Source: Sphaerolaimus hirsutus (Eukaryota; Nematoda; Chromadorea; Monhysterida; Sphaerolaimidae). From it: a stretch of DNA of 64,000 nucleotides. The translations under genes were made by a program, and so were the position numbers. This document shows, piece after piece, positions 1-64,000 of this stretch. Positions within the stretch are counted from its first letter, which is position 1, and each line of letters starts with the position of its first letter. A model generated the notes under the pieces. That model did no database searches. It was not told the origin of the DNA and was given only the letters and a program-made list of their open reading frames with translations. The stretch spans positions 7,023,855 to 7,087,854 of the forward strand of contig OZ038455.1 of NCBI GenBank assembly GCA_964036195.1, given 5' to 3'.

Positions 1-815
1 TCCTTGAATAAGTCCCTCATGGACATATACTGAAATTGGAACGATACAGAAGTCCCCCGGGGAGTTATTTTTTCCTCAGAATATTTTGAGGGAGGAGTTA
101 AATGAGGGACGAGTGATTGTTTCTTCACGTTCACAACAGGGGGGTGGGTTTCGAGGGGGGGAAGACTTATTTGAGGATTTATTGGTTTACAGTAATTTTT
201 TATACAAAATCGCATGCTTCATCATAACTGGCACGCTTCCTATGTGAGACATAAATGAGTGTGATTGCAGAGTATTTAGGTCCGCATAATGTACAGTCTA
301 TCTATGGGTCCGCCTCTGCTGCCGCGGCTTCCAACGTTTTTGTTGATGTTTTTTTCATTACATTACACTTTTTCATATGTGCCAGATATCAATCTCAATT
401 GATCTAGACGTTGAACTTCAGAAATGTATTTTGTGGCCTTGAATTCCCTGAAAAATTCGAAAAGTATTTTCGAATTTTTGAATTTTCGAATTTTCGAATT
501 TTTTGAAAAATAAATCGATTTTTAAGTGTTTTTTCCAAGGGTGAAATAAAAATTCGAAAATTCCGAAAAAATTCGAAAATTCGAAAACATTTTCGAATTT
601 TCGAATCTTTTTTTGCCATCGTTACTACTCAGGGGGTGAGTAAAAAATAAATACTTTGCGTTTACATATACTTTGAAAAAAGTTACTTTTTAGAACTCTG
701 CTTTGCAGTACTACTCGGAACACCACCTGTCAGTTGTCACATGACCAAATAGCGACCACTCTACTCAGCACTTGTCTGATCTCCATCTACTTGCCACTGG
801 CTGGATTGTCCGCAG
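1..815. other. intron and repeat DNA upstream of first visible exon
   Basis: No convincing coding exon is visible here. Around 60-180 is a degenerate copy of the G-rich hairpin family seen elsewhere (runs of G next to 'tttcgaggg'). Positions 411-625 are an AT-rich repeat made of TTCGAA-type words; a related copy lies inverted at about 25975-26160 and both carry the words 'aaaatcgatttttaag' or close variants. The region is presumably the intron that precedes the exon starting at 816, because the protein coded there clearly begins in mid-domain. Confidence 0.5.
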
Positions 816-3800
816 GCGGCGATCGTGAAGGTGCTGTCCACGTGCAAATACCTGCACGGCATCTGCATCCTTATGAACTCGGCGAACAACGACCGCATGG
901 GCGTGGTCTTCAGGTACTGCTTCAACGAGCTGCTGTGCCAGCTGCACCGCAGCGCCATCGGCAACATCGTGTTCTGCTTCACACGCGGCCGCGGCGTCAT
1001 GTACAGGTGGCAGTGCCAAGCCCTGTAAAGTGTAAAGTAAAGTGTCAAATGTAAAGTCAAATGCAAAGTAAAGTGTCAATCAAAACAAAAGAAAAGATTT
1101 TATTACTGAACTTTGCATGACAATTGACAGTTTACTTTGCACTTGACTTTACATTTGACACTTTACTTTACACTTTACAGGGCTTGGGACTGCCCCCAGG
1201 CCGTCGACGGTCATGCTCAAAGAATACGCGCAGAAGTTGAAGCGGCTGCAGGACATCGAGATCGTGATCAGCGAGCACACGGTCTACTGCATGGACAACG
1301 AGGCGTTCCGCTTCCTGTGCTGCGTGCACCAGGTGCCAGTCCCGCACCCTGGAAAGTATCAAGTAGAGTATCAAGTGTCATGTAAAGTGTCATACAAATT
1401 TGATAAATTGAATGCAGTGGCAAAAGTACAGTAGTCAAATATGTATCATTGACATTTAACATGACATTTGACAGTTAACTTTACACTCTACAGTGTGCGT
1501 GACTGCCCCAGGCTATCGCATTTACTGACGAGGAGCACGATGTGTACAGCAAGAGCTGGGATCTGGCCAAAGCTGAGACATGGCGCATGTTCAAGCACAT
1601 CATGCAATTGGAGGTGCACAAGACCGAGGAGACCGTGTCGCTGCACAGCGCTCGCAGCACCATACTCAAGCTGGCCAATCCCCTGTCGAAAATCACGGAA
1701 AACATCGCCACCAACCAGGTAAATGCGCAATGTTGCAAAATTCATGTAAGATGTGGAGGACTTCAGTTGACTTGCATGTGCGTTCACAGCGATTCACCAA
1801 TGCTTTCTGACGAAATAATACCCCCTCGTTTAACCCCCGCCCCCCAACAAAAAATTTTCCCTCTGAAAAAATAACCCCCCGGGGGGTTATGCGAGGAAAT
1901 ACGGTATGTATAATACAATGTTATATTTTAAAACGATTACATTACCCTGACGCCCTCCAGACAATAATCCAAGAGAAATTGAAAGAAATCGAACGTCTGG
2001 ACAGCAACGACAAGTACTATAGAGCGAAACTGATGATGACACGAGCGGCAGTGGAGACTATTGCAATCGACTTTCCGCGGACGGTGTGCACGCACAACGA
2101 CTGCACCGAGACCAGCTCGTTGCTGAACACCAACGCCACCCAGATCGTGTACAAGACGCACTGCCACGAGCACTGCTACTTGGAGAACGTGCTGCCTGAC
2201 AGAGTGCCCAATGCAGGTGCCCATTCCGCTGGTGGAGAAGTGAAAAACAACAATTTTGACGTGAAAAGTAAAAGTCTAAGAGAAATGTGTACTTTTAACT
2301 TTTTTCTTACAGAATTTGCTTGAATAATCCCCTTTGACGGTAGAAGAGTGGGGATAATAATTCCCCCTTGGATAATTCCACCCTTAAGACCTGTGATCAC
2401 TTTGTTGTATTCAATCTTGAACAAAAGTGGCATCTTACAGAGTTGCGAAAGCGTATTTACACTTACCTGAAATACCCGGGTAAATGGGTACCTAAGCCTA
2501 CGCTTCATAAAATACCCGTACGCTTTCTCACGCTTTCCCGGCCAAAATACCCGGGTACTAAAAGCGTAAAAAAGCTTTTCACATGGTTCAGTTTCACGCT
2601 TTTGAAAAAGCGCAAAACCACAAAAAATAGTGAATGAAACTGCGTACCAAACAAAATGACTGCGTGTGTGCAGTAATGCACTGAAAAATTATGGCACGTG
2701 TACAAATTGTGCCGCAATATAAATGTCTTGTTAATACTGTGTCATCGAGTTAAATCGTGGCTTCAGATTAGAAACTTTGTGGTTGAAAATGGAGTCCTGT
2801 CAGATATTTTACGTTTTTACTAATTTTACTAGTTTCCGTTTTTACCACAAAAATACGCCACTCGTCGAATTTTGTCGCGGCAGAGAATTGTAAATTCCGG
2901 TCCCTTTGCGCTTCTAATTGCGTGCGTAATTAAATAAATAATTGTTTTTATGGTACGGGGATTTTACACGCAAATCAGGAACGGCGCCAGTACCCCTTGG
3001 GGTCCTGACAGTTCCTGAGGACGGACACGGCAACTTACCAATCCCTTTTCGTAACTGCCGCCGGCGGTTTACTTCGATTAATTGTTAATAAGCCGTAATT
3101 AAAGTAAAGCCGAAATTAATAAAATTCAAATTAAAATTTAAGCAGTTAGTATGCTTCAGGGGGGCCAAGTTGGATTCACGGGAACTTTATTTAGCAATAT
3201 ATCAGAGTCAATTTCACAATAGCTCAAGTGAGTCGTATAGCCTCTAGTGGGTGAAAAAATGTAAAATCAGCACGTTTTATAATCACCAAAAATCTACCAT
3301 AAGCGAAATGAATACTAAATCAGAGACACAACAATTAACCGTGATGAGCGAAATATAAGGCGAATTCAATGATCACTGGAAAACTGTTAACATAGCTTAC
3401 AAGGCACAAGTAATTTAATTAAATGCGGGAAAAATAACTAATTAAATAAACGGGTGCAAACGTGAATTAAACCAGACTTGGAGTAACTGCGATTATCAAT
3501 GACGTAATTAAAATGCAAATTATCTCAAAGGTGAGTGTCATAAACTGGGTTTCTATTCAGCGGTTACGGTACAGTCCAGAGCAGGTGGTGTGACACGTGT
3601 TATCAACCTGCGCCCCTTTAGGTGAAAATATTTTATAGCGCGCCCGACCAAGGCCACAGAAAGAACGCTCATTTGCGGGGGTTGTTCAAGGTTATTGCAT
3701 TGCCGGGTAAGGGTTGGAACTTCGGGTCTGAACACACGCCACAAAACACTAGCACTTGCGAGTTCACCAATCACCCTGGGTGATGGGAATAATTAATTGG

Positions 3801-6800
3801 CACTGCTGTGCTCTTCACTGTTAACTGTGCTCTGCATGTGTCTTGCAGTCGCATGCCGACAATAATTGCCGTTTGCCACTTTTCCACCCATTACCTAGTC
3901 CTAAATAAAAATGCACTTGGTCGGGGAATTTTCTGAATGTTATCTATCGGGGCGGCTAAGCATTTAACAGAGTCAACACCTTTTAGCTTAACCAGAAACA
4001 TTTGAGCCTTTCTAACCCATTCCCAGACACTGCACCCTTTTTGACCAAAAATGTAAACTTGATAAAACCTAAAAATTATAACATTCGAAAGTACATATTG
4101 GGAAATGCATTTAAAAAAGAAAACGAAAGTAGTCACTTAATTAACTAACAATGCGGGTAACCTAATTAGCTTAATTAATAAAACATGAAATGAAAAAATT
4201 AGCATCACACGGGAAGTAATTACGTAATTAACGGAAAAGAAAATAATTAATAAATTCATGGCCGCAGTAGTGTCCATTCGGGCGTACCGTCCTGGGGCTG
4301 CGGCTTCGTTGGCGGATTTGCAGTGCACAGCGAACCGCACGTTCACTGTGACTTCCCTGTGCACCGCGGGTCGTCATTCGGTCACACATGGTCGTTCTCG
4401 AGTCGTCGGAGTGTCTGCACAGAATTGTCGTTACGTTTTTACGCATGATTGGCTAGCCATATTTCCACCTACAATCCCACCAGCCATTAATTTTTTACCT
4501 CCGGGCTAAAAACGACATGTTCAGAAAAAGTGTTTTGCGCCGTTTTTTGGTTATTCAAAAGTCATGCCTTCTCTGCATTTTTCAGTGGACGGCTGTGGCA
4601 GTCACATGCCCTGGGGGTGCAAATATGGCTCGTCTTCATTTGAATTATGGCATCAGCTTTCTGCCGTGCCGGCTTTTTGTGCTCGAAACTTCGAAATTTT
4701 GGTTCCCGCTCAGGGCTCGATGTGAGAAAAAGTTTTTTCTTTTGGAAACTAATTAATCAGACTACTAATCGGTGTTATTTCACAGCATCGTGCCACTGTT
4801 GGATGGGCAGTTTGGAATCAACATTCAAGTTACCTGCTCGACCGACATGTCGCAGTCTGTGCGTGTGAAAATTGATCGTCGACAAGATTTTCTAATTGTT
4901 TTCATGGAATATTAACAAGTTTGTCTTTTTAATTACTGATTTTTTGTTACAGAGTTGTCTGTTTCTCCTGATGACGAAAGTTGTGCATGAATTATTACAC
5001 CTTAAAACTTTTATAATTGGTTTAGGCCAAAAGTTGTTTTGTATCAATTTTCACAATTACCATTTTCCATGTGGTGTTCTACCTGTTGCGCTGGAGCCTC
5101 CTCCGGTGGCAGTGGGATGGCCTCGACCGCGTCGTGGTGCTCGGGCGGCGGCGAGGGGGGCTCGGCTACGTTCTGCAGTGCCATGGCCGCCATGTCGTTG
5201 CTAATGGGGGAATATTCTTCATTAGGGCGGTAAACTGGCTCGACAACGGGCACCACTTCCTCCAACACCGGCACACCTTCCTCCCGCGCGTCTGCGGAGG
5301 AGTCAGAGCCCGCGGTGGCGGTTTCAATATCGGATAGACATTCCGCCTGCAGTTCTTCTTCAAGGGCCGGGTATCTATCCGGTCCGACTAGTTCTTTCAA
5401 GTCAGCCCGCGGGCGCCATTCCGGTGGCCAAAACCCCAACACGTTTCCCCAGATTTGGCCTGATTCGTACGAGTAAATCCGGTCGGCTTTGTGCTCGACC
5501 GTCAGAAACCGGTGGAAAAAGGTTGACCACAACATGGTCTCGGCATTGGCCACCACGATGCGCACACATTTGGCGCGGGAGGTGGCTACGTTTCCCCGGG
5601 GCAACTCCGCTACAAATCCAACTCTACCGTACGCCTTCTTGGGATCGGCATCCAGCTGGGCGGAGTCGGTTGGCGGGCTGCCGCGCACGCAGGAAATGAT
5701 GACCACTTCCGCTTCACGGGCCTGTGCTTTGTCGGCGGTAATTACGCGGGTGGCCCAGTAGGCCGCGTCGTGTTCTGTATGGGCTACTAGTCGACTGATT
5801 AGGGCGCGCGCCTGCGCCGCATAAAAGCACACAATTAGCAAACTAGCGGGATCTGTGAGATCTGCCCAGGGCAGGGTGGGATCTTCTTTCACCGTGGCCA
5901 CGAGGTAATCGTACAGGTGCAGGATGATGCGCAGCTCCTTCTTGTTGATAATGGACATGCCCTCTTTTGATTCGCAGCCCTGGTGCACCAACGTCGATGA
6001 CAGCATGACGCCATCCTCGAAGTCGCCAGGTGCGGGCAACATGGTGGCGCCGTGCGCTGCGGTGTCGTTGTAGGCGCGTAGCAGTCCATTGTACGCCGCC
6101 ACAGAGTTAGCCTGAATGAGCTGGCGATGCCCGCGGAACACTGTTTCCAAGTGAACCACGGGACATAGTTGATATTGTGTGAGCCTATCAATGAGGGTGG
6201 GGTCGGGTTTCAGGACAGGCTCCACCCAGTCTTGCACGCGAATCATACGCGTCAGCTGTTTACTGTCTCCAAATAGAAGTAGCATGCCGTTCACTGGGAG
6301 CTGAGCCGCCTGAACCACGCTAATTACGGCAGCGTCAGACGCCAAAGACGCTTCGTCAACAATTACCGCACACGCAGTCACACTTTTTATACGGGCGTCG
6401 TGGGTGGAGTCTAAAGTGACATGGATTTGACCGGGCTGCACCACTTCCAAGAACACCCGGTGCAGCCTGACCATAGCCCTGACATATTTAGACAGCGCCC
6501 TACGCAGTACCTTACCCCAAAATCCCTGGTCAGCTAAACTAGCCTCACCAGCCCGGGCGCCCGCCACGCCTGCCTCGAAGTCATCGAATGGCTGCTCGTC
6601 TCCATCTTCGGCGGTGAGAAATGGCACCTGTTCGGTCAGCTGCGCACGTATAACGGCGTCGTTCACGCAGTTGTTGATAATTTCGTCCACCAGCTCGTAG
6701 TCCTTCTTGTTGCCGTCGTACTTCTCCAGCGCTGCCGTCCATTCGGGGCTGAGGCGGACGATGTTGTGGCCGGTTCGCTGTGCTAGGGTGTGCAGGGTTG

Positions 6801-9800
6801 GCAATTGGGTCGCGGGGGTGGTATTATAAGTGGGGTCAGTTTCCCACATGGGGCTCAAAACGCGCACCGGAAATGCCGCTCTTAATTTCAAAAATTCTTC
6901 AAAACCCTCCAGTTTTTTCATTTCAGAAAATGGCGTATCAGCCATAGCGGTCCATTTCGCGCGCTCCCGCAACAAAACTTCCAAAGCCCCAAAAATATCC
7001 CGCTGCCCTAATTTATTCAGATTGGTCAGGGCCCTGCGCGCGCCTTCGTCGGCCGCCGAGTTGACCGTGCACGTGATGAGCGTCGAATGGTATTTGGCGT
7101 TCGGCTGCTTGTCCGATGGCAAGTCGGAGCCCGCGCGCACCCTGGGTCTCGAGTTATAATAATTATAGCCGCGTGAACACACATACGCCAGTTGATTTTG
7201 TGTGGTCGTCTTCCCGGACCCGAAAGGCGAGTCACACATAATCAAAAGGGGTTTGCGCATTCGCACGGCTGTGATCACAGCTCCTAAAACTTCTACCTGC
7301 CCCTGCTGCGGCAAAAACTCACCTAATTTGGCCTGAATCATTTGTTCGTTTTTTCCTCTGAACAATGATTCGTACAACTCATTAGCCTCGCGGCTAATTA
7401 GCGCCCAGTCAGTTTCGTCATCCAGCAGACGCAAATTCAATATCACAGCTAATTGGATTTGCGCCTCCAGGGTGAGTACTTTTGACCCCTGAACCACTTT
7501 TGGCACCCAGCCGACCGGCGCTTTGTTCAGGGCGGCTTGCAGTGACCGCATGGTTCGGTCATAATTGGGCGAGTCGTTTGAGCCGCGCACCATGTCTCTT
7601 CCACTCTCCAGAGTACGGGGCAGTGCTGACTGCGACGCCGCCATGTCCAACTTCGCATGCAGCATTGTAGTGGTTGGCTCTGATTCCACACTGGTAATTC
7701 TGACTGATAGATTGGGGCTGCCCGCCACTGGTTTGTCTTCGTCTGGTCTGGCCAGCACCAAGCTCAACACTGACATGGGCGTCGCCTGGTTCAACAGCTG
7801 TGTCTGCGTATTCACCTGCTCCAGCAGACGAACGCGCTGCTCTTCTGGTCCTTCGAAAGTGTCAGCTTGTAATTCTTCTGGGTCCGGGCGGCGCACCATA
7901 ATGTCGCATGCAGTGCCCTGCGGCGTGTGCTCCCAGAACACATGTGCACACACATCGGTTGCGCGTTTCGCCCGAAACCGCAAAAATGACTCGTTATAGC
8001 AGTGGGCCGCTGCTAAAATACCCAATTTATACCTGAGAAATGCGTCCATGTTGTCTCGGTTCTCTGTGTCCGGCTGGATGCCCGTTGTGCTGATGTCCTC
8101 GGCTGTGGCGACCTGCAGCCCGTACGCATGGCCGTAGAATTCGTCGCCAAACACGTCCAGATCATTCAAGTCTTGATACTCGACGTGGGCCAGCCCCAAC
8201 TGTCCAGCACTCAAATTTTCCACTCTGCTGTCACTCACATATTCTCTGTGTAAAATGACCAACTTTTCCGGCCCGGCATCGCCCCGCTCCGCCGCGCCCA
8301 GCGGTTCCAGATTTTTGTAATTCGACGGCGTGAAGGCCGCTCGCAGCCGCGCCGTTTTCCAGTCGCTCGTATAGGGCTGGTAGCCGGAAGTGTCGCCACG
8401 CGTCAATGTACGTGCCGCTTGAGTGACGCGCCGCGTGCCCTGCGTACTCACTACCACTGGGGCGGCAACGTTTAAGGGGCACTTTGTCTGATTACCCCAT
8501 ATCGCGACGCCGGTGAACTCCCAGTACCTTGGATTTTCTATTTTCTGTGCGATTGCGGTCGCCGAGAAACGCATTCCGTGGCGCACCAGGGGCAGAAACA
8601 TCGAAGGGTGTTGTTTCTGAATTCTCGCGCACAAATCCACCAGCTGGGTGGTCCGTTTGTCCCTGGCCGCCTTGGCCCGCTTATTTGAATAGTAAAAATA
8701 CGGGTAAGCCTCATCCGCATTCACCCACTGCTCATTTTCGCTGAGTATCGCCATCGTTTGCTCAGAAATTCTCACATGGCACTGATACTCAACATGCCCG
8801 TCGGCGCCCGAGTCAATATACACTCTATCTACCCAACCTTCGAATTTCCCTCTGCTGGGGTAGATTTCCGGTCCATTTTGCATCTGCTGCGCGCGGTAAA
8901 GTTGTCGCGGGGGAATGGTTCCACCGCCGCAGGCGCCATGTGTATTTGTCTCCTTGGATTTGATGGGTCTGCACCTTCAAATGGGCGTTTGCGAGAGGCC
9001 GAAGCCATTATAACATAACAATGTGATAAAAATAATTGGTTGCGAAAGTTTAATGAACGGGGAAAGCAATAAAAACTCGTGCGGTCCAGTTGCCCGTGGG
9101 CAAAAGGGGTGCACGAGCTTCCTAAAAACACACACACACTTTCACACACACATCACACCTGTTATACCTGGTTCTGTGTTGCTCGATGCGACGGCGATGG
9201 TCGTAACGGCTAATTAATCAGCTAATTAATCAATTTTAGTTGTCGCCGTATAATTCACTGTAAGAAGGGGGGATTAAATATTCACTGGTTGCTTTGCAAC
9301 GATCTGCATGAACTACATATATTTTCTTATTAATATTGTTGAACAAAGTCACTAATGGGTGGGCATAATCAATGCACTCATACGGGCCAATAAAGCGAGG
9401 CGCGAATTTCTTACTAGGGCCCGTCAACTGAGTAATACGCAGCGTGTATACGCGTACCGCTTGCCCGCGTTGCACATTCAATCGGCGCGCACGGCGATTG
9501 GCGTAAAATTGCTCTTTTTGCTGCGCCTTTGCTAGAGCGGTGTGCGCTGCTTCGCGTGCTGTGGTCAGACGCGCGCCTAATTCATTTATAAGAGCGCGCT
9601 TATGCGGCAATGAGGGCAATGCCTCGGTGTCAGGGGGAGGCTCGATCATACGTTCCCACATGGACGCAGCAGGCTTGCCAAATAGCAACGCATAGGGGGT
9701 GGTTTGCAAGGAAGGGTGTTTCGATGTATTGTACGCGTGTACAGCGGCTCCTAAATGTATGTCCCAATCGTCATGTGTACGATTTACGTAGTGTGATACT

Positions 9801-12800
9801 ATTTCCATCAGAACACCATTCCTCCGTTCCACCATTCCGTTGCTCTTGGGGGTGTACGCAAATGATGTATGTTGGGTCGCGTTCAAATATTGTAAAAGCT
9901 TGGCAAAAGTGCCCTCGGTAAAGCTAGGGGCGTTATCACTGAGTATAATGGCCGGCACACTAAATATAGGCAAAATGTGCAACAAAAATGCAAATGATAC
10001 TGTGTCTTGTTTTATGTCGGGAACGGGCACAGCAATTCCAAAACGTGTGCACTGATCAACAAATACTAACACATGTCGGTTTCTGCGTTTCGTGGTTAGT
10101 AAAGGTCCTATTGCGTCTACTGCTATCACATCACCTGGCCTTTTGGCTACCTGGCGGCACACCATTTGAGTTCGCATTGCCGCTCTGAGACCTTTCTTGG
10201 CGTTGCACGAAGGGCAGGTGGCAACCCAGCGCGCACTTTCTGGCCGCATTCCTGGAAACCACGCGAATTCCTGTAATCTTTCAAATGTTTTTATTATTCC
10301 TAAATGGCCCGCCGTGGGGTGATTGTGAGCTAATTCTAACACAAATGGAACTAATTCCGATGGAATACACACTGGGTCGTATAATTGTACACCTGGTATC
10401 TGGGACGTTCCCGCTTGTCGGCGTAATAAACCGTATTGATCAATAAAATACGGCGCGGCGCTGTAAAAATTATCTGCGCGACACACTTCTATAGTTGTGG
10501 CTATGTACGGTTCTTCTGCTTGTAGCCGTTTCAACTTATCAACCGGGGTCATGGGAGGTAGTGCCATGATTGTACTGCGCTTAGTTGCACCCGTTAAACC
10601 CGAAGCAACTCCATTTCCGGCTCCTGAACCACCAGCCATTGTTCCAGTTCCAGGCGCTTCCGCATTCCGCTGCCGCTCTCGCAGCCCGGGTGACTCCGCC
10701 TCTTTTCGCCCGCGCGTTCGGTCGCTGATTGGTCGCAGTAACTCCGCCTCCTCGTTTACGCCGCTTCGTTCGCTGATTGGCTGGTACGCTGCTCTGCTCG
10801 CCGCAGCTACCGTAACCTGCTTATCGTGCGGGATAGCGATTTCACGGCACGTAACTTGTGCGGACTGCTCAAAAGCCTCATCCAGGTCCTTTTTCTCGTC
10901 GAATACCACTGGCGCGTCTTGTCTTCTAGATAATGCATCTGCTAATTCGTTGCTTTTTCCCCTCAAGTGTTTGAACGTGATTTGGTACGGCGTAATTGCT
11001 AGAGCGAACTTGTGTAACATGGCGTGCGGGGTAGTCTCTAAATTAGGATTCTTTACCCACGAAATACTCTTGGCGTCAGTCCAAACTTCAAAGGGCCGTC
11101 CCGCCAGATAACAATGCCAGTTACGTATACTTTCGTAGATTGCACATGCTTCCAGTGAAATTGCTGGCCATTTGCTTTGGGTTGCACCTAACTTCCGGCT
11201 GTAAAAGGCACATGCATGTAGTATTTTCTCGTCCTCTGCTCGTTGTGCCAGCACGCCTGCTACGGCGATTTTAGAGGCGTCCGTGATAATTATAAACATA
11301 CGTTTAGGATCGGGAAATTGTAAACATGGGCTTCCCAACAATGCTTCCTTGAGCTTATGGAAAGCTTCCAGTGCCTTGGGTTTCGCTGTCAAATCCACCG
11401 GGGTGTCACTATTGTAATTTTCTCTTGGTCCTGTACGCGTGAGATTTGACAAAGGTACAGCTAACTCTGCGCATCTGTGAATCATGCGTCTGAAAAAACC
11501 GATAGCTCCCAGAAAACCCTTGACCTCTTTTACGGTAGTGGGTACTGGCCAGTCCTGAATTATGTGTCGTTTATCATCCGGTACGCACACGCCGTCACGG
11601 CCAATCATAAATCCTAAAAAGCGTACAGCTGTGACGCGTGCGAAAAAACACTTTTTTGGGCTAATTTTGAAATTATTCCTAATTAATCTTTCCAACACCT
11701 GCCCTATGTCATATAAATGTGTTTCCCAGGTTGCACTATAAATCAGTAAATTGTCGATGTATAATAACACATTTCGATGTATTAATCCGGCCATAGCTAA
11801 TTCAAAACAGCGCTGCGCTAAACTGGGTGAGCATTTTAATCCCATTGGTAAACGTTTCAGTTGTAATTGTCCAAAAACATTTCTAAATGACGTAATGTGT
11901 CGATCATCTGGATGCAAAGCAATGTTATAGAAAGCTTGATTTATGTCGGCACTGCTAAAAATACTTGCAGCTACATAAAGATTCGACTGTTTCATCTAAG
12001 CGGGGTAATGGGAATTGGGGAGCGTGCAAAACAGCGTTCAGGCGTCTGTAGTCAATTACCATCCGCTTTGATCCATCCGGTTTGGATACCACCAACGTGG
12101 GGGCACAATACGGGCTCGTACTGGGTTCCACGATGTCGTGCTTGATGAGGCATCTCAAATGATTTTCTAAATATTGCTGATCATCCAGACTCAACCGGTA
12201 CATTCTGCATGCAATTGGTTTTTTGTCCACTAATTGCAACCGGTAGTCCACTAATTCGCTGTAGCCGATGTCATACTTATGTCGGGCAAAAGCTTCTTTA
12301 TACTGCAAAATCACCTTTTTCAGTTCCTCTCTGCGTTCGTCCGTCAATGTTTCTGGCACAGTGAATTCCATCACGTGTCCATCTGGACATGCAACTTGCA
12401 GTGGGGGTCCTAATTTGTCTTCGGCTACTTTGGGGGGACGTTCAGTCGCTTGAACCTGTCGACACACATCTCTGTCATAGCACTGCTTCACCCATTCAGC
12501 GGGGGGGTCTCCAGGTTTCACTTTTAGCACACAGTCCACTGGTTCGACCACCGCAATGCGCTGTCCTACCTGTAGCACTACGGGCTGATTTCGTACATTT
12601 GCACATCTCACCTGAAACACAGGGGCACTAGTTTCATAGGCCGCTGAAGCAGCCATAACGCCACAGCGTTCGCCTACCGTATCCAATCCCATGACCGTAA
12701 ATAACTTTTCATCCATGGGGGCAGATAATTTCGCCGTCACTAGCGCTTCATGTCTAGCCAGAATTTCTATTTTTTTGTTCACAATGGCGTAAATTCTGCG

Positions 12801-15800
12801 CTGCTGCACTTCCGGGTCGGGGTTGTCAAATGGAATTATCGCGTTAGCCGTAGGGATTCGTAGTTCCCTTGCAGGTAGATCTACTACCATGTGCCGCAAG
12901 ACATCTGCACCAATTAGAATTTCACCAGCTAATCCGTTCACTGCCTGAAACACAATCCCGAAAGTGTGGTTTCCCATTGTTACCGGTATTTCCATCTGTC
13001 CCAATACCAAAAGTTTTGAGTCTGCTGCACACCTGAGGGCTCCAATAGGCGAGACTTCATCATGCTTAGTAGCCTTTTCCTTGTGTCGCATCAGCACGTC
13101 TCTGTTGCATAATGAACGCATGGCGCCGGTGTCCAGTAGACATCTGTGATATTCTCTCCCATCGATGGTTATGGTAATGGACGGGCTGTAATACACATGC
13201 ACAATTTCTTCACGTCGATTGGCTACTTGATGGATGTTATCTCTTTCTTCCATCGAGAAGGTGATCATGCATACCGATTCTTCTTCCCGATCGCATTTTC
13301 TGTTGATACTGTATTGTATAGCGGGAAAACGACGCGCGCCCGTGAGTGCGGGCATGCCACTTGGCATTCCCACGCACGGGTTAATTACCGTTCTTACCTT
13401 TACCTGTTCGCAAGGGCGGTCCTCAGCCAATTCGACAATGATATTGGACTTTTCTTCTGTCTTTGGTCGCCTTTTGATTTTTTCCTTTGCTCGGTTCACC
13501 AAAGTCACAGCCATTTCCGGCGCTGCGGCCATGAGCGCGGCTAGTAAATATTGCATGGTGACTAGAGCACATATCAGGTAAATCCATACTTGCAGCCAGG
13601 TGCGCCAAGTGTCAAAATCCCACCATCCCAGCGCCAATACCGATTTTGCCAAGGTTCGATGCCTTTGCATGTGTGATTCCACCTTCGGCTCCGCCCCCTG
13701 CGTAATTTGCCGCACGATTGAATATGCATGCCATACGTCATTTAGGGTGGTCGTCGGCAATAGTTCTGACAAGTTGTACATGGTCGTGGCGGCAAAAATC
13801 TGATGATGCACATCCTTAACCTTTTCCTGTTGCCATTTCTGCGGGAAACTGTGTGTGTTATACATAGGTAAATGTTCCAGGCCGCCTACTTCCGGTAGAT
13901 ATTTGTACCACTGTCCATTTAACATTACCACACGATTGTGAGCATTGGTGCATGATCCCGGGATCGCTTGAAAGTGCAAAATGTTTGTCAACCTATTCAT
14001 GTGCAACGTCACATTTTGCCTGTGTACACTAACTTGCACAGGTACTGTTTCATAGCATTCTGGAGACTTTTCCTCCTTCATGATCTCGTATGTTTTTACC
14101 GCGAAGCATTTGTGAACCAAAAATCCGTCCGGCACGGGTTTGGCAATTATTTCATTATCGTTCATGTACCAGCGGGCTGTCGTAGTGGCGTGTTCACTCA
14201 TAGCCAGGCGCACAAATTCTTGGAAGTGTTGCACATTCTTGCATGTGGCTACAGCCTGTGCACGCATGGTTTGTTCTGCTGTTTCGTATACCGCCTGCAT
14301 GCTGGCTGCTAATTGGCCTGCGCTCACTATTCCCAGCGTGGGTCGACCTTGCGCTCGTTTTTGTCTGACGCTTCGAATTACTGTCTTTTCAAATGGTGCC
14401 ACTACTATATCCTGATCCGATTTCCATAATTTGATGCCGCATGATTCAACCTCTTCATGTGCTCTGAAAGACAGTGATAGTGTATGATCATCGGCTAGCC
14501 AGATATCCTGTCTAATGCGTCCATGCATTTCACGCCATTTTTCATAAGGGCATTCCGCCTTCGGGTTCGGTTTCCATGTTAATTGGCTGCCGTCTTCTAG
14601 TGTGCATGCACCCATTTCGTAATTGCACTTACTAACCTCACCCAGCGTGCTTTGCATGGTGTTGGCTCCATATCTCATTCGTACTTCCCCTCGAAACAGC
14701 CCACAGTGTGGCGTCGTTTCACTCACCCATTTGCAACAGTACAATCCATGTCCTGAGTAGCTAACATTGGTGGGGTATTGGGTGTCCCATGCGTTGTCCA
14801 GATCACTCACAGGGGTCATGGGCCCATTGTTGCATTTATGATATTTAATCATGCCTTCGCACTCAGCGGCACCCACAGCTCGGGGGTTGGAATCAAATTT
14901 TTCCAGCGTTACGTCGCCCCAGAAGTTCTGATACGTCCTTGCCGTTCTGGTAGAGGCCACACACCTGTGCGCTGCCGCACGATATTCTACCATATTTCGC
15001 TTGTATATTGTCAGTGTCAATTTTCGTGGCCGTTCTAATGACGCCGTAGTGTCAACAATAGCCGTGCAATTTGGTAGAGGGGGGTACGTGTATAAATCGT
15101 AGTGATCCGTCAAGTCACTGCAGAGCAGTGGAAAGGAGGGCATGGTAGTCGCACCCGCGCCCGGCAATAAGGCTAATCCCATTATAATTAGCCCAACTGC
15201 CAATACAAAAAACAACGACTGTGCGACCTGGGGCATGTAGGGGGGTTCTGAGTATGCGCGCGGCGCGGGGCGCACCCCTTCCTCAGTAGACAGAAAACCC
15301 ATATACCTGTCTATCTGGTTGCTGGAGCCAGTACGCGGCGGCAGAGCGGCCGGCGTGGCGTACAAAAACGGGTCCAGACTGATGTTCATGAGCACGTCCA
15401 AGGGCACCTCAGTCAGCGTGTCCGAGTGGTCGTCTGCAGGACAATTAGGCCACAACGTACAGTCCGTTTCCTTCAAATCATGCATTCCGATCCTGCGCAA
15501 AAAGGCCAGCCAGGTAGTTCGAAACAGGTAACCCCTTTCAGTTCGCATGTATGCCCATGGTTTGATCCAGAATTCCTGCTCCTGCGCGAGCACATGCATT
15601 CCCGTAGTGCGCTGCTGCTCTTCGGGTGACTCTGGAACCAGTTCGTCAGGTTCCTCAGCCTCTAATTCCAAGCCTTGCATCACAGGGATTAACTTATTAA
15701 CGGGACATATCATCATGCAGCGATCATCTTCGCGCACATGCATGGTCATTCCAGTCGTACTGGTCACTCGCGTGGGGTTCAGCGACTCTACGTGGGGGTT

Positions 15801-18800
15801 GCTTACCTGTACCGGTTGCATGTTATATTGTTGCATGCGCCCATCCGGTCCCATAGCCATCCAATTAGCTGGCGGCGTTTGATAAGCCATCATCTGCGGT
15901 TGCATGTTCATATCGCCAGCCCTCTGTACCGTCTGCGCCGGCTGCACAGGCATCGGCTGAGCTGGTTGCCACTGCGGGTATGCGTATTGCATGGGCATCA
16001 TACCTGGCTGCATCGCTTGGGCTTGATCATTTCTCTGATAGCCACCACGTTGTCCTCCGCCGCGCCCACGTCCATTTCCTCTGGATGCTCCGCCGCCGCG
16101 GCTCCTTTTGAAATACTGTTCCCTTTGTTCTGGAGTTAGTTTGGGACACTCATATCTGATGTGCTCTTCAGAGCCACATTCCCAACATCCTTTGTCAAAT
16201 TTTCGTGGGGGCAATTTAGGGGGGTCCCTATTCAATCCCAAAAGTTTACCTTCCAACGCGCCCAGTTGCGCTAATTTCTTCGCTATCTCTTGGTGCACAG
16301 AGTCGAATTTGGCAACACTCTCAGTCATTTTCTGTTCCATTGTCTCTAACGTCTTGTCGGCCTGGGACGGCAGTCCAGCCATGGCGGGCATGTTTAGCGC
16401 CATCAACCTGTCCATTACCTTGTCTGTAGCGCTGGCAACCACGTCCTGTTTGGATTTTTCTCCCTTATTCTCAGAATCTTCCTGAGAGTATCTTCTGGAG
16501 AATCCTCTGAATTTCATTTCTCAGTCCTCCATGAAATTTTATCATGCATGTGTCACCTCGTTTTTCATGACCCATGCCTGGATAGGCGCGTTTTATCAAT
16601 TTTTCCAAACGTACCGCCCATTCCAGTACCGACTCATCTGCGCCCTGTCGCGTCTCAAAAATCTCTCTCTGTGCATGATGTTTGTCATTTGGATTTTCAT
16701 AGAACTTCTCCAGTGCTAGCATCATGTCCTTGTAGTTCAGGTCACGCAGTTCTCTGTATCGAGTGTTGAAAATGGCTCTGGCACTGCCTTTCAAAAACAA
16801 TTTTACCAGCGGCTTCCGCTCCTGTAATTTTATGCGCAGCGCGTCACATACCGTGTCCCAGCTCCTTCTCCAGTCCCTGAAACCCTCATTTGGTTTGCCG
16901 CGAAAGTATCCACATTGTTGTGCTAAGGCTGTAATGACTGCCGCATTGCTTTGTTCTAATTGCCAATTTTGTCCCGGGTCCGTGGGCCTTGCCACTTCGG
17001 ACGTAGCTGACGAGCTTCTTGAAGACGCCGGCGAGCGGGATCGAGCGCGTCGCTGCGTAACAGTTCTCACCTGGTTTGTTCCAGCTGCCGACGGGGGCGC
17101 CGCTGGTGCCGTTGATGACTGTAAAGGCGCTGCTTGACCACTGGTCAGCACTATCGGCTGCTGGCCACTGGCCGGTGAATTTCCTCCCAGCGTCGCGTTC
17201 TGATTTTGTAGGGCTTGATTATGCTGCTGGTACGCAGTCGTCAGGTCAACTATATCATCGCCATGTAAGCTGTGGTGCGCTTCGAATTCCTGCAAATAAT
17301 GTTCCACCCTAGGTACCTCGGCGACTGGGTCACTTCCCCATAAATTCATAGCAATTTTAATTAGTGTCACCATACGCAAGTCCCCTGGTTCACCATTCTG
17401 TGAGAATGCGCCAACCGGTCTCGCCTGACTCATCATGTTTGCCCATTTCTTTGCGGCTTCACATGCCTTTTTGGGTGTCCATTGTGCACAGGATGGCGTT
17501 GTTTGCACCGGGTCCAGGTCCATTATGGTAGCTTGGTAAATTAAATTCGCATTAGTGACCTTTGCGTACCTGTCTTCTAGCGCCGGGGCCGCCGTCTGGT
17601 TCGCGCCATTGTTTGTCATTCTGCTTGCGGGGCTGCTAATAATTATCACGGGGGGGTTACTTGAAATTTCGGTCTTAATTAACTGGCGTCTAGCCTTTGC
17701 AGTTGCGCTCTGCGATCTCGACTGGTCGCTTGATAAGTTCCGACTGCTGTTGCCTGACACGTCTCTCGGCGTCGAAGTGCTCTTCGGTGGGCTTAACTGC
17801 AGCGCCGGGGAAGTGTCTCCACTCTGCGTCGCTGTCTCCAACAGTTCCGCTACGGTATTTTCAATCACGGGAAATTGATCTGCAGTAGCTCCAAGCTCAG
17901 CTGCAATCAAAGGGTAATCACGTTGAATCGACGGCTGCCCTAGAGGCTCGCTGTCACCAACGTATCCGTCTGAACCGACTTCAGAACCCGATCGCACTCC
18001 AGGCGATATGGATGAGCTGCCCGCGCTCCAACCCAGTGTCCTCCGAAGCTTAGACCACTTACCTGTCTTTCCTGCTTCCTTTCCTGCAGCTTGTCTGCTT
18101 GTCCCAGGCGCTTCTTCAGCTTCTGCGCTGGACGTTAGCTGCCGTGCCGCTGCCGGTACAGCTGGCATCTTCCACTGACTAAAACTGTCTGGCGCAGGCC
18201 CTGCGCCTTCAACCGTTGATAACCTGATTACCGGTGTATCCTCAGCTGTCTGTCCAGACCAGCGTTGACTTTCACTCTCCTCTAGCGCTTCCGGCGCGTC
18301 TGTTTCAGGGTTAACCGAATCGTTCGACTCACTGTCTTCTGCTTGACCCTCAGCTGCCGCAAGTTGTGCGTCCACTTCTTGCCCAGCCTTCTGTTGTCGC
18401 GCGCGTCTTCGTGCTTGTTTTTGCTTCTCCAACGCAGCGTGCCAAACTTGTTCTATGGTGTCCCCTTGTAAGCTTGCTGGCCCCCTCGATCTCAATTCCC
18501 TTTGGGGTGATTCGTTATCCATGAAGCCGTTTTTGTAGAGGCGTTGATCAGGCGCCCCAGACAGAAAACTTTATGGCTTGCTTAGGAAACCACTCGCTAC
18601 GCTACCAGTTGTCAGATATTTTACGTTTTTACTAATTTTACTAGTTTCCGTTTTTACCACAAAAATACGCCACTCGTCGAATTTTGTCGCGGCAGAGAAT
18701 TGTAAATTCCGGTCCCTTTGCGCTTCTAATTGCGTGCGTAATTAAATAAATAATTGTTTTTATGGTACGGGGATTTTACACGCAAATCAGGAACGGCGCC

Positions 18801-21800
18801 AGTACCCCTTGGGGTCCTGACAGTTCCTGAGGACGGACACGGCAACTTACCAATCCCTTTTCGTAACTGCCGCCGGCGGTTTACTTCGATTAATTGTTAA
18901 TAAGCCGTAATTAAAGTAAAGCCGAAATTAATAAAATTCAAATTAAAATTTAAGCAGTTAGTATGCTTCAGAGGGACCAAGTTGGATTCACGGGAACTTT
19001 ATTTAGCAATATATCAGAGTCAATTTCACAATAGCTCAAGTGAGTCGTATAGCCTCTAGTGGGTGAAAAAATGTAAAATCAGCACGTTTTATAATCACCA
19101 AAAATCTACCATAAGCGAAATGAATACTAAATCAGAGACACAACAATTAACCGTGATGAGCGAAATATAAGGCGAATTCAATGATCACTGGAAAACTGTT
19201 AACATAGCTTACAAGGCACAAGTAATTTAATTAAATGCGGGAAAAATAACTAATTAAATAAACGGGTGCAAACGTGAATTAAACCAGACTTGGAGTAACT
19301 GCGATTATCAATGACGTAATTAAAATGCAAATTATCTCAAAGGTGAGTGTCATAAACTGGGTTTCTATTCAGCGGTTATGGTACAGTCCAGAGCAGGTGG
19401 TGTGACACGTGTTATCAACCTGCGCCCCTTTAGGTGAAAATATTTTATAGCGCGCCCGACCAAGGCCACAGAAAGAACGCTCATTTGCGGGGGTTGTTCA
19501 AGGTTATTGCATTGCCGGGTAAGGGTTGGAACTTCGGGTCTGAACACACGCCACAAAACACTAGCACTTGCGAGTTCACCAATCACCCTGGGTGATGGGA
19601 ATAATTAATTGGCACTGCTGTGCTCTTCACTGTTAACTGTGCTCTGCATGTGTCTTGCAGTCGCATGCCGACAATAATTGCCGTTTGCCACTTTTCCACC
19701 CATTACCTAGTCCTGAATAAAAATGCACTTGGTCGGGGAATTTTCTGAATGTTATCTATCGGGGCAGCTAAGCATTTAACAGAGTCAACACCTTTTAGCT
19801 TAACCAGAAACATTTGAGCCTTTCTAACCCATTCCCAGACACTGCACCCTTTTTGACCAAAAATGTAAACTTGATAAAACCTAAAAATTATAACATTCGA
19901 AAGTACATATTGGGAAATGCATTTAAAAAAGAAAACGAAAGTAGTCACTTAATTAACTCACAATGCGGGTAACCTAATTAGCTTAATTAATAAAACATGA
20001 AATGAAAAAATTAGCATCACACGGGAAGTAATTACGTAATTAACGGAAAAGAAAATAATTAATAAATTCATGGCCGCAGTAGTGTCCATTCGGGCGTACC
20101 GTCCTGGGGCTGCGGCTTCGTTGGCGGATTTGCAGTGCACAGCGAACCGCACGTTCACTGTGACTTCCCTGTGCACCGCGGGTCGTCATTCGGTCACACA
20201 TGGTCGTTCTCGAGTCGTCGGAGTGTCTGCACAGAATTGTCGTTACGTTTTTACACATGATTGGCTAGCCATATTTCCACCTACAGTCCGACGACGATTT
20301 TATTGCAGTCGACAGCACTAACTCCATGTTAGAAGATGAAGATGACTTAGGTGTGGCTACCGATGAATTGCCAAACAACATATGAGGGCAGCCCACAAAC
20401 TGGGCTTACGTACCCTATCCCCCCATGGACTTCTTACCCCCTGGGTTGATATAGCCCTCGAGGACTACTTCACCCGGAGGACTACTTCGGCCCGACTTTT
20501 ATAACGTGGGATGATGTAGTCCTCCATACAAAATATCTAATTACACTATTGGGGCATCTGTTGGGCCATGGGAATGTGTTTTATACTTCCTTTTATTTAT
20601 TGCGATGCAAGAACACTGCTTGCATCAGATCAAAAATATTTATTGACGCGTGGCACGCCACAATTATGCACGCGTCTGTTAGGCCTATTGACATCGATTA
20701 TCGGTGTCTCCAGTTATGGGACTTTCGCCATATTGGATTATTGCGGGGTCAATGGCGTGTGCGGAAAAATACGTCCGCCGCCCGAATTATGTAATTCGCG
20801 TGCAGACGTATTTATAATCGGATTATTGATTGCGTGGGTGAATGCATGCAACTTCAATACTCAATTTCTCGGCCATTTCTCAGCCGATTTTCACCAATGA
20901 ACACTTAAAATGATCAGAATCACATGGAGATTGCATTTTTATGTTCAGATTATTAAGAATTTGGTAAACTCATGCTAATCATAACAGACAAATCGCCAAT
21001 ATACTACAGACAAAACGCGAATGCAACACAGACAAAAAGCGATTGCAACACAGACAAAACGCCAATGGATCACAGACAAAATGCTTTGGCATTTTGCTGT
21101 GTTGCATTGGTGTTTTGTCTGTGTTGCATTCGCTTTTTGTCTGTGTTGCATTTGCGTTTTGTCTGTGTTGCATTCGCGTTTTGTCTGTGTTGAATTGGCG
21201 TTTTGTCTGTAGTATATTGGTGATTTGTCTGTCATGATTACCATGAGTTTACCAAATTCTTAATAATCTGAACACAAAAATGCAATCTCCATGTGATTCT
21301 GATCGTTTTAAGTGTTCATTGGTGAAAATCGGCTGAGAAATGGCCAAGAAATTGAGTTTTGAAGTTGCATGCATTGTTCTTCGTTTACCGTTATTCTTTT
21401 TCGTCAGATCTGATCGTTCTGATCGGTCAGAACTGATCGTTTTTTGTCAGATCTGGTTGTGTAGAGACTGCAGCAGACCCGCTGGACATCAGATTTAGCA
21501 AAGTAAATGCAGTCATATACCTGTCACCAAACAACGGAGTTGACATATGTGCGCACTGATTACTTGTTAGATACAAGGCGGAACTCGAAAAACGGTAGCG
21601 TTGGGTATATTCTAGCCTGTCGTGAAGTTCCATTCTATGCCTTCAATAAACTCGAAACTTGAAACTTACCCATGCAATCGATGCCAATAGGCCTAACAGA
21701 CGCGTGCGTAATTGTGGCATGCCACGCGTCAAAAAACATTTTTGATCTGATGCAAGCGGGTCGCGGGCAACGGGTCAATGTAAGGTCAATATAAAGCAAG

Positions 21801-24800
21801 GCCGCGTGCCGCGTGCCGCGGGTCAATGTAACGCATGCAGTAGGTAAAATATATATAATGGGTTGATATAGTCCTCATACAAAAAGGGCTGTCGGCCGAT
21901 ATAGTCCTCGAGGACTATATCATCCCCTGGGGTAAGAAGTCCATCGGGGGATAAATCCCGGTAATCCACAAACTGGACATGTGAGAGCTTGATTTGGTAA
22001 ACATTTGGAAAATTTTCACTGAACAAAAAGCCTATTTTAAAAATACCTTACGCTTTAGTATTCATACTCAAAATTTTGAAAGTGTATTTACGCTTACGCT
22101 TTCCAAAAATACCGGTATTTTAACAACTCTGGCATCTTATATTGTTAATAAAGCATATTTCGTGAAATGAGTTTACGTAAACATGCTTGTAAATGTTGAC
22201 AAAATAATTATTCCACCCTTTGAAAAATTCCCCCCTCGAATAGTTCCCCCTCAAAAAAGTGTGAAGAAAAATAATATCCCAAGGGAATTATTCGAGCAGT
22301 TACGGTAATATAATTTTACGCTTCTTTTAACTTTCATCTGACCCCAGATCTGCAACGATGCTTTGCGATGAACACAAGCGGCACTTGCAACCACTGCGGT
22401 CACAGCTGGTGGCAGTCCCGAGCCCTGTAAAGTGTAAAGTAAAGTGTCAAATGTAAAGTAAACTGTCGATTGTCATGCAAAGTTCAGTAATAAATTTTTT
22501 TTTGTTGTTTTGATTGACACATTACTTTGCATTTGACTTTACATTTGACACTTTACTTACACTATACAGGGCTTGGGACTGCCCCCTGGCAATTGCACAT
22601 GCACATACGCTACGACGTGCGCCAAACTACCGAGCAAGTCGAAAATCCGGCCATCGCGCAGTCTATCCGGGACAACTTAAGCAATAAACAGACGCAAGAG
22701 TTGGCCATCCAACAATATAAAAGAGAGAACGAGAACTATAACAATGAGATGAAGACGATCAATGAAGTCAACGCCATGTTCGCAGCTTTTCTGAGGGAAA
22801 ATGCCACGATTGCGTACAATGACGTCACCGAGGACTATCTGAAAGTGATGATCGATGAAGCTCGGATGCACTACAATGCGAGTGGAGGTTCGTTTTTCAC
22901 CTATACAGTGTTTCTTCCAATAGAAGAGTGCCGTTCTATTTTTTCATCAACTTTTTTACCTGCCGTTTTATTTGAGGAGCGGTTCTATTTTGTTCACCAG
23001 CATTTTTCACAGATTTTTCATTTGAACATTTTTAATGAAAGATGATCAAAAAATTTAGTATCAAAGTATCAATTCAAACAAATCCAAATGTGTAAACACC
23101 CTAAATTATAGTTCTGAACACATTGGATGTTCTCACAACACATTTCTCAGATACTTCTGTGTGTTTGTACTCTTCAAACGTAATTTCTACCTGCTGTTTT
23201 ATTGGAGGTGCCGTTCGATTGGAGGCTGCCATTCTATTAGAAGAAATACGTTACTCGGCTGACCGCAAAGTACGCGCCCAAAATTACCTATGTCTTAGTG
23301 ATAACGCGTGAACGGGATACTTGTATGCACTTTCAAAAAGAAGAATTTTTATAAAAAGAAAAACAACTGTATTCTTCCCGAAACGTTTTTTCTTTTTTTG
23401 TTGGAACAATTTTATTTCATTTACGATGACGTCATGATGGAGTGTTCCCTTAGGAGAAATGCAAAGCATGCGGTCCACCGATTATATTCCAAACAATAAT
23501 AGAGTCAGCTGAGAATTTTTTCCAAAATTTGTTTGCACTGGCAGAACAGCGTCAACAGAAACGTTTACATGTAAGCACCTCCCCACACAAATTTTTTTTT
23601 TTTAGGAAGCCCTATCTCCAGCTGTGTGAGGGGCTGAAAGCTAATTATTTTGTGGTATATAGGGGTGGTAACCTCCCCCTACTCCTCATGAATGGAACGG
23701 GACGCGGCGACTCACTACAGTTTGGATCACCAATACCCTATTACCTTGAAATGCCCCCATCCCCATGGGGATTCATTATTTCGCCAGCAAAATGTGAGGG
23801 GGGTTAATTCAAGGGGGGGGGGTCTATTCGAGGGAGGGGGGTATTATTTCGGCAGAAATTTTCGTAAGGATCGTAGTAAAGAGTAGGTTTTTTCGTACCC
23901 AAGACAGGTAATAAATGCGTCCAAATAGGATATATTTGGACATAAAAACGTAGATTGCTACACAAACAAGTCTATGTGTAGCTGCGATACAAATAAGCAG
24001 TAATAAATACATCATGTACATTGCATACATGCAATGATGGAAAAAACACAGAAATTGAACACAGAAACTCATTGAGTTTCTGTGTTTTTGTTTTACACAG
24101 AAACACGGAAACTCATAAACTTTGAAAAACTCAAAACTCAAATGAGTTTTTTTTGGAGAACACAGAAACACAGAAATACGGAAACACAGAATGGTTTTTT
24201 TTTGAGTTTTTGTGTTTTTTTCAGCGAAGCGGTTGAATGCACATTAATTCAGTTAAACTAAACAAGATGAGGTGAGCATGTAAATATGTAGATAATGTAT
24301 TCATATTTTATAATGATACAAAGAAGAAATTCAAGATGGCATGCACATCTCATGGTCGATTTGACAATTTAAGTTTCGACATTTAAGTATACCTTATTAC
24401 CTCGAATTAAACCTCCTTGAATTAACCCTCCACAAAATGGACTGGTGAAATAATAAGCCCCCCTCGAAATAGTCCCCTCCGGGATGATGTCCATCATGTA
24501 TCCAATGTACATGATGTATTTATTACTGCTAATTTGCATCGCAGCTACACATAGACTGTACTAGGTTGTGTAGCTATCTACATGTTTATTTCAAATATAT
24601 CCTGTTTGTACGCATTATAACTTGTTTTGGGTACGTAAATGCCTACTATTTTCTATGATCCTTACAAAACTTTCTGATGAAATAATAAACCCCCATGGGG
24701 GTATTTTGAGGTAAATGGTAGTTGTAGTTCAAATCAATTCCGTAGTCTTCCATACAATGCACATCCATTGAAGAATTTTGGAGTACTGCGTAAATTGTCG

Positions 24801-25965
24801 TTTCTGGGCATTTTGTTGCTGGTGTTGTGATGTTGATGTCCTCATTGTGGACATTTTTATGGACTTTTTTGACACTTGAATGAATACACAAATGTTATGT
24901 GGGGTTCAAACATGTGTAAAACCAATATTTTATAAGAAAACAACCTTTTTCCAGATCAAAATGCTGTAAATCGAAATTTTTGGGGGAAACACGATTTTTT
25001 TTGGAAAAAACTCGAGTTTTTTAGAAAAAAACTCAAAAAAACTCAAGTTTTTACAAAAAACACAGAAATAAAAACAGAGTTACTCAAATCTTTTTTGAGA
25101 AAAAAACTCAAAACACAGGTATTCATTTTTGAAAAACTCAAAACACAGAAAGTGTTTTTTTTTGAGAACTTACCCATCATTGCATACATGATGTACATCG
25201 TACTGGAGGGGGCGGGGGTATTTCGAGGGGGGGGGGGTTTATTACTTCCCCAGCCCATTTTGAGGGGTGGTTAATTCGAAGGGGAGGGGTAAATTCAAGG
25301 GGGGGATAAAATCGGGGTAAAACGGTATGTAAACAATTTTTTTGGTGTTTTCACTGTCCCAGACAGATCCAGTCCCCACTTGATGTTTTACACAACAGTT
25401 TGAAAGGGGGTGCCACAGGTAAAGGGCGCATGTTGTGGCACCTATTGGCGCCCTCAAAAAATAGCGCTAGCGCCTCCCATACCTGAAATATATTTGGAAT
25501 TTTTTTGTCATGTGCAATATTAACCCTTTTTCAGGCAAAACTAATATGAATCGACTGCGTGTTGAGATGTACAAAACCTACCTGGCTCAGTATGAACAAG
25601 AAAAGGACATTATCAAGCAGAAGATTGATGGAGTGAGTGGTCAAAAATATGATGTCACTGTGAGAGATATCTTTGAAATGAAACAGAAACTGTTCGGACT
25701 GCCAAACTATGGAGATACGATACGAAAAGTCAGTCAATTGCCAATTTTTACCCCCCTCTAAAATGACAGGTCAAATTTGGGCGGCGCTCAGAAACGACCC
25801 ACAACCGCGCAGTTATTCGAGCAGGAGGAGGGCACCCTGGGCGCGTTCGTGCACATCGAGGAGCACTACGATCCGCACGCCAACATGAGACCGGCCCGCC
25901 CGCAGCACGGCTTAGTTGATCGATTGGTGAATACAGCGCACTCGTGGTTGAGCCGCAAGGGATAG
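816..25965 (+). CDS. C-terminal part of an uncharacterised GTPase-like (AIG1/septin-like P-loop) protein, 8 visible exons
   Basis: Exons are 816-1006, 1200-1332, 1512-1718, 1961-2216, 22348-22408, 22589-22887, 25535-25728 and 25792-25965; phases agree and the sum is 1,515 nt, giving 504 aa plus stop. Segments such as LHGICILMNSAN, NIVFCFTRGRG, TVYCMDNEAFRFL, PRTVCTHNDC, YKTHCHEHCYL and CNHCGHSW..HMHIRY match, from memory, a conserved but uncharacterised family of long GTPase-like proteins found in many invertebrates and fungi. The N-terminal P-loop part lies outside the window. The Cys/His pairs suggest metal binding (inference). Introns 1, 2 and 5 are TIR introners, intron 4 holds a 17.5-kb retroelement, and intron 5 needs a GT-TG splice. 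The last acceptor (25791) is the choice that keeps phase. Whether the gene still works with the inserted element is unknown. Confidence 0.75.
1007..1199 (+). repeat. introner (TIR transposon forming an intron), GTPase-like gene
   Basis: The 193-bp intron runs from GTGGCAGTGCC to GGGACTGCCCCCAG. Its first about 70 nt (…GCCCTGTAAAGTGTAAAG…) are nearly the reverse complement of its last 70 nt (…CTTTACACTTTACAGGGC…). The 4-bp word CAGG occurs at both exon junctions (1004-1007 and 1197-1200), as expected of a target duplication. Splicing at the inner GTAAAG/TTTACAG pair would shift the frame; the outer sites keep it. Confidence 0.85.
1333..1511 (+). repeat. introner, second copy in the GTPase-like gene
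   Basis: The 179-bp intron begins GTGCCAGTCCCGCACCCTG and ends GTGTGCGTGACTGCCCCAG. The ends are imperfect inverted repeats of the same family as 1007-1199, with CCAGG at both junctions. Phase 0, canonical GT-AG. Confidence 0.8.
2798..4473 (-). repeat. 3' LTR of the helicase-bearing retroelement
   Basis: 1,676 bp, TG...CA, with the same length as the 5' LTR. The TATA box (3630-3637) and AATAAA (3186-3191) are at the same offsets as in the other LTR. A 73-codon minus-strand ORF at 3553-3774 overlaps the TATA box and is probably fortuitous. Confidence 0.95.
3186..3191 (-). terminator. candidate poly(A) signal in the 3' LTR
   Basis: AATAAA on the minus strand, about 440 nt downstream of the LTR TATA box. 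With the TATA position this suggests an R region of roughly 400 nt (inference). The same hexamer is at 18998-19003. Confidence 0.4.
4474..5043 (-). other. 3' untranslated part of the retroelement
   Basis: No ORF with coding character. Directly before the 3' LTR the minus strand reads GGTGGGAT, a short and imperfect purine tract that would have to serve as PPT; a second purine run (GGAGGTAAAAAA) lies about 25 nt further upstream. Confidence 0.4.
5044..8883 (-). CDS. superfamily 1 (Upf1-like) helicase carried by the retroelement, 1279 aa
   Basis: Motifs are complete and in order: Walker A DSPFGSGKTT (551-560), motif II VDEAS (842-846), motif III FGDSKQLTR (871-879), motif IV-like ETVFRGHRQ (913-921), motif V ADKAQAREAEVVIISCVRG (1050-1068) and motif VI NVATSRAK (1098-1105). 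This is the Upf1-like SF1B pattern; an ATP-driven 5'-3' unwinding activity on nucleic acid is expected from the family. Residues 1-540 match nothing I know; residues 1180-1279 are Pro/Glu-rich and probably disordered. The ORF is intact, in the same direction as gag and pol, between integrase and the 3' LTR. Base composition resembles the other element ORFs, which argues for long residence in the element. The first ATG (8883) is the assumed start; an overlapping frame from 9008 could add an N-terminus if a -1 shift occurs. Confidence 0.9.
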   Translation of the reverse strand: MQNGPEIYPSRGKFEGWVDRVYIDSGADGHVEYQCHVRISEQTMAILSENEQWVNADEAYPYFYYSNKRAKAARDKRTTQLVDLCARIQKQHPSMFLPLVRHGMRFSATAIAQKIENPRYWEFTGVAIWGNQTKCPLNVAAPVVVSTQGTRRVTQAARTLTRGDTSGYQPYTSDWKTARLRAAFTPSNYKNLEPLGAAERGDAGPEKLVILHREYVSDSRVENLSAGQLGLAHVEYQDLNDLDVFGDEFYGHAYGLQVATAEDISTTGIQPDTENRDNMDAFLRYKLGILAAAHCYNESFLRFRAKRATDVCAHVFWEHTPQGTACDIMVRRPDPEELQADTFEGPEEQRVRLLEQVNTQTQLLNQATPMSVLSLVLARPDEDKPVAGSPNLSVRITSVESEPTTTMLHAKLDMAASQSALPRTLESGRDMVRGSNDSPNYDRTMRSLQAALNKAPVGWVPKVVQGSKVLTLEAQIQLAVILNLRLLDDETDWALISREANELYESLFRGKNEQMIQAKLGEFLPQQGQVEVLGAVITAVRMRKPLLIMCDSPFGSGKTTTQNQLAYVCSRGYNYYNSRPRVRAGSDLPSDKQPNAKYHSTLITCTVNSAADEGARRALTNLNKLGQRDIFGALEVLLRERAKWTAMADTPFSEMKKLEGFEEFLKLRAAFPVRVLSPMWETDPTYNTTPATQLPTLHTLAQRTGHNIVRLSPEWTAALEKYDGNKKDYELVDEIINNCVNDAVIRAQLTEQVPFLTAEDGDEQPFDDFEAGVAGARAGEASLADQGFWGKVLRRALSKYVRAMVRLHRVFLEVVQPGQIHVTLDSTHDARIKSVTACAVIVDEASLASDAAVISVVQAAQLPVNGMLLLFGDSKQLTRMIRVQDWVEPVLKPDPTLIDRLTQYQLCPVVHLETVFRGHRQLIQANSVAAYNGLLRAYNDTAAHGATMLPAPGDFEDGVMLSSTLVHQGCESKEGMSIINKKELRIILHLYDYLVATVKEDPTLPWADLTDPASLLIVCFYAAQARALISRLVAHTEHDAAYWATRVITADKAQAREAEVVIISCVRGSPPTDSAQLDADPKKAYGRVGFVAELPRGNVATSRAKCVRIVVANAETMLWSTFFHRFLTVEHKADRIYSYESGQIWGNVLGFWPPEWRPRADLKELVGPDRYPALEEELQAECLSDIETATAGSDSSADAREEGVPVLEEVVPVVEPVYRPNEEYSPISNDMAAMALQNVAEPPSPPPEHHDAVEAIPLPPEEAPAQQVEHHMENGNCEN
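9121..9145 (-). promoter_or_regulatory. candidate 3' splice site upstream of the helicase ORF
   Basis: On the minus strand the spacer between integrase and helicase contains a long TG/T tract ending GTGTGTTTTTAG|GAAG. That is a good acceptor, 115 nt before an ATG at 9008 and 240 nt before the helicase ATG. A spliced subgenomic mRNA would explain how the third gene is expressed (inference). Confidence 0.35.
9236..11995 (-). CDS. pol: RT (catalytic part) - RNase H - integrase, 919 aa
   Basis: The frame continues the RT domain begun in the preceding ORF, overlapping it by 41 nt in the +1 frame. The catalytic box reads YIDN at 79-82 instead of YxDD. RNase H follows (TDAS at 238-241, D307, ELADALSR at 350-357). 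Integrase has an HHCC finger (H559, H564, C594, C597), then D627, D687 and E723 with the usual 35-residue D-E spacing, and a GPY/F motif (FIGPY) at about 868-872. There is no chromodomain. The break between the two pol ORFs lies in a T homopolymer, so a point mutation, an assembly error or a programmed +1 shift at UUU-UAG are all possible. Confidence 0.85.
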   Translation of the reverse strand: MKQSNLYVAASIFSSADINQAFYNIALHPDDRHITSFRNVFGQLQLKRLPMGLKCSPSLAQRCFELAMAGLIHRNVLLYIDNLLIYSATWETHLYDIGQVLERLIRNNFKISPKKCFFARVTAVRFLGFMIGRDGVCVPDDKRHIIQDWPVPTTVKEVKGFLGAIGFFRRMIHRCAELAVPLSNLTRTGPRENYNSDTPVDLTAKPKALEAFHKLKEALLGSPCLQFPDPKRMFIIITDASKIAVAGVLAQRAEDEKILHACAFYSRKLGATQSKWPAISLEACAIYESIRNWHCYLAGRPFEVWTDAKSISWVKNPNLETTPHAMLHKFALAITPYQITFKHLRGKSNELADALSRRQDAPVVFDEKKDLDEAFEQSAQVTCREIAIPHDKQVTVAAASRAAYQPISERSGVNEEAELLRPISDRTRGRKEAESPGLRERQRNAEAPGTGTMAGGSGAGNGVASGLTGATKRSTIMALPPMTPVDKLKRLQAEEPYIATTIEVCRADNFYSAAPYFIDQYGLLRRQAGTSQIPGVQLYDPVCIPSELVPFVLELAHNHPTAGHLGIIKTFERLQEFAWFPGMRPESARWVATCPSCNAKKGLRAAMRTQMVCRQVAKRPGDVIAVDAIGPLLTTKRRNRHVLVFVDQCTRFGIAVPVPDIKQDTVSFAFLLHILPIFSVPAIILSDNAPSFTEGTFAKLLQYLNATQHTSFAYTPKSNGMVERRNGVLMEIVSHYVNRTHDDWDIHLGAAVHAYNTSKHPSLQTTPYALLFGKPAASMWERMIEPPPDTEALPSLPHKRALINELGARLTTAREAAHTALAKAQQKEQFYANRRARRLNVQRGQAVRVYTLRITQLTGPSKKFAPRFIGPYECIDYAHPLVTLFNNINKKIYVVHADRCKATSEYLIPPSYSELYGDN
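11955..16517 (-). CDS. pol: NC zinc knuckle - Env-like glycoprotein - protease - RT (N-terminal part) polyprotein, 1520 aa
   Basis: One open frame holds four modules. A CCHC knuckle is at C111, C114, H119 and C124, followed by an RG-rich tail. A hydrophobic signal or anchor at about 428-456 opens a Cys-rich, N-glycosylation-site-bearing region that ends in a membrane segment at about 973-1000. An aspartic protease follows, with D1129-T-G-A and ILIGAD at about 1200. The start of a Ty3-type RT is at about 1395-1520 (SKPDGSKRMVIDYRRLN). The frame overlaps gag by 47 nt in +1, and a stop in the same frame lies just before its ATG, so entry is either a +1 shift within the overlap or a separate start. 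It ends inside RT, where the next ORF continues one base out of frame after a run of five T residues. Env between NC and PR is not a known gene order. Confidence 0.85.
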   Translation of the reverse strand: MKFRGFSRRYSQEDSENKGEKSKQDVVASATDKVMDRLMALNMPAMAGLPSQADKTLETMEQKMTESVAKFDSVHQEIAKKLAQLGALEGKLLGLNRDPPKLPPRKFDKGCWECGSEEHIRYECPKLTPEQREQYFKRSRGGGASRGNGRGRGGGQRGGYQRNDQAQAMQPGMMPMQYAYPQWQPAQPMPVQPAQTVQRAGDMNMQPQMMAYQTPPANWMAMGPDGRMQQYNMQPVQVSNPHVESLNPTRVTSTTGMTMHVREDDRCMMICPVNKLIPVMQGLELEAEEPDELVPESPEEQQRTTGMHVLAQEQEFWIKPWAYMRTERGYLFRTTWLAFLRRIGMHDLKETDCTLWPNCPADDHSDTLTEVPLDVLMNISLDPFLYATPAALPPRTGSSNQIDRYMGFLSTEEGVRPAPRAYSEPPYMPQVAQSLFFVLAVGLIIMGLALLPGAGATTMPSFPLLCSDLTDHYDLYTYPPLPNCTAIVDTTASLERPRKLTLTIYKRNMVEYRAAAHRCVASTRTARTYQNFWGDVTLEKFDSNPRAVGAAECEGMIKYHKCNNGPMTPVSDLDNAWDTQYPTNVSYSGHGLYCCKWVSETTPHCGLFRGEVRMRYGANTMQSTLGEVSKCNYEMGACTLEDGSQLTWKPNPKAECPYEKWREMHGRIRQDIWLADDHTLSLSFRAHEEVESCGIKLWKSDQDIVVAPFEKTVIRSVRQKRAQGRPTLGIVSAGQLAASMQAVYETAEQTMRAQAVATCKNVQHFQEFVRLAMSEHATTTARWYMNDNEIIAKPVPDGFLVHKCFAVKTYEIMKEEKSPECYETVPVQVSVHRQNVTLHMNRLTNILHFQAIPGSCTNAHNRVVMLNGQWYKYLPEVGGLEHLPMYNTHSFPQKWQQEKVKDVHHQIFAATTMYNLSELLPTTTLNDVWHAYSIVRQITQGAEPKVESHMQRHRTLAKSVLALGWWDFDTWRTWLQVWIYLICALVTMQYLLAALMAAAPEMAVTLVNRAKEKIKRRPKTEEKSNIIVELAEDRPCEQVKVRTVINPCVGMPSGMPALTGARRFPAIQYSINRKCDREEESVCMITFSMEERDNIHQVANRREEIVHVYYSPSITITIDGREYHRCLLDTGAMRSLCNRDVLMRHKEKATKHDEVSPIGALRCAADSKLLVLGQMEIPVTMGNHTFGIVFQAVNGLAGEILIGADVLRHMVVDLPARELRIPTANAIIPFDNPDPEVQQRRIYAIVNKKIEILARHEALVTAKLSAPMDEKLFTVMGLDTVGERCGVMAASAAYETSAPVFQVRCANVRNQPVVLQVGQRIAVVEPVDCVLKVKPGDPPAEWVKQCYDRDVCRQVQATERPPKVAEDKLGPPLQVACPDGHVMEFTVPETLTDERREELKKVILQYKEAFARHKYDIGYSELVDYRLQLVDKKPIACRMYRLSLDDQQYLENHLRCLIKHDIVEPSTSPYCAPTLVVSKPDGSKRMVIDYRRLNAVLHAPQFPLPRLDETVESLCSCKYF
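13503..15236 (-). other. Env-like membrane glycoprotein domain inside the polyprotein
   Basis: This corresponds to residues 428-1005 of the 1520-aa ORF. An internal ATG at 15236 begins a good signal-peptide-like stretch (hydrophobic core FFVLAVGLIIMGLALL). The ectodomain has about 20 Cys, NxS/T sites (near 483, 584, 835, 915), a furin-type RQKR at 718-721 followed by a small-residue-rich segment, and a C-terminal hydrophobic anchor followed by a basic KEKIKRRPK tail. The pattern CxLEDGSQLTWxP recalls glycoproteins of chuvirus-like negative-strand viruses and related retroelement Envs; that is a weak resemblance from memory. Function as a fusion protein is inference. Confidence 0.7.
16471..18522 (-). 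CDS. gag: Gag (capsid) ORF, 683 aa
   Basis: The ORF starts 87 nt after the 5' LTR. Residues 1-530 are low in complexity, rich in Ser, Ala, Gln and charged residues. Residues about 540-683 have the retrotransposon Gag capsid pattern (RGKPNEGFRDWRRSW, then helices with LFLKGSARAIF and AVRLEKLIKRAYPG). No zinc knuckle lies in this ORF; it is found just after the start of the next one. The stop is at 16471, 47 nt inside the next ORF, which lies in the +1 frame. The large acidic N-terminal part is longer than in ordinary Ty3/gypsy Gag. Confidence 0.85.
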   Translation of the reverse strand: MDNESPQRELRSRGPASLQGDTIEQVWHAALEKQKQARRRARQQKAGQEVDAQLAAAEGQAEDSESNDSVNPETDAPEALEESESQRWSGQTAEDTPVIRLSTVEGAGPAPDSFSQWKMPAVPAAARQLTSSAEAEEAPGTSRQAAGKEAGKTGKWSKLRRTLGWSAGSSSISPGVRSGSEVGSDGYVGDSEPLGQPSIQRDYPLIAAELGATADQFPVIENTVAELLETATQSGDTSPALQLSPPKSTSTPRDVSGNSSRNLSSDQSRSQSATAKARRQLIKTEISSNPPVIIISSPASRMTNNGANQTAAPALEDRYAKVTNANLIYQATIMDLDPVQTTPSCAQWTPKKACEAAKKWANMMSQARPVGAFSQNGEPGDLRMVTLIKIAMNLWGSDPVAEVPRVEHYLQEFEAHHSLHGDDIVDLTTAYQQHNQALQNQNATLGGNSPASGQQPIVLTSGQAAPLQSSTAPAAPPSAAGTNQVRTVTQRRARSRSPASSRSSSATSEVARPTDPGQNWQLEQSNAAVITALAQQCGYFRGKPNEGFRDWRRSWDTVCDALRIKLQERKPLVKLFLKGSARAIFNTRYRELRDLNYKDMMLALEKFYENPNDKHHAQREIFETRQGADESVLEWAVRLEKLIKRAYPGMGHEKRGDTCMIKFHGGLRNEIQRILQKILSGRF
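18590..18607 (-). promoter_or_regulatory. primer binding site (PBS)
   Basis: Two nucleotides after the 5' LTR the minus strand reads TGGTAGCGTAGCGAGTGG. Its complement ends in CCA, as a tRNA 3' end should (18 nt). I could not assign the tRNA. A search of the host tRNA set for a 3' end CTCGCTACGCTACCA would settle it. Confidence 0.55.
18610..20285 (-). repeat. 5' LTR of the helicase-bearing retroelement
   Basis: Starts TGTCAG and ends CCTACA on the plus strand. Differences from 2798-4473 seen by eye include two near 18972-18977, one near 19379, one near 19716, one near 19767, one near 19959 and one near 20255. As the upstream LTR in the sense direction it supplies the promoter. Confidence 0.95.
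19442..19449 (-). promoter_or_regulatory. TATA box in the 5' LTR
   Basis: On the minus strand the sequence reads CGCTATAAAATA, a strong TATA match, repeated at 3630-3637 in the 3' LTR. Transcription would start roughly 30 nt further on, near 19412, and read leftwards into gag. Confidence 0.6.
20286..20385 (+). other. remainder of a small ORF split by the retroelement
   Basis: After the duplicated GTCC a frame continues in acidic residues (SDDDFIAVDS...DELPNNI) to a TGA at 20383-20385. In the left flank the three codons ATG GAG TCC (2789-2797) abut the LTR in the same frame. Before insertion this would have been a 34-codon ORF or the first exon of something longer. No family recognised; it may also be chance. 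Confidence 0.3.
20416..21953. mobile_element. 1.5-kb foldback (inverted-repeat) element
   Basis: The outer words TATCCCCCCATGGACTTC (20416) and their inverted partner ending at 21953 open two long arms. Further in, 'ttgcatcagatcaaaaat' and 'acgcgtctgttaggcctat' recur inverted at about 21690-21760. The inner arms (about 20815-21085 and 21087-21360) are almost perfect, with a centre near 21086 and a tandem 22-bp word (CACAGACAAAACGCGAATGCAA and variants). An 11-bp direct repeat CCACAAACTGG flanks the whole (20393-20403 and 21966-21976). No ORF of its own. Confidence 0.75.
22409..22588 (+). repeat. introner with non-canonical GT-TG ends, GTPase-like gene
   Basis: TIRs GTGGCAGTCCCGAGCCCTGTAAAGTG and ...CACTATACAGGGCTTGGGACTGCC mark the same family as 1007-1199. 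The word CTGG lies at both junctions (22406-22409 and 22586-22589). Only excision that removes one CTGG copy restores the conserved reading CGHSW-QL-HMHI; that needs GT-TG (or TG-GG) ends. Using the internal GTAAAG/TACAG sites shifts the frame. Confidence 0.75.
22888..25534 (+). other. large intron of the GTPase-like gene with hairpin elements
   Basis: No coding exon seen. It contains copies of the G-rich hairpin family at about 23735-23880, 24385-24490, 24665-24720 and 25195-25330 (words ACCTCGAAATACCCC / GGGGGTATTTCGAGG, 'ttatttcgccagcaaaatttgaggggg'). Between them, around 24040-24240 and 24960-25170, are repeats of 'aaacacagaaactcaaaaa'. Confidence 0.5.
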
Positions 25966-27330
25966 GCGGCGTTAACAATGGCAAAAACGATTGAAAAATT
26001 CGAAAACGTTTTCAAATTGTTGAATTTTTTGGACTATTCAAATTTTTGATCACACGGTGAAAAAATACTTAAAAATCGATTTTTTCAACAAAATAAATCA
26101 ATAATACTTTTCAAATTTTTAAGGGAATTCAAGCCACAAAATGCTTTGTGAAGCTCATGCTAAATCAATTGACAACTGATTTGCAGCGCATCTAAGCCTT
26201 TATAAAAAACATAGAAATGCATAAAAAAACGTTTAATGTTGAGCCCAGTCTATAGAAACGGTGGTCATGATTTGGGAGAATTGTAAAAAAGTTTGTGCAG
26301 TAACTACAGATAATGTGTGCGTTGGCACTGCCTTTCCCTGTTTTGGATTGATGAGTCAATGAAAGCAAGATATCGTTATTTAAACTAATCCACATCTGTG
26401 CTTTGAATGATTCAGATGCTAGGTAACATCGCACATAAGCTTTAAAAAGTTATCTGAATGCGAAAACTATCAAAATACTGTATTTGAGACATTAAATCCA
26501 ATTTTTCCCAAAAAATTGAAAACTACCTATAAAGAAAAATTCTAAAACTACCCAGAAAAATTGGAAAATTACCCAAAAACAATTCGAGAACTACCCAAAA
26601 AATTCAAAAATTCGAAATTTGAAAACTATGTAGGGGAAAATTCGAAAAGTCATTTTGGAAAGAAACACATAGAAATTTAAATACTTTTTTCCGGAGTGAT
26701 TGCCATCGTTAGGGGGCGTAGACCTTGCACATTCACAAAACATGCGGCCAGAATACTACCTATGTATTTACCTAGGCATTTTTTAATTGAATTTTCATTT
26801 TTTGACACTGGGTTGACACTTGACAATTGAATTCAATCAATAAAAGGGGAAATTTAATCTTTGCGCTGGTACTAAATTTTATCGTTGCATCGGGTAGATA
26901 TGGGGTGCTGTTACTTTTTAGCGTATTTACATGCTGGAGTAAACTACCGTATTTCCTCAAAATACCCCCCTCAAAATGTGCACTGGACAAAACTTATCTA
27001 TGCCATCCACATATACTCCAGTGACATTATACCTTACAATGAAATGTCCCATATCCCATCTGAATAAAAGAACAAACAAATTTTTTTCTTCATTATATTT
27101 ACAAAAGCAATTTGATAAATATGCTGGAAAGTTTTTATAATTGTTCTTTTATTCAGATGGGATAAGGTAGATTTTCGTTGTAAGGTGTAATGTCGCTGGA
27201 GTATACTCATACCGCTGGAATATACTCATACCATTTTGCTCTGGCGCCAAAGACAAACTGCAGCTGAAATGGATGGTGGCTAATGCTTTTTCCTGGCAAA
27301 ATTACCTTTCCACCCTTTTCCAAAATTCCA
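25966..27330. other. repeat-rich interval after the GTPase-like gene
   Basis: Positions 25975-26160 hold the inverted relative of the AT-rich repeat at 411-625; 26490-26710 hold a further copy ending 'gattgccatcgttag'. About 27012-27206 is a small TIR element: TATACTCCAGTGACATTA...AATAAAAGAACAA is inverted at TTGTTCTTTTATTCAGATGGG...CGCTGGAGTATA. No gene recognised. Confidence 0.5.
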
Positions 27331-27338
27331 GTCAATCC

Positions 27339-28268
27339 AAGAGCTGCGCGGAAGCGTGTCAATTTTGTCTGATGAAAGTGAAAGTTTTGAGGATTCTAAT
27401 GACGAGGATGAATATGACGAGGATGAATATGATGAGGATGAATATGACGAGGATGAAGATGATCAGGATGATGATGATGGGTGGGAAACCGTGGAAGAAG
27501 TTGAGGTCGATGATGAGCAGCAGGGGGGTGATTGGTGCGGTTGTTATGTTGAGTGTTGAGTTTGGTTTCTGGTCTGGGGGGTTGTTTGGATGTTACATTT
27601 CTTTGCATCATCTACATAGGCGTTTTTGTTGTTTGTTTTTATTGTGCCATATCATCTGACTTTTTCTCATGAATGTGTGTGATGATGGCTCACTTGTGTG
27701 TTTTTCTGAGGTGATTTTGTTCCGAAAAAGGTGATTTCCCGCTTTTTAGAATACTTAGTTTCCGTATGTTTCTGTGCTGTTATTTGCTTTGTTGTTAATT
27801 TTGACGAAAATATTTTAAAACCATCGCTGCAAAGTTTGGTCGTTTACCGTTCAAAGAAACCCTGTCCCCGTGTCGCCCGCGGATACTGGCACTGTGCCAG
27901 CGGATGGTATTTGTGTTAAAAGTGAAAGTGCGACAGTAAATGAGCCACCCGCTAAGGTGCCCAGGACGGAAAAAGTGGTCACTCAGATGAATTCTCAGCT
28001 CAGGGTTGGTCAAAAAACTCATTTTTAATACAAATTTTTATACTTTTTTTATACTTGAGAAGTTAGATGCGAGCCCTAAATCTAAGTAAAAAATGCAGCT
28101 ATCTAGACTCCAGAAAAATTTCTGCCGGTGGTCACTCAAGTGGGGCATGCCATTCCACTAGCATCTTGCCAATTTTGCCATTCATTCAGGATACCGCCAA
28201 GCGAACAGAAGTTGATGTGCAAGCTGGGGAGCCGGCAACTGCCGCTGTCCAGCAATCACTCCCAGGGT
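27339..28268 (+). CDS. candidate exons of an acidic, disordered protein (incomplete model)
   Basis: Three stretches look coding. One runs from about 27339 (after ATTCCAG) to about 27534, with a 15-bp tandem repeat coding DEDEY units and then GWETVEEVEVDDEQQ. A second ends near 28004 (SPADTGTVPADGICVKSESATVNEPP). A third is 28191-28267 after TTCATTCAG (DTAKRTEVDVQAGEPATAAVQ). Only the last junction has agreeing phases, so exon limits and connection are uncertain and I see no start codon. No family recognised. Confidence 0.35.
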
Positions 28269-28629
28269 TTGTATCATTTACCGTATTACCTCGAAATACC
28301 CCCATGGGGGTTTACTATTTCGCCAGCAAAATTTGAGGAGGGTTGATTCGAGGGGGGGTTACTTTTTCGTCAGAAAGTTTCGTAAGGATCATAGTAAAGG
28401 GTATTTTTTAGGATCGAGGGTGGGTCATTATTTCATTTTCAATGCTCCAATAAGGCGACTGTCGGCTTATTGTTTTCAGCACATTTTTGGAGTCACATTA
28501 TTGGAGGGGTCGCTTTATTGGAGAGAGTCGCATTGTATTTTTAAACAACTCAACTGTTCATTTAACCCGTATGAGCATGGCATCATAAAGCAATAATCAC
28601 ATCAAAGCCGCAAAATTTTCTAAATACTT

Positions 28630-29365
28630 AATACCGTATTACCTCGAAATACCCCCAGGGGGTTTATTATTTCGCCAGCAAAATTTGAGGGGGGGATAAT
28701 TCGAGGGGGGGGGGGTTTATTCAATTGGGGGGGGGGTCTATTATTTTGCCAGAAATTGTCGGAGATTCCCCATATGCAGACGTATAAAAACGAACAATCA
28801 CATAGATTTATATGTGTTTATAGGCATATATTACTGTATATACACAAAAACCCTTCCCTAACGTCACTTAATCATCAGTTTTAACGTGTGTTCTGCATAG
28901 TACAGATCACAAACTGCGGTATTTGTCATGTACGTTCACGTTACACTCAATTTTAGGGGGGGTATTTCGAGGGGGGGGGGTTTATTATTTCGCCAGCAAA
29001 ATTTGAGGGGGGGATAATTCGAGGGGGGGGTCTATTATTTCGCCAGAAATTTTCGGAGATTCCCCGTATGCAGACGTATAAAAATCGAACAATCACATAG
29101 ATTTATATGTGTTTATAGGCATATATTACTGTATATACACAAAAACCCTTCCCTAACGTCACTTAATCATCAATTTTAACGTGTGTTCTGCATAGTACAG
29201 ATCACAAACTGCGGTATTTGTCATGTACGTTCACGTTACACTCAATTTTAGGGGGGGTATTTCGAGGGGGGGGGGGTTTATTATTTCCTCAGCCGAAATT
29301 TAGGGGGGGTATTTCGAGGGGGGGGGGGGTTAATTCAAGGGGGGGATAATTCGAGGTAATACGGT
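28630..29365. repeat. G-rich hairpin element with tandem internal duplication
   Basis: Begins TACCGTATTACCTCGAAATACCCCC and ends GGGGGATAATTCGAGGTAATACGGTA, an inverted pair. Inside, a unit of roughly 280 bp (from 'tattatttcgccagaaatt' through 'cgaacaatcacatagatttatatg' to 'gttacactcaattttag') is present twice, at about 28738-28960 and 29035-29255, with very few differences. The same terminal words mark copies at about 1820-1905, 2320-2390, 22205-22315, 28275-28400, 29675-29790 and 34535-35020. Confidence 0.65.
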
Positions 29366-30650
29366 ATTCGGATTCCGCTTGTGAATTGTCCGCTGGCTCT
29401 GGCGAACTGGCTGCCAATTTGTCCACCGAATTAGCGGCGCCCGAAGATTGCGACATCGTTAAAAAAATACTTTTTCTTGGGGGTCGGATTATTGGAAAGG
29501 GTCGCTTTATACTTACACAACGTGCCAAAGGGGGTCGTACTATTGGAGAGGTCGCTTTATTGGAGGGGGTCGTCCTAATAGAGCATTTACGGTAAGTAGT
29601 AGTCGGTTACTGTTAGGTATATTTTTCTATGTATGTTTAACAACCAATAAGTACTGGGAGTTCCAAGGAATTCTGGCGAAATAATAAACCCACCCCCTCG
29701 AAACCCCCTCTCCCTCGATTAATTCCCCCGCAAAACTTGCACTAAGAAAAAAAAACCCCTTGGAGCTATTTCGAGGAAATACGGTATGTTACGTGTTTAT
29801 CGTTGATTTGACCTTCGTGCCTATTCTGCGTTTGTTTCTATTTAGAGCCCCGTCGTTAAAGAGGCAATAAACTTTGATTAAAGTAAATTCTAAAATATTT
29901 CAGACATTTTAGGTCAAAACACACATATACAGGCCTGTGTAAACATTTGTGACACAGCATTGGTAACTGAAATGTATTTACAAGTCGTATGTACATGTGA
30001 TTGTTGGCTGAACGCAGTGATGGAAAATTTATATCTCGGGAACCGCTCGGTGAAAATCGTTGATTTTTTTATATAATATGGTTTCAGGTCGGGGCTAGTT
30101 ACAAGTTCGAGGAAATTTCGCTACGATGCCCCAGACCGGAGATAGAGTGGGTCTATAAAAAGATGGTCATTTGCGAAAATTTTGCGTGTCGCTCAGAACA
30201 TGCAAACTTTGAACATCATTAACTCGACTATTTCTGGGCCTATTTTAGTAATTTCACCTTTAAAATGATGACAAATGCTTGGAGAGTTCATTTCTGTCGT
30301 CAAATAGCTGATACAATATTGTGTATATATCGATTTGGCCGGATTTCGAAATGCGAAATTTACGGAAATTTTTTCTTGTTGAACATGCTATCGTATAAAT
30401 ACTCCTGATCGAGAGAAACTCAATGAAACAAAAATGAGAGTAGTGCTAGTCTAAAGAAAAAAGCAACATTTTTCAATTTTTTTTCCAGTTGAGCAACACT
30501 GTAAAATTTTCAAAATTTTTTTAAATTTTAATTTTTACACTCATACTTTACAATCTGTGATATATTTTTACAGTAAAATTTTTTACAGCGTATTAATTTG
30601 TGATATATTTTTTTACAGTGTAATAAATGTGTTACAGCGTATTCATGTTG
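29366..30650. other. interval with one possible exon and hairpin-element copies
   Basis: Positions 29366-29460 are GC-rich and open on both strands; the minus frame starts MSQSSGAANSVDKLAASSPE, the plus frame reads SACELSAGSGELAANLSTEL, so I cannot assign a strand. A 'gtcgctttattggaggggtcg' repeat lies at 29465-29590 (also near 28490-28530). Nothing recognisable at 29800-30480; 30540-30650 carries degenerate repeats of 'gtgatatattttt.acag'. Confidence 0.4.
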
Positions 30651-30653
30651 CCC

Positions 30654-30660
30654 TATAAAA
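30654..30660 (+). promoter_or_regulatory. TATA box of the orphan polymerase-like ORF
   Basis: CCCTATAAAAGGATG lies 41 nt before the ATG at 30701. A start around 30684 would fall on 'gttcattc', similar to an arthropod-type initiator, leaving a very short leader. Confidence 0.5.
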
Positions 30661-30700
30661 GGATGCACTTTTGCCAATTAGTTCATTCAATTTGAATAAA

Positions 30701-32155
30701 ATGGTCGACCTGCAAAACTACGAACTCGTGGATAGCCCGCCGCTGGAACAAGAACAACGTCAACTGGAGAGCTCATCAGATGAAGAAGAAGTTTTTGACG
30801 AGAACAAGGTTAAATACGAAGATGAAGATCCCGTTACTTTAAATAAACATTATGAATATCTCAAGGATAATATAATAGACACAGAAAAAAATGAACCAGC
30901 CTGGAAAGATTTGTTTAAGATTAAAGAACCTTGGTTAGAAAAAAATGGAAAATTTTATACTAATTATTATGTATATGATGTCGAATTTGTATCCAATTTA
31001 GAGGATCATGTTACGGATCCTATATTTTTTTTAGAGTATGTCTTGGCAAAATGTTTGGAGAAAGTTTACATGGATTATTTTGCAGAAAATGCAAGTGATG
31101 AAAAAAAACATATTTTTATTGGTATAAAAGTTATGTCAAAAAGTTTTGATAAGGGGTATATACTATCGAAAATTACTCACATGCAAAATGTTTCTATAGC
31201 CTCAATTTTAAATAGAGTTGAAATGATTTTTCAATCAGCCGGTATAGAAGAGGATAATTTACTAAATGGATTTTCTGTCAATATTACAACTGTGGAACGA
31301 AAAGATGTGGTTGCAAAAGGATTTGATAATATGACACAATTTTTACCTGATATACAAAGTAGAATCCGATACCACAAGAAGGCTATTTATAATCCACCAC
31401 AATTACCATATCTACCTGATCAATGCCTAGCCATCTGTTTATTCATGGGTCGACAATATTTATTGTCAACAATAACAAACAAAAAAAATTTATTCAAAAA
31501 GTACAAGCGGAAAAATAAAAAAGGTAGGTTTATCACACTAGAAAACCATGCTTCCAAATTTTTAGAGTTTGCATGTGTATCATATAAATATGATAGACAG
31601 TGCAATGATTTGTATAAAAATGTAAACATATTGATAAAGGCTCTAAACAACTTTCCACCCAAACACAAACATGTTATATATACTTGTAGAGTGTGGTCCA
31701 TTGTAGATGGCGGAATTGACATGATTTTTCAAAGTACACCAAATGTTAAGAAAAGTGCATGTATTGATTTATTGTATGATGACGCAGAGAAGCACGTTGT
31801 GTTGGTAAAATCAATAAGTAGTTTAGCTAATTGCTATAAGGTTACAGATTGTTGTAACAAAATATTGTTTAATAAGGATTCCGTATGTAAGTGTTCAAAA
31901 TCGAGCTGCCCCATGTGTTATGCTCCAAATATATGTCCTATAGAAAAAGGTAAGAAGACCATTATTTGTAATTTATGTCATAGATCTTTTTATAATAAAA
32001 GTTGTTATGATAATCACCTAGTCAATGTTTTCCCACACAAATCTAATGTTCAAATTACAAAAATAATAGATGATTCGACTGATGAATCAGATGCAGAATC
32101 GTACTTGAAAGACAATGATCTTAATAAACTAAATAAACAGTCTTCGTGTAACTAG
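30701..32155 (+). CDS. orphan ORF resembling the N-terminal region of Polinton/adintovirus-type DNA polymerase B, 484 aa
   Basis: A single uninterrupted, AT-rich reading frame with its own TATA box. Residues about 245-330 (PYLPDQCLAICLFMGRQYLL ... ACVSYKYD) have the pattern seen before the exonuclease in protein-primed PolB of Polintons and adintoviruses. The C-terminal part has Cys/His pairs (CCNKI, CKCSKSSCPMC, CNLCHRSFYNKSCYDNH) like the zinc-binding segment of those proteins. The exonuclease and polymerase domains are absent: the frame stops at 32155 after an acidic tail. It may be a truncated Polinton remnant that stayed open, or a gene derived from one. Family resemblance is from memory and moderate. 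The start is the ATG at 30701; the 30 nt before it stay open but contain no ATG. Confidence 0.6.
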   Translation: MVDLQNYELVDSPPLEQEQRQLESSSDEEEVFDENKVKYEDEDPVTLNKHYEYLKDNIIDTEKNEPAWKDLFKIKEPWLEKNGKFYTNYYVYDVEFVSNLEDHVTDPIFFLEYVLAKCLEKVYMDYFAENASDEKKHIFIGIKVMSKSFDKGYILSKITHMQNVSIASILNRVEMIFQSAGIEEDNLLNGFSVNITTVERKDVVAKGFDNMTQFLPDIQSRIRYHKKAIYNPPQLPYLPDQCLAICLFMGRQYLLSTITNKKNLFKKYKRKNKKGRFITLENHASKFLEFACVSYKYDRQCNDLYKNVNILIKALNNFPPKHKHVIYTCRVWSIVDGGIDMIFQSTPNVKKSACIDLLYDDAEKHVVLVKSISSLANCYKVTDCCNKILFNKDSVCKCSKSSCPMCYAPNICPIEKGKKTIICNLCHRSFYNKSCYDNHLVNVFPHKSNVQITKIIDDSTDESDAESYLKDNDLNKLNKQSSCN

Positions 32156-32405
32156 GGTGTCAAATTTCCGTTTCCGTTTTCCGTTTCCGCCTTTCCGCAG
32201 GAAAATTTTTTACCTTTCCGTTTTCCGTTTTCCGGCAGCCGAAAATTTTTTACCTTTCCGTTTTCCATTTTCCGGCAGCCGACAAATTTTTACCTTTCCG
32301 TTTTCCGTTTTCCGGCAGCTGAAAGTTTTTTACCTTTCCGTTTCCGTTTTTCCGGCCCATTTTTCCGTTTTCCGGCTGAAAAATTTTTACCTTTCCGTTT
32401 CCGTT
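32153..32405. mobile_element. truncated hAT-type miniature element, 'TTTTCCG' family
   Basis: Begins TAGGGTGTCAAATTTCCG right after the stop of the polymerase-like ORF and consists of repeats of CCGTTTTCCGGCAGC. The other end is not found; it fades into BEL/Pao-derived sequence. The complete copy is at 41769-42286. Confidence 0.5.
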
Positions 32406-33177
32406 TTACCAGGCCATTTTTCCATTTTCTGGCTCGATTTTCAGTTTTCTGGCATTTTTCCATTGTTTTTCCAATCTGTATTTATCTTCAATTGGCTCAT
32501 TCCATTGTGTTGTTTTTGTCTCTTGGAGCAGCATTGACAACTGGGATTTCAGGGTCAGTGAAACAGGTGCTGTGAACCCAATTGGGTCATATGCTGACAC
32601 CAATAATTTATTCAAGTTTCATCTGGTTGGTGTTGTGATGCTGTCAATTTGCAATTTTGGTGTTGATATTGCCAGCAAGTCCATTCGGTGATTTTATTTC
32701 ATGCCCATTACTGCGACAATTTTATTCACCTTTGGACTCCTGTCGTTTTCTGCTATTTCATTCATGACTGATCTGGAGTTTGACAGCCATTCCCTCATGT
32801 TCATAGAACATTGGTTAAATAAAGCTTTTACTTTGTAATATAGTTCTAAAGCTTCAACTTCATTCGTGACACTCATGATGAAGTTATTGACGTAAATGTT
32901 GTTTATTATCATTGCCAACTGGTTTCATTCCCCTTCATTTTCTTCATATTCATTCATGTTGTTTATTGTCACATTTAAATGGTATTTTATGACTGCTCCC
33001 AAAATTGCTGGGCTGCAGACAAGTCCAAACAGTATGCGTTTAAAACGAAGTACTATTAAGTTATTTTCAGTTACTGGTTTTGAGGCATCTTTCAGCCAAA
33101 AAAATCGTGTGTAGTCTCTAGGTTGGTCATGCAATCCTATTTGCAAAAATGCCTTTTCAATATTGGCAATTAAGCGG
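32406..33177 (-). pseudogene. decayed BEL/Pao reverse transcriptase fragment
   Basis: Minus-strand pieces read IEKAFLQIGLHDQPRDYTRF, RFKRILFGLVCSPAIL, LYYKVKALFNQCSMNMREWL and AYDPIGFTAPVSLTLKSQL, a Pao-type RT in order. A stop and frame breaks interrupt it. All three catalytic aspartates are replaced by Asn: motif A reads NIEKAF and motif C reads YVNN. No protease, integrase or LTRs are seen nearby. Confidence 0.8.
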
Positions 33178-33389
33178 GAATTAGAGCTCAGCGTCGATTC
33201 GACGCGAAATGATGACGTGGAAAGATGTCGAAAAATTAATTACATGAGAACGGACAAAGATACGGTCTTGTAATTTCAGAATAAGATTGTCCTGGTAATT
33301 GTTTATAATGTCCCAAAAAAGATTTGAAAAATATTGAGTAATTAATGTGTTATTAATTGTACGTCAAAATTGCATCTTTTCACGTCATC

Positions 33390-33600
33390 ATTTCCCGTCA
33401 AACATTTCACGTCAGCAACTTTTCACGTCAGCAACATTTCACGTCACATGAAATGTTGACGTGAAATGTAAGTTGTCGAATCTTTTCACGTCAGAGTGTT
33501 GACGTGAAAAGATGTTTACTGATAAACATTTTGCGTCAAAAACATTCTACGTCAAGCTGTAATTAGAATTTTATTTCTGACGTGAAATGAATGAGTGAAG
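33390..33600. repeat. cluster of CACGTCA / TGACGTG words
   Basis: Repeated 'catttcacgtcagcaac' and its inverse 'gttgacgtgaaatg' form a hairpin-prone cluster; a similar one lies at 36395-36615. The words resemble those of the 84-bp satellite at 57418-59400. Confidence 0.5.
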
Positions 33601-33609
33601 AGTGTGTAG

Positions 33610-34139
33610 TAGGGTTCAACCGGGACCACTTTTCGGGACGGGGAACGTGGCCGGGACCATAAATTCTTCAATGTCAGGACCGGGACCAAAATGTAGGGAC
33701 AGGGACCGGGACCAGGACTGGAGGATCGTTACCGGTACCAGGAATTTTCGAATGTCGGGACCGGGACCGGGACTGTGGTGTCGGTACTGTTGGTACGGGT
33801 ACTGGGAGTTGTCAGTACATCAGAAATGAAATTTTTTCGGGAAATGAACACTTAATATGCTATCTATAACATCATAAAGTACTACTGCTGGTCTCGTGTC
33901 TACCTGTATCTGTTGTCTTGCGACTATATTTAGGAACGTGGGAAAAATTTTGTAGAAAGGATTGAAAAAAGACACTGTGAACTTCAACCGTGAGTGGGAG
34001 TGGATTTTTTCTATCCGGGATCGGGACTGCGGCGTAGGTAAGTGTACCGGGACTGTGTCGTCGGGACTGGGACCTGGACCGCCCAGTGCAGACTTTTTGT
34101 CGAACCAGGTAGCGGAATCTCAGTCCCGTTTGAACCCTA
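33610..34139. mobile_element. hAT-type miniature element, 'GGGACC' variant
   Basis: TAGGGTTCAACCGGGACC at the left end and GTCCCGTTTGAACCCTA at the right are inverted; the interior has degenerate GGGACCGGGACC runs. Related to the GATCCC family but with a different hexamer. No clear 8-bp duplication. Confidence 0.55.
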
Positions 34140-35375
34140 GTGGATACGTAGACTATGCGATGATTATGCGATGACTAATGCGAGCTATGCGAGCGATTAA
34201 ATTTTTTTGATGACCTACCCAACATTCCTTGTTAGACGACTCCAGTAGAATAGTGTGAACCACGTTTTATGATGAATACGCGTTGTTGGTCGGACGACCA
34301 CAGGATATAATTGTCAATTAGCTAATTTCATACGTTACTTTACTTTGTTATGTTATTTTATGTTACGTTTTTATTGTTAATTTGTTAATGAAAGTTAATG
34401 TATTTATGTAAATATTGTGCACGTCACAAAAAAATTTATCTATCGTTTTATATATATTCATTCAATCGATCAATGAATTAATGCATTGAATATTCCGTAA
34501 CGTAAATTTTCAAATAATTCCAAGGGAGATATACCGTATATCCTCGAAATACCCCCCGGGGGGTGATTGTTTCATAGTGGTCCCGAGAGGGGGGGGGGGG
34601 GGGGGTCAAACGAGGGGGGGGGGGGTCAAACGAGGGGGGTGTATTTCGAGGGGGGGGGGGTTATTATTTCACAAGAAAATTTTTGAAAACCTAGTACGAA
34701 ATTGTCGTCTGAAACGTACGCAGACGTCAAAAAATGCAACAAAAACCGCCATTTATAAGGTTCTGTAGACTAATATTAGTATGTAGATGGTATGTACACT
34801 GTTCTAACGTGACTCCGACATTGTTTTAACGTGTGTTCTGCACTACGCAGAACACAAACTGCCATATTTGTGATGTACGTTCTCTTTACACTCAATTTGG
34901 GGGGGGGGGGTTTTCGAGGGGGGGTGATTGTTTCATAGTGGTCTCGAGAGGGGGGGGGGTCAAACGAGGGGGGGGGGGGGGGTATTTCGAGGTGGGGGTA
35001 TTTCGAGGAAATACGGTATTTTGAAATGTTAAATTTTTGGAAATCAGTGGGAGTTGATGGAGGGGGGAAGTTATTTGTTTCTCTGTCATCTAACAGGGGG
35101 AAATTATTCGATTATTTACGCTAGTATAAAGAAACCGTTAAAATTAAGGATTACATTGCATTTAAATGCAAACAATATGCCGTAAATCATAAATTGTAAA
35201 TTGTAAATACTTATTCGAGGATATAGCGTATATATTTTTATGTAGCACACATACCGCAACTGGCTCTACAAGTGATGGGTACAATATAAGAGCGAAAGAA
35301 TAAAAAAGAAATCTAGTTGGATAGTAATAATTGAATAGATGATACAGTCAGTATATAAGGCATGGGAATGATTAA

Positions 35376-35433
<58 letters not shown>

Positions 35434-35815
35434 TTTATTTACGGACCTGAACATTTCTATCAGACACGCATAATTTTCAAACAGCTAAGCGAAATATGCA
35501 TATGCGAGGTAAAAGAAAAATTCGTAAATGTTGTACAAAGAGATACCTAATACCGTAGTAAAGAAATGTACAGAAATTACAATACACTACAACAAGCGGA
35601 GATATTATACATGAGTGACATAGATTTTTAAAGCACCAAAATGCGGAGATTTCAATTTGAGGGATTATGATGGCGAATGTAAAAAATTTATAACTACTTT
35701 TAAACGAATGAACCATATTCAAAAACAAAGCATACATAGAAAAACATAAAAATCATTTGCAAAAACGAAACAAAGTATCAAACACATTTTTCCACTCCAC
35801 TCTGTGATTCAGTGA
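34140..35815. other. interval with G-rich hairpin copies and a tetranucleotide repeat
   Basis: No gene seen. About 34535-35020 is a large copy of the G-rich hairpin family with extended G runs. 35372-35442 is an (ACTT)n microsatellite. The stop of the 870-aa gene lies at 35816, and this stretch would contain its 3' untranslated region. Confidence 0.5.
35372..35442. repeat. (ACTT)n microsatellite
   Basis: About 16 tandem ACTT units followed by TTAT/TTTA variants. Confidence 0.95.
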
Positions 35816-38800
35816 CTATTTCTTTTTTCTCTTTTGCGGCAGCGTCTTCTTTTTCTGTAAGATAAATTCAAATTTAATCTTTTGGTAAATACTCAAATAC
35901 ATTTTATTACTTCCAATCTAAATAACATATTAGAAATAATTCAACCTTCACATTTTTCGTTCGAATTATATGATATGCCACAATATATTAGAGGAAACAC
36001 CACAAATGTATAATGTTTAAAACCAGTACAAAGTAAGGTGTAACATATTTGGGAATGTTACATCAATATTTATATTTAATTCATAACATAACAGAATGTA
36101 TACTAACGAGTTTTTTTTCCATAAATTTCAAAGCAACGTCTGCTTTGCTCACTGCACCGCGTTTCTTCGTTATCACTGTCTTGTCACTTCGTTTGACGAG
36201 TGGACCAAACACGTCTTCGATCCTGAGTGGCGGAATTTTCTTACGCGGCGGCGTCGCAGGAACAACCATAGGAGGTCTCGTTTGTATTCCATCCTGAAAA
36301 CATTGTATTATTAAAAACTTTTATGATCTCAATTATTATATTGTCACTTCAAGGAATGGTACTACTAACTAATAATTAAATAAAAACGTACGTCTAAACA
36401 TTAAAAATTTCACGACAAACATTCAACGTCAAACATTCCCCGTCAAACATTCCACGTCAACGGTTAAAAAATTCAAACATGTAATTTTTGCATTTGACGC
36501 AGAATGTCGACGTGAAATGTTTCGACGTGAAAAGATTTTAAAATCTTTTCACGTCGAAACATTTCACGTTCGACTATTGCATGCAATAGTCGAACGTGAA
36601 ATGTTTCGACGTAGATTCTTGATATATACTATTTTTATGTATTTTTATGATGTAAACATAAGTGTATTATTAGATTTTACAATTTTAATGCACATTTCTT
36701 TATTTTTTTAAGAGAAAATGTACATTTCATTATTAAAAATTTAAAAGTGTAACCTTTTGATAGATGACTATTTTCGTCCTTGATTCCACACATGAATCTT
36801 TGACCGCGCCGACCTTGGCAGCAGTTTTCGCGGCGCCCACATTTGTAGAAGTTTTTAAGTCTGTTTTGTTGACGCCGAGTTGATCGCTCACCTCGCCAAC
36901 GTCGACACTGACACATGAATCTGTGATTGTAGGTAAAATAAATGAAACGTGAAATATAAAACAGACTAAGTAAGTACTTGTACATATTTAAATAAATAAT
37001 TATGAAATGTTACTGTACACTTTATAAATATTTTTAAGCAATTTAAGACTACAATAACGTTTATTGGTGTACACTAATATATGAAATTACCTTTATTGTT
37101 GGAATCCGCAGCGCCTGAAATCTCTAAACGAGACGCAATGTCATCTGGATTTTGGATTTGTGCTGATGTCGGACGCTCAGAAACAATATGTGACGCCGGC
37201 TCTTTTCCATGTGACATTGGGCGTTTGTCGGCAGCAGACAGATTCGGTTCTTGAGCCATTTGCGGAACAGTGGCACTCGTGGTAGTTACCTAAAAATGTG
37301 ATTAGCTAGTCATTCAGGGACATATCCTGGATTTTTGAGCGGGGGGGGGGGGGCGCTTGTTTACGGATCCCCCGTGTGGAGGTGGGTGTCTGGTCTGAGC
37401 CCCCTCCCTAAAATTTTACAGTAAATGAATGGCGTCATAGGGCTAGGGTTAAAACGGGATCCCGATCCCGATACTGGATCCTGTGAAATTCCGGGATTTA
37501 GCAGTCCCGATCCGAATCCCGAGAAACTCCAAAGTCCGGGATCCCGATCTCGGAAAAATTAGTGGAAATTATTAAAAGTAAAAAACGACGTTTTTGCATG
37601 CAGAAATGTGAACGCAAACCCCCAGCGTTCATTTTATCCCACGTTTCTGACGTCCAACAGTTTTTTGAGATCTTTATGAACAAGTGTGTATGCCAGAACA
37701 TTGGCCAAAATCTCTATCCCTAGAACCCAATCCCGATCCCGAAAAAATGTCAATCCCGATCACAGTCCCGTGACCCCAATCCCGGCCAATCCCGATCCCG
37801 ATCCCGAAATATCAAAAAACCAATTGCAATCCCGATCCCGTGACACCAATCCCGGCCAATCCCGATCCCGATCCCGAAATATCACGAACCGTCAATTCCG
37901 ATCCCGAAAATTGAATCCCGTTTGAACCGTACATAGGGCATCCATTCGATGACGCCATTATATGTTTGAGGGGTGATTGCACAATTTTGCACAATAATTC
38001 AAAAATATAGTTGAAAAGTTGCATTTCCAGGGATTTTTCAGGTCTCACCCAGGAATAAATACCGTGCGCCCGTCGTGCGCCACCCGGTATAAAGTGTCAC
38101 ATAATATTTACACATATTAACCCACCTCATTGCAATTTTCTGCAGGACAACTTTTAGCTGTGCACACTGGTCCTGGCGAATGTCGCTGGTGCTTGATAAT
38201 CTCGTCACCATCGTCATCAGATAATTCAACAGTCGTGTCGTAAATCTATAAATACATGAAAATATAACATTTCATTCATATATATATATAATATAAATGC
38301 AATTGAATGTGATTTAAATTAGAATGAAATGTTCTTTACAGTTCAATGAAATACATCAGACAGGTATATTTTTAACCGGTGTGGTTTTGTCCATAAAACT
38401 GGTCGGGGGTTGGATACAAAAGATACATCATTTTCGTTGTGGGGATGGGGCACACACGGGGTGTGTATACAATATATTTGATCATGTGTGTTGTTTGTTT
38501 ATTAAGCCTGGCGAAAATGGTATCAGGCACAAAACAACTTGAAACTGTGTCTACAGTTACGGAATGGCACCTAGGGTTCAAACGGGATCCCGATCCCCCC
38601 GATCCCGGATCCCGTCAAATTCCGGGATTTAGCAGTCCCGATCCCGATCCCGAAAATTTTCAAATCCCAATCCCTATCCCGAGAAACTCCAAAGTCCGGC
38701 ATCCCGATCGAAATTACAAAACATGAAAAAAAGACATTTTTGTATGCAAAAATGTGAACGCAAACCACCAGCGTCCATTTTATGCCACTTTTCTGCCATC

Positions 38801-41618
38801 CAACAGTGTTTTGAGACCTTTATAAACAACTGTGAATGCCAGAACATTGGCCAAAATCTCTATCCCAAGACCCCAATCCCGATTCCAAAAAAATGCCAAT
38901 CCCGATCCCGATCCCGTGACCCCAATTACAGCAAATCCCGATCCCGATCACGAAATCTCAAAAAACCAATCCCGATCCCGATCCCGAAAAGTCAATCCCG
39001 TTTGAAACCCTAATGGCACCATGGTACATGGCGCCTGCGAAATTCATATTCGCCACGCCACGGCGCCATGTCTGGCGCCAGCAACCGCTGTCGATGTATG
39101 TATTTTTGCCAATATATACATGAATAACTACTATTATAATGTATACAAACATACTTTTTTGTCAGTCATAAAATTGAAATAAAATATAAAATAAAAATTA
39201 TTACCTGATACTTTTTCACGCGTGAATTTCTCGTCGGATACTGTTCTCTGTCACAATTTGCGGCGATCTCTGAGCTAGGATGATATCTCGAATTACTATC
39301 ACCCTCCCTGCCAGGTGATGATCGTGGACCACGGTCGTTGTGAACGGTCGAATCGGAATTCTGAAAAGCAATGTCACATTGTTCTCGATCTCAATAGATA
39401 TACATTTTTCATGGCATTTACCGATGTACTACTGTTACTAAAAGTAGTCTTCAAAATGGCCGAAATTTTTTACAATTTATTTTACTGACCAGCCCAATTC
39501 ACTGTATAGGTACAGATAATGTTCTCACGAAATGAGTCTGCCTTACCCCATTAATTAATCGGACTCTCTCAAGCAATTAAACATGCACAAAAAATGGTTA
39601 TAATTCATTTTTTTATGTTTCAATGCACAAAAAAATGGTTATAATTCATTTTTTATGTTTCAATTAGGGTTCAAACGGGATCCCGATCCCGATCCCGGAT
39701 CCCGTGAAATTCCGGGATTTACCAGTCCCGATCCCGATCCCGATCCCGAAACCCCAATCCCGATCCCGATCCCGAAATCTCAAAAATACCAATCCCGATC
39801 CCGATCCCGATCCCTAAAATTTTCAAATCCCGATCCCGATCCCGAGAAACTCCCAAGTCCGGGATCCCGATCCCGGAAAAATTAGTGGAAATTATAAAAA
39901 GTGACCTCAAAAAACCAATCCCGATCCCTATCCCGAAACCCCAATCCCGATCCCGAAATCTCAAAAAGTGAATCCCGATACCGATCCCGAAAAGTCAATC
40001 CCGTTTGAACCCTAGTTTCAATGTGATCAAACTAACTTTTTCCAAATCATTGCTCAAACGTGCCCATAATGACAACGTCTTCCTTTTCCGCTGGGATGAT
40101 GTACAGGTTGAATCAGTTCTGTCATCATGTCTTTCCATCGATCCATCGGACATGCCCGTTGGAACGTCATTGTACATGTTCTCATGTACGGGCTGAAAAT
40201 GATAAACATAGCATACATAAATACATACATACATACATACATATACACAAACAATCACAAAAAGGCCAGTCCCGGTAGGTACCTGTGTACCTGTCCCTAC
40301 CACTTATTCCCGGTCCCGATCCCGAAAATTTTAATTTGTCCTTATAATTTGGGCAAAATGTCATTTAAATGTAGCATTGATGGGTTTGGCTTTATTATTT
40401 TCCCAGCCAATTTTAAGGTGGGGGTTAATTAGAGGCTAATTAATTAGGTTAATTAGAGGTATAATTCAAGGCTGGTATAATTGAAATAATATGTTTATAT
40501 ATATATATTAAATTTACATTTAAAATATTAAATTAAATAAATAAAGCACTTACACTCGTTTCCGGCTGCATTACCTCATCGCAACATCTCGGCGAATTTG
40601 GCGACTGCGATGTCCGCGACGGCGATGGCGACTGCAATGTCGCCGACAGCGACGGCGAGCAAATATTGTCAGCATTTTGCGATTCGTCATTATTGTAAAA
40701 TTCCTGATTTTGCACATCATAATCTTCAAAGCATCCCAATTTGTCCAATTTGTTGTTTGGACGTATTGAATCTGCATCTGAATCTGACGGAGCAATCTGA
40801 AAATATTTATAAAATTAAAAAATATATATAATACAACAAAATAAAATAAATTATACATTTATTTCTGATTTGTAGTGCAACCCCGTAACCCCGTATCATA
40901 TTGCAGCAAGGTATTAAGAATTTTTTTGGCGGGTGGTGGGCCAAAATTTGTCCCATCGTAGGAACAAGTGGAAATTTGTGTTGGCTCTGGCGCCAGCCAA
41001 CACAAAGGTATAGTTACCATCCCAATGGAAACAGACGCCAACGCACGCGCACGAATTAACGGGAAGGTTTTATGTATTGATTCCCAGCGACCTAAGTTGA
41101 ACGTGCGTACGCGTGCAATTATGAATTATTATGACAATTCTGGTCGGATTATCTTACATTGTCTTTGCGTGAACTTTCAGGGCACAGGTGCCATTGAGTG
41201 AGATTGTTTGTGTGTGTGTATATATATATTCAAAGTACATATTTACATCGTTACATATTTGGTTAACAAGTACACACTACAAAATGCCACAAAGTAAACA
41301 CACAAACGTCACTCAAGCATGCCTGTGCACTAAAGTTCACATTCAGACAATGTATTTAAGATAATCCTACCAAAAGGGGCCCTTGATGCACGCCGCCGCT
41401 GACCTCTCTAGTACAAGCGCAAATAAGGCGGAGCAAAAACTATTGTACATCCCACTTCCCGAGTGGGCGTGTGCGCTTGGGTCTGACATTGGGATGGTAA
41501 GTGGAATTTGCCAACACAAATGCGTTATTGGCGTAGGCGCCAGCACCAAGAACCAATTTTATGTATAGAAGTCTGCATACGTATACAGCAAAATTTGAAA
41601 GTATGTGTAACTGCATAG

Positions 41619-41667
<49 letters not shown>

Positions 41668-44600
41668 TACATACATACATACATACATACATACACACAC
41701 AAACGGAATGGTTGTGATTTGGTGTGTGTTTTTGTTATCATTGATATGCAAATATTTAGTATATTTTGTGGGGTGTCAACAAAAACTTTTTGGCGGAAAA
41801 CGGAAAGGGAAACGGAAAAAAATTTGCACTTGCCGGAAAACGGAAACGGGAAAAAATTTTCACCTGCCGGAAAACGGAAAAATGAAAGGCCGGAAAACGG
41901 AAACGGAAACGGCAAAAATTTGCTGAAATTATGCCGGAAACGGAAAAAATTTGCTGAAATTATGCCGGAAACGGAAACAATTTGCTGAAATTTTGCCGGA
42001 AACGGAATAAATTTCAGCAAATCTTACTAGAAATAGAAACAATTAACATAATTGTGAACCTGCATGCATTGTTTACCAGTTTGGCTGAAACAGAAAACAG
42101 AGAATTGAGCCAGAAAATGAAAAAAAGTTGGAAAAACAGACAATTGAGCCGGAAAATGGAAAAAAGGCGAAAAAACTGAAATTTTAGCCGGAAAACGGAA
42201 ATTGGGCCAGAAAAACGGAAACGGAAAAAAAATTTGGAGCCGGAAAACGGAAACGGAAAAGGAAAAAACGGAAAGTTGACACCCTAATATTTTGTGACTG
42301 CAATCATCGCAGTTGCGCAAATTTCTTATCTGAAATGCATAAAACACAATTTACTGAATCTTAATGCCTAATATATTTTTTTATGAGCCTTGAGAAAGGG
42401 AGAGTGGTGTGTTGGCCCCGCCAACCGCCCCCAACCCCCGGCCAAGTAATTGGCTTAAACTACAAACATAAAAGTGAATTTATCAAAAAAATGTTTATAC
42501 AAAAAAAAATTACCTGTACATCTCTCTCTTCGGCAACATCGTTCCCTCCAGCCCTCAACTTTTGCACTTTCGTTTCTGCATACTCAATTGCGCGACTGAT
42601 TTGAGACACAATTATCTTCTGATAGTCTGGCTCTGTTATGTTAGAGAGCGAGTGCTCGTATTTGGCCAATGCATTGATAGCATATTTGGGCAGACTGTGA
42701 CATCTGTCGCAATCTTGAACGAATACAGATTCATTTGATTTTGCCAAATTTTGACCGGTGACAGCACTGGTAACAACTGCTGCTAATTCTTGCACTTTGA
42801 CAAGATCTTTTCCAGCCAGCTGAAAAAATGAAAGAACATTTCACGTCAAATCAAACAATACACGTGAAAAGTTTACGTCGAACTTTCCACGCCAAAGTTA
42901 TCAAGACAAATTTTTCACTCCAAACTTTCCACGACAAAGTTATCAAGTCAAACTTTCCGCGCCAAACTTTCCACGCCAAATTACCCACGTGAACTATTTT
43001 ACGTAAAACTTTCCACGCGTAAGTTATCAAGTCAAATTTTTCACTCCAAACTTTCCACGACACAGTTATCAAGTCAAACTTTCCACGCCAAACTTTCCAC
43101 GCCAAATTACCCACGCCAAACTTTCCACGCCAAACTTTCCACGCCAAAGTTATCAAGTGAAATTTTTCACTCCAAACTTTCCACGACAAAGTTATCAAGT
43201 CAAATTTTTCACTCCAAACTTTCCACGCCAAATAACCCACGTGAAATATTTTACGTAAAACTTTCCACGTCTAAAATTTTAAAGTCAAATTTTTCAAATA
43301 CGCACCCCAAACGCTAATACCGCTAATCAAATAAATATCAACTTACTGTCGACTTTTGTCGAATCGCCTCCGCTTTTTTCACGACAATTTTTAATATATC
43401 ATTGTTTGGTCGTCGCGCGATGATTTCTATGTACATGATAAAGTAATTTTACAATGTAAAATAAAAATAAACATACAAGTAAAGATTAATTAAAAAAAAA
43501 ATCGGATCGGCCGAAATTTTTAGTACTAAGCACTACACTAGGTATTTTGCAAAAGATTTGCGAGCATGCATACGCGCAATTACGTAATTATACATACAGT
43601 AAAAAAAACTGACTTTTTGCGGCAAGTTCACTTGCAGCTTTAGCCTCCTTCTGTGATTCGACACAATCGTCCATCATGACTGCCACATGCTGTGAATTTC
43701 GTCTCTCTTCTTGGTCATTTGAATCGCCATCCATGGTGTACGGCGACATCACTTCTGTACGCTGGAGGCACTCCCACACCCTGTAAAAACTGGTGTAAAA
43801 TGTCAAATGATATGGAAATTGTAAAAAGTCATTCATTGAATATAGGGTTCAAACGGGATTGACTTTTCGGGATCAGGATCGGGATCGGGATTCACTTTTT
43901 GAGATTTCGGGATCGGGATCGGGATTGGGTTTTCGGGATCGGGATCGGGACTAGGGTTCAAACGGGATCCCGATCCCGATCCCGGATCCCGTGAAATTCC
44001 GGGATTTAGCAGTCCCGATCCCGATCCCGATCCCGAAACCCCAATCCCGATCCCGATCCCGATCCCGAAATCCAAAAATACCAATCCCGATCCCGATCCC
44101 GATCCCGAAAACTTTCAAATCCCGATCCCGATCCCGAGAATCTCCCAAGTCCGGGATCCCGATCCCGGAAAAAATAGTGGAAATTATGAAAAGTGAAAAA
44201 TGACATTTTTGCGTGCAAAAATGTGAACGCAGACCCCCAGCGTCCATTTTATGTCACTTTTCTGGCTTCCAACAGTGTTTTGAGACCTTTATGACAACTG
44301 TGAATGCCAGAACAGTGACGAAAATCGCTATCCCTAGACCCCAATCCCGATCCCGAAAAAATGCCAATCCCGATCCCGATCCCGATCCCGTGACCCCAAT
44401 CCCGGCCAATCCCGATCCCGATCCCGATCCCGAAATCTCAAAATACCAATCCCGATCCCGATCCCGATCCCGAAACCCCAATCCCGATCCCGATCCCGAT
44501 CCCGAAATCTCAAAAAGTGAATCCCGATCCCGATCCCGATCCCGAAAAGTCAATCCCGTTTGAACCCTAATCGGGACTGGTAAATCCCGGAACTTCACGG

Positions 44601-47600
44601 GATCCGGGATCGGGATCGGGATCCCGTTTGAACCCTAATTGATTATGACTTGCAAAATTTATAACTGAGAGCTAAATTTGTCTAGTTATTTTTTCCATGA
44701 CTTTTGACATTTTACAAGACTTTTTACAGGGTGTGGGAGTGGCACCCGCAGTTCATTTGGACCGCTACTAGAGAGGCCACTTTGAATACTTCTGGTGACT
44801 ACAGTTTCACCGCGAATTTCGCCTCTGTCACTTTCGTTGCATGATTGATCTCGCTTTCTCTTTTTAGGCGGCGATTGTTTTTCACTCTTTTTTTGCGGCG
44901 AACTTTTTCCACTGCCCCTCTTGGCCACTTTGCCTTCTCCTCGGAGCACTGGTTTTTGCACTGCATATGAAATATGCATGATTAATAATGATTAAGTTGT
45001 TATACAATGGAAAACTCATATAAATGAATAAATTTTATTATAACAACACATCAGCAATATTTTGGAGTGTGTAGTAAATGGAGGGAAATTTTTACTTATT
45101 TGAGTATTTATATTACATTATTTAAGAATGAAAATAAACGAATATTTTCAAAAAAAAAAACTAACCATTTGCAATCAGAACTGGAGCTAACAGTGGCCAC
45201 GGCAACTTTTTAATTGTTTTTTCCCTTTCACAAACTTTCTGCAAGAACTCGTTTTCGGCGTCATCCCGTTCATTTGGTTTTCCAGTTTCATTTCTCATTT
45301 TCCACCAAGTTTTCACTTGTTTCTGGAAAAAAGTGTAAAAACATTTTGCCACGAGAATGGTGAGGTAATTATAATCCATATACCGAATACACAAAAATAG
45401 TGATTTTTTTACCGATATCGAATTAAAAATCAACCCAACATGAAAAAAACGCAATCCCAATCGCAATCCCGTAATGTTGCATATTACAATTAGGGTTCAA
45501 ACGGGATCCCGATCCCGGATCCCGTGAAATTCCGGGATTTACCAGTCCCCATCCCGATCCCGAAACCCCAATCCCGATCCCGATCCCGAAATCTCAAAAA
45601 TACCAATCCCGATCCCGATCCCGAAAGTTTTCAAATCCCGATCCCGATCCCGGAAAAATTGGTGGAAATTATAAAAAGTGAAATAATGACGTTTTTGCAT
45701 GCAAAAAAAGTGGATGCAAACCCCCAGCGTCAATTTTATGCCACTTTTCTGTCATCCAACAGTGTTTTGACACCTTTATGAACAACTGTGAATGCCAGAA
45801 AAATGACCAAAATCTCTATCCCTAGAACCCAATCCCGATACCGGAAAAAGCCTATCCCAATCCCGATCCCGATCCCGTGACCTCAATCCCGGCCAATCCC
45901 GATCCCGATCCCGAAATCTCAAAAAACCAATCCCGATCCCGACCCCGAAACCCCAATCCCGATCCCGATCCCGAAATCTCAAAAAGTGAATCCCGATCCC
46001 GATCCCGAAAAGTCAATCCCGTTTGAACCCTAATTCCAATCCCGAACCAGAAAAACCCATATCATGAACTGGCAAAAAATAGAGCTATATAATAAAGTGT
46101 ATATGTGTAAGGTTCAAACGGGATTGACTTTTCGGGATTGGGATCGGGATCGGCATCGGAATTGTGGTTTCGGGATGGGGATCGGGATTGGTTTTTTGAG
46201 ATTTCGGGATCGGTATCGGGATTGGCCGGGATTGGGGTCACGGGATCGGGATCGGGATAGCCATTTTTCCGTGATCGGGATTGGGTTCTAGGGATAGAGA
46301 TTTTGGCCATTTTTCTGGCATTCACAGTTGTTCATAAAGGTCTCAAAACACTGTTGCATGCCAGAAAAGTGCAAAAAATTGACGCTGGGGGTTTGCATTC
46401 ACTTTTTTGTATGCAAAAACCTCATTATTTCACTTTTTATAATTTCCACTAATTTTTCCGGGATAGGGATCCCCAACTTGGGAGTTTCTTGGGATCGGGA
46501 TCGGGATTTGAAAATTTTCGGGATCGGGATTGGTATTTTTTAGATTTCGGGATCGGGATCGGGATTGGGGTTTCGTGATCGGGATCGGGACTGGTAAATC
46601 CCGGAATTTCACGGGATCCGGGATCGGGATCGGGATCCCGTTTGAACCCTATTTATGTGTAAAACTATTATCTTACCGTATTATCGTCCCGCATCGACCT
46701 GAACAGGGCGTACATTTTCGACAAATATTGCTGTTTGTCTTCTTCGTTTGTTAGCGCAATGTATGCGTCCCTGTAATCATCCAAAATCGCAATCTTGTCA
46801 AATTTATCCACAACTTTTGTACACCTCGGGCTCCTGTGTGAAAATTAATATGTGTGTTCTATCGAATAGTGTGTGGTGTATTGATTAGTGTTTAAATTAA
46901 GTCACAATATAATGCTAATCTATAACCATTTATTTTTCACAATACTAGAGGCATTTTGACTTGGTATTATAAAGTACACTAACATATCATGGCTTATTAT
47001 GACACAATAGCATGAACAAATGTAATCTTTGACACTAAAAATGATTCAAAACCAATGAAAACATAAACAAGCACCAAAGGTTGGGGTCATGTTAAAATGG
47101 GCGTTTGCGCGCAATAAAAATGCTTAATACCGGTACCGAAAAGTGGTCCCAATTGAACCCTACATATAAAATGAATACACAAAAATACTTACGTAGATGA
47201 CTTTTTCCAAATGTCCTCGTTTTCGATGACTTGCTTCTGGAACTTTATCAACTGTTTTTTACCTTCATCCTCATCTTCATCCCTTCTGGTTTCTCGCGGC
47301 ATCAAATTCACGATATGCCTCCATCGTTTTGATCTGCGCAAAAATAATAAGAAAGAAATTTTTCATAAAAATAAAAAAATAAGATTTATATATAACAACA
47401 TTGAACTCGATCCATCCGCCCGCAATAGTTTATCACTTTTGAAGCATAATTTCTAAAAATGTTTTCGGGATCACGTCACAATTCACGTTTAACTGTTCAT
47501 GTTTAAAATTCCACGACTAACTTTTCACGTCTAACTTTCCACGTATAACTTTTCAAGTCAAAATTTTTGCATATTTTCCTATATATTTTCAGATTTTTCA

Positions 47601-48456
47601 CCCATGCATTCTATTTTCAAAGGATCGGCCACTGCGAACCAATATCATCACAAATAAACACATTTTTGCGAATTTCGCTGCATATGTATGCATTTTTACA
47701 TACACATAAAGCGGCTCCTGGCGCTGGCGCCAGGAGCCGAAACGCCTTTCCGTCCCTATCAGGGACGTAGCCATCATTTTTGAGCGGGTGGCCCTAAACA
47801 AGCAGCCCCCCCCAGGGACGTAGCCAGGATTTTTGAGCGGGGGGGGGGCGGATTGTATACGGAGCCCGGCGAACGGGGGGGGGGGGGGGCGGCGCCCCCC
47901 CCTAAAATTTTACCCCTGTAGTAGGGGAATGGCGCCATTCGTAGGCGCCACGCCATGGCGCCACTGGCGTTGGCATTGGCGCCAAAAGAGCAGTATATGT
48001 CTGTATTTTACAGGCATATACAGCGACATGGACACGAATTGAGTCCATTTTCACTGGTTTTGAGGCCGCGGTGACCGGTCGGCCGAATATGTATGTTGTG
48101 TAGGGAAAATGCGCGCTTGCGCGCAAAAATTTTTCAAACAGTCGACAAAATCGTCTTCTGAAAGTGCCATTTCTGGCACTTTCTTTGGTCCGGCCCGGGA
48201 AGGGGGGGGGCGGCCGCCCCCCCCCGCCCCCCCCTGTCTACGTCCTTGCCCCCCCCCCCCGCTAAAAAAATCCTGGATACGTCCCTGGATGTATACCGAA
48301 ATGATAAACTAACTTTCTTCCACAGTTGTAGTATTTCGTGTTCGACTTTGGTTTCTTTGGAATTAGTGAATCATCTGATGCGTCGTTTTCTTCATTTAAC
48401 GGCTGCCCATGCCCAGATGTGCCGGGTTCCAATTCGTTTTCTTCATCCGATGACAT
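35816..48456 (-). CDS. complete 16-exon gene for an 870-aa basic/acidic nuclear-type protein of unknown family
   Basis: Exons in order: 48456-48314, 47333-47193, 46833-46677, 45322-45166, 44960-44746, 43761-43614, 43426-43347, 42819-42514, 40796-40554, 40192-40037, 39360-39205, 38245-38126, 37289-37091, 36920-36754, 36293-36108, 35854-35816. All junctions have good sites and agreeing phases; 2,613 nt in total. The start is ATG in a good context. The N-terminal third has SKRWRHIVNLMPRE, DDYRDAYIALTNEEDKQQYL and KQVKTWWKMRNETGK, which recalls Myb/MADF-like DNA-binding modules only loosely. Lys-rich SPPKKRKRDQS and the C-terminal KKKTLPQKRKKK look like nuclear localisation signals. The rest is low in complexity. 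Intron 5 is an introner invaded by two hAT miniature elements; intron 7 holds an 84-bp-type satellite. Confidence 0.8.
37444..37931. mobile_element. hAT-type miniature element, GATCCC family
   Basis: TAGGGTTAAAACGGGATCCC at one end and ATCCCGTTTGAACCGTA at the other, flanked by a perfect 8-bp duplication CATAGGGC (37436-37443 and 37932-37939). The interior has GATCCC hexamer runs and a conserved core of about 170 bp (tttgcatgcaaaaatgtgaacgc...). Confidence 0.85.
38572..39012. mobile_element. hAT-type miniature element, GATCCC family
   Basis: TAGGGTTCAAACGGGAT and ATCCCGTTTGAAACCCTA ends with the 8-bp duplication ATGGCACC (38564-38571 and 39013-39020). Confidence 0.9.
39665..40014. mobile_element. 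hAT-type miniature element, GATCCC family, core lost
   Basis: Terminal TAGGGTTCAAACGGG / CCCGTTTGAACCCTA with 8-bp duplication GTTTCAAT (39657-39664 and 40015-40022). The unique core seen in other copies is largely missing here. Confidence 0.9.
41625..41698. repeat. (AC)n plus (ACAT)n microsatellite
   Basis: About 36 nt of AC followed by ACAT units; lies in intron 8 of the 870-aa gene. Confidence 0.95.
41769..42286. mobile_element. hAT-type miniature element, 'GGAAAACGGAAA' family, complete copy
   Basis: Ends TGGGGTGTCAACAAAAAC and GTTGACACCCTA, with the 8-bp duplication ATATTTTG on both sides (41761-41768 and 42287-42294). The interior is made of GCCGGAAAACGGAAA repeats. Truncated or decayed relatives are at 32153-32405 and about 52545-52730. 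Confidence 0.85.
42838..43290. repeat. satellite array related to the 84-bp repeat
   Basis: Units such as 'ccacgccaaagttatcaagtcaaatttttcactccaaactttccac' in tandem, inside intron 7 of the 870-aa gene. The same words build the larger array at 57418-59400. Confidence 0.85.
43843..44637. mobile_element. hAT-type miniature element (outer copy), inserted in an introner
   Basis: Flanked by ATTGAATA (43835-43842) and ATTGATTA (44638-44645), 7 of 8 identical. A second copy is inserted within it. Confidence 0.8.
43952..44569. mobile_element. hAT-type miniature element (inner copy), nested in the outer one
   Basis: TAGGGTTCAAACGGG...CCCGTTTGAACCCTA with a perfect 8-bp duplication ATCGGGAC (43944-43951 and 44570-44577) made from the outer copy's own hexamer repeat. 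Confidence 0.9.
45491..46032. mobile_element. hAT-type miniature element, GATCCC family
   Basis: Flanks ATTACAAT (45483-45490) and ATTCCAAT (46033-46040), 7 of 8 identical. Full-length with the unique core. Confidence 0.85.
46108..46651. mobile_element. hAT-type miniature element, GATCCC family, reverse orientation
   Basis: Starts TAAGGTTCAAACGGGATTG and ends ATCCCGTTTGAACCCTA; flanks TATATGTG (46100-46107) and TTTATGTG (46652-46659), 7 of 8 identical. The core reads in the direction opposite to 45491-46032, so the two neighbours form a large inverted pair. Confidence 0.85.
47811..48293. mobile_element. hAT-like miniature element, 'GGACGTATCCAGG' family
   Basis: CAGGGACGTAGCCAGGATTTTTGAGCGGGGG at the left and CTGGATACGTCCCTG at the right; interior with G and C runs, GGCGCCA words and a 'gcgcgcttgcgcgcaaaaattttt' hairpin. 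A partial relative adjoins at 47762-47810 and another near 48524-48720. The complete copy with duplication is at 54909-55365. Confidence 0.65.
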
Positions 48457-49178
48457 TTCGATGATGCCTGTATGTTAAAAAGTAATAATAAAAGTAATAT
48501 GCATTACAATCCGCCCAAGGAAAGGACGTATCCAGGGGGGCGGGGGGGGGCTGCAGCCCCCCCCCCCCCGGGGTGAAACCTAAAAATAATGGTAAAATGT
48601 GACTTTCAGTACCATTTTGCAAGGTGCAATGCAAAGGGCTGAGCCCCCTCCCCCCCCTTCGCCTTCGCTTCGCCTGGTTCTGATGGCAGAACATAGGCTA
48701 AAATCTCTATCCCAAGACAGACACCAATCCCGATCCCGAAAAAATGCCAATACCGATACCGATCCCGATCCCGATCCCGTTACCCCAATCCCGGCCGATC
48801 CCGATCCGGAAATCTCAAAAATACCAATCCCGATCCCGATCCCGAAAAGTCAATCCCGTTTGAACACTACGTGTCGCAGATGCTCGAAATGTACATGCGG
48901 CAACATTTAAAAGTTTTGAAAAGGCGACGGAGATTTCTATGCGACACGCGAAATTTAAATTTGAGTTTACACAGACCAGTTGACACACGTGTGTCAACTA
49001 CTGTGTGGTGGTATATTTCCATTTGCAACAAATAGCGTCCTATTCGGGTCGCTGAATTGCATTCTGCGATCATCGTGTGCGTATGAATTGGCAGCAAGCC
49101 AATTCATACTACGTGGTACCCAACGAGCCACCCACAAAACCGCATTGTCCTAGCCGAACTAACACGATAAACGTAGCG

Positions 49179-49222
<44 letters not shown>

Positions 49223-49875
49223 CCAGCACTTGACAGCGAGCCAACGACACAATTTTTTTTTCTCGAAAATATAAATATTTGGATACATGTTTCTTGTTTT
49301 ATACAACATATAATTGAGTTTTTTGCAATAAGTAGACATAGATATTTCAATAATTGATCAGTGACACTATGTTTATTGCAAAATAAATTTAAAATTACAC
49401 ATTTTAACAACATAAATACATTAATTTTTACAATGTGTTGATATCCAAAATGATATCGCTATCAGTGCAAATTTGGCGAACGTCCAAATTTGCAGAGGTA
49501 CCATTTGTACGAAAATGCATTTTATTTATTCAGAATAACTGCAGAATGTCGTGACTTATGTTGTGACTTTGTGAAAAATAAATTTGAAAAGCGCCGCATT
49601 GAAATGGTACTTTTTAGAGATTTTGCCAGTAACCCGGTGCTACTGTTCCCGTTGTGTATTTTGTTCCCCCAAATGTGTAAAAGTAATGTCTCAGAAATTG
49701 TTGACTAAAATTTAAAAAGAATTTTGTGTTCTGCGATTTAGACCAAACTGTGTCTATTTATTTACGAAACCGCCCCACACCACACGCAGATCGAAATTTG
49801 TCTTTTACACGCGACATCTAGCCTTTGGTGAATTTATTTTTGCCGTTTGGCAGCGGTCCAAATTCGTGCAGCAAC
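48457..49875. other. divergent intergenic region between the 870-aa and 414-aa genes
   Basis: The two genes start 1.4 kb apart on opposite strands, so their promoters should be here. It holds a fragment of the GGACGTATCC family (48524-48690), a 5'-truncated GATCCC element ending near 48869 and a (CCTG)n microsatellite (49177-49225). Otherwise AT-rich, with no clear TATA box before either start. Confidence 0.5.
49177..49225. repeat. (CCTG)n microsatellite
   Basis: About 12 uninterrupted CCTG units. Confidence 0.95.
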
Positions 49876-52800
49876 ATGTCTGGCGGCGGAAAAAACGTTC
49901 AGGTATGTGAGTAGCCGATTTTCTAACTTTACTCGGTGTTAAAATTCGGTACAAAAGAGAGATCCATTTCCAGTGTCCATTGACGACACCAGCTAGAAAT
50001 GGGATGTTACATTTGGACTAATGGTAGAAATGTAACTAGGGATGGCCAGCGCTTTTTTTCAAGCGCTTTTATTTTAAAAAACCACAATTTTTTTTAAAAA
50101 AAAGCGCAAGTGTCCCAGCGCTTTTAAAAAAAAAGTGCGCTGGCAAAAAAAATTTGTACCTATGCAATACATATTCTGTAAATTTTTTGCGCGCAAGCGC
50201 GAAATTTAACCATTACATTACCACTGATGGTTGTTTTCATTGGTTTTGTGTTATTTTAGTGTAGGGATGGCCAGCGCTTTTTTTCAAGCGCTTTTTTTTT
50301 AAAAAAACCGCTGGCAAAAAAATTTGTACTTGTGCACTAGGTATTTTGTAATTTTTTCGCGCGCGAGCGCAAAATTTCACATGCAAATTGCCATTGGTGG
50401 TTGTTTTCATTGGTTTTGTGGCATTTTTAGTGCCATTGCTTCTATTCCTCCATGGTATCATGTAATAATAAGTTGTGATATGTCAGTCTAGTATATAATA
50501 TCCAGCCAATGTGCTCCCACATACTTCTACAGAGTGTAACATCACTGTCATGCATTAGCCTTCTCTTACAACGTTATTTAAGCACTATTCCATCCCTATC
50601 TTCACTAGAAGTCATGATACATACACAAACAGCGATATACATAACGAGTCAACATAAAATAGGATTTTTGTGGCAGAGATTAGGACTTATAATGCTATCT
50701 CATGATTACACAGCCATTCTATGGCTATATATCATCACAAGTAATACCACTTGTCTGATATACCTGTATATATTGATTCAGAACCCTATTTGGGAACTTT
50801 TTAGGTACCGTCTTGACATTTTTTGAAAAAAAGCGAAAAAAGCGCGTTTGTTGAAAAAAGCGCTTTTTTTTAAAAAAGCGGGGTCGTTAAAAAAAGCGCT
50901 TTTTTTAATCACTATTTTACTGTCATTCTTGCATGCTATCATATAATAATAAGCTGTGATATGTAAGTGTAGTATATAATATCCAGCCAATGTGGTTCCA
51001 CATAGTTCTACAGTAGGAAACGCTAGTCTCAATGTATTAGCCTTCTTTTATAACATTATTTAAGCAATGTTTCATGCCTAAATTCATTTGAACTCATGAA
51101 CATTTGACAATAAGCAATTTACATATTGAGTCGACATAAAAAGTGGTTTTTTTTTGCATAAAACCCCACATGTATTTCCATCCCATGGCTCCACAGCCAT
51201 TCTATGAATATATATCATCACAAGTACTGCCACTTGTTTGACTTAGAACCATATTTGGGAGCTTTCTAGGATGCCAACGTGGAGGCCAACGACAACGTCG
51301 ACGTCGACGCCAACGTCGACGGCAACGTCGACGCCGACGGCAACGTCGACGCCGACATGGACGTCAACGTGGACGCCAACGTGGACGGCGGCAACCCGGA
51401 CAGTAACCCGGACGTCATAGTGGATGACAACCCGGACTCCAAACCGAGCGACGGCGATGGTGTCTTCAAGGTGCCATTCGTGCCATCCTCGGACCCGGAC
51501 AATTATCCGCCTGCGATTGTTAGCCTGCAACGTATACCAGGTGGCATTCCGGCATCCTGCAAAGTAGCCTGTAAAATGTAAAATGACATGCAAACTGTGT
51601 AAAGTCATGTAAAACGTTACGTAAAATTGCACGTGAATACGACTTTTCACATTTTGCATGACATTTACCATTTTACATGGGTTTTACAGGGTCTCGGAGT
51701 GCCTCAAGAAGAAACTATGAAGACGCTGTTGGAGGAGGGAAAAGTTATTGTGAGCACAGAAGTCGCCAATGGCCGCCGTGGTGTGGACAAGTCTAGTGCG
51801 CAAGTGAGTAAGGCGGGTAAACAGTTTCGGGTGGTTTAAACTGTTTCGGGTGGTGTGATTTGTTTCGCCTGGTGGGTGTGAATTGTTTCTCAGGGTGTAA
51901 ATTGTTTCCCTGGTTTTGAATTGTTTCCCGGGTTTTGAATTGTTTCCCAGGGTGTAAATTGTTTCCCAGGGTGTAAATTGTTTCCCGGGGTGTAAATTGT
52001 TTCCCGGGGTGTAAATTTTTTCCCCGGCTGTAAATAGGGTTCAAACGGGATCCCGATCCCGATCCCGGATCCCGTGAAATTCCGGGATTTACCAGTCCCG
52101 ATCCCAATCACGAAACCCCAATCCCGATCCCGATCCCGATCCCAAAATCTCAAAAATACCAATCCCGATCCCGATCCCGAAAGTTTTCAAATCCCGATCC
52201 CGATCCCGAGAAACTCCCAAGTCCGGGATCCCGATCCCGAAACCACAATCCCGATCCCAATCCCGAAATCTCAAAAAGTGAATCCCGATCCCGATCCCGA
52301 AAAGTCAATCCGGTTTGAACCCTAGCTGTAAATTGTCCCATGGGCGTCATATCATTATATAAAAAGTATGTAAACTCGCAGGTGGTGGAGAAGAAGGTCA
52401 TCAAAGAGGAAGCGGACAAGAGCGACAGCGATGACACGGACGTGGAGGAGGAAAACGACCCGGATGTGGACGACGATGACAGTGACGAGGGACCGCGGCC
52501 TAAAGTAGCGAGAATTGTCAAGGCTAGCGACGGCCAAGTCTATATTTCAAAATTTTGTGTTTCTGTTTTCCCGATAGTGCAAAGTTTTCGTTCCGTTTTC
52601 TGTTTTCCCTGAAAGTGCAAAGTTTTCCTTCCGTTTTCTGGCAAGTGGAAAATTTTTTCTGTTTTCTGGCAAGTGGAAACAATTTTTGCTTTTTGTATTG
52701 TGTAAAAAATTATTGTTGACATCCCTAGTGTGGCATACATGTATTGATTGTAAACTTTCAGTTTGTCAACTTTGCACAGGCTGAAAACGACTCGAACGTC

Positions 52801-54563
52801 AGTTGCAGTCCGGATGTCACGAAATCCGGCTCGGATAAAAGTGACACATCGTGTGAGAGCCCCCCACGACTGCGCACTGCTAGGGAAGTTATGCGGTCTT
52901 TGTACCCGAGGCGTACTTCGAAACTGGGATCTTCGGAAGGTATGTTGAACTTTTGAAATTTGGTTGTGTATGATTATCACGGGTATTAAATACGATGTTT
53001 GAAGTGAAGCAAAGGTGAATTTTTTTCAAATGTAAAACATTTTTCACAGTTAAATTATTTTAAATAAATAAATAAAAACATTTTCGGGAGAAAAAACGTT
53101 TTCAAGTAGATTGTAGAAAAAATGTTTTTATCACATTTTTCAGATGATTGTGACTCCGGTGCTAATGCGGATGTGGATACCGATGGCACCCCAAATCCAA
53201 CAAGGGACTCGAGTCCAATACGGTCGGCCACTCCAATACCGGACACGCCAGAGAGGAGCACTTCTTCAGGGAGCATTTGCAGACTGTGTAAAGTGAAGTG
53301 TAAAATGTAAGATGTGACTGAAATTGTGAAAGGTTATGTAAAATGCCGGATAAAATGCGTACACGTTCGCAATTTTACATGGCGTTTTACATTACTTTTA
53401 TCACTTTTCATGACATTTTACATTTTACACTGGTTTTTACAGCATCTGTGAGTGCCACTAGATGAAGTCGGATTCCCGATGGTCTTTCCGGCGGTCAACG
53501 TTAACGGCGGTGCAGTCGACGATGTTGTTGGTGGGCCCGCGCCCGCTGGGCCTGATGTTAGTTTGTTCGCGCGCGTTCAGGAAAGGCCGCCTGGTTGCAA
53601 TCTCAGACCCTGTTAAGTGTAAACTAAATTGTGAAATGTTATTGAGAGTCTTAATTTTCACTTTTTTCATATCTTTATTTACATTGACGTTTTACATCCC
53701 ATTTTACATGACATTTTATATGACATTTTACATCGTGTTTCAGATGATATTTTATAGGCCTTCCTACATGACATTTTACATCCCATTTTACATGACATTT
53801 TATGTCATATTTTACATCGCGTTTTAGATGTAAAATGTTATACTCCATTTTACATGACACTTTACATTTTATATGACATTTGACATTACATTTTACATCG
53901 CAATTTTGATTATGTTATATATTACGTTTTACATCACATTGTAGATGACATTTCACCGTTTAGTTTACACTTTAGATGGTGTGGGAGTGCTTCCAGTTGT
54001 CAATCAGACGTTTGGTCAAGCGGCAAGCCACAGCAGTGTATTCACGCTTGTTAGTTTTTGTGTCTTTTTCAATTTTATGTGAAATCAAGTTTATGTGAAA
54101 TTTTGCACTTCCATTTTTTTCACAGCGCACCACGAGGATGAAAATGACGGTCAAATACAGGTGGCTCTCCCACAGCTTGTGAAATGTTTTGTAAAATGTG
54201 AAATGTGATGCAAAGTTTGTGAAATTATGTAAAATGCCCTACAAAATGGAAAATATCGTGTTTTTTTTCATTTTGAACGGCATTTTACATCATTGTTGAC
54301 GCTTGACATGGCTTTTTACATTTCACATCTCATTTGAGAGGCTGTAGTAGTGCACCCAGGACGAATGTCAATGTGGCTTATGCGGATGTGCAGAGAAGCC
54401 CCCAAATGGGCCTCGGCGTCGTGAAATGCAGCATTCCGACAAACCTGTTGGTCAGGCGCCAATCGGACCTATTATGGGTTCGCGTCCAGGACAGCGCGTT
54501 AGTTCGGAGATTTTTAGGGGTACTTCTTTTGGTGACTTTGGAGGGTCAGTTTATGTCGCCTAA
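49876..54563 (+). CDS. complete 10-exon gene for a 414-aa acidic repeat protein of unknown family
   Basis: Exons: 49876-49902 (MSGGGKNVQ), 51270-51540, 51709-51803, 52382-52537, 52780-52939, 53144-53269, 53462-53593, 53997-54035, 54126-54160, 54360-54563. Phases agree and the 1,245 nt give 414 aa plus TAA. Exon 2 codes a tandem acidic repeat (NVDVDANVDGNVDADG...), exon 4 a D/E-rich block; the C-terminus reads GPIMGSRPGQRVSSEIF. No domain recognised; probably a disordered protein. Four of nine introns (after exons 2, 6, 7 and 9) are introners, one with GG-AG ends. The donor of exon 8 (GTGTAT) was chosen because it keeps phase with the downstream frame; the donor at 52538 (GTCTAT) is weak. Confidence 0.65.
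50037..51269 (+). repeat. intron with duplicated segment and 'AAGCGCTTTTTT' hairpin repeats
   Basis: This is most of intron 1 of the 414-aa gene. TAGGGATGGCCAGCGCTTTTTTTC occurs at 50038 and again near 50264. A segment of roughly 340 bp (from 'atcatgtaataataag' through 'tagccttctc' to 'aaccctatttgggaactttttagg') at about 50455-50808 recurs, diverged, at about 50938-51270, and exon 2 begins at the end of the second copy. Confidence 0.65.
51541..51708 (+). repeat. introner in the 414-aa gene (after exon 2)
   Basis: 168 bp, GTGGCATTCCGGCATCCTGCAAAG to TTTTACAGGGTCTCGGAGTGCCTCAAG, with arms rich in 'tgtaaaatg' and 'cattttaca'. GT-AG, phase 1. Confidence 0.75.
52035..52324. mobile_element. hAT-type miniature element, GATCCC family
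   Basis: Perfect 8-bp duplication GCTGTAAA (52027-52034 and 52325-52332). It sits in an intron of the 414-aa gene next to tandem 'tgaattgtttcccgggg' repeats (51840-52025). Confidence 0.9.
53270..53461 (+). repeat. introner with GG-AG ends in the 414-aa gene
   Basis: Starts GGAGCATTTGCAGACTGTGTAAAG and ends TTTTTACAGCATCTGTGAGTGCCACTAG. Phase 1 on both sides is met only if the intron begins GG. The corresponding family position is GTGGCA..., so the donor T seems to have been lost. Confidence 0.6.
53594..53996 (+). repeat. introner in the 414-aa gene with internal 'acattttacatcc' expansion
   Basis: GTTGCAATCTCAGACCCTGTTAAG to GATGGTGTGGGAGTGCTTCCAG, GT-AG, phase 1. The interior is lengthened to 403 bp by tandem 'ttttacatgacattttacatccca' units. 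Confidence 0.75.
54161..54359 (+). repeat. introner in the 414-aa gene (before last exon)
   Basis: GTGGCTCTCCCACAGCTTGTGAAATG to CATTTGAGAGGCTGTAGTAGTGCACCCAG, with CAGG at both junctions. GT-AG. Confidence 0.75.
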
Positions 54564-56950
54564 AGGAAGATCCGTTTGTGATGTTATTTTGTTGGTGGGG
54601 GCGGGGGGTTGCACGCTCCTAAAGTGCCCACCCTATTCTAAACGCTGCGTGAAGGTTATCAATGGATTACAGTAGATTTTTCATAGGAATGATCTATTTT
54701 TCATTTTATGATCTTATAAAAAAATGTTTTTTAGGGATGCTGTAATCGCAAATGTGCAACAGGAGCCCATTACTGTAACATTGGACATGGAGAATATGGG
54801 CGAAAAGAGGGGGTTTATGCTTGTCGGTTTGTGGCTGGTGGAAAACGGGATTGATTCGTGTTCTATACATGCTACGTTGGTTGATTAAGGTTCTTTTTGT
54901 ATTGTTCGCAGGGCCGTATCCAGGATTTTTGAGCGGGGGGGGGCTGCTTGTTTACGGGGGCCGTCGAACGGGGGGGGGGGGGGCTCAGCCCCCCCCCCCC
55001 TAAATTGTTTCCCTATATAGGGACGGAAATGCGTTTGGGCGCTAGCGCCATACAAAGGCGTCACGCCATGGCGCTATTGGCGTTGGCGCCAGCGCCAGGA
55101 GCCGCTTTATATGTATGTAAAAATGCATACATATGCAGCGAAATTCGCAAAAATGTGTTTATTTCCGAGGATATTGGTTCGCAGGGGCCGATCCGTTGAA
55201 AATACAATGCATGGGGAAGAAATTGCGCGCTTGCGCGCAAAAATTTTTAGAAACATCGGAAAATATATCGGAAAATATGCATTTTCCGGGACTTTTTGGG
55301 TCTCACCCCGGGAAGGGGGGGGGGGCTGGAGCCCCACCCGCCCCCCCCCCCTGGATACGTCCTTGATTGTTCGTATATTTGGTAGGGTGGCTGGCCATGT
55401 AAGTTCTGTGCACATGTAGAGACGTGATGAGATTTTTGTCAATTTGCACGATCAAGTTATCATATTCCTGTAATAAAATCAAAATGTAATCAAAACAAAA
55501 TCAAGAAAAAGTTTAAAATTGTGGATAGTTTTCGTATTACAAATACTTGCATTGTGGACAGTTGGTAGGGCATTCACTTGGCAGTTGGGGTTCACATGGC
55601 CAGTGGCTTTACAGCAGCGGCAGTTTACATAAGTTACATAAGGGGCGGGTACAGGGCTATCGCTTTATGTGTGTTTTATTCTATGCACCCTAAATATCGT
55701 ACTGGTTTGTGTGACGCTTTGCGTTTTATTTGCCTCATTTTGCCCACTGTATCTTTGCTACTGTGTTTTTGTTTTTAAAAACAATGTTTTCTAAAAAATT
55801 TTTTTCAACTATTTTTTCTTTTCGTTTTTTATTACTTTCTCTGATCTTTTTTGAATGCCAGACAGATTACTGGCTGAATCTCTATAATCGAAAGATTCCT
55901 TTGTTGTTTTGTGAACTTGTCATGTCCGTTACTGGTTATATGAATAGAGGTTCAAACGGGATCACAGTCCCGAATATCGAGAAATTTAGGCATTTTGTGG
56001 TTCCGATCTGGAATTCCCAATCAGGATCGGTATTCCGAATGCAGAGAAAGTTGGCCATTTTGTCGCCCGACAATTCTGCATTATGTGTGCGGTATCCGAA
56101 AGTCCGAATCGGGATTCCGATTGCGAAGCCTACTAATTTGGGCATTTTGTCAGCCCGATTTGAATCGCGACAAATTTCTGCATTTTGTGTTCCCGATCCC
56201 GAAATCCTAATCGGGATCGGGATCCCGACTCTGAAAAGTTTGTCCCTTTTGAACCCTAGTAATGTAGGTGTATTTGTGAAAGATTATTTTGTAACTAGAA
56301 GTTTAGTCGTGCTAGAATTTTTGAAGTGTACTTATGATGTAAACGTTTGGCGTTTTCTTTTTAAGGTCTGTTTGTTGTATGAATATTTACATCTGTGGAA
56401 TGTGGACGCTCTTAATGTGAAGGGCGGTGGTCTTGATGTGAGCGTTTGATGTTTTAATGAAATAAAAAATGAAATGTAAACAATGTATGACAAAATTAAA
56501 ATCTTTTTAGTTTCTAGACATCATTTTAGTGGCTTTCATAGCCTTAACTATTTTATTTCGCTCGCTCGCTAAATCGCTAAAAAGGAAGAAAAATCGCTAA
56601 AAGTAGGTGTAATATAGCTCAAAATGGGTATACAAGAGCATATGGGGAGTTCAATTATAAAAGTTCGCAAGCGCCAAATCCAGAAAAATTGAGTTAAGCG
56701 TGGATATTTTTTTCACATTTTAGAAAAACATTTTATATACCATTTCGTTCAGGAGGTACATTTATTCAGTGTAATTCAGTCATCACTTGTTTGTGTCGGT
56801 GCCCTTTTAGTATCACTTTTCACGATAGGTAGACATCAGTGGTATTACAATAAAGAATGTAGGTACATAGCCAGAGGATGACGCCTTTGTAGTCTTTACG
56901 TGTGATGTGAACACTGAATGTCATGGCTATGTTCCTACAATGATGATCAA
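54564..56950. other. convergent intergenic region
   Basis: Lies between the ends of the 414-aa gene and the 173-aa minus-strand gene. It holds the complete GGACGTATCC element (54909-55365) and a diverged GATCCC-family relative at about 55945-56260 that has lost most hexamers. Open stretches at 55578-55778 and 55730-56449 have no coding character I trust. At 56576-56625 is 'aggaagaaaaatcgctaaaagtaggtgtaa', repeated at the end of the window (63958-64000). Confidence 0.5.
54909..55365. mobile_element. hAT-like miniature element, 'GGACGTATCCAGG' family, complete copy
   Basis: CAGGGCCGTATCCAGGATTTTTGAGCGGGG and CCTGGATACGTCCTTG are inverted ends; the 8-bp duplication ATTGTTCG is perfect (54901-54908 and 55366-55373). 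Interior shares the 'gcgcgcttgcgcgcaaaaattttt' hairpin and GGCGCCA words with 47811-48293. Confidence 0.9.
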
Positions 56951-59727
56951 CTAATCATCCATGAAATTGTTCACGTCATGGCAGCGCAAGGTGTCCGGGG
57001 GGACAAGAGTGTGCAGCATTTTGTAATACGCGTTTGCTTTCTTCTCTGTGCGCTTCACGTGTGCCACAAGGACTTCACCAGCCTTGGTCATCATGTTCAC
57101 CTGGTGACACTCACATACCGTGTAAAAAGCCAGGGAAATCGTAAAAATGTTATTAATAGTGTCCATAGTCGTATAAAATGGCCTTACAGGTTATCTTACA
57201 CGACTTTTCACTTTGCATGACATTTTACATTTTACTTGTATTTTTACACGGTTAGGGAGTGTCACCTTGCCTTCAAACTCGTTCATGGCAGTGTTGGCCA
57301 GCTTCAGTCGGTTGTTGGCCATCTTCAATTGAGCATCAGCAGTACGACAAAAATGGATGACCTCCTCCATCTGTATGATGTAGAAGTTTTTGTCACAAAA
57401 TGTATGCATGGTGGGAAAACATGTACGCCAAACTTTCCACGCCAAAGTTATCAAGTCAAATTTTTCACTCCAAACTTTCCTCGACAAATTCGCCAAATTA
57501 CCCACGTGAAACATTTTACGCAAAACTTTCCACGCAAAACTTTCTACGCCGAATTTATCAAGTCAAATTTTTCACTCCAAACTTTCCACGCCAAATTACC
57601 CACGTGAAACTTTTTACGCAAAACTTTCCACGCCAAATTACCCACGTGAAACATTTTACGCAAAACTTTCCACGCCAAATTTATCAAGTCAAATTCCAAA
57701 CTTTCCTCGACAAATTACCCACGTGAAACATTTTACGCAAAACTTTCCACGCCGAATTTATCAAGTCAAATTTTTCACTCCAAACTTTCCACGCCAAATT
57801 ACCCACGTGAAACATTTTACGCAAAATTTTCTACGCCGAATTTATCAAGTCAAATTTTTCACTCCAAACTTTCCACGCCAAATTACCCACGTGAAACATT
57901 TTACGCAAAACTTTCCACACCGAATTTATCAAGTCAAATTTTTCACTCCACCAAACTTTCCTCGACAAAGTTATCAAGTCAAACTTTCCACGCTAAAGTT
58001 ATCAAGTCAAATTTTTCACTCCAAACTTTCCACGCCAAATTACCCACGTGAAACATTTTACGCAAAACTTTCTACGCCGAATTTATCAAGTCAAATTTTT
58101 CACTCCAAACTTTCCACGCCAAATTACCCACGTGAAACTTTTTACGCAAAACTTTCCACGCCAAATTACCCACGTGAAACATTTTACGCAAAACTTTCCA
58201 CGCCAAATTTATCAAGTCAAATTTTTCACTCCAAACTTTCCACGCCAAATTACCCACGTGAAACATTTTACGCAAAACTTTCCACGCCAAATTTATCAAG
58301 TCAAATTTTTCACTCCAAACTTTCCACGCCAAATTACCCACGTGAAACATTTTACGCAAAACTTTCCACGCCGAATTTATCAAGTCAAATTTTTCACTCC
58401 ACCAAACTTTCCTCGACAAAGTTATCAAGTCAAACTTTCCACGCTAAAGTTATCAAGTCAAATTTTTCACTCCAAACTTTCCACGCCAAATTACCCACGT
58501 GAAACATTTTACGCAAAACTTTCCACGCCGAATTTATCAAGTCAAATTTTTCACTCCACCAAACTTTACTCGACAAAGTTATCAAGTCAAACATTTCACG
58601 CCAAACTTTCCACGCCAAAGTTATCAAGTCAAATTTTTCACTCCAAACTTTCCACGCCAAATTACCCACGTGAAACTTTTTACGCAAAACTTTCTACGCC
58701 GAATTTATCAAGTCAAATTTTTCACTCCAAACTTTCCACGCCAAATTACCCACGTGAAACATTTTACGCAAAACTTTCCACGCCGAATTTATCAAGTCAA
58801 ATTTTTCACTCCACCAAACTTTACTCGACAAAGTTATCAAGTCAAACATTTCACGCCAAACTTTCCACGCCAAAGTTATCAAGTCAAATTTTTCACTCCA
58901 AACTTTCCACGCCAAATTACCCACGTGAAACTTTTTACGCAAAACTTTCTACGCCGAATTTATCAAGTCAAATTTTTCACTCCAAACTTTCCACGCCAAA
59001 TTACCCACGTGAAACATTTTACGCAAAACTTTCCACGCCGAATTTATCAAGTCAAATTTTTCACTCCACCAAACTTTCCTCGACAAAGTTATCAAGTCAA
59101 ACTTTCCACGCTAAAGTTATCAAGTCAAATTTTTCACTCCAAACTTTCCACGCCAAATTACCCACGTGAAACATTTTACGCAAAACTTTCCACGCCGAAT
59201 TTATCAAGTCAAATTTTTCACTCCACCAAACTTTACTCGACAAAGTTATCAAGTCAAACATTTCACGCCAAACTTTCCACGCCAAATTTATCAAGTCAAA
59301 TTTTTCACTCCAAACTTTTTACGCCAAACTTTCCACGCCAAATTACCCATGTGAAATGTTTTACGTGAAACTTTCAACGCCAAATTTATCAAGTCAAACT
59401 TACACATTGCAACTTTTTTTGTCACAACATGTATGCATGGTGGGAAAACTGAAAACTTACTGCATGGAGGGGGGTCATTGATGTCATCTCCTCACGAGCA
59501 CTATCCTCAACGCTCATGGGTGACGCAGTCGATACTGCACTTGTGGCACTGCTGACTTGCGTTGGCTGCACCCTGCTTGATGAAGACTGGAGGCGCCACT
59601 GCCGCCACTCGGGTGCCGCAAACGTTTGCGCGAAGTTCAGCTGCGGTACAGCAGTGTTCGGCCTGCTTGTCCTGCCATCTTGTGGCATGGCGGTGAACTG
59701 ATGCTGGGTGAAGTCGTTGTTGCTCAT
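56951..59727 (-). CDS. complete 3-exon gene for a 173-aa protein of unknown family
   Basis: Exons 59727-59461 (89 codons, MSNNDFTQHQFTAMPQDG...), 57370-57266 (35 codons, MEEVIHFCRTADAQLKMANN) and 57100-56951 (49 codons plus stop, NMMTKAGEVLVAHVKRTEKK). All junctions are phase 0 with good GT-AG sites. The N-terminal half is low in complexity (Ser, Gln, Thr); exons 2 and 3 look like amphipathic helices, probably a coiled coil. Intron 1 is an 84-bp satellite of 2 kb; intron 2 is an introner. No known domain recognised. Confidence 0.75.
57101..57265 (-). repeat. introner in the 173-aa gene
   Basis: On the minus strand GTGACACTCCCTAACCGTGTAAAAAT to GGCTTTTTACACGGTATGTGAGTGTCACCAG, 165 bp. The 22 terminal nt of each end are nearly exact inverted repeats. 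AGGT is at both junctions. Confidence 0.85.
57418..59400. repeat. 84-bp satellite array filling an intron
   Basis: Tandem units of 84 bp built from 'aaattacccacgtgaaac', 'attttacgcaaaactttccacgcc', 'gaatttatcaagtcaaa' and 'tttttcactccaaactttccacgcc', with shorter variant units. From about 58400 on, a higher-order period of roughly 250 bp is visible ('ccaccaaactttactcgac' at about 58556, 58811, 59222). Because 84 is divisible by 3 and units lack stops, long plus-strand reading frames run through it; these are not genes. 'atgtatgcatggtgggaaaac' stands at both ends (57399-57420 and 59429-59449). Confidence 0.9.
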
Positions 59728-60238
59728 GCTGCTGTAGTACTGCTGCTGCTGATGCTGCTGCTACCGCTTCTCTCACATTTATTCAACTTTTGCGGAAGTT
59801 TGCAAAATGCGCATTGTCATGTCCATTTTTTTCAGGAACAAAAGTAATTTTTCAAAAGTAAGTGCAAATATCCATCTCAGATCCCCTGTTGTAACCCTCA
59901 GATAACAGTAACTTCTTTTCGTAAGTGCACATTGTTGTGAATTGAGACGTTTACGAGACTTCAGATTACTTCTGATAATTTTGTGATTTAAATGGTGAGA
60001 GAGGCTTAAGCAGCTGTCAGGATTCTCGAATAAAAAAGATTAAAAAGAACATTGCTCTGTAACACTTGTTGGATGAGCATTGCTTCTCTTTATTGTTTTT
60101 GGTGGTGGAGAGGGACTCACTGACAAGCTGTACAATTGATTACTATCATTGTACTGGAGTCTGTCTGGTTCAAGCTTGACTGTTTCATGCTACATTGAAT
60201 TAAGACACACGTCCAAAATTAGTTACTTTAAAGTGACT

Positions 60239-60770
60239 ATGAGCAATACTACACCACTTCGGAACACACGTTCCACAAATCCCAATTTGGGTCAAGCGTT
60301 GAGTACACGCGAATTCTTTGAAGAAGCCGAGCGGCTACGTTACGAGGCGGATGGCTATGGAGCCCGGACTCGAATGAGTTCCACAGTGCCTCTTCATGAT
60401 CAAATTTCCAAATACAATTACCAAATTTCCTCCATTCTTATTAGTATATCACAGACTGCCACAATTGAATCAATTTACATCAGCAATTTTAAGTGAACAT
60501 AATCCTCAAAAAATTTGGCGCACAGCCAAATATAACACCGAAATGGCTAAACAAAAATATGTGAATTGGTTCAATAACCACAGGCATTCAAAAACCTTGG
60601 ATAACATTCAAGTTGGTGATTTAGTTATGGTAAAATCAAATAATTCATCTAAATTAGATGTAAAATATTCCGGCCCATATAAAGTTTTATCAATCAAAAA
60701 TAATTTAGTAACTGTGAAAAATGAAACTGATTCAACTGTTGACGACAGCGAAGTTCGATTGGAAAGATAG
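60239..60770 (+). pseudogene. internally deleted retroelement: short N-terminal ORF joined to an integrase C-terminus
   Basis: An ATG at 60239 opens about 60 codons (MSNTTPLRNTRSTNPNLG..., REFFEEAERLRYEADGYG). In the next frame 60396-60770 ends with KQKYVNWFNNHRHSKTLDNI, VGDLVMVKSN and KYSGPYKVLSI, the GPY/F-type end of a retrotransposon integrase. Protease, RT and the integrase core are missing. The preceding 'ggtggtggagagggac' (60101) could be a PBS. No LTR pair identified. Confidence 0.5.
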
Positions 60771-60854
60771 TATAAAATTCCAAAATAATCATTTTCATTC
60801 ATTAAATTCAGTAGTCACAACAACTCAAACACTTTTTAACAAAAATCAATGACT

Positions 60855-63041
60855 TCAAAATTTCCTATCATACCACTGCAACTTTACAGGTTCACTGATA
60901 TCACCGTAAATCATGCGTTTAAAAACACCACCCTCATTTTTACCTGGCAAATGCATGCCAATTTCACTAACGTGCAAATCTGGGGACGACAAAAAAAGAG
61001 CGCCAATTTCATGGACATGCATATCCGGCTGGTGGGAAATTTTCGTTTTGGACAGTAAATAATCATAGCAGGACATTTGTTCCTTTGAAAAATTGCATTC
61101 ATCGACTTTCACAGCCATCACCCTGCCATCGCTTTTCAATTTGCGGATCGCTTCAAATTTGTACGTGAACAACTGAAAAAATAAATATCGGTATTTTTCA
61201 CAGATTAATAACAAATAAAACAAAACAACCAAATATAATTTGAACTAGCCATTTCCTGAAAATCAGTCTCAATAAATCCGACCAGCAACATTTTGGAAAT
61301 TTTCCGGTTTTCAAGACTGACAAAATCAACAATGGCGTCAAACAATTTGGTAGGAAATTTGTTAGCCAAATTGATCACAGTTAACTGCAAAAATGATGAA
61401 AATTTCGTTATTAAAATTAAACTAATTCAAAATAAAATTTCGCGTGACCTTTGTGCCAAATTGATTCGCCGGATAAAGACGAATCATGTCTAAATCTTTC
61501 AACTGTCTAAATTGCCATTCACAACATTTCTCATGGCAGCAACACTCGATCCACAATGTGCGTGTTGGTACACACGTTCCATCCACCAAAATAATCTCTT
61601 TGCAAAATTCATTCAGTCGAAAATTCACCTGATTTTATTTGGAATTTTAAATTAACAATTGTAATTAATTATTAGGTTGTAAACTAAATAACCTTAATTT
61701 TTTGCGATTTCACATTCATGCGTCCCATTCTGTTGTAAATTGGCGGATATTAATGACATTCCAGTATGTTGGGGTTTGGGGTTGGGGCTATGACGAAAAA
61801 AAATCGTTTCCTCAAATAATCCCTCAGTCCCGAGATAAGGGGGGTCTTTGAAAAGGTGTTCATTTTGAATGGTTGATCAGGATGTTGGACGGATATTTGA
61901 AGCTCCATACATCAGCCATTTCTGGGCCGATTTGGGTCGATCAACACTTAAAATGATCAGTAAAACTTGCGGATTTCATTTTTGTGATCGGATTAGTGAT
62001 GCAAGTTAAGCAAATCTTCTCCCATCGAAGATGCGTCAAGGATATGGATATGGAGAAGTTGAATTCCTGCCGCTTATTAATGCGGTTACCTATTTCTATA
62101 GTTAGGAGGCTAAAGTTCAAAGCGCTATAATGTTTGATTGGTAAGAAATATTGAGCAAAAAGAAAATTGCGTCAGATGGATTCTCTTTATCTAAAGTTGA
62201 TGATAGCATGGTCAGAAACACAAATTTCTGGTGTTGAAAAACCGGGTCAAATCAGCATACGAAATTCAAACATCACTAATCCGACCACAAAAATGGAATC
62301 TGCGGGTTTTACCGATCATTTTAAGAGTTGATCGATTCAAATCGGCCAAGAAATGGTCGATTTATGGAGCTTCAAAGTCAACGTCCCGATCGGCTATTCA
62401 AAATGACCACCTTTTTATAGACCCCCCTTATCTCGGGACAGGGGGATTATTCGAGGAAACAAAAAGATTTCGTCATAGCCCCAACTCCAAACCCCAACAT
62501 ACTTGAACGGCATTAATATCGTATGTACAACAGAATGGAACGCATGAATGTGAAATCGCAAAAAATTAAGGTTATTTAGTTTACAACCTAATATAATACT
62601 GTAAATCAAATAAACAAAAATAAATAAATTTCACACACCATAACTTCACACTTTTCAACAACGTAATCATCTTTCAAATTTTCGACACTCCTCTGAAAAT
62701 ATTTCGCACCATTGGAAAGTCTTTCTTTGTGGTCATTTTCCGAAAAATCGACAAAACGGACAACAATTTCATCAATCTTGCCGTTCAGACGGCAGCCAAC
62801 AATCTACATGTTTGAAGTATTTCAACTTAACACAATTAAATACCTAAATAAAATATTTGAAACAAACTTCGGCATTTTCATAGTTTGTCAAAATCAAACG
62901 CGTGGCATCACACATCTTCATTTTATCTAAATTTTCTCCACTTTTCAACCACGCACTCGGAGTGTTTCGAATCTGACCATCGTCCCAGAATTCGTCGCTG
63001 AATTTGTGCGGGACACGAGACGACAGAACGTCGTGCGCCAT
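60855..63041 (-). CDS. complete 5-exon gene for a 323-aa protein of unknown family
   Basis: Exons 63041-62868 (MAHDVLSSRV...), 62803-62639, 61628-61449, 61384-61250 and 61172-60855. All are phase 0, giving 58+55+60+45+105 aa. The ATG at 63041 has a good context (AAAGATGGCG), and a splice acceptor just upstream (TTTTACAG at about 63059) hints at a 5' untranslated exon. Exon 3 codes a Cys-rich stretch (LWIECCCHEKCCEW). The fourth intron must be GC-AG (ATG|GCTAGT) to keep phase. Intron 2 contains a foldback element. No domain recognised. Confidence 0.7.
61670..62593. mobile_element. foldback element of about 0.9 kb in an intron
   Basis: Arms of about 330 bp: TATTAGGTTGTAAACTAAAT...GATCGGATTAGTGATG at 61670-62000 and its inverse at 62262-62593, roughly 85-90% alike by eye. 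Both arms contain 'gaccccccttatctcggga' and 'tagccccaac'. The loop (about 62000-62260) has no ORF. Confidence 0.8.
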
Positions 63042-63421
63042 CTTTGTCAATGGAGAAACTGTAAAATAAATACAAATTTGACTGTAATATGCATTATTCT
63101 ACAAAACACAACAATCACTTTTCAATATCTTACCCATTTTATAAATTTGAATCTCCCGCCGGTATCAAATACACAAATACAAGTGTACACACGTATTGAT
63201 TTGGCACACGTCCAAAATTTTTTCCCTTTTAGTAAAAAAAAACAGAATTGGATACGGAAGTCAATATTCGACAAACGACAACTGGCTTCCATTTACCGCG
63301 TCTTTCCAATTAAAATCAGTGGCTAAAGAACATTAATCCAAAATAAAAATTGGCTCAATTAAATAAATCGCTTTGAAAAATAGCGGCATGGAAAATGCTA
63401 AATTGAGCCAACAAATATTTG
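63042..63421. other. divergent region between the 323-aa gene and the next plus-strand gene
   Basis: AT-rich, no TATA box that I would trust; presumably the shared promoter interval. Confidence 0.4.
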
Positions 63422-63532
63422 ATGGGTTCTGTTTTTGGCAATCGGCCAAGTCATACGGATTTGGCTTTTCTGGACGATTTAGTGGACAAATTCAGCGTGG
63501 AAGTTACATCCGCCATGCGCGACCATCGAGAC
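63422..63532 (+). CDS. candidate first coding exon of a gene leaving the window
   Basis: ATGGGTTCTGTT opens 37 codons (MGSVFGNRPSHTDLAFLDDL, then VDKFSVEVTSAMRDHRD) ending at a good donor GAC|GTGAGT in phase 0. Composition and donor suggest a real exon; no family recognised. 63533-64000 shows no further exon and ends in a dispersed 'gaagaaaagtcgctaaaagtaggtgtaa' repeat. Confidence 0.5.
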
Positions 63533-64000
63533 GTGAGTTGTTGAATTTTTTGTTTCTTTTTTTTCCATTTTTTAACCGCTGCGGCTTTTGGTGACTGTGT
63601 ATGTAGATTGTTTTAAACTGTTTATAAAAATTGCAAGCATTTTTTTGGACTCATGCACGGTGAAATACAAATAAATCGAGCGCAAGCGCGCGATTTCACA
63701 CAAACAAACACACGCGCAGAAACCGTATTGCTTGTTTTCAGGCTTTCGCACAAATTTGGTCGTGTAGCATTATTTTCTGGTGTTCTGTATGCTTTAAAGC
63801 GTAAGCTGCAGGGGTATCTTTGATTTTGACCCTCCGAGTGGTTGGATAGATAGCAAATCGCTCCTCCGAAGGAATAGTTAGCTGAAAAAAATGGGGGGGG
63901 GAGGTGAGGGGTTGTGGTGGTTCAATTTATAGGCTATTTCGTGATGTGGAAGGAAGAAAAAGGAAGAAAAGTCGCTAAAAGTAGGTGTAAAATTGCTCAA

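What the first reader, a model, noticed from the sequence alone, without database searches (positions are those of the whole stretch)
2798..20285. LTR retroelement that carries its own full-length superfamily 1 helicase gene
The 1,279-codon ORF at 8883-5044 lies between integrase and the 3' LTR, in the same direction as gag and pol, inside perfectly matched element borders (TG...CA LTRs, GTCC duplication). All SF1 motifs are present and the frame is intact, although RT in the same copy is damaged, so the ORF has not decayed noticeably since insertion. Ty3/gypsy elements normally encode no helicase and I know of no described LTR element with a Upf1-like one. It could assist reverse transcription of an unusually long (17 kb) genome, act on RNA surveillance, or be a captured host gene.
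Basis: partly seen in the sequence, partly recalled or inferred. Interest (0 to 1): 0.93.

Follow-up and report, generated by a model that had tools for sequence, protein, structure and literature searches.

The report
Retrovirus-like element carrying a helicase gene
A young 17.5-kb retrovirus-like element in the DNA of an unidentified eukaryote carries a complete gene for a nucleic-acid-unwinding enzyme, which I found in no described element of this kind, and has an envelope-like gene in an unusual place.

Summary
Window 2798-20285 (minus strand) is one Ty3/gypsy-type LTR element: two 1,676-nt LTRs with 7 mismatches, TG...CA ends, 4-bp GTCC duplication. Between integrase and the 3' LTR lies an uninterrupted 1,279-codon ORF with superfamily-1 motifs in order; Pfam AAA_12 E 5.5e-25. 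The core looks SF1B; no UPF1-type zinc cluster was seen. The only strong splice-acceptor-like site of the internal region, by a pattern fixed after a first look, lies just before the helicase gene. Helicase codon use is nearer to a few host exons than that of gag, env or pol, which suggests later capture. No relative of the helicase was found; a second copy could not be sought (genome search did not complete). Ten paper searches showed no LTR element with such a gene. A new variant of a known kind; function unproven.

The parts
2794..2797 (.). target-site duplication, left copy (GTCC)
2798..4473 (-). 3' LTR, 1,676 nt
   Evidence: 99.58% identical to 18610-20285
5044..8883 (-). SF1B helicase ORF, 1,279 codons; N-terminal ~540 aa without significant match, core ~545-1130, acidic tail 1140-1279 (pI 4.06)
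   Evidence: AAA_12 5.5e-25, motifs, PDB ranking, N-terminus, tail
9258..9273 (-). splice-acceptor-like site TCCCCCCTTCTTACAG, 374 nt before the helicase ATG; the only one of this strength in the internal region
   Evidence: 1 found, 0.036 expected in the 717-nt junction, 18 of 500 shuffles have one; pattern chosen after the looser scan, which listed 13 distinct acceptor-like sites
9236..11995 (-). ORF of 919 aa: RT C-terminal part (YIDN at residues 79-82), RNase H, integrase (H2C2 and rve)
11955..16517 (-). ORF of 1,520 aa: nucleocapsid CCHC (111-124), envelope-like region, aspartic protease, N-terminal part of RT
   Evidence: the CCHC and protease Pfam matches are below their cut-offs
13518..15215 (-). 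envelope-like region inside that ORF (residues 435-1000): signal/TM-like 435-453, RQKR 718-721, Monjiviricetes_fusion match 619-877, second TM-like stretch 981-999
   Evidence: no match among solved chains
16471..18522 (-). gag ORF, 683 aa (Retrotrans_gag 24.2 bits, cut-off 24.1; PNMA 23 bits, cut-off 25)
18057..18065 (-). splice-donor-like CAGGTAAGT inside gag
   Evidence: only exact copy in the internal region; the looser scan listed 15 distinct donor-like sites in the element
18590..18609 (-). candidate primer-binding site ACTGGTAGCGTAGCGAGTGG next to the 5' LTR; tRNA not identified
18610..20285 (-). 5' LTR, 1,676 nt
20286..20289 (.). target-site duplication, right copy (GTCC)

Best explanation
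The locus is a young, now defective, retrovirus-like Ty3/gypsy element with the order LTR-gag-NC-env-PR-RT-RNaseH-IN-helicase-LTR. The helicase is an accessory gene of the element, captured from a cellular (or other) SF1B helicase after gag, env and pol had come together, and it occupies the 3' slot where env usually sits. I think it is made from a spliced mRNA and acts on the element's own RNA: as a 5'-3' translocase it strips or remodels ribonucleoprotein on a ~16-kb genomic RNA, and so shields that RNA from host RNA surveillance (NMD- or MOV10-like) and/or helps its export and reverse transcription. Shown: borders, gene order, SF1 motifs with an AAA_12 core, the intact frame. Inferred: capture, splicing, polarity, and every step of function.
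For: Inside matched LTRs and target duplication. Sense direction, intact 1,279-codon ORF with SF1 motifs in order, AAA_12 5.5e-25. Solved-chain ranking 8ftm group, UPF1, NAM7, SMUBP-2, and the IGHMBP2-family model as best NCBIfam match point to SF1B. Sole strong acceptor-like site of the internal region lies 374 nt before the helicase ATG. Codon usage nearer to host exons than gag, pol or env: median r 0.63 against 0.27-0.45, bootstrap P(helicase <= other) 0.0025-0.048, on only 359 host codons. Accessory ORFs in the 3' slot, and host-interaction domains in Burro, are in print (PMC6431247, passages and section 7; PMC5408684, passages). A C. elegans LTR element makes an RNA-export factor from a spliced mRNA (PMC10309623, abstract and passages).
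Against: One copy only; no other copy or host genome reached. The splice signals are motif matches found after looking, among 13 acceptor-like and 15 donor-like sites by looser patterns; a 59-codon upstream ORF starts at 9008 and overlaps the helicase start. The helicase's codon use is also close to that of the 1,520-aa ORF (r 0.82). Apart from the 8ftm group, solved-chain matches are weak (UPF1 E 0.018; the chain named SEN1 E 0.61). No expression or activity data. The structure prediction of residues 480-1160 failed (mean pLDDT 32.9). The host is unknown.
Confidence: 0.45

Rival explanations
1. Chance transduction: this copy (or a small subfamily) picked up a host helicase mRNA, as acutely transforming retroviruses pick up host genes. 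The gene is cargo without a role in the element's cycle.
For: Intron-free ORF with host-like codon use, different from gag and pol; only one copy is known; the intact frame needs no selection at this age.
Against: Gag, env and pol regions are all still there, whereas transducing retroviruses often lose such genes (recalled). No close cellular relative of the helicase was found among 7,992 and 6,143 scored candidates, although a recent capture should have relatives in related species if these are held. An acceptor-like site stands upstream.
Confidence: 0.25
2. The helicase is a replication factor only: it unwinds structured RNA or RNA-DNA hybrid so that reverse transcriptase can copy an unusually long genome.
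For: Element length 17.5 kb; SF1B enzymes such as Sen1 unwind RNA-DNA hybrids (recalled).
Against: Burro elements exceed 30 kb with no helicase named among the domains described in the section read; the gene is outside the pol polyprotein, so packaging is not assured.
Confidence: 0.2
3. Assembly or nesting artefact: a host helicase gene lies between two LTRs by misassembly or nested insertion.
For: Helicase GC3 0.64 differs from RT-IN 0.44.
Against: Target duplication and LTR identity hold for the whole unit; the ORF is in sense, in the accessory-gene slot, 352 nt after pol and 570 nt before the 3' LTR; no other LTR copy or ORF fragment of the element was found in the window.
Confidence: 0.05

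Closest known systems
Burro giant gypsy-like elements of planarians (PMC6431247, section 7 read; primary paper not held)
   Same: Gypsy-like, very large, env region with hits to mononegavirus fusion glycoproteins and lying in frame between gag and pol; extra host-interaction domains
   Different: Burro: >30 kb, one ~4,900-aa ORF1, dUTPase, BCL2, ankyrin, BIR and MATH domains, no helicase named in that section. Here: 17.5 kb, none of those domains among Pfam matches at E <= 1, separate helicase ORF at the 3' end
R1/TRAS LINEs of insects with SF1 helicase domains (PMC5563155 and PMC6338049, passages; PMC4686597, start of abstract)
   Same: Retroelement that carries a full SF1 helicase domain
   Different: Non-LTR element; helicase is a domain of an ORF protein and is traced there to (+)RNA viruses, not to the AAA_12 (SF1B) kind
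Bdelloid rotifer LTR elements with enzymatic ORF3 (PMC5408684, passages)
   Same: Extra enzyme gene in the 3' slot of an LTR element
   Different: GDSL esterase or DEDDy exonuclease; the one occurrence of 'helicase' in the text is in a reference title
Cer1 of C. elegans with CERV (PMC10309623, abstract and passages)
   Same: Ty3/gypsy element with an accessory protein, made from a spliced mRNA, that is needed for genomic RNA export
   Different: CERV is called a novel protein; 'helicase domain' does not occur in the paper
Anakin, mosquito BEL/Pao elements with a chuvirus glycoprotein (PMC7642597, passages)
   Same: LTR element with a glycoprotein taken from a Monjiviricetes-type virus (class membership recalled)
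   Different: BEL/Pao, not Ty3/gypsy; 'helicase' does not occur in the paper
Cellular SF1B helicases: Sen1/SETX, UPF1/NAM7, IGHMBP2/SMUBP-2
   Same: AAA_12 core and motif order
   Different: No UPF1-type zinc cluster, ~284 residues between motifs I and II, unmatched ~540-aa N-terminus

Membership tests
Ty3/gypsy (Metaviridae) LTR elements | order PR-RT-RNaseH-IN | tested here: met
   order of Pfam matches in the 1,520-aa and 919-aa ORFs; RT, RNase H and IN pass their cut-offs, the protease does not
Ty3/gypsy (Metaviridae) LTR elements | RT/RNase H closest to Ty3 | tested here: met
   among solved chains Ty3 Gag-Pol scores best, 189.4 bits, then 4ol8 at 146.9 (Ty3 by recall), then other chains from 87.2 down; no tree was built
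Ty3/gypsy (Metaviridae) LTR elements | LTRs TG...CA with a 4-6 bp target duplication (range as in PMC12440569 abstract) | tested here: met
   TG...CA, 4 bp
SF1B helicases (Sen1/UPF1 group) | AAA_12 core and SF1 motifs | tested here: met
   AAA_11 is below its cut-off and only the 8ftm group passes 1e-3 among solved chains
SF1B helicases (Sen1/UPF1 group) | 5'-3' translocation, ATPase | not testable with these tools
   needs protein
SF1B helicases (Sen1/UPF1 group) | predicted fold | tested here: inconclusive
   single-sequence model of residues 480-1160, mean pLDDT 32.9
UPF1 proper | Cys/His-rich zinc-binding domain before the core (recalled) | tested here: not met
   pattern scan of residues 1-540 gave two isolated Cys/His pairs and no cluster
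Burro elements | env in frame between gag and pol | tested here: met
   one ORF runs NC-env-PR-RT; but capsid is in another frame here
Burro elements | dUTPase between PR and RT; BCL2, BIR, ankyrin, MATH domains; >30 kb | tested here: not met
   none among Pfam matches of P0001-P0004 at E <= 1; 17.5 kb
Retrovirus-like (env-bearing) elements | fusion glycoprotein with signal, cleavage site and C-terminal TM | tested here: inconclusive
   Pfam Monjiviricetes_fusion 27.5 bits in the piece (cut-off 27), 26.7 in the whole ORF; TM-like stretches and RQKR; the same crude scans also give TM-like stretches and RXKR/RXRR sites in ORFs without env; no solved chain matches

The most novel reading that the evidence does not exclude
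A family of retrovirus-like elements has fused env into the gag-pol polyprotein and given the freed 3' slot to its own SF1B helicase, a dedicated enzyme that protects or remodels the element's genomic RNA; as far as ten paper searches show, it would be the first LTR retroelement described with its own helicase gene.
Probability: 0.4. Interest if true: 0.85.

Novelty: new variant of a known kind. Interest (0 to 1): 0.7.

Why it matters
A review listed (PMC3484045, start of abstract seen) states that HIV-1 encodes no helicase and must use cellular ones. An LTR element with its own SF1B helicase would make testable what such an enzyme adds: evasion of RNA surveillance, export, packaging or reverse transcription. 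The in-frame envelope would be a second case of the gag-env-pol layout described for planarian Burro elements.

Tried and rejected
Other copies: the genome search on the window's own assembly did not complete in 16 tries. Within the window no further LTR or ORF fragment of the element was found.

Relatives: 0 confirmed loci in viral contigs for the helicase, its core, ORF2 and the env region (7, 8, 9 and 2 pattern matches) and 0 in prokaryote genome contigs for the helicase (11 pattern matches). These negatives are limited to relatives sharing 5-residue words and to E-values scaled to 5.8 billion sequences. phrog_25411 (unknown function, 3.4e-5) and PADLOC MkoA (5e-16) also match the helicase; I take both as shared SF1 core.

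Structure: no usable model, so no fold search was made. No tree of helicases or RTs was built. Weak norovirus-protease matches at residues 250-338 of the helicase ORF (E about 0.5) and a 'DSGA' near its N-terminus were taken as chance. The short ORF MESDDDF... that appears when the two flanks are joined was not identified. tRNA and Rfam scans of the window found nothing. The tRNA behind the candidate primer site was not identified.
Full report
What is there. On the minus strand the window holds a complete LTR element, 20285 down to 2798. The two LTRs are 1,676 nt each with 7 mismatches, the ends are TG...CA, and GTCC flanks both sides. Four long ORFs follow each other in the sense direction: gag (18522-16471, 683 aa), a 1,520-aa ORF (16517-11955), a 919-aa ORF (11995-9236) and the 1,279-aa ORF (8883-5044). 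Pfam matches above cut-off are Retrotrans_gag in the first (24.2 against 24.1 bits), RT, RNase H and integrase in the third and AAA_12 in the fourth. In the second, a zinc knuckle and an aspartic protease match below their cut-offs; a CCHC pattern at 111-124 and an LLDTGA string read (protease motif by recall) support them. The RT N-terminal part at the end of the second ORF matches Ty3, as does the RT-RNase H part of the third.

The helicase. AAA_12 scores 88.5 bits (E 5.5e-25) and motifs I, II, III, IV, V and VI can be read in order (motif names and consensus are recalled; V and VI deviate a little). Among solved chains, 8ftm, 8fth and 8ftk ('5'-3' RNA helicase-like protein'; that this is Sen1/SETX of Chaetomium is recalled) are the only ones past 1e-3 (8e-6 to 4.5e-5); UPF1 (0.018), NAM7 (0.027) and SMUBP-2 (0.06) follow, and the chain named SEN1 comes last at 0.61. 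NCBIfam's best is the IGHMBP2-family model, 51.8 bits against a cut-off of 348.9. I read the core as SF1B. The first 520 residues have no significant Pfam match, residues 1-540 show no zinc cluster as in UPF1, and the last 140 residues are strongly acidic (pI 4.06). No relative was found in viral contigs, prokaryote contigs or the protein database, so neither a tree nor dN/dS could be made.

The envelope. Residues 435-1000 of the 1,520-aa ORF look like a viral fusion glycoprotein: a strongly hydrophobic stretch at 435, RQKR at 718, a second hydrophobic stretch at 981, 4 N-glycosylation sequons and 17 cysteines. The same crude scans also give a hydrophobic stretch in the integrase region, two weak ones in the helicase, and RXKR/RXRR sites in the 919-aa and helicase ORFs, so these features alone prove little. 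Pfam Monjiviricetes_fusion matches at 26.7 bits in the full ORF (just under the cut-off of 27) and 27.5 bits in the piece. No solved chain matches (best E 0.43, CD44) and no viral contig was confirmed. The region is in one frame with nucleocapsid, protease and the start of RT. [quoted passage not shown] This element shares that layout but shows none of the other Burro domains. From the order of hydrophobic stretches I infer that a full translation product would have gag and pol on one side of a membrane and env across it.

State of this copy. Two frame changes separate capsid from nucleocapsid and split RT, and the YxDD box of RT reads YIDN. This copy is defective, or the assembly has errors; I cannot tell which. 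LTR divergence gives about 0.2% change per copy since insertion, about 8 substitutions in the helicase ORF and a 0.72 chance of no new stop. The open frame thus shows that the source element had an intact helicase ORF, not that selection acted after insertion.

Origin and expression. GC3 is 0.64 in the helicase, 0.49 in gag, 0.44 in RT-IN, 0.51 in env and 0.78 in the host exons. Codon-usage correlation with the host exons is higher for the helicase (median 0.63) than for the 919-aa ORF 0.35, the 1,520-aa ORF 0.45, env 0.44 and gag 0.27; bootstrap P 0.012, 0.048, 0.037 and 0.0025, uncorrected. This rests on 359 host codons that I picked by eye as one gene, and GC3 probably drives it. Against it, the helicase is closer still to the 1,520-aa ORF (r 0.82 against 0.72 with host). 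I read it as capture from a cellular gene after the rest of the element was assembled, with moderate confidence. The sole strong acceptor-like site of the 14.1-kb internal region lies 374 nt before the helicase ATG (1 found; 0.51 expected in the whole region over 100 shuffles, 0.036 in the junction over 500), and the only exact CAGGTAAGT lies in gag. The pattern was fixed after a looser scan that listed 13 acceptor-like and 15 donor-like places in the element. These fit a spliced helicase mRNA but do not prove it.

Surroundings. Exon-like pieces on the plus strand at 816-2215 and 22593-22889 flank the element, so it may lie antisense in an intron of a host gene; that the pieces form one gene is my reading, and none reached a Pfam cut-off. 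The host is unknown.

Print. Ten searches of an open-access library showed no LTR element with an SF1 helicase gene in the titles, abstract starts and passages I saw; two lists were capped (20 of 28; 20 of 35). Closest are SF1 helicase domains in insect LINEs (passages). The primary Burro paper is not held and most subscription journals are missing from the library, so absence from print is not shown.

Verdict. Observation confirmed; interpretation partly supported. A Ty3/gypsy retrovirus-like element with an accessory SF1B helicase and an in-frame envelope-like region is a new variant of a known kind. The mechanism proposed (remodelling and protecting its own RNA) is inference.

Noticed in passing
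window 13518-15215 (minus): Envelope-like fusion glycoprotein in frame between nucleocapsid and protease; in what I read this layout is described only for planarian Burro elements.
   Followed up: partly
window 1006-1200, 1330-1511 and 22408-22592: Intron-like stretches of the host gene that form hairpins; the first and third share terminal inverted repeats (75-nt arms, 95% complementary, at 1006-1197; 30-nt arms, 90%, at 22408-22586), the second is a weaker hairpin (77% over 56 nt). Introner-like, intron-generating elements (term recalled). Other inverted repeats, not shown to be introns, lie at 51570-51677, 53260-53468, 54164-54353 and 57103-57266.
   Followed up: partly
window 816-2215 and 22593-22889 (plus): Exon-like pieces on both sides of the element; the element may sit antisense in an intron of a host gene.
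   Followed up: partly
window 9008-8829 (minus): 59-codon ORF starting MASASRKRPFEG... that overlaps the start of the helicase ORF in another frame; upstream ORF or a remnant of an N-terminus.
   Followed up: no
window 30659-32155 (plus): 498-aa ORF with very low GC3 (0.26) and no Pfam match; reminds me of Maverick/Polinton polymerase N-termini (recalled, untested).
   Followed up: partly
window 60378-60767 (plus): 130-aa ORF with weak, below-cut-off matches to integrase C-terminal domains; perhaps the end of another retroelement.
   Followed up: no
window 20841-21375: Inverted repeat with 244-nt arms, 94% complementary, built on 22-nt tandem repeats.
   Followed up: no
window 57425-59342: About 1.9 kb array of a degenerate 14-nt unit ACGCCAAACTTTCC with higher-order periods.
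   Followed up: no
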